Origin: a virus
Length of the DNA stretch: 33,331 nucleotides
Virus record (IMG/VR): IMGVR_UViG_3300025276_000101
Coordinates: 1 to 33,331 of that record
Direction: 5' to 3' (one strand)
This document shows, piece by piece, positions 1 to 33,331 of the stretch (within the stretch, counting starts at the first letter, position 1; each line of letters starts with the position of its first letter). The translations under genes and the position numbers were made by a program. Under the pieces are notes generated by a model. The model was given only the letters and a program-made list of their open reading frames with translations, did not search any database and was not told the origin of the DNA.

Positions 1-139
1 ACGAAGTATCGTTTTGGGCACGATCTAGTAGGTCTTCTTCAAACCCGCGATAGTTTTTGACGTAGTCGTTATATTCGTTGCGTGTAATTTGTGCGTATGT
101 AGCGTCAGGGTTTTTTACGTTCTCCAAAGGGCTGTACAT
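1..139 (-). CDS. Partial late virion-region protein, N-terminus only
   Basis: The first 46 codons of a leftward gene that continues past the left edge. The protein begins MYSPLENVKNPDATYAQ and is rich in Asp, Glu, Asn and Tyr. Its ATG shares one base with the TGA of the gene upstream (TGATG at 141-137), the usual sign of translational coupling in this late operon. I do not recognise the family from this fragment. Its place after the adaptor and virion genes suggests a structural or ejection-related protein, but that is inference from position only. Confidence 0.75.
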   Translation of the reverse strand, partial: MYSPLENVKNPDATYAQITRNEYNDYVKNYRGFEEDLLDRAQNDTS

Positions 140-768
140 CACTTACCTCCAAAAAACGAGTTGGAATTAGCATTTTTAAAGAAAGAGCCATTCTCCATTT
201 TCTGCTGGCTGGTATTTGCATCAAGTATTGGCGTTCCGTTTGAGTTTGTTGCACCCTTCTTGGACTGCATATTCTCGCCGCCTTGTAGAACTGCCGCGGT
301 AGCTACTTGACTTATAGCGGCGTTCCTCGCTGCACGGATATCTTGCTTTGCTTTAGCTTTAGTCAGCGCCCTCGATGCGCCCATGCTCGCCGCTGCGGCC
401 ATACCTGCTTGCGCATCCGCAGCTTGCCCCCGAGCAGTACCTAGTACGCCTAACTGCATGTTGTTCTTAATACTCAGGCCAGTTTTATCTGCTTGTGCGA
501 GCTGGCCTTGGTAGGCTTGAGCCTCGTCCCCACCGCTTGCAGCAGACGCAGCCCGGTCATAACTCGCTCCGCCTGCCAACGTCTGCATTGTGTCGGCGTT
601 CGCGCGACCGCGCAGGACATCCGCTGAATCATCGGTATGAGATGCATCACGCATCTTCTGAAGTAGCGGGTCGTACCTCTGTTTGAAGTACTTGTGCTCT
701 GCCATAGCTACAGCTGCAGATGCTCTCTCCGCGGCCGATACCCTAGCTTTTTTTGGTTTGCTGCCCAT
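139..768 (-). CDS. Ala-rich probable virion protein (209 aa)
   Basis: Unrecognised protein of 209 aa starting MGSKPKKARV. The middle (about residues 60-180) is alanine- and glutamine-rich and predicted helical, with many Lys/Arg; the C-terminus is Ser/Asn/Gly-rich (ending SNSFFGGK). The start at 768 is chosen because the upstream stop and this ATG form TAATG; a start 13 codons earlier would run into the upstream gene. Low-complexity Ala-rich helical proteins downstream of head-tail adaptors are often internal virion or DNA-ejection proteins in short-tailed phages. That role is inferred from composition and position and not from a motif. The next gene overlaps its stop by one base. Confidence 0.7.
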   Translation of the reverse strand: MGSKPKKARVSAAERASAAVAMAEHKYFKQRYDPLLQKMRDASHTDDSADVLRGRANADTMQTLAGGASYDRAASAASGGDEAQAYQGQLAQADKTGLSIKNNMQLGVLGTARGQAADAQAGMAAAASMGASRALTKAKAKQDIRAARNAAISQVATAAVLQGGENMQSKKGATNSNGTPILDANTSQQKMENGSFFKNANSNSFFGGK

Positions 769-1211
769 TACAGTTCTCTCGTATAAACCACAGTGTCTTT
801 CTTCCAACCCTCGGCAAGTAGATAACCCTCTAATGCCGCGATTGGTGTTCTGACTTCTATATTTGAGAAGCCGTTTTCTTTGGCTACCTGAGCAAAGAAG
901 GGGTAGTACTTAATTACGCAATTTTGTCCGCGTTCCTTAACCCATGCCAGCCATACAAGAAACGTCTTGCTCTCTGTAAAATAATCATGCTCTGCGGTGG
1001 AGATTACAAAACATTCTGGTGCTACCCAAAGCTGAGCTTCTCCGTTCAGGCAAGCTGCATATACATCTTCTGCTCTGAACGTAAGCTGAGACTGCTCAGC
1101 TAAAATCTCTTCAATACCACGTTTTACCCAATCCCACTCGTGCCGTATGGGGGTTAAAGTCAGTTTATCCACCACTGCCATATCTTCTGCGACTTGTTCG
1201 CCTAGCGCCAT
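768..1211 (-). CDS. Probable virion protein with GNAT-like fold (T7 gp13-like in size and position)
   Basis: A 147-aa protein. The start at 1211 is chosen because GGAGG stands five bases before it; the longer frame from 1277 has no such site and would overlap the upstream gene by 113 nt. The C-terminal two thirds alternate strands and helices (VYAACLNGEAQLWVAPECFV, then YLLAEGWKKDTVVYTREL). This resembles degenerate GNAT-type phage proteins such as internal virion protein A of T7-like phages. No acetyl-CoA binding loop is obvious, so a structural rather than enzymatic role is more likely. The frame overlaps the adaptor gene upstream by 47 nt and couples to the next gene by TAATG. The family call is tentative. 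Confidence 0.62.
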   Translation of the reverse strand: MALGEQVAEDMAVVDKLTLTPIRHEWDWVKRGIEEILAEQSQLTFRAEDVYAACLNGEAQLWVAPECFVISTAEHDYFTESKTFLVWLAWVKERGQNCVIKYYPFFAQVAKENGFSNIEVRTPIAALEGYLLAEGWKKDTVVYTREL

Positions 1212-1845
1212 TCGTTCCTCCATATCTAACACTCCTGCATACTGCAGTGTCCGCGTGGCGCGCTCTGCGTCCAGCATCCTCTACACCTTGATTAAACAAC
1301 TGGCCGTAAACTGATGCACCTTGCATATCAGACCAGTCTTTATTGGGGATTCTTAACAGCCTAAACAAAGCGCCGTTGATGATTGTGTCTCGATAGTCGT
1401 TCATTACATCGTTATCACACGCTGTACTTTGGTGTGTCGGTCTTAATACCGCACGGATAACCGTGCTGCCTGCAATCGTGTTTGCAGGTATTGGGGCGAG
1501 AATGAACATGGACGAGTTCTGCTGAATAAAGTACTCAGGCACACCTGACTTTTCACGCCAACTAGGTAGTCTCTGTTCGAGCAGGGTAGTAGTTATGGGC
1601 TCAAGGTCTTTGCCCTGGTGTGTGGCCCATAAAATCTTACGGACTGAGGTTCCAGTAGGTGGCTCGAGGTCATACTCATAGATATTAGAAACTGTAGTAA
1701 CAGGGTCTAATTCAGCTTGGTAGACATTAGCGCGTTCACATAACTCGATTACTGCTGATCGAATATTAATTTCAATCAGCGTGTCGGGGCATCCTGGTAC
1801 CATAGGTAAGATCTCAGGTAGCAGCGCTTCGTAAGAAATCGCCAT
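1165..1845 (-). CDS. Head-tail adaptor / tail protein, second copy type
   Basis: A 226-aa protein starting MAISYEALLPEILPMVPGCP. The N-terminal helical part (residues 1-40), a beta-rich middle (45-140) and a long C-terminal helix with RNDYRD-like segments resemble the phage proteins that usually sit directly after the DUF6682 adaptor and form the connector or upper tail. The C-terminus is Arg-rich with an RYGG motif (residues 200-226), a composition often seen at the end of such proteins. The start lies three bases after the upstream stop. Role in DNA-filled head completion is inferred from order (capsid, head protein, adaptor, this gene). No enzymatic motif is seen. Confidence 0.7.
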   Translation of the reverse strand: MAISYEALLPEILPMVPGCPDTLIEINIRSAVIELCERANVYQAELDPVTTVSNIYEYDLEPPTGTSVRKILWATHQGKDLEPITTTLLEQRLPSWREKSGVPEYFIQQNSSMFILAPIPANTIAGSTVIRAVLRPTHQSTACDNDVMNDYRDTIINGALFRLLRIPNKDWSDMQGASVYGQLFNQGVEDAGRRARHADTAVCRSVRYGGTNGARRTSRRRYGSGG

Positions 1846-1848
1846 AAA

Positions 1849-2550
1849 TTACACCAGTGGTTGTTGCCGAGGCACTCTACGTTCCATGTTTGGGTTGGTA
1901 ACTGCGTCGATCTGACCTTTACCGGTAACCGACGTTGTAAAGATTTGGAAGTGGCTTGATGCGCGCTGCGAGTTACCTGCGTATTCAGCATCCTTCATGT
2001 AAGCCATATAAAGTACATAGTTCATAACAGCGTTGGCAAAGATATCAGGGATTGACAGGCTATCGCCCTGAGCTACTGTTGCAGGGTTCGAAGAGTAGAT
2101 GATCTCTACGTATGCGTCGCCGCTAACGCCAGGATAGACGTAAAAATTTCTAGGGTTAGTCTCGTCGTAAATATAATGCTTTACTATGTTAGTGTGCGCA
2201 GCATCGCCAGTTACTGTTGAGTCATGCCAATCAGGTGTCTGGGCATCAAGTACTTCACGATCAACCAGTCGCACCGAACGCTTTCCAACTCCGCTGTTCG
2301 CTACAGTGTTTGACATGTTGCGTACAACTTTCAGCAAGCGGTTACCGCCTGAAGGGATATCTTGCTTTGTTCCAGCAGCGAGCGTTACTGTTGTGTTGGT
2401 CGAGCTAGCGTCAGGTTTTAATAGGGCTATTTCACGCTGCGCATCGTTGATCCATAGGACAAGCTCATCAACAACTGGCCATCTAACACCAGTTGTATCT
2501 TGGAGTACGGTCTGTGCTCTATCTATTACGCTTTGTACTGTGACTGCCAT
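1849..2550 (-). CDS. Phage adaptor protein, DUF6682-like (P22 gp4 role)
   Basis: A 233-aa protein. Its N-terminus (IDRAQTVLQDTTGVRWP, then ELVLWINDAQREIALLKPDA) is the typical opening of the DUF6682 phage adaptor family, which sits under the portal and joins the head to the tail in podoviruses. A beta-rich centre (residues 50-150) and a C-terminal helical bundle (FANAVMNYVLYMAYMKDAEYAG, about 165-190) follow, as expected for the family. The gene is ten bases downstream of the small head protein gene and three bases before the next adaptor-like gene, so one leftward transcript probably makes all of them. Family recognised from memory of motif style. Confidence 0.8.
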   Translation of the reverse strand: MAVTVQSVIDRAQTVLQDTTGVRWPVVDELVLWINDAQREIALLKPDASSTNTTVTLAAGTKQDIPSGGNRLLKVVRNMSNTVANSGVGKRSVRLVDREVLDAQTPDWHDSTVTGDAAHTNIVKHYIYDETNPRNFYVYPGVSGDAYVEIIYSSNPATVAQGDSLSIPDIFANAVMNYVLYMAYMKDAEYAGNSQRASSHFQIFTTSVTGKGQIDAVTNPNMERRVPRQQPLV

Positions 2551-2560
2551 GGTGTTTTAC

Positions 2561-2941
2561 CTATGAGTTAAGTATTGATTCCCAAGCTGCTTCTCGGGCA
2601 TCTGTGTTAACCGTTCTACCTAACGCCTTATTTACAGCTGATGCTTTCGGGTAGCCGTCGGTTTTGAAATTTTTTGGGTCACCATCGTCCATCATTTTTT
2701 CGAGGATAGTGACGAGTTCATCGTCCGTTTCTGCAGATTCTTGTACATCGATGATCTCTTCGAACACTGCTTCTTCAGCATTTTGTTCTTCAATATATTT
2801 GTCGTTGTATTCTTTAGCGCCCATCTGAATAGCTAATAGGCCAACTTCATCTGCAATTTCGCGGGGTACACCGGCTTCAAACAGCACGACGGTGCCACCA
2901 AGGGTCGTCACTCGTAATGACTCACTGCTTACAATCTTCAT
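2561..2941 (-). CDS. Small acidic head-associated protein (126 aa)
   Basis: Unrecognised protein of 126 aa. The first 45 residues form a compact part (VTTLGGTVVLFEAGVPREI) like the short proteins that follow capsid genes in many phages. The middle is strongly acidic (residues 50-85). The C-terminus carries a small helical motif (GYPKASAVNKALGRTVNTDAR, trailing AAWESIL) that recurs in head or completion proteins. It starts just after the capsid-gene terminator, so it depends on read-through. AAAGG nine bases upstream may serve as ribosome site. Function unknown; decoration or head completion is a guess from position. Confidence 0.68.
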   Translation of the reverse strand: MKIVSSESLRVTTLGGTVVLFEAGVPREIADEVGLLAIQMGAKEYNDKYIEEQNAEEAVFEEIIDVQESAETDDELVTILEKMMDDGDPKNFKTDGYPKASAVNKALGRTVNTDAREAAWESILNS

Positions 2942-2951
2942 GATTAATACC

Positions 2952-2984
2952 TTTAAAAAAGAAAGCCCCCTCCGAAGAGGGGGC
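2952..2984 (-). terminator. Rho-independent terminator behind the capsid gene
   Basis: On the minus strand an 8-bp GC-rich stem (GCCCCCTC / GAGGGGGC, 2984-2965) closed by a UUCG tetraloop is followed by TTTCTTTTTT. It lies eight bases after the major capsid stop. Together with the promoter near 4358 it makes the capsid gene a largely separate high-output unit; downstream head and tail genes would be served by read-through. Confidence 0.92.
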
Positions 2985-2991
2985 GATAGTC

Positions 2992-4137
2992 TTACTGTGC
3001 GGAGTCTAGAGCGATGATACCGAAGTCCTGTACAGAGCCACTGATGTCGCTGTTGTACCTAGGCTTACGGAGACCAAAGATCTTGCCTACGCTGATACCA
3101 GACTGGTTGCCATAATCGAAAGTATCTTCAACCATTTCAGGCAGACCGATGTCAGCCAGAGCCAGAGCCTGAGCACCACAGAACAGAGCACGTCCACCAA
3201 CTACGTCAGCGTCAGCACCCCACTTGTAGCCAGCTGCGCCAGCGTTAGCTGAAGTACCAGTAGTAGCACCAGAAGTGCTAAACACGTGGCGGAACTCGTG
3301 GATCATCACGCCATCAACCATCAGGCTTGAAGAACCAGCGAACAAGCTGTTGCTTGATCCGCGTACGCCAGCGTTACGAACGTTAGCAATGAAGTCAGTA
3401 TCGAGCTTCAGGTTAGCCATCTGCTGTGGAGTTACAAACATGTGGAAAGTTTCCTGGTTACCAGCACCACGAATACCACGGATGTAGTTGTCTTTAGCAA
3501 AAGCCTTCAGGTTAACGATGTGCTTGTAGCCAAGAGTGTCGCTATCAGTTACAGCAGTAGTATCACCAGCTGACAAGCCAGCGCCGTTGATTCGCAGGTG
3601 ACGATCTGAAGTAGGAGCAGATACGTCTGAAGCGAACTCAAGGTCAACCAACTCGTGTCCAGCAGAACCAGAAACAGTTCGCAGACCACCGTTGTTTTTG
3701 TGAGTGTATGCAACACCAGACATAGACAAGAATGCCAACTGGTCACAACGGTCAGCCATTGCATAAGCAAGAGCGTCGCGTGATTGCTCACGGAAGTTAA
3801 CTACAGTCTTCTGGTCGGTCATACGGCCAGCGATGCGGTTAGCAAAACGTAGTTGATCCAGCTCAATGCTGATGTCATATGCACGTAATGCTTCTTCATT
3901 ACCTTCCAGCGTGTTATCACCGGTGATACCGTCGCCAGTCATATCAGCAAGCAAAGTAATGTTAGCTTTGGTACCTTTTTGATTTTTAGTTAACTCAGTG
4001 ACGCGCTGAACCATAGCGTTAGAGCCGGAACCTGCGAACTGATTAATAAAAGATTGGTTGCGAGCTACTTTCCAGAAGTCGCGTGACCAGGTTTGAAGTT
4101 GGTCGCCAGTAAGCGTACCGAAATTTGTTAAAGCCAT
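2992..4137 (-). CDS. Major capsid protein, N4-gp56 / DUF4043-like
   Basis: A 381-aa protein. Its N-terminus (LTNFGTLTGDQLQTWSRDFW) and the segments SFINQFAGSGSNAMVQRVTEL, ITLLADMTGDGITGDNTLEG and GRMTDQKTVVNFREQSRDAL match the pattern of the N4-gp56/DUF4043 family of HK97-fold capsid proteins. Length fits the family. The C-terminal half carries the A-domain-like part ending in FGIIALDSAQ. AGGAGG stands six bases before the ATG, the strongest ribosome site in the late region. The gene lies after scaffold and two small genes, has its own promoter (4358-4386) and hairpin leader, and is followed by a terminator, as expected for the most abundant virion protein. Confidence 0.93.
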   Translation of the reverse strand: MALTNFGTLTGDQLQTWSRDFWKVARNQSFINQFAGSGSNAMVQRVTELTKNQKGTKANITLLADMTGDGITGDNTLEGNEEALRAYDISIELDQLRFANRIAGRMTDQKTVVNFREQSRDALAYAMADRCDQLAFLSMSGVAYTHKNNGGLRTVSGSAGHELVDLEFASDVSAPTSDRHLRINGAGLSAGDTTAVTDSDTLGYKHIVNLKAFAKDNYIRGIRGAGNQETFHMFVTPQQMANLKLDTDFIANVRNAGVRGSSNSLFAGSSSLMVDGVMIHEFRHVFSTSGATTGTSANAGAAGYKWGADADVVGGRALFCGAQALALADIGLPEMVEDTFDYGNQSGISVGKIFGLRKPRYNSDISGSVQDFGIIALDSAQ

Positions 4138-4351
4138 GATGGCCTCCTATTAAATTGACGAAATAATTTATGCGGCACACGCCGCCTTATCAGCCGACTT
4201 AAAGGAGCGGCTAATCCGTATCTCCGTATCGTGGAGCAACGAACTAGCGCTTATTAACGAGGCGCGACCTCGACAGGTTTTACGCCTTGTGTAGGCGGGG
4301 GATACGTTTTTTACGGCTACGGGCCGACCACATATCGTAGTGGTAGACGTA
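4138..4351 (-). promoter_or_regulatory. Hairpin-rich leader of the capsid mRNA
   Basis: If transcription starts about seven bases after the -10 at 4363-4358, the capsid mRNA carries a leader of about 214 nt. I see a row of stem-loops in it: ACCAC/GTGGT (4327-4344), CGCCT/AGGCG (4283-4297), CGAGG/CCTCG (4258-4272), CTCC/GGAG (4222-4236), AGCCG/CGGCT (about 4192-4212) and GCGGC/GCCGC (4172-4185). A 72-codon open frame on the minus strand here begins upstream of the inferred start of transcription and looks non-coding. Possible roles: mRNA stabilisation or translational control of the capsid gene. No known riboswitch was recognised. Confidence 0.5.
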
Positions 4352-4356
4352 GGATT

Positions 4357-4386
4357 AATATTAGTATAGCTAATATTATAATGCAA
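4357..4386 (-). promoter_or_regulatory. Capsid promoter with overlapping palindromic operator
   Basis: Minus-strand -35 TTGCAT (4386-4381), 17-nt spacer, -10 TAATAT (4363-4358). A palindrome with 9-bp arms, TAATATTAG-TATAG-CTAATATTA (4356-4378), covers the spacer and -10. This is the longest-armed member of the site family described in the findings, and it faces the major capsid gene. Confidence 0.75.
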
Positions 4387-4431
4387 CAGTTAATTCAAAG
4401 GGTTGCTTAAATAATCCATGCCGCTTTGGGG

Positions 4432-4623
4432 TTACTCTATCTCAACACATTCAGAAAAAATAATGACGCTTTTAATCGTCTCTAGGGCAGCTACTTTTTC
4501 ATGCGCAAAAACGAGATCATCATATTGATCAAGAACTGCCTCTAAATCATTATACAAATCATCGTAACTTGAGCGGTGCTCAACAAAATCTTTGTGCATG
4601 CTCAGCTGCTCTATATCAGACAT
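4432..4623 (-). CDS. Small acidic hypothetical protein (63 aa)
   Basis: Unrecognised 63-aa protein, acidic and mostly helical (LYNDLEAVLDQYDDLVFAHE at residues 23-42). AGGGTGA lies a few bases before the ATG, supporting translation. It sits between the DUF6321-like gene and the capsid leader; its stop is some 50 bases before the capsid promoter. Nothing in it points to a function; a minor head or regulatory protein is possible. Confidence 0.55.
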   Translation of the reverse strand: MSDIEQLSMHKDFVEHRSSYDDLYNDLEAVLDQYDDLVFAHEKVAALETIKSVIIFSECVEIE

Positions 4624-4643
4624 AAGTCACCCTGTTATAAATA

Positions 4644-4934
4644 TCACCACTTGGCCTTATTAGCCCAATAGGCCGCGCTCATTTTACCCTTGGAGATGTT
4701 CTTTGCGTGCCGTGCTTTGAAACTAGCGCGCTTTTTCTTCATCTTGTCTGATTCTCCCACCTTGGGTTTGCCAGCAGTCTTAGCGCCTTGCTCACCAAAA
4801 CGAATAGTTTTAATGCGATCACCTTCTTTAGCCACAACAATGTGCGACTTTTTAGGGTGGTTCGGCGTTCTTTTAGGTTTGTTGAAGCCCAAGACTCCAG
4901 CTCGGGCTAATCGTGGGTCTTTTTTAACTGGCAT
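4644..4934 (-). CDS. Small basic head-region protein, DUF6321-like
   Basis: A 96-aa, very basic protein (PVKKDPRLARAGVLGFNKPKR at the start, KARHAKNISKGKMSAAYWAN near the end). Proteins with this start and the ending AAYWANKxKW occur next to scaffold and capsid genes in many marine phages; I recall the family as DUF6321, without known function. The high Lys/Arg content would suit binding to packaged DNA or to the acidic scaffold, but this is inference. It lies ten bases after the scaffold stop, in the same operon. Confidence 0.78.
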   Translation of the reverse strand: MPVKKDPRLARAGVLGFNKPKRTPNHPKKSHIVVAKEGDRIKTIRFGEQGAKTAGKPKVGESDKMKKKRASFKARHAKNISKGKMSAAYWANKAKW

Positions 4935-4944
4935 AGTTACCTCG

Positions 4945-5955
4945 TTATAAAATATCGCCTCTAAGGCGCTTCAATGTTGCTTCAGGCAATGCAGCAAACT
5001 CTTCTTCGGTCATGGTGTCCATGTCAATCCCCTTTTCACCATGATGAGCTGAGCTTTCACCTGGTAATTCTGGTGGTTGGGCCTCTGCTGCCTTCAATTT
5101 CTTGTTAACTTGGGCGCGTTTTTTCGCAACCTCGTCCACGGTGCCAGCTTTTCCAGCCAAACTTGGCGCAGCATCAACGGGCTGATCTAAATCGCGGTCT
5201 TTAACGACGTACTTAACTGCTTTAGAGAGCGCATCTACTGCTTCGTAACCTTTCAAAATGAAAGCATCTCTCAATTCCACAACTTCGGTGGTGTACTCCT
5301 CGTTGAAAGTGTCAGAGTTATGATCAAATTCAGGGTAAGCGTCTTCCATAGCCTTAGCTGCCTGTTGAAGCGCGGTCATTTGGCGGTCTTGGTTGACCGT
5401 CTGATTCATTTCCTGACGCATTTCGTACTCTAGCTGCCCGCGTTCGGCCTGTCGTATCTCCCTGCGGAGCGCAACGGCTTTCTCTGTCTCGCCATCAAGC
5501 ACCATGTTTTGGTACTCAACTTCTTTTGTATCGAAATCGTAAGATTCGGGCGCTTCATCTGTTTTTGCAGCCGCTGCATTTATTTCGTCTAGCTGTTTTT
5601 GCAGTGCTTTCTGCTTTGCCAATACTTCGTCAAGGCGTGCTTTAGGGACCATTGGCTTTTTAGTAGGTTTTTGCTCTACTACTGGTGTTTCTTCAGGCTC
5701 TTCTACCTCTTCATCAAGCTCTGCTTCGGTTTCGGGCTCAGGTTCAGGTTCGGTTTCTGCCGCAACTTCCTCGGTTTCTTCCGTCTCGTCCTCTGCCACA
5801 ACTTCATTTTCTTCAGCAATTTCTTCGGGCTCCTCTTCAGAGGTTTCGAAACTTAAATCTAACGCAGGTGCCTCATCATCCTCGGGGCGGTCAGCTCCGG
5901 GCATTACATCAAACTCAAGTGCTTTTTCTTCTACTGCAGTTTCTTTCTTACTCAT
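4945..5955 (-). CDS. Capsid scaffolding protein
   Basis: A 336-aa protein with the typical layout of phage scaffolds: a very acidic, disordered N-terminus (residues 1-100, long runs of Glu/Asp with Pro), a coiled-coil middle (LDEVLAKQKALQKQLDEINA, about 107-126, then a second helix at 160-220), and a C-terminal part ending in EEEFAALPEATLKRLRGDIL. Scaffolds assemble the procapsid and leave before or during packaging. The ATG directly follows the portal stop (TAAATG), with AGGAG eight bases before it inside the portal gene. Order portal, scaffold, capsid is the standard head-gene order. No protease domain seen. Confidence 0.85.
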   Translation of the reverse strand: MSKKETAVEEKALEFDVMPGADRPEDDEAPALDLSFETSEEEPEEIAEENEVVAEDETEETEEVAAETEPEPEPETEAELDEEVEEPEETPVVEQKPTKKPMVPKARLDEVLAKQKALQKQLDEINAAAAKTDEAPESYDFDTKEVEYQNMVLDGETEKAVALRREIRQAERGQLEYEMRQEMNQTVNQDRQMTALQQAAKAMEDAYPEFDHNSDTFNEEYTTEVVELRDAFILKGYEAVDALSKAVKYVVKDRDLDQPVDAAPSLAGKAGTVDEVAKKRAQVNKKLKAAEAQPPELPGESSAHHGEKGIDMDTMTEEEFAALPEATLKRLRGDIL

Positions 5956-8070
5956 TTAAGAACTCCTATTGTTCCTGGGGGTGTTACTGAATGCCGCTGT
6001 TGCCAACTTAGTTGCAGCGGTGGTTTGTGATTGATTCTCTTTGGAGCTAGCACTCAGATCCGCTAGCTCACGCCGCAGCTCAAGCTGCTGCTCGTTCATT
6101 GCGAGCTTCGCTTGTATCTCTGCCATGCGTACTTGTGGATCTATATCTGTTGTGTCTTGAGTTTTCGCCATGTTTAAAGCAACTTCAGACTGGAGTTTCT
6201 TAACTTCAGCGTCTTGCTTAGCTATTTCAAGCTGCAACTGCTGCATAGCAATTTGTTGCTGCTGTGCCATAGCTTCTTGCTGTTCTGGGGTTGGCGGTTC
6301 TTGGCCAGTCATCTGACGGATACGCTTAGCAAGTTCACCTTTACGTGCCAAGTGACTGTATTCGATGATTGCGTCGTCTGGTACGACAACACCTGCTTGT
6401 CTCAAGCTTAATGCTTCTGCGAATTGTGTCTCGTCGAAGCTGTCTCTAGCTGGAGCAGTAGCTACAATTACATCGTATTCACCAAGTGTAAGATCATTGA
6501 TGACCCGTCCTTCGGGTGTCTCTTGATTGATGACCATCTCTTCGCGAGGCTTGAGGGGGTCGTCTTCGTTAGTCACTTGGATAACGCGCTCCTCGGTATA
6601 AAAGGTCTGGATCAAATTCAGAATCTTCTCTGCAAGGTGTTGGCGAGACTTACGCAGATTATCCAGAGGGACCTGAATCATAATCGCGCCGCGGTTCTGT
6701 TTAGCTTGGATCGCGATACCTGATACCTCTGCGCTGTCCGTGCCTAACATACTGTCGTTCACACCAGAGATAGTTTTGATATTCGCAGCAGCTTTCATTG
6801 CAATACGGTCAAGACCAGTAGGGATCTGATTAGCGCCGATCTTCTGTGGTGGTGTAGTGCCGCGGGCGTATTCGAGAACAAGGCCAGTCTCTGCGCCATG
6901 CTCTTCAAGGTCATCGGCAGTCATACCAACCAATGAGCCTGATTCAACCATCCAACCACTATTAGCTGTAGTATTAACTATATGCAGCTCTTGGCTTGCA
7001 ATTTTATTTAACTGCTCTTGTGGAGACAGAAGATTACGAACCACACCAAATGGGCGTCCTCTGCGGAAGTAGCAGAAGAACGGTATAATCGTAAACTGGT
7101 TGTATGGAGACCAGCCATCATGCAGTACCACTTTGTCACAGGTGACAGTCCACCGAATCTTGCGGATAACCTTACTTACTAACGACAGGTCATACTGCTT
7201 AGCGAACTTTTTGCTCTTAGCTTCAGACCATTCATCAGGTGCTTGCCGCTGGTCACCTGTATTGGGGTCGACGAAGAAAAGCGCACGGCGCAGCTTCTTG
7301 TGCTGGCGCTCGATAACGCGAAGGGCTTTGACGTTGCGGTACTCTTCATCACCAGGGGCACCGGCCCCGAAATAATCGTCGCTTGTTTCGGTAGCTCCGA
7401 AACGGGTCTCCTGATACTCCACGGAGTCAGGCCCGAAGCTCATACCATTCTCGGCTACAAATAGTAGGCGCTCAGCTTTGTCCTTACCGTACAGCTCTTC
7501 GATCTCATCAAGTGTCATCCACTTAGATTCGAATACTTCGTTCCAAGTCTTAGGATCGGCGTCCTTAGCGTCTGGATCAATAAGTATGTCTAACGGATCT
7601 TTGGACGTGATTCGAATCTCACCCTCAACATGGTCGCTGAAGTCCATACGGACATCGAAGTACCCACGACCGTCCATAATCAAACCGTCTGAGAATACTT
7701 GCTGCTCAACCCAGTCCAACTTGTTGCTATCGGATATTTGCATGTACAACTTAGTCAGGGTGTGTGCCACATCCTGCTCTCCACCTCTCCGTGGCTTGAA
7801 CTGGATATCTGCTCTTCGGGTAGACTGCTCACCTAAGATGGTATTAACCGTAGGTAGGATGGTATTAATAGTAAGGGCAGGGCGGCCCTCAGCCTCCAAG
7901 GCTGATTCATCATCTGGGTCCCATTGATCGCCCCGATAATACTCATCACATTTTAGCGCCATCTCTACATAGTCAAGGTGACCGTTGTCGCGTGCGCGCT
8001 CATAGCGAGCCCACTGGGTGCTTGTTATTTCTTCTTCCTTCGCAGGATCTAGTTTCTTTGTCTTTGCCAT
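5956..8070 (-). CDS. Portal protein, P22 gp1-like
   Basis: A 704-aa protein, close to the 725 aa of P22 gp1. The N-terminal segment (YYRGDQWDPDDESALEAEGR, about residues 47-66, then PALTINTILPTVNTILGEQS) is the standard opening of the P22-type portal family. The core contains DPLDILIDPDAKDADPKTW (about 181-199). The C-terminal 100 residues are Gln-rich and coiled-coil (about 605-690), matching the helical barrel of long P22-type portals. The protein forms the dodecameric ring through which DNA enters and leaves. Its ATG is two bases after the TerL stop with no strong ribosome site, so translation is probably coupled. Confidence 0.93.
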   Translation of the reverse strand: MAKTKKLDPAKEEEITSTQWARYERARDNGHLDYVEMALKCDEYYRGDQWDPDDESALEAEGRPALTINTILPTVNTILGEQSTRRADIQFKPRRGGEQDVAHTLTKLYMQISDSNKLDWVEQQVFSDGLIMDGRGYFDVRMDFSDHVEGEIRITSKDPLDILIDPDAKDADPKTWNEVFESKWMTLDEIEELYGKDKAERLLFVAENGMSFGPDSVEYQETRFGATETSDDYFGAGAPGDEEYRNVKALRVIERQHKKLRRALFFVDPNTGDQRQAPDEWSEAKSKKFAKQYDLSLVSKVIRKIRWTVTCDKVVLHDGWSPYNQFTIIPFFCYFRRGRPFGVVRNLLSPQEQLNKIASQELHIVNTTANSGWMVESGSLVGMTADDLEEHGAETGLVLEYARGTTPPQKIGANQIPTGLDRIAMKAAANIKTISGVNDSMLGTDSAEVSGIAIQAKQNRGAIMIQVPLDNLRKSRQHLAEKILNLIQTFYTEERVIQVTNEDDPLKPREEMVINQETPEGRVINDLTLGEYDVIVATAPARDSFDETQFAEALSLRQAGVVVPDDAIIEYSHLARKGELAKRIRQMTGQEPPTPEQQEAMAQQQQIAMQQLQLEIAKQDAEVKKLQSEVALNMAKTQDTTDIDPQVRMAEIQAKLAMNEQQLELRRELADLSASSKENQSQTTAATKLATAAFSNTPRNNRSS

Positions 8071-8072
8071 TG

Positions 8073-9716
8073 TTATGCGCCCATTGCTGATTTAGTGCGT
8101 TCGCCTTTAAGTAATCCAGGGAGCCTATCCCGCCAAGTTGGTACGTGTTCGACCCTTTCAACAAACGTGCTGAACTCAGTCATCATCAAACCAATCCAAG
8201 CTAAAGCGTCTACCTGGTCGTCGTGTACCCCGTTCGGGAAGCGCAATAATTCTGCTACCAGTGGGCCTGTAAATTCTTCATCTCTAGGCATAAACACCAT
8301 GCCCTGTTGCATCCGACCTTGGATTGCTCGTGCTCGAGCTTCTTTATCTCTGCGGCCAGTCTTTAAATCTTTGAAATATGCTTCGTATAACCCACGTTCG
8401 CGGACACGCTTCTCGAGGAACGGTCCGAGGGCCATCTCGATATGCCCTTTCTCGATACCTATGATTGAGGGTTTCCACACCTCGTACATATCTAAGATCT
8501 GCTCAACCAATTCAAACCCATCAAAACGTCCGCGGACCATGTCCACCACAAACAGTTGGTCCTGCTCGTCAACACCTACCACAATACCTACGGTATAGTC
8601 GTTGCGATCGTTCTTACCAATCGCCAAGTCCCACGCGCAGTAGTAACGCATGCGGTCTTCGTCGATCTCTTCACGGTCGTAGTACTGAATCATGCCTCTG
8701 GTGAAATAATCACCATCATCTGCAACAGGATTCTGCTGATACAGTGCTGACCAATCTCTTGGGCCTACCGCTTTTTCTATACGCGCCAGTGCATCTTCGT
8801 CATAGCGCTCACGATGTAGGGCTTCCCCTTGTAGTCGAAACTCTTCGTCAACTTCGGCGCGGGCAGGGTAGTTAACCACTTCCCATTGCTCGCCATTATC
8901 TGCTGCGGCTTTAAGGAGCCGTCCAGCAAGGTCATCGTCGTGCCAGCGAGTGAGAATAACCAACACACCACCACCAGGCGCCAAACGAGTGTAAGCCGTG
9001 GAGGTATACCAATCCCAAGTTGATTCTCTGGCGTTCGCCGATTCTGCGTCATCTCTATTCTTTACCGGGTCGTCGATAACAAGAATATGAGCGCCTTTAC
9101 CAGTAATACCACCGCCAACACCGGCAGCAACATAACCCCCGCCAGTAGTAGTAAGCCACGCTTCAGCAGACTGGGACTGCGGATCAAGGCGCGTTTTGAA
9201 CGCAGATTTAAAGCCCTCTTCGCGTAAGAGTCCGCGGACTTTGCGGCTAAACGCCATTGCCAGAGAGCCTGAGTACGAACAACTAATAAATTCGTGCTCT
9301 GGATTTCTACCCAGATGCCAAGCTGGGAACGCCACCGACGCAAGCGTGCTTTTACCGTGCCTGGGTGGCATAAAGAGCATAAGTCTTGGGCTTTTCTTTT
9401 CAGTGACATCTCTAGAGAACTCCTCTAACCGTTTACATATATCTTTGTGTACCCAACCCGCTTGGTAGTCAGGATTAAACCGTTCCACAAACGGCAATAA
9501 CCGCTTGCGAGTCAGGAACCGCAGAGCGAGTTCCGCGCGTGCCTTTTCCTCTAACGTTTCTTCAACCGTGGGTTCCGGTTCGGGGGCCGTGGGTTGCGGT
9601 TCTTGCTCCGCGATCTCCGCTTTGCAATACACGCAAAGTCGATCATCCCCCGAATACAGTGTCTCGGGGTGCGACGCTTTGCAGCGTATGCATTCGATCT
9701 TTTTGACCTCGGTCAT
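8073..9716 (-). CDS. Terminase large subunit with N-terminal zinc ribbon
   Basis: A 547-aa packaging ATPase and nuclease. Walker A PPRHGKS at residues 117-123; Walker B ILVIDD at 211-216; coupling motif-like LTRW near 255; RNase H-like nuclease acids at D363 (AWDLAIG), E422 (IGIEKG) and D499/D500/D503 (VHDDQVDAL). All key residues are present, so the enzyme should be active. Unusual is the first 45 residues: C9-x2-C12 and C28-x2-C31 form a zinc-ribbon pattern, followed by a Pro/Glu linker (35-55). Most terminases of this type start directly with the ATPase. The ATG follows the upstream TAG without gap. Confidence 0.95.
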   Translation of the reverse strand: MTEVKKIECIRCKASHPETLYSGDDRLCVYCKAEIAEQEPQPTAPEPEPTVEETLEEKARAELALRFLTRKRLLPFVERFNPDYQAGWVHKDICKRLEEFSRDVTEKKSPRLMLFMPPRHGKSTLASVAFPAWHLGRNPEHEFISCSYSGSLAMAFSRKVRGLLREEGFKSAFKTRLDPQSQSAEAWLTTTGGGYVAAGVGGGITGKGAHILVIDDPVKNRDDAESANARESTWDWYTSTAYTRLAPGGGVLVILTRWHDDDLAGRLLKAAADNGEQWEVVNYPARAEVDEEFRLQGEALHRERYDEDALARIEKAVGPRDWSALYQQNPVADDGDYFTRGMIQYYDREEIDEDRMRYYCAWDLAIGKNDRNDYTVGIVVGVDEQDQLFVVDMVRGRFDGFELVEQILDMYEVWKPSIIGIEKGHIEMALGPFLEKRVRERGLYEAYFKDLKTGRRDKEARARAIQGRMQQGMVFMPRDEEFTGPLVAELLRFPNGVHDDQVDALAWIGLMMTEFSTFVERVEHVPTWRDRLPGLLKGERTKSAMGA

Positions 9717-10025
9717 CTATTTCTTTTTCTGTTTCGGCTTCTTTTTCTTACCAAGAGCCATATTTATTAGCGTAGTTCTAGGGGTTAATATTTTTCCGGC
9801 TACTCCACCCCTTTTGCTAAGCTCTTGGGTAAGCCCCTCGTATGGCTTGTAAGGTTTTGGGGCCTTAGCTTTAGGTGTGGCCTTAGCTTTAGGTGTGGCC
9901 TTAGCTTTAGGTGTGGGCTTAGCCTTAGCTTTAGGTGTGGGCTTAGCCTTAGCTTTAGGTGTGGGCTTGGGCTTGGGCCTATCAAAATGTACATAGTGAG
10001 TACGGGATGGTTTTTTAGTAGCCAT
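9717..10025 (-). CDS. Basic PTPKAKA-repeat protein between the terminase genes
   Basis: A 102-aa protein, pI clearly very high. Residues 16-55 consist of five related repeats of the form (K)PTPKAKA or ATPKAKA, followed by KPYKPYEGL and a short folded-looking part (60-92), then a run of Lys (93-102). This resembles the C-terminal tails of histone H1 and of bacterial H1-like proteins, which bind DNA without sequence preference. It sits three bases after TerS and directly before TerL, so it may act during DNA packaging or end recognition. That role is inference; no family was recognised. The repeat DNA could expand or shrink by slippage. Confidence 0.75.
   Translation of the reverse strand: MATKKPSRTHYVHFDRPKPKPTPKAKAKPTPKAKAKPTPKAKATPKAKATPKAKAPKPYKPYEGLTQELSKRGGVAGKILTPRTTLINMALGKKKKPKQKKK
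9864..9964 (-). repeat. Short tandem repeats in the basic protein gene
   Basis: Five units of CTTAGCTTTAGGTGTGG (plus-strand reading) start at 9864, 9882, 9900, 9924 and 9948, with spacings of 18, 18, 24 and 24 bases. All spacings are multiples of three, so changes in unit number keep the reading frame. Confidence 0.9.
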
Positions 10026-10027
10026 AT

Positions 10028-10543
10028 TTAATCGCTCTTAGGTTCGAGGTAGTCGAGGTCTTTACCTGCAATCTTCAACAAGTCTTCGTCAGTCATACGT
10101 TCGAGCTGCTTGGTACCATTAATATTGATATTTACTTGGGTAGCGTTCTCAGGTGCAGCCAAACCGTGTAGCTTGACCAGTGAATCGGTGGTGTTCTTCA
10201 TTTCAGTGGCGTTTGCCGAGGTGTTATAGGCTTCCATATACATCATATGGGCATGCTGATTGGTGAATTTCACCTCTTCGCGCATCTCTTGGCGAAAATA
10301 GTCGATAGCCTTTTGTACTTCGGGGACTTTTGCAGCGGCGTAGGTTGCCTGGGGGGACGAGTATCCCGCACCACGACCCGCGGCCGCGGTTGTCATTCCA
10401 GAAGCGATCAGCGAGACCAGCTTTTCTTGCTGCATGGTTAGCGATCCGCGGCTTATGCCCATGTAGGGCATATGCGATTGGAATTCTGTATGTTCACTAA
10501 CGAGGTCAGTGGATTGTGGTTCCTGGGTATGCGCTTGTTCCAT
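10028..10543 (-). CDS. Terminase small subunit
   Basis: A 171-aa protein. Residues 37-75 (LTMQQEKLVSLIASGMTTAA, then GRGAGYSSPQATYAAAKVP) carry the helix-turn-helix layout of Terminase_2-type small subunits, which recognise the phage packaging site and pass DNA to TerL. A helical middle and a short beta segment (TQVNININGT, about 140) would form the oligomer. The start at 10543 is preferred over upstream ATGs at 10558 and 10561 because only it has an AAGAG-like site before it; it overlaps the upstream gene by 38 nt. Next to it lie the basic repeat gene and TerL. Start is uncertain, the family call is fairly safe. Confidence 0.82.
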   Translation of the reverse strand: MEQAHTQEPQSTDLVSEHTEFQSHMPYMGISRGSLTMQQEKLVSLIASGMTTAAAGRGAGYSSPQATYAAAKVPEVQKAIDYFRQEMREEVKFTNQHAHMMYMEAYNTSANATEMKNTTDSLVKLHGLAAPENATQVNININGTKQLERMTDEDLLKIAGKDLDYLEPKSD

Positions 10544-10772
10544 AGAACTCTTGGTCATCATCAAAATACACAAACACAGGTGCGCCATCGAACTCTCTCG
10601 ATGCTACATCTGCGATCCATTCTTCGGCGTACTCTTCGGAGAAGCCGTTGGCGATTATGACTGCGACGGCTGCATAGTAGTCATAGGCGAGTACATCACA
10701 ATCGTTCACCACTGCGGTGCCAATAATTGCAGCGTCTAAACCTGCAATAGATACTACTTCAACGTCCGACAT
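10506..10772 (-). CDS. Acidic hypothetical protein opening the late operon (88 aa)
   Basis: Unrecognised acidic protein of 88 aa. The N-terminal half is hydrophobic and Ala/Val/Ile-rich (DAAIIGTAVVNDCDVLAYDY, about 13-32); the second half has many Glu and aromatic residues (EEYAEEWIADVASREFDGAP). It is the first gene of the leftward late transcript. The ATG lies only six bases after the inferred -10, so the transcript would start at or next to the start codon: either a leaderless message, or a start I have misplaced. There is no Shine-Dalgarno sequence. It overlaps the terS start by 38 nt. Confidence 0.62.
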   Translation of the reverse strand: MSDVEVVSIAGLDAAIIGTAVVNDCDVLAYDYYAAVAVIIANGFSEEYAEEWIADVASREFDGAPVFVYFDDDQEFYGTSAYPGTTIH

Positions 10773-10777
10773 ACCAT

Positions 10778-10806
10778 ATATTAGCTCTACTAATAATTAA
10801 TCACAA
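10778..10806 (-). promoter_or_regulatory. Late leftward promoter with palindromic operator
   Basis: Minus-strand -35 TTGTGA (10806-10801), 17-nt spacer, -10 TAATAT (10783-10778). A perfect TATTAG-CTCTA-CTAATA palindrome (10779-10795) fills the gap between the HNH stop and the next start. It should drive terS, terL, portal and scaffold. Confidence 0.75.
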
Positions 10807-11267
10807 GAAAAATCGTTAATTGTCTTAGTCCACCAGTAAAACATGTCCTCAGATAGGGTGTGTTTCATCAAATTGACGCGATAACAGACAAGTTGCACGT
10901 TGTGGTAGGTATAACCTTTTTCACCTGATATACGGTCTATCGATGCGTTATAGTCTTTGTGGCCAGAGCCGTCTTTATGGTGGGTAAGATATACACCTGA
11001 TAGGGCGCATTTACCATCTTGTTTTTCCCATAAACTGATTAGATCATCGAGCTCAATAGACCATTCAAGGTCGCCGTTACGTTTACCAGACTTAATGCAA
11101 GATTTGCTCTGGGTGTAAATATGGCGCAAAAAGCTCTCATAAGACCCTGATACTTTGGACTTATAGCTTTTGGCTTTACATGCTCTGCATGTGTTACGTC
11201 CAGTAGGAAACTCCGAAACCTCCAGTTTTTTTTCACATGACAGACATTTCCTAGTAGTTGTTGTCAT
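10797..11267 (-). CDS. HNH endonuclease with zinc-finger pairs
   Basis: A 156-aa protein. CLSC and CRAC pairs (about residues 8-33) form an N-terminal zinc finger. The catalytic part reads CALSGVYLTHHKDGSGHKDY, then ASIDRISGEKGYTYHNVQLV and VNLMKH, which is the HNH layout (DRI, then H/N, then N..K) of phage-type HNH proteins. It may be a free-standing homing nuclease, or the HNH partner that some terminases need for end cleavage; its position directly before the terminase operon favours the second but does not prove it. The start at 11267 is chosen over 11285 because the operator and -10 (11276-11281) lie between them. No ribosome site is seen, so the message may be leaderless. Confidence 0.82.
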   Translation of the reverse strand: MTTTTRKCLSCEKKLEVSEFPTGRNTCRACKAKSYKSKVSGSYESFLRHIYTQSKSCIKSGKRNGDLEWSIELDDLISLWEKQDGKCALSGVYLTHHKDGSGHKDYNASIDRISGEKGYTYHNVQLVCYRVNLMKHTLSEDMFYWWTKTINDFSCD

Positions 11268-11275
11268 GGTTGAAC

Positions 11276-11304
11276 ATATTAGCATAACTAATTCTTTTTG
11301 AAGA
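11276..11304 (-). promoter_or_regulatory. Promoter/operator of the HNH gene
   Basis: TATTAG-CATAA-CTAATT (11277-11293), one mismatch from the family palindrome, with a minus-strand -10 TAATAT at 11281-11276. The -35 position holds only TCTTCA (11304-11299), a poor match, so this promoter is probably weak or activated. Confidence 0.5.
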
Positions 11305-11525
11305 ATTTTTTCAGAAATTTTTTTTCAAAAGTACGTTTATATCGCTCATCGACTATCTCCCCCCCTGCCTAGTCACGGACCCCCAACCCCGGATCACGAA
11401 CATGGAACCTTGTTCTCGATTCACGGGCAGGGACCCCTACACGATTTCTCGTACCTCGAATTCGGTCGGTTATAAATTTGAAGCGGTCGAATGGTTCGAT
11501 CGCACAATTATTGGAGGGCATTCAC
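11294..11525. other. Non-coding divergence region, C-rich patches
   Basis: About 230 bases without a supported gene, between leftward late genes and the rightward early genes. The left part is A/T-rich with long T runs (11294-11340). The centre has a C7 run near 11358 and two copies of GGACCCC (about 11375 and 11435), in a region otherwise of mixed composition. An inverted repeat TCGAA-TGG-TTCGA lies at 11487-11499. The rightward promoter for 11526 must be here or upstream, but I found no convincing -35/-10 pair. A packaging site near terS is possible, not shown. Confidence 0.4.
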
Positions 11526-11873
11526 ATGTCTAACTCTATTCAAGCTCAACCCGCGCGACTCACGCTGGGTTCAATAGTCATCTATAAGGGTGACTATTAT
11601 GTTGCCGTCGCATATGACGGCAAGATGGCCAGAATAATGGCCCCACATCGTGGCCAGAATAAGCTGTCTGTTCTTCGCAGCAACGTTACCGTTGCCGCGA
11701 ACAAGACACCTATGGTTAAGGTAACTCACTGGCTCAAGGATTACCTTGTATCGAAGCGCGGTACCATTATCTCGCTCACTACTAACAGAGTGATGCAGTG
11801 GGCTGATGGCAACGGTGATCGCAAGGCGATCCTAGAGCTGGCCGACCTCGAACTTGCTGGGGAGGTAGCGTAA
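11526..11873 (+). CDS. Hypothetical early protein (115 aa)
   Basis: Unrecognised protein of 115 aa. The first half is beta-rich (LTLGSIVIYKGDYYVAVAYD, about residues 12-31) and looks like an SH3- or KOW-type barrel; a Lys-rich middle and an acidic C-terminus (ILELADLELAGEVA) follow. The start at 11526 has GGAGGG seven bases upstream; a longer frame from 11478 lacks one. First gene of the rightward early region, coupled to the next by TAATG. A nucleic-acid-binding role would fit the fold guess, but is unsupported. Confidence 0.68.
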   Translation: MSNSIQAQPARLTLGSIVIYKGDYYVAVAYDGKMARIMAPHRGQNKLSVLRSNVTVAANKTPMVKVTHWLKDYLVSKRGTIISLTTNRVMQWADGNGDRKAILELADLELAGEVA

Positions 11874-12085
11874 TGAACTTACCAACCAATGACCCCTTCG
11901 CCAAGTTCCGTGACCCCAAATACAAGCTGCGTAGTGCTGCCGACATTCTTCTTGGCAAAGCTAAAACCGCCGCCCGCAATGTAGATCTAAAGACAGTGGG
12001 CAAAGCCACCGCGGCTCTTGCAGCGGCTTACATCCTCGATGACCTAGATGCCATCGAGCAAATCCTTGAAGCGCCTTTTAAATAG
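11873..12085 (+). CDS. Small helical protein, DDLD paralogue 1 (70 aa)
   Basis: Unrecognised 70-aa protein with a basic N-terminal half and a C-terminal motif AAALAAAYILDDLDAIEQI-like (about residues 46-65). The same arrangement, a hydrophobic stretch followed by DDLD and an acidic helix, recurs in the gene at 12329, which suggests an old duplication. Strong GGGAGG site seven bases before the ATG; the ATG overlaps the upstream stop. A 9-bp hairpin spans its stop codon. Confidence 0.62.
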   Translation: MNLPTNDPFAKFRDPKYKLRSAADILLGKAKTAARNVDLKTVGKATAALAAAYILDDLDAIEQILEAPFK

Positions 12086-12092
12086 GCGCTTC
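12068..12092 (+). terminator. Hairpin across the stop codon, weak terminator
   Basis: GAAGCGCCT (12068-12076) pairs perfectly with AGGCGCTTC (12084-12092) around a 7-nt loop holding the TAG stop. It is followed by ACCTTTTC, a poor U tract, so it is either a partial terminator or an mRNA-stability element. Confidence 0.5.
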
Positions 12093-12121
12093 ACCTTTTC
12101 ACAACTAACCGGAGACATCCT

Positions 12122-12319
12122 ATGGACAATTTCCATTACCCAACATTCGGCATTCCTTTCTATATGGCGGGGGGATTTTTATCAGGCTTCACCCTCGGGG
12201 TGTTTGGAGCCATAACATGGATCTCACTTGTCGCTATATACGAGTACAAAAGACACCAGTACTTAAAACGTCAGTGGGCACGTGTGACTTCGATATTCCA
12301 ACAACGATTCTTTAACTAG
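12122..12319 (+). CDS. Small membrane protein (65 aa)
   Basis: Unrecognised 65-aa protein with a long hydrophobic segment (residues 12-40, FYMAGGFLSGFTLGVFGAIT onwards), enough for one or a short pair of membrane helices, then a basic tail (EYKRHQYLKRQWARV) that should stay in the cytoplasm. GGAG lies eight bases before the ATG. Function unknown; lies among small early genes. Confidence 0.6.
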   Translation: MDNFHYPTFGIPFYMAGGFLSGFTLGVFGAITWISLVAIYEYKRHQYLKRQWARVTSIFQQRFFN

Positions 12320-12328
12320 GAGAACACC

Positions 12329-12547
12329 ATGAAACTACAAACAATCACAGCTAAAACAAAGTTCAAGTCATTCATCAACGATCCACGCACCAAGAAAGCC
12401 GTGTCCTTTGCCAAGGACAACTGGCGCGAGATCGCTGTCTTCGGCGCTTTGGCGCTAATCGTGGACGACCTAGATACGGCGGCCGACGTAGCAGAAGCAT
12501 CCTTAACACTAGACGTCATTACAGCAACCACTGAAGGAGTTATCTAA
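12329..12547 (+). CDS. Small protein, DDLD paralogue 2 (72 aa)
   Basis: Unrecognised 72-aa protein. Basic first half, then a hydrophobic stretch with VDDLDTAADVAEAS (about residues 45-58). This matches the layout of the protein encoded at 11873-12085 (hydrophobic run, DDLD, acidic helix), so the two are probably paralogues. AGGAG six bases before the ATG (within ACTAGGAG). The stop overlaps the next ATG (TAATG). Confidence 0.62.
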   Translation: MKLQTITAKTKFKSFINDPRTKKAVSFAKDNWREIAVFGALALIVDDLDTAADVAEASLTLDVITATTEGVI

Positions 12548-12729
12548 TGAATACCTCTGATAAGTTCGAAACATGCTTCGACCCCGCGCCAAGGCGCGTG
12601 GGCCGCAGCCCACGAATCGCGCGCAATAAAGCAGAGCTCAAGATGATTGAGCAACGCTACATACGCATGGGATTCGATGCTCGCGAAGCACGATTCAAGG
12701 CCTACACCTACCACAGCATGAAGCTATAA
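12547..12729 (+). CDS. Small basic hypothetical protein (60 aa)
   Basis: Unrecognised 60-aa protein, rich in Arg and Lys (PRRVGRSPRIARNKAELKMI, about residues 15-34) with a helical C-terminal half (RMGFDAREARFKAYTYHSMK). Coupled to the upstream gene by TAATG. The composition would fit nucleic-acid binding; it is the last clear gene before the repeat array. Confidence 0.58.
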   Translation: MNTSDKFETCFDPAPRRVGRSPRIARNKAELKMIEQRYIRMGFDAREARFKAYTYHSMKL

Positions 12730-12741
12730 CGGAGAAAGCCC

Positions 12742-13146
12742 ATGAAAAAACTTCGATACGTTGTCCGTGGATCACGGTCCGTGGCCCGCGCTTCGGATAA
12801 ACAGGTGTGTGACGGGATTGAAAAATGTGTGACGGGATTATTCTCAATTCCGTCACACACAATTATGTTGTATATCAACAACTTAGCGCAATGTGTGACG
12901 AGTGTGACGAGTGTGACGGCATTTCTAAGTTGTATTTACAACTTCTCAAAAACAGCTTTTTATTTTTTAAAAAGAACTTTAACTCAAAAATCCCGTCACA
13001 CACGTCACACATCTCTACAACCCGCATGTTTGCTGGGTTTTTACCCTCTCAATCCCGTCACACATCCCGTCACACATTGCTCACACATGGGGTCAATCCC
13101 GTCACACATTCAAAAAATGTGGTCTTTTACGGACCGCGAACCATGA
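12742..13146 (+). CDS. Doubtful open frame through the repeat array
   Basis: A 134-codon frame with a good GGAG ribosome site, beginning MKKLRYVVRGSRSVARASD. After about 20 residues it only reads the repeats (VTSVTSVT, SRHTRHTS, NPVTHPVTH), which looks like chance translation of non-coding DNA. It could still be a short leader peptide or, as with lambda O, an initiator gene containing its origin, but no initiator domain is visible. Reported at low confidence. Confidence 0.15.
   Translation: MKKLRYVVRGSRSVARASDKQVCDGIEKCVTGLFSIPSHTIMLYINNLAQCVTSVTSVTAFLSCIYNFSKTAFYFLKRTLTQKSRHTRHTSLQPACLLGFYPLNPVTHPVTHCSHMGSIPSHIQKMWSFTDREP
12806..13108. repeat. Iteron-like array, candidate replication origin
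   Basis: Forward units TGTGTGACGGGATT at 12806 and 12826 (20-bp period); inverted near-copy AATTCCGTCACACA at 12846; three tandem GTGTGACGA/G units at 12893, 12902 and 12911; inverted units AATCCCGTCACACA at 12989, 13051 and 13095, with shorter inverted copies at 13003, 13065 and 13080. A very A/T-rich stretch (about 12920-12990) lies between forward and inverted groups and contains the hairpin AAGTTGT-ATTT-ACAACTT. Arrays of this form bind replication initiators; the A/T-rich part could be the unwinding element. No initiator gene is recognised nearby, so the origin call is inference. Confidence 0.7.
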
Positions 13147-13153
13147 ATCATGA
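13143..13153. repeat. CATGAATCATGA repeat, copy 1
   Basis: ATGAATCATGA preceded by C. The same 12 bases occur at 25853-25864 and 29225-29236. This copy lies 35 bases after the last unit of the iteron-like array. Confidence 0.6.
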
Positions 13154-13185
13154 GCCATATATCACGGTTCGTGATTACCTGTAAA

Positions 13186-13221
13186 CGATGCGCCCTAACG
13201 GGCTTATCGGTCGGTTTTTTT
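13186..13221 (+). terminator. Terminator, first copy of a 36-bp repeat
   Basis: CGAT-GC-GCCC-TAAC-GGGC-TT-ATCG folds into a hairpin (13186-13209 region), followed within five bases by a run of T. The same 36 bases recur at 13488-13523 with one change. It should stop transcription coming from the early genes and origin. Confidence 0.7.
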
Positions 13222-13241
13222 ATTGAATAAGACAATTTAGT

Positions 13242-13270
13242 CTGTTCATTTATATTAGTAATAGTATTAT
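13242..13270 (+). promoter_or_regulatory. Promoter/operator of the 54-aa gene
   Basis: -10 TATTAT at 13265-13270, -35 position CTGTTC at 13242-13247, spacer 17. The palindrome is degenerate on its right side (TATTAG-TAATA-GTATTA, 13253-13269), so repressor binding, if any, would be weaker than at perfect sites. Confidence 0.5.
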
Positions 13271-13289
13271 TCCGTAGGAGGAATTGATT

Positions 13290-13454
13290 ATGAACAAATT
13301 TAACAACCCACTGAACCACACCTTAAATCTGGAGACAGAAAACTGGGACATGTTTGCTGCTGAATACGACCAACACGAGCGTGATTGGCAAGAAGGTTCG
13401 GTCCTCGACATTATCGATGGACTAACCAACGAAGTATTGGAAGTGCAGGAATGA
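13290..13454 (+). CDS. Small acidic protein in an insulated cassette (54 aa)
   Basis: Unrecognised 54-aa acidic protein beginning MNKFNNPLNHTLNLE, with a C-terminal helix ILDIIDGLTNEVLEVQE-like (about residues 39-54). A strong TAGGAGG site stands eight bases before the ATG. It has its own promoter in front and a terminator behind, and a copy of the same terminator upstream, so it forms a single-gene unit. That layout is typical of a moron, a gene added to a phage and expressed from the prophage or independently. Function unknown. Confidence 0.7.
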   Translation: MNKFNNPLNHTLNLETENWDMFAAEYDQHERDWQEGSVLDIIDGLTNEVLEVQE

Positions 13455-13487
13455 GCATTTAAGCAAATTTGTAGTTTTCAAGCTGGT

Positions 13488-13523
13488 CGATGCGCCCTAA
13501 CGGGCTTATCGGTCGGCTTTTTT
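13488..13523 (+). terminator. Terminator, second copy of the 36-bp repeat
   Basis: Same sequence as 13186-13221 with one T-to-C change before the T run. It closes the 54-aa gene cassette 33 bases after its stop. Confidence 0.7.
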
Positions 13524-13576
13524 CTATGACATTGGCTAATCGGTCAATGCAATTACAAGTCCCGGAGGACAACAAC

Positions 13577-14272
13577 ATGAACAATTCAACTTTTATCTCA
13601 CAAGTCATCACTAACATGGCGTCTAACAAAAACCGCACTGGTGCAATTGCCAAACTGGTAGATGCAGCAGATGCTCCCTTGGCCGCGAACCGTATTGCGC
13701 TAGTCTGGGACCAACTGTCCAAGCAGCGTAAGAACGCAAAAATACAATCAGTGCGTAGCGGGGTGCCTGCACCAGAGATGACTGAAAAACCAGAGCACAT
13801 GCTGTCTTTTGTACAGAACGTTATGAACGCTTCTTGTTGGGCAGCACGCCGTGTGATCAACTCAGGTAAGCAGACTGATCTGGCTAACGGGTTGGATTTC
13901 TCCCAGTCCGTTGCCGAGCAGGCGGGGCAGCTTGAGTCCGCTCGCATTACAGATGTGGAGTGTACATTAATGGACGACTTCTCAATCTTGAATGAACTTC
14001 ATTCTTGGTTGTGCGGCCAGATGAACTACATGACGGACCTCGATCCGTTGTTCCTCTTTGCAGAAAAAGAAGAAGTGTCCGAAGGCGTGTGGGAACACAC
14101 GCATATGTGCATGGACATCAACGATGTACTGCCTTTGCTTGATGAGAAGGCATTGGAGTTAGCCGAACTGGCAGACACCAAGGCTACTCAGCACGCAACA
14201 ACGCACGTCTTTGGGGAAAAGCAGAAAACCCCAAAGAAAGCGTTGAAAGCAGAAGCTAAACACGCAGCATAA
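13577..14272 (+). CDS. Hypothetical protein (231 aa)
   Basis: Unrecognised 231-aa protein, largely helical. Residues 12-60 are basic and helical (TNMASNKNRTGAIAKLVDAA); a central part has ASCWAARRVINSGKQTDLAN (about 92-111); the C-terminus is Lys-rich (KQKTPKKALKAEAKHAA). GGAGG lies eight bases before this ATG; a longer frame from 13490 runs through the terminator and is rejected. It is followed 15 bases later by a terminator, so it forms a single-gene unit. No catalytic motif seen. Confidence 0.75.
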   Translation: MNNSTFISQVITNMASNKNRTGAIAKLVDAADAPLAANRIALVWDQLSKQRKNAKIQSVRSGVPAPEMTEKPEHMLSFVQNVMNASCWAARRVINSGKQTDLANGLDFSQSVAEQAGQLESARITDVECTLMDDFSILNELHSWLCGQMNYMTDLDPLFLFAEKEEVSEGVWEHTHMCMDINDVLPLLDEKALELAELADTKATQHATTHVFGEKQKTPKKALKAEAKHAA

Positions 14273-14287
14273 GCAGGGTCTCTCCTA

Positions 14288-14323
14288 CACCCGTCCGGTC
14301 CTTGTGATCGGGTGGGTTTTTTT
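14288..14323 (+). terminator. Rho-independent terminator
   Basis: CACCCG (14288-14293) pairs with CGGGTG (14309-14314) around a 15-nt loop and is followed by GGTTTTTTT. It lies 15 bases after the stop of the 231-aa gene. Confidence 0.82.
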
Positions 14324-14353
14324 ATGTCTGCCTACACAATGAAGGAGTACAAA

Positions 14354-14536
14354 ATGAGTAACGAAACGTCTGGATTTATGGTTATAGCAACAATAATCAC
14401 GTGCATCGGAGCGTGGTTCACGCACATTATTCACTGTCTCGTACACGCAAAATACCTTTTACTACTTGCCGGGGGCCTTATGTTCCCAGTTGGTGTGGTC
14501 CACGGAGTCGGCATCTGGTTCGGCGTCAATTGGTAG
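14354..14536 (+). CDS. Small protein with two membrane helices (60 aa)
   Basis: A 60-aa protein beginning MSNETSGFMVIATIITCIGA. Two hydrophobic segments (about residues 7-28 and 33-56) are joined by a short His-containing turn (HCLVHAKY). GAAGGAG six bases before the ATG. The hairpin layout is like small holins, but the gene sits far from any lysis gene, so a membrane or superinfection role is as likely. Family unknown. Confidence 0.62.
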   Translation: MSNETSGFMVIATIITCIGAWFTHIIHCLVHAKYLLLLAGGLMFPVGVVHGVGIWFGVNW

Positions 14537-14594
14537 CCACCTAATAACCAGTTTGTAAGTAAGGGTAAAAACTACTAACCAAAGGAGAAAAATC

Positions 14595-14894
14595 ATGAGC
14601 AAAGTCTACACAACTGAATTCCCATTTGACGAAATGCGCAAGCATACCGGCGACTATTACGACAGTCAGACCGAAATGGCACGCGCAGGATTCAAAGTAT
14701 CTCAAATGTGGTCAATCGTAGAAGCCGAAGATGACGACGGTGCCATGTACTACTACTACGGACCTGTTCATCATTATGTAAACCTCATCGGATATGTCGC
14801 GACGAATGAACATCACGACGGCGAGACGGTTTACGAATGCTGTATTCGTACAGCAGAAGAAGTTGCGGAAGCTTACGAAGATGAAGAGGCCTAA
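14595..14894 (+). CDS. Acidic hypothetical protein (99 aa)
   Basis: Unrecognised 99-aa acidic protein, beta-rich, with a Tyr run (MYYYYGPVHHYVNLIGYVAT, about residues 53-72) and an acidic C-terminal helix (AEEVAEAYEDEEA). GGAG stands before the ATG. Strong net negative charge and small size would suit a DNA-mimic inhibitor, but nothing further supports this. The next promoter lies 24 bases after its stop. Confidence 0.65.
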   Translation: MSKVYTTEFPFDEMRKHTGDYYDSQTEMARAGFKVSQMWSIVEAEDDDGAMYYYYGPVHHYVNLIGYVATNEHHDGETVYECCIRTAEEVAEAYEDEEA

Positions 14895-14917
14895 AAAGTT
14901 TACCTCTATTTGGTTTG

Positions 14918-14946
14918 TTGACTATCTATATTAGTAATACTAATAT
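14918..14946 (+). promoter_or_regulatory. Promoter with perfect operator, model site
   Basis: -35 TTGACT (14918-14923), 17-nt spacer, -10 TAATAT (14941-14946): the best sigma-70 match in the set. The perfect palindrome TATTAG-TAATA-CTAATA (14929-14945) covers most of the spacer and the -10, so a bound dimer would block RNA polymerase. It drives the small genes from 14979 and probably the MoxR module. Confidence 0.82.
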
Positions 14947-14978
14947 CTATTACGTTAACTACTTAAGGAGTAATTAAT

Positions 14979-15179
14979 ATGGAGTTAAACCTAAAAGAAG
15001 CCTTTGAGACAGAAGAAGTCCCGCAAATCTTCTTAGCATTTATCGAAGCTAAAGCCGTGCACGATGCCCACTATAAAAAAATAAACAACAGCTATCAAAA
15101 AGGCACACCCGAATTTGATGCTTACCAAAACAAAGTCAATGAACTTACGGAGAAGACACAATGGAAAACGAGCAAGTAG
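14979..15179 (+). CDS. Small hypothetical protein (66 aa)
   Basis: Unrecognised 66-aa protein, helical (EVPQIFLAFIEAKAVHDAHY, about residues 13-32), with a charged C-terminus. AAGGAG ten bases before the ATG. First gene of the operon behind the 14918-14946 promoter; overlaps the next start by 19 nt. Confidence 0.6.
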   Translation: MELNLKEAFETEEVPQIFLAFIEAKAVHDAHYKKINNSYQKGTPEFDAYQNKVNELTEKTQWKTSK

Positions 15180-15343
15180 AATTAATCTTCAATAAAAAAG
15201 ATCTTTGGTTTAATCAAGCCCCCGCATTTAACTTTGAACTAGACGCAGATGAGTTGCTCCAAGAAGCGCTAAAGCGCGGCTTTGTTACCCAGGTAGGTGA
15301 CGACCGTTATGCGATAAACGCAGATTATAGAGGAGAAGCATGA
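15161..15343 (+). CDS. Small hypothetical protein (60 aa)
   Basis: Unrecognised 60-aa acidic protein (ELDADELLQEALKRGFVTQV, about residues 26-45, then DDRYAINADYRGEA). The end resembles a short winged or KOW-like turn but is too small to judge. GGAG lies before the ATG inside the previous gene; the stop overlaps the next ATG (ATGA). Confidence 0.6.
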   Translation: MENEQVELIFNKKDLWFNQAPAFNFELDADELLQEALKRGFVTQVGDDRYAINADYRGEA

Positions 15344-15570
15344 GCAAACTCAAAGTGTATGAAGTAGTGCGTAGCTACATTACAGGAGAGATATTTCACG
15401 TAAAAGCTGAGTCCGAAGAAGAGGCTATAAAACAGTTATGGCAGAATGCTACGCGCTTTATATCATCCTATGAAGAAGAGTACATTTCACCACCTACGAC
15501 CGTTCAAATCGAAGGGCCGTGGGACTCGGTTGAAGAATATGAAGCCGAATATGGAGCGTTTGAATCATGA
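15340..15570 (+). CDS. Small acidic hypothetical protein (76 aa)
   Basis: Unrecognised 76-aa protein. Its first half (LKVYEVVRSYITGEIFHVKA, then ESEEEAIKQLW) has a beta-beta-alpha layout seen in many small phage proteins; the C-terminus is very acidic (SVEEYEAEYGAFES). Overlaps both neighbours by ATGA, so the small genes here are translated as a coupled series. Confidence 0.6.
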   Translation: MSKLKVYEVVRSYITGEIFHVKAESEEEAIKQLWQNATRFISSYEEEYISPPTTVQIEGPWDSVEEYEAEYGAFES

Positions 15571-15701
15571 ACGAAATGACCCCTGCAGAAATACGTGATT
15601 TCTACGATCGAAACGTAAACATGACGTTTTTAGATCTGTCATGCGAAACCGGATTAACAGTCCCCGAACTTAGAAAAATATTGCTGGAGGACGAATCATG
15701 A
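15567..15701 (+). CDS. Small helix-turn-helix-like protein (44 aa)
   Basis: A 44-aa protein beginning MNEMTPAEIRDFYDR. Residues 21-41 (FLDLSCETGLTVPELRKILL) read as a helix-turn-helix: helix, Gly-Leu-Thr turn, recognition-type helix. ATGA overlaps on both sides fix the frame. It may be a small DNA-binding regulator or a fragment-sized cofactor; no family recognised. Confidence 0.58.
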   Translation: MNEMTPAEIRDFYDRNVNMTFLDLSCETGLTVPELRKILLEDES

Positions 15702-15889
15702 GCCGCATGCCGTGTCGCGTGAGCGACGACCCAAGTTACGACTACAGCGATTACATCGAAGAGGACGGCTATTACAAGCTGCCCATAAAAACCAACCATG
15801 AAGGATTGATCGATATACTCGAATTACCCACAGGACCACTAACCCAAACTCAAGTAGGAGATGAAAATGAGGACAATCAAACCGACTGA
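15698..15889 (+). CDS. Small acidic hypothetical protein (63 aa)
   Basis: Unrecognised 63-aa protein, very acidic, Tyr- and Asp-rich at the start (SDDPSYDYSDYIEEDGYYKL, about residues 9-28). GGAGG nine bases before the ATG. Its end overlaps the AAA ATPase start by 23 nt and includes that gene's ribosome site, so the two are coupled. Confidence 0.6.
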   Translation: MSRMPCRVSDDPSYDYSDYIEEDGYYKLPIKTNHEGLIDILELPTGPLTQTQVGDENEDNQTD

Positions 15890-16865
15890 TCTGTTAACTG
15901 AGATCAAAGCCAACGCACTAGCACAAGTGCCAACCATGATCTGGGGCGGCCCCGGTCTAGGTAAATCGCAAATCGCGTACCTCGCATCAAAACAACTAAA
16001 CGCTAAGCTCTTTGAGCTGCGCGCGAACCTGTTTGATCCAGTCGATGTTCGCGGTGGACTAAAAGTTGTCGAGCAAGAAGACGGCACATACCGCACCAGG
16101 TACGGTGTGCCCGAAGATTATCCACCCTCTGACTACGAAGGAACCGTTGTTCTTTTAATCGACGAACTGCCAAATGCACCCAAAGCTACGCAAAATGCAC
16201 TGCTGCAATTAATCCTTGACCGCAAGATCGGCACTTACGAGCTACCACGCGACACAATTATTATTGCCGCTGGTAACCGCGCACAAGATCGAGCCGCGGT
16301 TCACGAAATGCCAACGCCAGTCAAGAACCGCTTTGCGCACTATACCTTAGAAGCAAACATTGACGACTGGGTAGCGTGGGCCGTGAACAATAACATCGAT
16401 CCATCAATCGTGAGCTTCCTGCGTTACCGCCCAGGACTGCTGCACAGTGTCGATTCTACTCAGAATGCATTTCCAACACCGCGTGCCTGGGAGATGCTCA
16501 ACCGCAAATTACCCTTTATGGCAGACGAGTTCTACGGCTGCGCATCGTTAGTTGGTGACGGCCCTGCCGGGGAATATATGTCATTCAAAGCGATTTATCA
16601 GGATGTACCTGATATCGATGACATTCTCGACAAGCCAACCACTACTAAAGTACCAAACGGTACGTCCGTGTTGTACGCCATCTGTGGTGCACTAACGAGT
16701 CGCGTCGACCAAAATAATTTCGAAGCGATTATGAAATACGCGAAGCGCATGCCACCTGAATACCAGGTGATCGTGGTTCGCGACTCACTCGCGAAAGATC
16801 GTAATCTCATAAACTCTGAGCACTTCACAAAGTGGACTCAGGAAAACGCAGACGTACTTCTATAG
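15867..16865 (+). CDS. MoxR-type AAA+ ATPase
   Basis: A 332-aa ATPase. Walker A GGPGLGKS at residues 27-34; Walker B LLIDE at 96-100; sensor-1 Asn at 137 (IIIAAGNR); an Arg-finger candidate R155 (PVKNRFAHY); a C-terminal helical lid with RPGLLHSVDSTQNAFPTPRAW. This is the MoxR/RavA branch of AAA+ proteins, which remodel or load metals into partner proteins and usually act with a VWA-domain protein. Such a partner lies three genes downstream (17688-18785). The start at 15867 has AGGAG at six bases; an ATG at 15861 would touch the ribosome site. Confidence 0.88.
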   Translation: MRTIKPTDLLTEIKANALAQVPTMIWGGPGLGKSQIAYLASKQLNAKLFELRANLFDPVDVRGGLKVVEQEDGTYRTRYGVPEDYPPSDYEGTVVLLIDELPNAPKATQNALLQLILDRKIGTYELPRDTIIIAAGNRAQDRAAVHEMPTPVKNRFAHYTLEANIDDWVAWAVNNNIDPSIVSFLRYRPGLLHSVDSTQNAFPTPRAWEMLNRKLPFMADEFYGCASLVGDGPAGEYMSFKAIYQDVPDIDDILDKPTTTKVPNGTSVLYAICGALTSRVDQNNFEAIMKYAKRMPPEYQVIVVRDSLAKDRNLINSEHFTKWTQENADVLL

Positions 16866-16875
16866 GAGAAATACC

Positions 16876-17550
16876 ATGGCTTCAGTAAGAATAACCCACA
16901 GCATAAGAGAGGAAATTTCCTCAGAAGCGGAAAGGGCTTACAAACTAGCACACCCTGACCCAAAAGCTAGCACAGAGCTTGTTTCTTTAGTTAAACAAGC
17001 TATACAAAATAGCCCACAACAAAAATTTCTACACCACTGCTTAGAAAAGAGCGTAGAAATGGGCATTGATAAGCAAAAAGGCGGTGAGCTTTTAACGCCG
17101 AAAAAATTCGACAATACAAGCATTAGGTTACAGCGCACTGTAGAAAACGGTACGTGTGATATTACGTTTAATACCCCCATAGAGTATCTAGCTAAAGAAA
17201 ATACCACATGGTATGGAAGCACGGATATCTATATCGATAACTTAGCCCCCCAAGATCAGCCAGAAATACTTGATCTTTTCTTGAAATTAAAGGAGGACCA
17301 AAGAGAACATCAATCTAACTCGTATAATTATCGCCACTCAATAAGAGACCTGTTGAATAAATGTACAACATTAAAACAGTTGTTCGAAATCTGGCCTGCT
17401 GCTGAGTCACTGGTTAACCAAAAGTATATCCAAAAGATGCACACCAAGGTAACCCGGATTAAACGTGCAGAGCAGATCAAAGAAGAGATCAACTTTGACC
17501 CCACTGTTGCTAACCAAACAGTACTCACCGCAAAAATGTTAGGGGCCTAA
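16876..17550 (+). CDS. Hypothetical protein, possibly Nmad5-like (224 aa)
   Basis: A 224-aa protein. The opening (VRITHSIREEISSEAERAYK) and the late motif TLKQLFEIWPAAESLV (about residues 166-181) resemble the Nmad5 family, named as associated with nucleotide modification in phages, but I cannot be sure from sequence alone. A central beta-rich part (RLQRTVENGTCDITFNTPIE) lies between. TAGGAG is about nine bases before the ATG. It lies between the MoxR ATPase and the VWA protein and may be the client or adaptor of that pair. Alternative: an unrelated helical phage protein. Confidence 0.6.
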   Translation: MASVRITHSIREEISSEAERAYKLAHPDPKASTELVSLVKQAIQNSPQQKFLHHCLEKSVEMGIDKQKGGELLTPKKFDNTSIRLQRTVENGTCDITFNTPIEYLAKENTTWYGSTDIYIDNLAPQDQPEILDLFLKLKEDQREHQSNSYNYRHSIRDLLNKCTTLKQLFEIWPAAESLVNQKYIQKMHTKVTRIKRAEQIKEEINFDPTVANQTVLTAKMLGA

Positions 17551-17551
17551 T

Positions 17552-17704
17552 ATGCCAACCCGTGATGAATTACTTATTCTGTACGCTTTAGCCGTGGCCA
17601 CACGTCAAAATACTGACTATGTTGACACGGTTGATACAGCAGAAGAAATCGTCGATTACTTAATTGGAAAACTTGAGGTGAAACCTAATGGCAGCAGAAA
17701 GTAA
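17552..17704 (+). CDS. Small hypothetical protein in the MoxR operon (50 aa)
   Basis: Unrecognised 50-aa protein beginning MPTRDELLILYALAVA, helical, acidic in the middle (DYVDTVDTAEEIVDYL). TAGGGG lies seven bases before the ATG. It overlaps the VWA gene start by 17 nt and carries that gene's ribosome site, which supports translation of this short frame. Confidence 0.6.
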   Translation: MPTRDELLILYALAVATRQNTDYVDTVDTAEEIVDYLIGKLEVKPNGSRK

Positions 17705-18785
17705 CATGTTCAAAGCTCGGGCCCAGCTGCTAATGGAACAGCCGTTTTTTGGCACATTAGCGCTACGCCTAAAGCTGGTACAAGACGATGAGAACTGTGA
17801 TACAGCCGCTACCGATGGTACGCGGCTTATTTATAACTCAAAATTTATCGATAAACTCGACAACGTAACGCGCAAAGGACTTATTGCGCATGAAGTCATG
17901 CACTGTGTCTTTAATCATATGACGCGTCGTCAGGAGCGGGATTCCAAAATATGGAACATCGCCACTGACTACGCCATTAATATTCATCTGGAAGATTGCG
18001 GCTTCGTTCTACCCGAAGGGGGTCTTGTTGATAAACAATTCACTGATATGACCGCTGAAGCGATCTACAACCAGATCAAAGATGACCCACCTAAGCAGTG
18101 CCCGTGGGGCATGGTCCTAGATGCAGGTGCTGGCCAAATCGAGGGCGGCAGTAACGCTGCTATGGAATCCGAGTGGCAAGTGGCTGTAACGCAAGCCGCT
18201 GAAGTTGCAAAAAATGCAGGCAAAATGCCCGGTAGCATGCAGAAATTTATCGAGGACATTATCAAACCCGTCGTTGATTGGCGGACTGTACTGTGGCCAT
18301 TCTGTACGTCGCTTACTAACGACGACTACAGCTGGCGCAAACCGAACCGCGCTTATATCAGTGAAGACGAATACCTGCCTGCTATGTATAACGAAGCTGC
18401 AGGTCATATTGCAGTCATCATTGATTCGTCCGGTTCATGCGCTAATTATTGGGAACAGTTTATTGGAGAGATAGCTGCAATTCATTCAGAGCTACGACCT
18501 GAACAAGTCACTGTTATCCACTGTGATTACAGCGTACAACACACTGACGAAGTCATGCCTGACGACGAGTTCCCCAAGACACCTATTACAGGTGGCGGTG
18601 GTACAGCTTTTACACCCGCGTTTAACTATATCAATGAGCACTACCCGGATGTAGCCGCTGCTGTGTATCTAACAGATCTGGAATCAAATGAGTTCGGAGA
18701 GCAGCCACATTACCCAGTTCTATGGGTATCGACAACACGCCTCGAAGCGCCCTGGGGGCAAACGGCGCATATACAATTGCCCTAA
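17688..18785 (+). CDS. Metallopeptidase-like / VWA-like protein (DUF2201 type)
   Basis: A 365-aa protein with two visible parts. The N-terminal part has HEVMH at residues 68-72 followed by DYAINIHLE, a zincin-like motif. The C-terminal part is VWA-like with a complete MIDAS: D245-x-S247-x-S249 (IIDSSGS), T305 (GGGGTAFTP) and D329 (YLTDLE). This combination is that of the DUF2201 putative metallopeptidase/VWA family, often paired with MoxR ATPases. Both metal sites look intact. GAGGTGA before the ATG. It ends the operon; the next promoter starts 11 bases after its stop. Confidence 0.85.
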   Translation: MAAESNMFKARAQLLMEQPFFGTLALRLKLVQDDENCDTAATDGTRLIYNSKFIDKLDNVTRKGLIAHEVMHCVFNHMTRRQERDSKIWNIATDYAINIHLEDCGFVLPEGGLVDKQFTDMTAEAIYNQIKDDPPKQCPWGMVLDAGAGQIEGGSNAAMESEWQVAVTQAAEVAKNAGKMPGSMQKFIEDIIKPVVDWRTVLWPFCTSLTNDDYSWRKPNRAYISEDEYLPAMYNEAAGHIAVIIDSSGSCANYWEQFIGEIAAIHSELRPEQVTVIHCDYSVQHTDEVMPDDEFPKTPITGGGGTAFTPAFNYINEHYPDVAAAVYLTDLESNEFGEQPHYPVLWVSTTRLEAPWGQTAHIQLP

Positions 18786-18796
18786 ATCAATAATAC

Positions 18797-18825
18797 TTGA
18801 GCTAATATATTAGCTCTGCTATTAT
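18797..18825 (+). promoter_or_regulatory. Replication-region promoter with operator
   Basis: -35 TTGAGC (18797-18802), spacer 17, -10 TATTAT (18820-18825). TATTAG-CTCTG-CTATTA (18808-18824) has one mismatch to the perfect palindrome. It should drive the DUF3310-like gene, polymerase, csrA and the primase-helicase. Confidence 0.75.
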
Positions 18826-18846
18826 TTTAGCATCACTAGGAGAGTA

Positions 18847-19191
18847 ATGATGCATATCAACGAAGCAACACCGCAACAATGGGACAAAGCAGCCGCTAAT
18901 CCTGAGCCCACCACGAAAGAAAAATTATCTTGGACCACTTACAACAGTGCTATGAATAATAAAGTGGAACATACTGCCGTTAATAACCCTCCGCATTACA
19001 ACACCGGTAACATCGAATGTATTGACTACCTCGAGGACAACCTCAAAGAGGGGTTTGAATACTACCTCGAAGGTAACGTCAAAAAATACCTGCATAGATT
19101 CAGACACAAGGGTTCAGAAGTCCAAGACCTTCGCAAAGCCTTGTGGTATCTCAACAGACTCATCGACACGCTCGACCCTGAGACTTCATGA
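18847..19191 (+). CDS. DUF3310-like protein
   Basis: A 114-aa protein. Residues 46-110 (NNPPHYNTGNIECIDYLEDN, then EGNVKKYLHRFRHKGSEVQD and LRKALWYLNRLI) are the full DUF3310 motif, common in phages and sometimes annotated as nucleotide kinase-like; real activity is not established. Two ATGs are possible: 18847 (four bases from AGGAG) and 18850 (seven bases); the second may be used. The 40 residues before the domain are polar and probably flexible. Its stop overlaps the next ATG. Confidence 0.85.
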   Translation: MMHINEATPQQWDKAAANPEPTTKEKLSWTTYNSAMNNKVEHTAVNNPPHYNTGNIECIDYLEDNLKEGFEYYLEGNVKKYLHRFRHKGSEVQDLRKALWYLNRLIDTLDPETS

Positions 19192-19382
19192 GTACCCGCT
19201 TCACCGATGTTGAAGCTGCCCTCGAAGAAGGGCATTTCCTACAAAATGATTTTAACCAGACTGTTTATCTAATCTCCAATAATAACAAAGAGTTGTACGT
19301 TATTACTGAAGATCAACATGACAGCTATGACTGGAAAACCCATAAGATTTTAGAAATATTCCAAGCCACTAGGAGAGTGTGA
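19188..19382 (+). CDS. Small hypothetical protein (64 aa)
   Basis: Unrecognised 64-aa acidic protein (FTDVEAALEEGHFLQNDFNQ, then VYLISNNNKELYVITEDQHD). The two short strands in the middle suggest a small beta-sheet. Coupled by ATGA to the DUF3310-like gene and by TGATG to the next. Confidence 0.6.
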   Translation: MSTRFTDVEAALEEGHFLQNDFNQTVYLISNNNKELYVITEDQHDSYDWKTHKILEIFQATRRV

Positions 19383-19573
19383 TGAATACAAAAGAATACT
19401 TTGAAGAACGAGATGGTTTAGAGAACGATGGTATAAACCCAGAGTTCCATACATTTGCCGCAGCGTGGATACGCTCTCAATCACCTTATTTATACAGTGA
19501 CCTCATAGCAAGCTTTAAACAAATCGAAGCTGAAATCTATGCACAAAATGAGTGTAACGGGGCATCTTTCTGA
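19382..19573 (+). CDS. Small acidic hypothetical protein (63 aa)
   Basis: Unrecognised 63-aa protein with a helical second half (SDLIASFKQIEAEIYAQNEC, about residues 39-58). The ATG at 19382 has AGGAG (within ACTAGGAG) at six bases; a GTG one codon earlier is possible. Its TGA overlaps the polymerase ATG, so polymerase translation is coupled to it. Confidence 0.6.
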   Translation: MNTKEYFEERDGLENDGINPEFHTFAAAWIRSQSPYLYSDLIASFKQIEAEIYAQNECNGASF

Positions 19574-21375
19574 TGCTCGTAACTCTCGACTTCGAAACCT
19601 ACTTCGACAGCAAATTATCGCTTACCAAAATGACCACAATGGACTACGTCGCACACGAGAAGTTTAAAGTGTGGGGCGTAGGCATCAAGATCAATAACGA
19701 TGACACAGAGTGGTTCGGTGAAGACGAAGCGGAAGCCGCGATCCATGAGATCAACTGGGGCGACGCAACCCTGGTATGCCACAACACGCCTTTCGATGGG
19801 TATATCCTTACGCAGCATTACAAAGTAATACCAAAGTATTATATAGATACGGCTGCAATGAGTCGCGGGCTATTCCCTGGACAAAGCGCCCGACTTAAAG
19901 ACTGCGCTATACGGTCATTTCCTGATGATGACACCATGCGCAAAGGCGACGAGCTTATCGATGCCAAGGGCGTCTATGACCTTGACCCCGAAACAGAAGA
20001 GGCCTTGGCGGGCTATTGCATACAAGACGTTGATCTTACCTACGCTCTTTATAATCTAATGCTTAACCCGATGCCGCAAACAGAGATGGATCTTATAGAC
20101 CTAACCTGCCGTATGTTCTGCGAGCCAAAGCTGGTCGTGGACCGCGAAGCACTAATCACGTTCCGTGACAAAACTATCGCAGCCAGTGAAGCAGCCATTG
20201 AAGCCGCTGGTATAGACCGTAAAGTGCTATCAAGTAACAAGATGTTCCCAGAACTGATCGAATCACTCGATATTGTAGTGCCAACAAAAGTTAGCCCTAC
20301 CACCGGCAAGAACATCCCAGCTCTTGGTAAAAACGATAAGGCATTTACCCAGATGCAACAGATGTATCCCCAACATCAGCATATATGGGCCGCTCGAAAA
20401 GCAGTAAAGAGTCGCATCAACGAGACCAGGGCGCAACGCTTCATCGACGCAACGCACGACGACGGCACTATTTCTGTTCCTCTCCGTTACTACGCAGCCC
20501 ACACCGGGCGGTTCGGTGGTACAGAAAAAATTAACATGCAGAACATTCCACGCAACTCCCCATTACGACTGGCATTGTGTGCCCCAAAAGGCAAGCTCGT
20601 CTATGTCGCTGATTTATCGAACATTGAAGCTCGCATGCTTGCTTGGCTTGCAGACGAGCAGAGCTTACTACAACAGTTTAGAGACGGAGACGATATCTAC
20701 TCTAATCTAGCGTCGATTATCTATGACAGGCCTATTAACAAGACTGACGATCCAACAGAACGATTCGTAGGGAAGACCGCAGTACTCGGGCTTGGCTATG
20801 GTATGGGCGCTCCTAAGTTCCAGACTACATTAGAAGCAGGCGCCATGGGCCCGCCCATGAAGTTCACCACCAACGAAGCTTATGAAGTAGTAAATACATA
20901 TCGTAATACCTACTCAGGTATACCTGCGCTGTGGCAGAAACTTGAACTAAAACTAGCGAACACTATTAATCCAGCATACAACGAAGAGTGGTGTGGGTTA
21001 ACCTTTAAGGGCCGAAAGATTGCTTTGCCTAACGGCCTAGCGTTGCATTACAACAACCTCCGGTTCGAAGGTGGAAAGCTGACTTACGACTCACGTAGTA
21101 CAGAAACGACCTGGGGCGGACGTATCGCAGAAAACATCGTACAAGCTCTGTCCCGTCTTATTGTTACTGACGCAATGCTCCGTATACAAAATGACAAAGA
21201 GCTAGATGCAGATGTTGTACTTACTGTACACGATGAGATCGTTTTAATTAGCAATACTAATAATCCTGATGCTACAATGGATAAACTTATTGCACATATG
21301 TGCACCCCACCGAGCTGGGCTCCAGATATACCTCTGGATGCTGAAGGCGGTTATGACATTCGATATAGCAAGTGA
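19573..21375 (+). CDS. DNA polymerase, family A, with 3'-5' exonuclease
   Basis: A 600-aa replicative polymerase. Exonuclease motifs are complete: D6/E8 in LDFET, D in CHNTPFDGY (about residue 76), and YCIQDVDLTYAL (about 139-150). Polymerase motif A is VADLSNIEARMLAWLAD (about 345-361), motif B lies around RFVGKTAVLGLGYGM (about 397-411), and motif C is VLTVHDEIVL (about 547-556) with the catalytic HDE. The enzyme is compact, as in podovirus polymerases. It should copy the phage genome together with the primase-helicase downstream. All key residues are visible. Confidence 0.95.
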   Translation: MLVTLDFETYFDSKLSLTKMTTMDYVAHEKFKVWGVGIKINNDDTEWFGEDEAEAAIHEINWGDATLVCHNTPFDGYILTQHYKVIPKYYIDTAAMSRGLFPGQSARLKDCAIRSFPDDDTMRKGDELIDAKGVYDLDPETEEALAGYCIQDVDLTYALYNLMLNPMPQTEMDLIDLTCRMFCEPKLVVDREALITFRDKTIAASEAAIEAAGIDRKVLSSNKMFPELIESLDIVVPTKVSPTTGKNIPALGKNDKAFTQMQQMYPQHQHIWAARKAVKSRINETRAQRFIDATHDDGTISVPLRYYAAHTGRFGGTEKINMQNIPRNSPLRLALCAPKGKLVYVADLSNIEARMLAWLADEQSLLQQFRDGDDIYSNLASIIYDRPINKTDDPTERFVGKTAVLGLGYGMGAPKFQTTLEAGAMGPPMKFTTNEAYEVVNTYRNTYSGIPALWQKLELKLANTINPAYNEEWCGLTFKGRKIALPNGLALHYNNLRFEGGKLTYDSRSTETTWGGRIAENIVQALSRLIVTDAMLRIQNDKELDADVVLTVHDEIVLISNTNNPDATMDKLIAHMCTPPSWAPDIPLDAEGGYDIRYSK

Positions 21376-21378
21376 CCC

Positions 21379-21567
21379 ATGCCAAGACTAGTGTTAACAA
21401 GAAAGATCAATGAGCAAGTCATTATCCATGGTGATGACGGTATTCTGACGAAAGTTAAAGTCTCTAAAATAGACAGAAACCAAGTCCGGCTTACATTTGA
21501 AGCTGGCGAAGAAATCAGGATTGATCGGCAGGAAGTATTTGATAAAAAAAATAATTCTATTAAATAA
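21379..21567 (+). CDS. csrA: CsrA/RsmA-family RNA-binding regulator
   Basis: A 62-aa protein, the same length as bacterial CsrA. It opens PRLVLTRKINEQVIIHGDDG, matching the LILTRKxxExxxI strand; then VKVSKIDRNQVRLTFEA; then EIRIDRQEVF. The key RNA-contact residues correspond to R8 (LTR) and R50 (DRQE). CsrA dimers bind ANGGA, often in hairpin loops over ribosome sites, and change translation or stability of mRNAs. A phage copy may act on host metabolism or on phage messages, several of which carry ACTAGGAG ribosome sites. It lies three bases after the polymerase stop with no strong ribosome site of its own. Confidence 0.9.
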   Translation: MPRLVLTRKINEQVIIHGDDGILTKVKVSKIDRNQVRLTFEAGEEIRIDRQEVFDKKNNSIK

Positions 21568-21589
21568 AATAGCTCTGTAGGAGGAGCCG

Positions 21590-24091
21590 ATGGAAGTAAC
21601 GTTTTTAGAAGCTGCCAATGGATTGCGGCTGAGTAAGAGTCACTGCGCAAAAAACGGATTCACTCCGTACCCGCATGTCAAAAGCGTGTCATCACATGAG
21701 CACAAAGTACCTACCGACAAAACCGGTCTGGCTATGCTTGAGAAGTTGATACGTGACCACGCTGATCTTGGTCACTGTCTGCTTAAAGGTAACTTAAAGC
21801 GGCCCATACAAAACGAATCGCGCGCAGGCAAAACTGATCGTATCGGTTATAACAACCTGCTCGTGTTAGATATTGATGGCATCACTTTACCAAGCCATAC
21901 AAACCCAAAGACCTACGATGCTAAAGCTGTTGCTACGTTAGCCAAGACCGTAATGCGTGAGCTACCAGCTGAAGTTCAAGACTGCAGCTTCTTAGCACAA
22001 GCATCTGCAAGCCTCGGTCTCAAAGGCGACAAAGTATCGCTACATATATTTATATTACTGAAGCACGCTATGCCTGCTAAGGCAATCAAGCTATGGCTTC
22101 AAGCAAATAATTTTGAGTCTGAGCTGTTCTCATCACAGCTCGAACTGTCATCCAACGGGCACTCGCTCAAGTACCCACTTGATATAAGTGTGGCTGACAA
22201 CTCAAAACTGATCTTCATTGCGCCTCCTACCTTTGAAGACGGAACCCACGATCCGTTCAGTTCATCCTCCTCTGAGCGGATCGTGAGTGTTTCCGGTATA
22301 ACGGAGACGCTTGATCTCGCGAAATTGATGAATGACATCAGCCCAGAGGTCGTACATCAAAAAAGTAACGAGCATAAAAACCGACTGCGGGTACTACGTG
22401 GCTTCAATGCGAAAAAAGAAAAACTAACTATCGCCACAGTAAATAACAAGTCAGAAGAAATTCTGACTAACCCCGATAAAATGTCGATCACCATACATGA
22501 CGATTCGCACGGGCAGTTCATCCACTGCAACGTCAATGGCGGTGACAGCAACGCTTACTACTTTAGGCTTGATGATCCGACCTATATGTTTAACTTCAAA
22601 GGCGAACCTATCTGGTCTATCGAAAAAGCTGATCCTGATTTTTATAGATCTTTATTCGATGTATACCAAGAAGAGATGGAGAAAGAAGGCCGAGCTAACT
22701 TCCCCGTAGCGATGCGTGACTTCTATACCGATACGTACTACAACGGAGTATTCGATCCTAATCTGAACCAGTTCAGTGACGAGTTCCCGTTGATGCCTTG
22801 CTCATCAGCAAGCATCGAAGGTTTTATGCGATCACACGGTCGCAGCAAACCTGACTACATACCAGATGCAAGAGTCGTATTCGATCCTGCAGCTAATGAT
22901 GCAGGGGTGAACCTGACTAACGTGCCATATCACATCAACATGTTTCGTAAAACAGAGTACATGCTGTCAAGCCGTGAGCACGAACCGCTAAGCATGGGCG
23001 ACGCACATAAGATCGCTGACTCTTGTCCTTTGATCTATAAGTTAATGACTCACATCTTAGGCGGACAGAGCCTCGAAGTTGAGCACTTCACTAACTGGCT
23101 AGCGTACATATTCCAAACCAAGCGAAAGGCAATGACTGCTTGGGTACTGCAAGGCGTGCCTGGTACCGGTAAAGGTATCTTCTATACCAAAGTACTTCGC
23201 CCATTATTCGGTAACGAGCACGTACCAATGCGAGCGTTACAGAACATAGAAGAGCAGTTCAATCTCTATATGAGACAGGCGCTATTCCTGGTTGTTGATG
23301 AGTTTCACATGGCTTCAGCCAACTCAGGCACGATGAAGATTGCTGACAAACTCAAAAACGCTATTACAGAAAACACGATGACTATTCGTGCTATGCGTTC
23401 TAACCAAGTTGAAATGCCTAACTTTACAAACTTTATATTCCTAACTAACCGTATGGATGCTGTAAAGATTGAAGAGGGTGACCGTCGATACAATATCGCG
23501 CCTCGCCAAGAACAGAAGCTAGAACATGTGTATCCAGAAGTCATTGATGGTATCGATGATATCAGCAGTGAGCTATACAAGTTCGCTGCACTACTGCGTA
23601 GCTACAAAGTTAACAAGCAGCTAGTACGTACGCCGATTGCTAACAACGCTAAAGCACAAATGGCTCAAGTCACCATGTCTGTGATGGAAGAGTTCTTCGC
23701 AGCAGTAAGACATGGCAACTTATCGTTCTTTATGGACATACTCGATATAGAGTTAACCAACGTATTGCAGGGCGCAGAGATCACTACCGCACAACGCTTC
23801 GTTAAGCAGTGGGTAGCAGAATCACAGGGGCCTCACTCAGTTATACCAATGGAACATCTACGTGTTGTATATGGTGTACTGACTGACGACCGCTTATCAC
23901 AACGTGAGTTTGTTAAACGAGCGGAAAGATGCGGGCTAACACGAGAACGAAAACGCGCCCACAACGCGACCAGGAGTGCAAATGTAACAACGGGTGTAGT
24001 CGTTAAGTGGACGTTAACTAAAGAGCAACTTGAAGAAGTTACTCACAAATACTTTGATGACAAAGATCACAAGTTACTTGCTGCTGTATAA
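21590..24091 (+). CDS. Primase-helicase: AEP-like primase plus SF3-like helicase
   Basis: An 833-aa protein. The N-terminal part has LLVLDIDGI (about residues 91-99, the DxD of archaeo-eukaryotic primases) and KGDKVSLHIFILL (about 146-158, the S-x-H motif). The C-terminal part is an SF3/D5-type (DUF5906-like) helicase: Walker A GVPGTGKG at about 521-528, Walker B LFLVVDEFH at about 563-571, then NFIFLTNRMDAV as sensor-like motif C. It should prime and unwind DNA for the polymerase next door. AGGAGG before the ATG is strong. Whether it also recognises the repeat array as origin is unknown. Confidence 0.9.
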   Translation: MEVTFLEAANGLRLSKSHCAKNGFTPYPHVKSVSSHEHKVPTDKTGLAMLEKLIRDHADLGHCLLKGNLKRPIQNESRAGKTDRIGYNNLLVLDIDGITLPSHTNPKTYDAKAVATLAKTVMRELPAEVQDCSFLAQASASLGLKGDKVSLHIFILLKHAMPAKAIKLWLQANNFESELFSSQLELSSNGHSLKYPLDISVADNSKLIFIAPPTFEDGTHDPFSSSSSERIVSVSGITETLDLAKLMNDISPEVVHQKSNEHKNRLRVLRGFNAKKEKLTIATVNNKSEEILTNPDKMSITIHDDSHGQFIHCNVNGGDSNAYYFRLDDPTYMFNFKGEPIWSIEKADPDFYRSLFDVYQEEMEKEGRANFPVAMRDFYTDTYYNGVFDPNLNQFSDEFPLMPCSSASIEGFMRSHGRSKPDYIPDARVVFDPAANDAGVNLTNVPYHINMFRKTEYMLSSREHEPLSMGDAHKIADSCPLIYKLMTHILGGQSLEVEHFTNWLAYIFQTKRKAMTAWVLQGVPGTGKGIFYTKVLRPLFGNEHVPMRALQNIEEQFNLYMRQALFLVVDEFHMASANSGTMKIADKLKNAITENTMTIRAMRSNQVEMPNFTNFIFLTNRMDAVKIEEGDRRYNIAPRQEQKLEHVYPEVIDGIDDISSELYKFAALLRSYKVNKQLVRTPIANNAKAQMAQVTMSVMEEFFAAVRHGNLSFFMDILDIELTNVLQGAEITTAQRFVKQWVAESQGPHSVIPMEHLRVVYGVLTDDRLSQREFVKRAERCGLTRERKRAHNATRSANVTTGVVVKWTLTKEQLEEVTHKYFDDKDHKLLAAV

Positions 24092-24112
24092 CATTATTAG
24101 CTATACTAATAC
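24084..24112 (+). promoter_or_regulatory. Promoter/operator before the nuclease gene
   Basis: Perfect palindrome TATTAG-CTATA-CTAATA (24095-24111) four bases after the primase-helicase stop. -10 TAATAC at 24107-24112; the -35 position (24084-24089) holds CTGTAT, a weak match. Confidence 0.6.
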
Positions 24113-24140
24113 GAAATTTATTTATATTCTAGGATAGCAC

Positions 24141-24890
24141 ATGATTAAGTTAACTCAGGATACGAGACCAGACGATGTTGTTGATTTTGAAAAACCGAAG
24201 GAATTAGGTGATGTCAGAGCTTGGAGTTATTCAGCGCTTAAAGTCTACGAAGAATGCGCTTATCGGACGTATATCAGCCGAGTTAAAGGCGTTAAAGAAC
24301 CGAGCGGCCCAGCTGCTGATCGCGGTACGCAAATACACCAATACGCTGAAGACTACGTTGACGGCACTATGGGTGAGATGCACGACTCTCTCTACAAGTT
24401 TAAAGACGAGTTCGAAGAACTACGTGAACTCTATGCGCAAGCCAAAGTAGAAAACGAAGGCGAGTGGGGTTTCGATCTCGACTGGGCAACAGTCGGTTGG
24501 ATGCAAAAAGAAACCTGGGCACGTATCAAGCTCGATGCACTAGTCCAAGAAGACGACACATCTGCCAGAGTCATCGACTACAAAACAGGCAAGAAGTGGG
24601 GTAACGAAATATCCCACGGACAGCAAGGTTTGCTCTATGCAATTGGCACCTTCTTTAGATACCCACACTTACAATTTGTACAAGTTGAGTTCTGGTATCT
24701 CGACAAAGGTGAAACCACCAAAAAGACATATACGCGCGATCAGGCAATGGTCTTTGCACCAGGCTTTCATCGGCGCGCAGTCAAGATGACTACCGAAAAA
24801 GATTTCGCTCCAACACCCAGTAAAGACAGCTGCAGGTGGTGTCCTCACCGTAAAGGTGATGAACCCGAATGCACCTGGGGCGTCGGATAA
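24141..24890 (+). CDS. PD-(D/E)XK nuclease, RecB/Cas4-like with Cys cluster
   Basis: A 249-aa nuclease. WSYSALKVYEECAYRTYISR opens the RecB-like fold; the His of GTQIHQYAEDYV (about residue 64) is the conserved motif His; D of KLDALVQEDD (about 131) and the DYKTGK motif (about 148-153) complete the active site; GQQGLLYAIGTFF is the following QxxxY-type helix. One Cys near residue 34 plus three at the end (CRWCPHRKGDEPEC) form the one-plus-three pattern of Cas4/AddB iron-sulphur nucleases. Likely a recombination or end-processing exonuclease in phage replication. The CTAGGA before the start is a weak ribosome site. Confidence 0.88.
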   Translation: MIKLTQDTRPDDVVDFEKPKELGDVRAWSYSALKVYEECAYRTYISRVKGVKEPSGPAADRGTQIHQYAEDYVDGTMGEMHDSLYKFKDEFEELRELYAQAKVENEGEWGFDLDWATVGWMQKETWARIKLDALVQEDDTSARVIDYKTGKKWGNEISHGQQGLLYAIGTFFRYPHLQFVQVEFWYLDKGETTKKTYTRDQAMVFAPGFHRRAVKMTTEKDFAPTPSKDSCRWCPHRKGDEPECTWGVG

Positions 24891-24930
24891 ATTTATAACA
24901 CCATACTCACTCTAGGAATAGGAGCAAAAA

Positions 24931-25251
24931 ATGATCAAGAAATTAGTAATAAGTTTAGTATGCCTTTGGGCAGTTTCAGCTAACGCGCTGGACAATAAAA
25001 CACTGCATAGTTTTTGTGACTCAGATGAAAAAACATGGAACTATGTTTGTGAAGGCTACGCATCAGGTGTACTGGACACTAATCGACTATTGGTTTTACT
25101 GGACAACCCAGAATGTGAAAAGTTTAAACCTCTATCCGCGACTATGCTAGTCGCTGCATATAAAACACACTACAAAGAATTAGACCCGAAAGACCCCGCA
25201 ATCTTTTGGCTCACAAAGTACAGCTATGACAATATCCCTTGCGAAAAATAA
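24931..25251 (+). CDS. Secreted Rap1a/Tai-like protein
   Basis: A 106-aa protein with a clear signal peptide (MIKKLVISLVCLWAVSANA, cleavage after residue 19). The mature part has four Cys (29, 40, 62, 104) and the motif CEGYASGVLD, then a long helix and the ending YSYDNIPC. This is the pattern of the Rap1a/Tai family, periplasmic proteins known as immunity proteins against type VI secretion amidases. Here it would sit in the host periplasm, perhaps protecting the infected cell or prophage carrier, or binding a cell-wall enzyme. The family call rests on the Cys pattern and motif spacing. Confidence 0.72.
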   Translation: MIKKLVISLVCLWAVSANALDNKTLHSFCDSDEKTWNYVCEGYASGVLDTNRLLVLLDNPECEKFKPLSATMLVAAYKTHYKELDPKDPAIFWLTKYSYDNIPCEK

Positions 25252-25261
25252 CAAAGTATTA

Positions 25262-25435
25262 ATGCCCAGACCGACACCAGAAAACTTAAAAATAGCGCGG
25301 GTAAATAACGTGTCTAAATATGTAGGGTCAGTCTGTCAACATTGCAACAGCACAATCAAGTATACCTGTAATGCAGCATGCGTGATGTGCAGCAATGAGC
25401 GCGCCACGAAAGCCATGAGAGCGAAAAGTAAATAA
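25262..25435 (+). CDS. Small zinc-ribbon protein (57 aa)
   Basis: A 57-aa basic protein with CQHC and CVMC pairs (VCQHCNSTIKYTCNAACVMC), a zinc-ribbon pattern, and a basic tail (ERATKAMRAKSK). An alternative ATG at 25226 would add 12 residues and overlap the upstream gene; neither start has a good ribosome site. Small phage zinc ribbons of this type bind nucleic acids or serve as regulators. Function not known. Confidence 0.6.
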   Translation: MPRPTPENLKIARVNNVSKYVGSVCQHCNSTIKYTCNAACVMCSNERATKAMRAKSK

Positions 25436-25455
25436 TTTACTAGGAGGCATTAAAT

Positions 25456-25755
25456 ATGTTCATACCAGAAGTTTATGATGACGAAGAGTGTATACGGCCT
25501 GCTTTTTATAACCCTGACAATTACGACAACCCTCAAGCAGCACAAAAACTAGGAGCGCTATACAAGACTAACAGCGAGATAAGTCTTTACGGCATGAGTG
25601 GGTTACATGACCTTGACGAGATAACTCACACGGCCTCAAAGTGCTTGGGGCTGTCCTTATGTTTAGCTATATGGCATCAAGGTGAGTATGTAGATGCTGA
25701 AGACATTTTTAAGCAGCAAAATGACATCGAAAGAAAAGCCTATAAAAAAGTCTAA
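25456..25755 (+). CDS. Hypothetical acidic protein (99 aa)
   Basis: Unrecognised 99-aa protein with an acidic start (PEVYDDEECIRPAFYNPDNY) and a helical centre around TASKCLGLSLCLAIWHQGEY (about residues 58-77). AGGAGG (within ACTAGGAGG) nine bases before the ATG. It ends the operon that began at 24107; two hairpins follow. Confidence 0.62.
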   Translation: MFIPEVYDDEECIRPAFYNPDNYDNPQAAQKLGALYKTNSEISLYGMSGLHDLDEITHTASKCLGLSLCLAIWHQGEYVDAEDIFKQQNDIERKAYKKV

Positions 25756-25826
25756 CCGCACTAGGCTCATACCTTAGCTGCGGTTATTTGCCCACCTGTG
25801 CCTACAGACATCGGTGGGCTTTTTTA
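25754..25826 (+). terminator. Hairpin plus rho-independent terminator
   Basis: First hairpin AACCGCA/TGCGGTT (25754-25760 with 25779-25785). Then the terminator proper: GCCCACC (25790-25796) with GGTGGGC (25813-25819) around a 16-nt loop, followed by seven T. It separates the nuclease/Rap1a unit from the small membrane genes. Confidence 0.85.
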
Positions 25827-25852
25827 TTCCCGATCGGAATTCAAATGATCCT

Positions 25853-25864
25853 CATGAATCATGA
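25853..25864. repeat. CATGAATCATGA repeat, copy 2
   Basis: Copy 2 of the 12-base repeat, 13 bases before the ATG of the 50-aa membrane gene, in a short gap after a terminator. Confidence 0.6.
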
Positions 25865-25877
25865 ACAGAGAATCCCT

Positions 25878-26030
25878 ATGAAAAAACTACTGATACGTTT
25901 CGGTTACGCAATCGCAGTAGCCGCTTTACTCACTATCTTCGCAAACATGATCGCGATCAGCTTGTATGTTATAGCGTTAATTGCTCTTGTGTGCTGCGTT
26001 GGTTACTTCCATTTAAGGACTAACAAATGA
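25878..26030 (+). CDS. Small membrane protein (50 aa)
   Basis: A 50-aa protein beginning MKKLLIRFGYAIAVAALLTI, hydrophobic through residues 8-45, so one or two membrane helices with a short basic end. A longer frame from 25788 would pass through the terminator and is rejected. Weak AGAGAA before the ATG. Coupled to the next gene by ATGA. Function unknown. Confidence 0.55.
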   Translation: MKKLLIRFGYAIAVAALLTIFANMIAISLYVIALIALVCCVGYFHLRTNK

Positions 26031-26149
26031 CTATGTCAACACTGCTTAGTGTGATTGAAATCGCTTTTTTAGTAATTACAATCTTAGGAGTTATTTATGA
26101 TTACAGCAGGTCTACTTTCAGCAGCGGGGCTCCTGTTCCTGATATTTAA
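26027..26149 (+). CDS. Very small membrane protein (40 aa)
   Basis: A 40-aa protein beginning MTMSTLLSVIEIAFLVITIL, one membrane helix (residues 5-24), then a short polar tail (YDYSRSTFSSGAPVPDI). AAGGA stands eight bases before the ATG, which overlaps the upstream stop (ATGA). Its 3' part overlaps the next gene by 53 nt. Confidence 0.45.
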   Translation: MTMSTLLSVIEIAFLVITILGVIYDYSRSTFSSGAPVPDI

Positions 26150-26390
26150 GTTCGGCGTACGCCGTGCTATTTCATTTGATATCCCAATAGATATTGCATG
26201 TACTGGCCTCCTGATGTTCCTGTTCGCAGGGACATATGGAGGGATGATGACTGCAATGATTGGCGGCCTTATCATATCCATCACGTTGCTTATCATGAGG
26301 CGTACTATGGCTCGTGAAGTTCTCATGTTTAGCAAAACAAGAAAATTTCCCTACCGTTCACTACGGTGGGTAGAGGTAGATCCAGAATGA
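26097..26390 (+). CDS. Membrane protein with about three helices (97 aa)
   Basis: A 97-aa protein with hydrophobic segments at about residues 1-19, 34-50 and 51-67 (LLMFLFAGTYGGMMTAMIGG in the middle), then a basic cytoplasmic tail (RRTMAREVLMFSKTRKF). AGGAG before the ATG. Family unknown; holin-like size, but no lysis genes are near. Third in a row of small membrane genes. Confidence 0.62.
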   Translation: MITAGLLSAAGLLFLIFKFGVRRAISFDIPIDIACTGLLMFLFAGTYGGMMTAMIGGLIISITLLIMRRTMAREVLMFSKTRKFPYRSLRWVEVDPE

Positions 26391-26569
26391 AAGAAGAAAG
26401 TGAAAACCCTAAACCAAAAAGCCTGGGGCAGAAGATCAGGTTTCAACTTGAAATCATGACGTTGATGTTGCAGTCCTGCCGCTTGGAATCAGCAGCTGTA
26501 CATCTTGATAAAGCACTTCAGCTTTGTGACGAAGCCCACCTACTGGAGTTCCCCGATGACAAACTATAA
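26387..26569 (+). CDS. Small helical protein (60 aa)
   Basis: Unrecognised 60-aa protein beginning MKEESENPKPKSLGQKIRFQ, then a helical hairpin (LESAAVHLDKALQLCDEAHL, about residues 32-51). The helix pair has the look of a TPR-like unit. Start overlaps the upstream TGA (ATGA), with GAGG before it. Confidence 0.58.
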   Translation: MKEESENPKPKSLGQKIRFQLEIMTLMLQSCRLESAAVHLDKALQLCDEAHLLEFPDDKL

Positions 26570-26753
26570 AGAGCTGCTATTCGGCCACTTGAAGGAGATG
26601 TTTGACGATGCAAATGCTCTACAAACGAAATGGGAAGTTAGTCGAGTACAAACTCGTAACCGACCCGAAAGAAGCAGCAGTGTGGAGTACACACCGTTTG
26701 AAGAAGTCCGAGATCAAGATCATGACGAAAACAGATCGAACGACAGCCGCTGA
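26556..26753 (+). CDS. Overlapping small open frame (65 aa)
   Basis: A 65-codon frame starting MTNYKELLFGHLKEMFDDAN with GGAG eight bases upstream. The first 26 residues look coding (amphipathic helix); the rest (RVQTRNRPERSSSVEYTPFE) is polar and lies in a different frame under the better supported gene at 26608. It may be a real short gene with a tail of little meaning, or a broken one. Confidence 0.35.
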   Translation: MTNYKELLFGHLKEMFDDANALQTKWEVSRVQTRNRPERSSSVEYTPFEEVRDQDHDENRSNDSR

Positions 26754-26919
26754 ACTACGACAGGAGATCCTCGATGACATCCTTAGCCGAGAACCTAATC
26801 CCAGTAAAAAATCTAAGGCCGCCTCAGACGAGGTATCAAAAAAGCGTAAAGCCACCAAACCTCAATATGTTAAAACGAGGCAAACAAAACAAAAAACTAG
26901 GGGACAAAGTAACAAGTAA
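26608..26919 (+). CDS. Small basic hypothetical protein (103 aa)
   Basis: A protein of 103 aa beginning MQMLYKRNGKLVEYKLVTDP, with an opening like the short phage proteins that read MLYK..G..xEYxxV. A helical middle (TTAAELRQEILDDILSREPN) and a very basic tail (SKKSKAASDEVSKKRKATKP) follow. Starts at TTG 26602 or ATG 26614 are also possible. It overlaps the GP88-like gene by 146 nt in another frame, which is unusual here. Confidence 0.5.
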   Translation: MQMLYKRNGKLVEYKLVTDPKEAAVWSTHRLKKSEIKIMTKTDRTTAAELRQEILDDILSREPNPSKKSKAASDEVSKKRKATKPQYVKTRQTKQKTRGQSNK

Positions 26920-27460
26920 GATGTGGAAAGGTATGACCATGTACTCTTTGACTTTAGAAGAGCGCGATACATGCCCGTCAGACTGTGAGCAGTGGGATAA
27001 TTGTTATGGTGACAACATGCCTTTTGCCCATCGCTTTGATAACCAAGACGAAAACTTCCTTCCCTATCTAGAGCGCCAATTATCAGGGCTCAACGATAAA
27101 CACCAAGATGGTTTCGTCGTCCGACTACATGTCCTTGGTGATTTCTACAGTAGTTTCTATACATTCCAATGGCAGCTTTGGCTTCGTAAATTTAAAAACC
27201 TAAGAGTGTTTGGCTACACACATCATAAGTCAGATACAAAGCTAGGACGTATGATTAGCAACATAAACCGCCTCTACCCAGAACGTTACCGAGTCCGGTT
27301 CTCTGATGACCATAGAACAAAGTTCAGCGCACATGTGAGCACTAACAACGAATCTGCTGGGGGCATCATGTGCCCGGAACAAGCAGGTAAAACAGCTAGC
27401 TGTGCCGCCTGCGGTTACTGTTGGTCCAGTGACAATCCGGTCATTTTTATTGAGCATTAA
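26774..27460 (+). CDS. GP88-like phage protein with Cys clusters
   Basis: A 228-aa protein. ERDTCPSDCEQWDNCYGDNM (residues 64-83; C67, C71, C77), a central FVVRLHVLGDFYSSFYTFQW and GYTHHKSDTK, and a C-terminal CPEQ...CAACGYCW cluster are the pattern of the phage gene-88 family. The Cys arrangement suggests a metal or iron-sulphur site; function is unknown. AGGAG seven bases before the ATG fixes this start, although the first 40 residues overlap the preceding gene. The promoter of the helicase begins inside its last codons. Confidence 0.75.
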   Translation: MTSLAENLIPVKNLRPPQTRYQKSVKPPNLNMLKRGKQNKKLGDKVTSKMWKGMTMYSLTLEERDTCPSDCEQWDNCYGDNMPFAHRFDNQDENFLPYLERQLSGLNDKHQDGFVVRLHVLGDFYSSFYTFQWQLWLRKFKNLRVFGYTHHKSDTKLGRMISNINRLYPERYRVRFSDDHRTKFSAHVSTNNESAGGIMCPEQAGKTASCAACGYCWSSDNPVIFIEH

Positions 27461-27478
27461 TATTAGTTATGCTAATAT
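27450..27478 (+). promoter_or_regulatory. Helicase promoter with perfect operator
   Basis: -35 TTGAGC (27450-27455), spacer 17, -10 TAATAT (27473-27478); palindrome TATTAG-TTATG-CTAATA (27461-27477). The -35 lies in the last codons of the GP88-like gene. Same -35 hexamer as the replication promoter at 18797. Confidence 0.8.
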
Positions 27479-27503
27479 TAATTACCATCAAAGAGTGATG
27501 CCT

Positions 27504-28841
27504 ATGTACGAACCCTTCGAACACCAAAAAGTCACGACTGACTTCATCAACGAAAACCCTCGTTGTCTTATTACATCTGATCCTGGCACAGGTAAGACGC
27601 GCTCTGTCTTAGACGCGATCGCGGACCGCGGTACACGAACCTTGGTTCTCGCTCCGTTGTCCATCTTGGAAGCATCATGGGGCGATGACATCGAGAAGTT
27701 CCAGCCTGACCTAACGTACACCGTTGCATACGCCAAGAACCGTGAGAAAGCGTTTCTCGGTACAGAAGATGTCGTTATTACTAATCACGATGCTGTTAAG
27801 TGGATCGCTAAAAATTACCACGTCTTGTGTGGTTTCGACACGCTAGTTATTGACGAGTTCACAGCGTTTAAGAACAAAGACAGTCAGCGCAGCAAAGCCT
27901 GCCGCAAGATTGCAGAAGCGTTTACCAACCGTATCGCAATGTCTGGTACGCCAAACAGCAACGGTATCTTAGATGTATGGCACCCAACACTAATCGTCGA
28001 CGACGGTGAACGACTCGGCCATCGGTTCTACAGTTTCCGATCTTCTGTCTGTACATCGCGCTTCAATGGATTCGCTAATGAATGGGTTCAGAAAGACGAC
28101 GCAGAAGAAGTAGTAGCTGCAGCACTCAGCGATATCAACATTAGGTACGAATTAACCGAATGCCTCGATATGCCAGAGCAAAGTGTACAGACCATGTACG
28201 TAACGCTACCTAAAAAGATCATGCAGCAGTACAAGCAGCTCAGTGACGACTCTGTGTTGTATACCGGAGCAGCAACAATCAACGCAGTTCACGCGGGTAG
28301 CAAGGTTAAAAAGCTACTTCAGTTGTGTACCGGTGCTGTCTATGACGAGAACGGTGAGACACAACGTTTACACAAAGAACGTTACGACCTCGTGTTGCAG
28401 CTAGTCCAAGAACGCGCGCAGTCACTCGTCGCCTTCAACTGGAAACACGAGCAGCGTTACATGGTTGAGCTAGCAGACAAGCTAGGTATCAAACACGCCA
28501 CCATCGATGGCAGTATAGCTGCGCACAAACGCAAAGAAATTGTAGACAGGTTACAAGCAGGTCAGCTGCAAGTGGTGTTCTGTCACCCTCAATCAGCAGG
28601 GCACGGCCTCACTATGACTAAAGCAAAATCAGTCATATGGGCTTCACCTACCTACAACGCAGAACATTATCAGCAGTTCAATCGACGCATATATCGAGCC
28701 GGTCAGACTGAAAAGACTGAGGTCATTCAGATAGCAGCGCGTAACACCTGGGAACCAGATGTGTACGAAAAGTTGCAAGGCAAAGTCGATCGTATGGACC
28801 AGCTACTCGGAATCCTAAACAAATTAAAACAAGCAGCCTAA
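27504..28841 (+). CDS. SNF2-type DEAD/H-box helicase
   Basis: A 445-aa superfamily 2 helicase. Motif I DPGTGKT (residues 26-32), Ia APLSILEASW (50-59), II VIDEF (115-119), III MSGTPNSNG, then the second RecA domain with GHGLTMTKAKSVIWASPTYN and motif VI QFNRRIYRAGQ. This is the compact SNF2/RapA-like form found in phages; it probably works as a DNA translocase in replication or recombination. Starts further upstream (27402) are excluded because transcription begins near 27485; ATG 27504 fits GAGTG spacing better than 27498. Confidence 0.92.
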   Translation: MYEPFEHQKVTTDFINENPRCLITSDPGTGKTRSVLDAIADRGTRTLVLAPLSILEASWGDDIEKFQPDLTYTVAYAKNREKAFLGTEDVVITNHDAVKWIAKNYHVLCGFDTLVIDEFTAFKNKDSQRSKACRKIAEAFTNRIAMSGTPNSNGILDVWHPTLIVDDGERLGHRFYSFRSSVCTSRFNGFANEWVQKDDAEEVVAAALSDINIRYELTECLDMPEQSVQTMYVTLPKKIMQQYKQLSDDSVLYTGAATINAVHAGSKVKKLLQLCTGAVYDENGETQRLHKERYDLVLQLVQERAQSLVAFNWKHEQRYMVELADKLGIKHATIDGSIAAHKRKEIVDRLQAGQLQVVFCHPQSAGHGLTMTKAKSVIWASPTYNAEHYQQFNRRIYRAGQTEKTEVIQIAARNTWEPDVYEKLQGKVDRMDQLLGILNKLKQAA

Positions 28842-28857
28842 ATGAAGAGAAAAAACT

Positions 28858-29223
28858 ATGAATATTAATGAACTAATCGAAGCAAGAGCCAAGGTTAAAG
28901 ACGCTATGGCAGGTCTTAACGCTGAGCTTAAAGAGCTAAACAAGAGTAAAGACGATCTTGACTACCAGCTCTTAACCAAATTGGACGAGCAGGGTTTGTC
29001 GCGTACCGCTAACGACAAAGCCAGCGTATCCATTAATGCTGACACTGTACCCGACGTGACTGACTGGGATGCTCTTTACGGGCATATCGACAACACCAAG
29101 GACTACAGCTTGTTGCAAAGACGGGTCTCGTCGACTGCATACAAAGAACTTCTGAAGCTTGGCGAAGATGTTCCTGGTTTGCAGCCCCGTGAAATTCGAC
29201 GTATTAACTTTCGTAACCTTTAA
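28858..29223 (+). CDS. Hypothetical protein with N-terminal coiled coil (121 aa)
   Basis: Unrecognised 121-aa protein. Residues 1-45 form a charged coiled coil (MNINELIEARAKVKDAMAGL, then AELKELNKSKDDLDYQLLTK); the rest is a small folded part with WDALYGHI and YKELLKLGEDVPG-like segments ending in RINFRNL. The layout recalls small recombination accessory proteins. It lies between the SNF2 helicase and the following probable DNA-binding gene, in one transcript. GAAGAG lies upstream of the ATG. Confidence 0.68.
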   Translation: MNINELIEARAKVKDAMAGLNAELKELNKSKDDLDYQLLTKLDEQGLSRTANDKASVSINADTVPDVTDWDALYGHIDNTKDYSLLQRRVSSTAYKELLKLGEDVPGLQPREIRRINFRNL

Positions 29224-29224
29224 A

Positions 29225-29236
29225 CATGAATCATGA
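29225..29236. repeat. CATGAATCATGA repeat, copy 3
   Basis: Copy 3 of the 12-base repeat, directly after the stop of the 121-aa gene and 21 bases before the next ATG. Confidence 0.6.
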
Positions 29237-29257
29237 ATCCTGAAGAGAGTATCTATT

Positions 29258-33331: not shown

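Follow-up and report, generated by a model that had tools for sequence, protein, structure and literature searches.

The two-sided iteron array at positions 12806-13108 is likely to serve this phage as its replication origin, with the primase-helicase (gene at 21590-24091) binding there by means of a C-terminal winged helix. It very probably belongs to the SF3 helicase-initiator kind of origin, in a variant that has a fixed scaffold, a fast-changing sequence tag and a distance of 8-11 kb to the initiator gene. The stretch of DNA analysed (the window) is the entire IMG/VR virus record IMGVR_UViG_3300025276_000101, 33,331 bases in length. The elements of the array region are as follows.

12806-13108, two-sided iteron array, candidate replication origin (repeat counts; layout kept in relatives)
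12806-12814, plus strand, iteron L1, TGTGTGACG (repeat match)
12826-12834, plus strand, iteron L2, TGTGTGACG (repeat match; 20 bp after L1)
12851-12859, minus strand, iteron L3, the sole inverted copy of the left group (same offset kept in relatives)
12873-12885, plus strand, perfect IHF consensus site TATCAACAACTTA (WATCAANNNNTTR) on the left side of the array
12892-12918, plus strand, three tandem iterons with a 9-bp period, cores at 12894, 12903 and 12912
about 12919-12993 (75 bp), A/T-rich centre, candidate unwinding element
12927-12944, perfect 8-bp hairpin AAGTTGTA-TT-TACAACTT (this genome only)
12994-13011, minus strand, two tandem inverted iterons with a 9-bp period
13012-13046, conserved non-iteron block, CTACAACCCGCATGNTTGCTGACTTTTTAC-like (alignment with relatives)
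13056-13064, minus strand, iteron R3
13068-13076, minus strand, iteron R4
13079-13087, minus strand, degenerate twelfth iteron GCTCACACA (relatives have a good copy at that position)
13100-13108, minus strand, iteron R5

The TGTGACG/CGTCACA core occurs 11 times without mismatch between 12808 and 13106 and 12 times in the entire window. Because the direct tandem copies are spaced by 9 bp, the iteron was taken as the 9-mer TGTGT-NNNN, in which NNNN is GACG in all 11 copies of the array. When the densest 310-bp cluster of any 7-mer was sought, it had 11 copies in the array and 5 in the remaining window, and none of 60 Markov shuffles gave more than 5. For the full 14-mer, 10 matches with up to 3 mismatches were observed against 2.5 expected, a number reached in none of 100 shuffles. 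A first-pass annotation of this DNA had described at least 11 copies or part-copies within 303 bases, which agrees with the 11 exact cores and the degenerate one, and its 20-bp (12808/12828) and 9-bp (12894/12903/12912) periods in the left group are present. The copies were said to be forward on the left and inverted on the right; overall they do face the centre, but the left copy at 12851-12859 is inverted. In the right group, a pair spaced by 9 bp (12994/13003) is followed by spacings of 12 and 32 bp.

An A/T-rich stretch between the two iteron groups had also been noted, and the region at about 12919-12993 is indeed 72-80% A/T. Alignment shows that such a centre is also present in relatives, in many of which it is bounded by AAGTTC ... 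GAACTT, and that a block CTACAACCCGCATG..GCTGACTTTTTAC to the right of it is kept. The central hairpin that the same annotation pointed out has a perfect 8-bp stem, but it is absent from the aligned relatives and was rejected as a conserved element. The perfect IHF consensus WATCAANNNNTTR occurs at the same places in 20 of 34 arrays; the number expected by chance is 0.5 when estimated on the flanks and 0.7 when estimated on shuffles. Iteron-type origins often, but not obligatorily, contain DnaA boxes or sites for host architectural proteins. No DnaA box was found in the window; a perfect DnaA box TTATCCACA adjoins the array in one clade only (L319, L263, L266, L321 and L327). The GC skew of the window was uninformative as to the start of replication. 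Short repeats far above chance, an adjacent A/T-rich region and a host IHF site are features of iteron-type origins, and all three are found here. Counting against an origin bound by the primase-helicase is the position of the array, 8.5 kb upstream of the helicase gene and not adjoining it.

An open reading frame spans the array (12742-13146), and it was not counted as a gene because its frame closes early in the related contig L053. Imperfect palindromes on GTGGATCACG / CACGGTTCGTG are dispersed at 12765-12785, 13130-13178 and about 11369-11521; they also surround the arrays of relatives and resemble small mobile or REP-like repeats. When the array region was compared at the nucleotide level with annotated phages, no match was returned.

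Late genes occupy the minus strand of the record (about 139-10588), and early genes lie on the plus strand. The genes and domains that bear on the interpretation of the array are listed here.

19573-21375, plus strand, family A DNA polymerase (PF00476, E 3e-33; conserved synteny; common replication operon with the primase-helicase)
21590-24091, plus strand, primase and SF3 helicase (DUF5906 / VapE-like), proposed initiator (PF19263, E 4e-20; PF05272, E 5e-7)
23771-24010, plus strand, predicted C-terminal winged-helix domain (residues about 728-807), proposed iteron reader (AlphaFold, mean pLDDT 90)
30464-31042, CI-like HTH protein (domain search)
31521-32591, tyrosine integrase (domain search)

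A Xis-like HTH protein is also encoded in the record. The operon of polymerase A, a CsrA-like 62-aa protein and the helicase (19573-24091) is kept in nearly all relatives, and the presence of a CsrA-like regulator within a replication operon is unusual. A MoxR-like AAA ATPase and DUF2201 metallopeptidase/VWA pair at 15861-18785 is kept in many relatives, and a small Lys/Pro/Ala-rich gene at 9717-10025 is built of PKAKA(T) repeat units.

Relatives were gathered by protein searches with the helicase and with the 260-aa early protein at 13490, as well as by repeat searches, which gave well over 100 related viral contigs. The arrays of the family were reached mostly through protein homology rather than through the repeat, and the repeats were then detected de novo. 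Their iterons are situated at near-identical offsets of about 0, 20, 44 (inverted), 87, 96 and 105, followed by the centre and by copies at 189, 198, 250, 262, 273 and 293. Absence from close relatives was one of two findings that would have refuted the reading of the first-pass annotation, and the two-sided array was found in 24 of the 24 family genomes whose interval is fully covered; in all of these the sequence upstream of the helicase extends for at least 11 kb. One further family genome of that length, G044, is probably cut off, because under 1 kb separates its end from the array-flanking gene. The gene order from the array to the integrase is largely common to the relatives, and the array lies 8-11 kb upstream of the conserved primase-helicase. 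In the genome collection, a more distant relative, a MAG with a 48%-identical helicase, had no array that we could find in its helicase region, and a plasmid search for terminase-free carriers gave one weak match.

Although the layout is fixed, the sequence of the iteron is not. The TGTGT half is constant, and NNNN is nearly uniform within most arrays and differs between relatives. The window shares GACG with L053 and L012, and other arrays carry AGCA (L061, L066, L096), GCCA (L104, L148, L116), GCGC (L138, L140, L141, L147), GCAG (L120, L265-L267), ACCA (L113), TCCA (L304), GACA (L272, L273), ACAC (L109) or ACGC (L152). Among twelve arrays of the same layout, NNNN is 88% identical in same-type pairs, and in different-type pairs the identity is 40% for NNNN, 56% for the spacers and 74% for the TGTGT half; sorting the pairs by tag lowers the 40% figure by construction, but with all pairs pooled it is near 46%, still below the spacers. 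The tags therefore vary more than the sequences between the copies. In the interpretation favored here, TGTGT is the constant half of the site, and the four bases that follow would act as a specificity tag, different from one related phage to another.

Some arrays carry more than one tag. In G009 (L133 55-385) and G061 (L323 7955-8340), GCCA is found on the forward copies and GTCA on the inverted copies, and the arrays of G049 and G051 mix GCAG with GACG. The array of G015 (L144 1675-1995) is chimeric, with TGTGTCA(G) (tag GTCA) on the left and TGTGTGCAG (tag GCAG) on the right, and it looks as if it had been recombined at the A/T-rich centre. Such mixed and half-swapped arrays, taken together with the agreement within arrays, indicate that the tags are rewritten in concert and sometimes by half.

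The first-pass annotation had stated that no known initiator gene lies nearby. This statement has to be revised, as the likely initiator is the conserved gene at 21590-24091, 8.5 kb downstream. Its product matches the profile of the C-terminal helicase region of the NrS-1 primase-polymerase in the PDB with an E value of 2e-36. Fold matches were obtained to NrS-1, poxvirus D5/E5, AsfvPrimPol, SaPI PriRep1 and the SaPI5 primase-helicase, with modest whole-model TM-scores. The protein thus appears to be an SF3 helicase-primase fusion, of which the primase part is predicted through the fold matches only. For its last 134 residues, a winged helix is predicted with high confidence (pLDDT 90), and the best structural match of this domain is the C-terminal end of NrS-1 (residues 622-718) with a Z score of 6.9, the next entry being at 3.7. 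Foldseek alone gave no match for the C-terminal domain at E <= 0.001.

If the winged helix reads the tag, the two might be expected to change together. With overall identity held, the partial correlation between winged-helix identity and tag similarity is 0.16-0.25, and other segments of the protein reach equally high values. The wing and the C-tail have a partial r of about 0.24 and the recognition helix is also weakly positive, neither being unique among the segments. In a small sample of related sequences, the columns associated with the tag are 775, 777, 785 and 805, which map to the recognition helix, the wing and the last strand of the predicted fold. Tags differ even between helicases that are 86-88% identical to that of the window; therefore, a switch of tag would take few substitutions in the helicase, unless a different protein is the reader.

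The latter alternative, in which the array is the origin but its iterons are read by some other phage protein that brings in the helicase, is unlikely but is the best of the competing explanations. The candidate would be another early protein or the 60-aa basic protein encoded at 12547-12729, which adjoins the array and carries the motif YxRxG[FY]xxxE[AS]RxKA. In addition to the tag changes between such similar helicases, the weak co-variation with helicase residues speaks for this alternative, as does the presence of the small protein beside the array in most of the close clade of the window. However, recognizable relatives of the small protein occur only in that clade, and none was recognized beside the arrays of other clades, so that it was rejected as a universal iteron binder. 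The factor common to all array-bearing phages, including the unrelated ones, is the DUF5906-type helicase, which has a predicted winged helix of its own. Of the two binders proposed in the first-pass annotation, the primase-helicase is accordingly the favored one.

The association with this helicase extends to phages outside the family. Two tandem TGTGACG iterons were looked for in 2.9 million viral contigs and were present in 54 records, 2 of which belong to the family of the window. The other 52 were divided by iteron orientation after the records had been seen: of the 27 whose copies run both ways, 16 have DUF5906, as against 3 of the 25 whose copies all run the same way (Fisher p = 5e-4). 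It was the DUF5906 model that proved useful on the array records, the Pfam VapE model giving few matches. The array starts between -49 and +81 bp from the 3' end of the helicase gene in 9 of 10 outside-family records inspected. When helicase-bearing phage records were searched for their strongest repeat cluster, it was a two-strand array in 5 of 7 (phiR18, NrS-1, Mcat4, LP.1 and KT1), and in 4 of these 5 the array adjoins the helicase gene. The iterons of NrS-1, LP.1, KT1 and phiR18 are of other types than TGTGACG. In phiA008 and in the searched part of KpV52, which have related helicases, no array was found; like the lack of one in the MAG, this speaks against the helicase-bound origin proposed here.

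The dense array of NrS-1 (L224 17061-17440) is built of GGTTACACTTT and directly follows the primase gene; no mention of these repeats was found in the NrS-1 literature cited here. The initiation motif of the NrS-1 polymerase is TTTGGTTA (PMC8718748). It occurs once in the NrS-1 record, at 17198-17205 inside the array, and since one exact match per 37 kb is expected by chance, it is its position within the array and not its occurrence that carries weight. This is the sole experimental link, and it comes from a distant relative.

Other functions of such an array were considered. Lambda cosB likewise combines repeats with IHF, and a packaging site (cosB/pac-like), with repeats for the terminase small subunit, is a very unlikely identity for the array. 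A probable packaging gene cluster (8073-10588) does lie about 2-3 kb away, and the NrS-1 array sits between the primase and the terminase small subunit. A packaging site would nevertheless leave the link to the helicase unexplained, including the arrays that touch helicase 3' ends in unrelated records, and it fits poorly with eleven two-sided copies flanking an A/T-rich centre and with the primer-initiation motif inside the NrS-1 array. A role in early control, as an operator for the CI-like protein or a similar regulator, is slightly less probable still. The array is in the early operon upstream of 13284 and a CI-like HTH gene is encoded, but the copy number is far above that of a usual operator, the two-sided symmetry, A/T-rich centre and IHF site argue against one, and the arrays recur with helicases and not with repressors. 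Operators of CI-like proteins are palindromic, from which the 9-bp asymmetric direct tandem repeats differ. Finally, arm sites of an attP bound by integrase or Xis with IHF can be dismissed almost entirely: the genome has a tyrosine integrase and a Xis-like HTH protein, and lambda attP has arm sites and IHF, but the integrase gene is 18 kb from the array, and arrays occur in large records (completeness not established) without a detectable integrase (G009, 56 kb; G055, 50 kb; G048, 43 kb).

The reading of the array as an initiator-binding origin, already put forward in the first-pass annotation, is thus supported by the kept layout, the IHF site, the A/T-rich centre and the recurrent link to a DUF5906-type helicase in unrelated phages. 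We infer origin activity, as well as binding, melting and the role of the helicase rather than another protein as tag reader, and propose the following mechanism. The primase-helicase would bind the iterons through its C-terminal winged helix, and host IHF would introduce a bend in the DNA that separates the left iterons. The protein assemblies formed on the two sides, facing in opposite directions, would then open the A/T-rich centre (75 bp) and be loaded as SF3 helicase rings, after which synthesis would be started by the primase part of the same protein together with the phage family A polymerase.

Several known systems share parts of this arrangement. SaPI origins have two iteron sets flanking an A/T-rich region. 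In the SF3 initiators SaPI Rep and Cch2, the iterons are read by the C-terminal domain, and the SaPI origin is located at or after the 3' end of the helicase (rep) gene (PMC7581432). SaPI Rep/PriRep is similar to the window protein in being an SF3 helicase initiator with an AEP primase and a C-terminal domain that reads short iterons, which is predicted here, and the fold search with the window protein returned the PriRep1 and SaPI5 primase-helicase structures. In contrast to the SaPI origin directly downstream of rep, the array of the window lies 8.5 kb upstream, in a phage with its own polymerase, and its family has 9-mer TGTGT-NNNN iterons, an internal IHF site and rapid tag swaps on a fixed layout.

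NrS-1 is the closest solved relative (E 2e-36; C-terminal Z 6.9) and also has a dense two-strand array after the primase gene, with the initiation motif inside it (PMC8718748), but the iteron GGTTACACTTT and the layout differ. The NrS-1 polymerase is the only DNA polymerase of that phage (PMC7102993), whereas the phage of the window additionally encodes a family A polymerase. The P4 alpha protein is likewise a primase-helicase with a C-terminal winged helix, which has been shown to bind the origin repeats in P4 (PMC4234260) and is predicted to do so here; the P4 primase is of the Toprim type, and the repeat sequence and layout are different. In the PLE satellites of Vibrio cholerae, the DNA-binding domain of the initiator RepA and the iterons are swapped together between relatives (PMC8263062). 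RepA is, however, a RepA_N initiator without a helicase, and the exchange is of whole modules, unlike the tag swaps in the family of the window, where four bases change in concert and the layout stays fixed. The nearest cultured relatives, the Pseudomonas phages phiR18 and KPP25 (Kochitakasuvirus), have 31% identity in the helicase, 50% in the major capsid protein and 40% in the terminase. They also carry a two-strand array, in an intergenic region 11 kb away from the helicase gene, but with a TGTTACGA-like iteron, an irregular layout and no IHF consensus that could be found.

These results provide a candidate origin and a likely initiator for a large group of uncultured marine phages. They also suggest a role for DUF5906, a domain of unknown function in Pfam, which through the link between helicase and array extends to other phages. 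We tentatively propose, with somewhat less than even confidence, that a large and mostly uncultured phage lineage maintains a fixed origin scaffold on which the four-base tag diversifies rapidly. The tag would be rewritten in concert across the ~11 copies, with mixed-tag arrays as intermediates, and the winged helix of the matching initiator would co-evolve with it, giving a natural specificity code. The driving force would be the need to shut out co-infecting relatives, satellites or nucleases that target origins. The fixed layout with its swapped tags would then represent a natural experiment in which the specificity of an initiator changes without breaking the origin.
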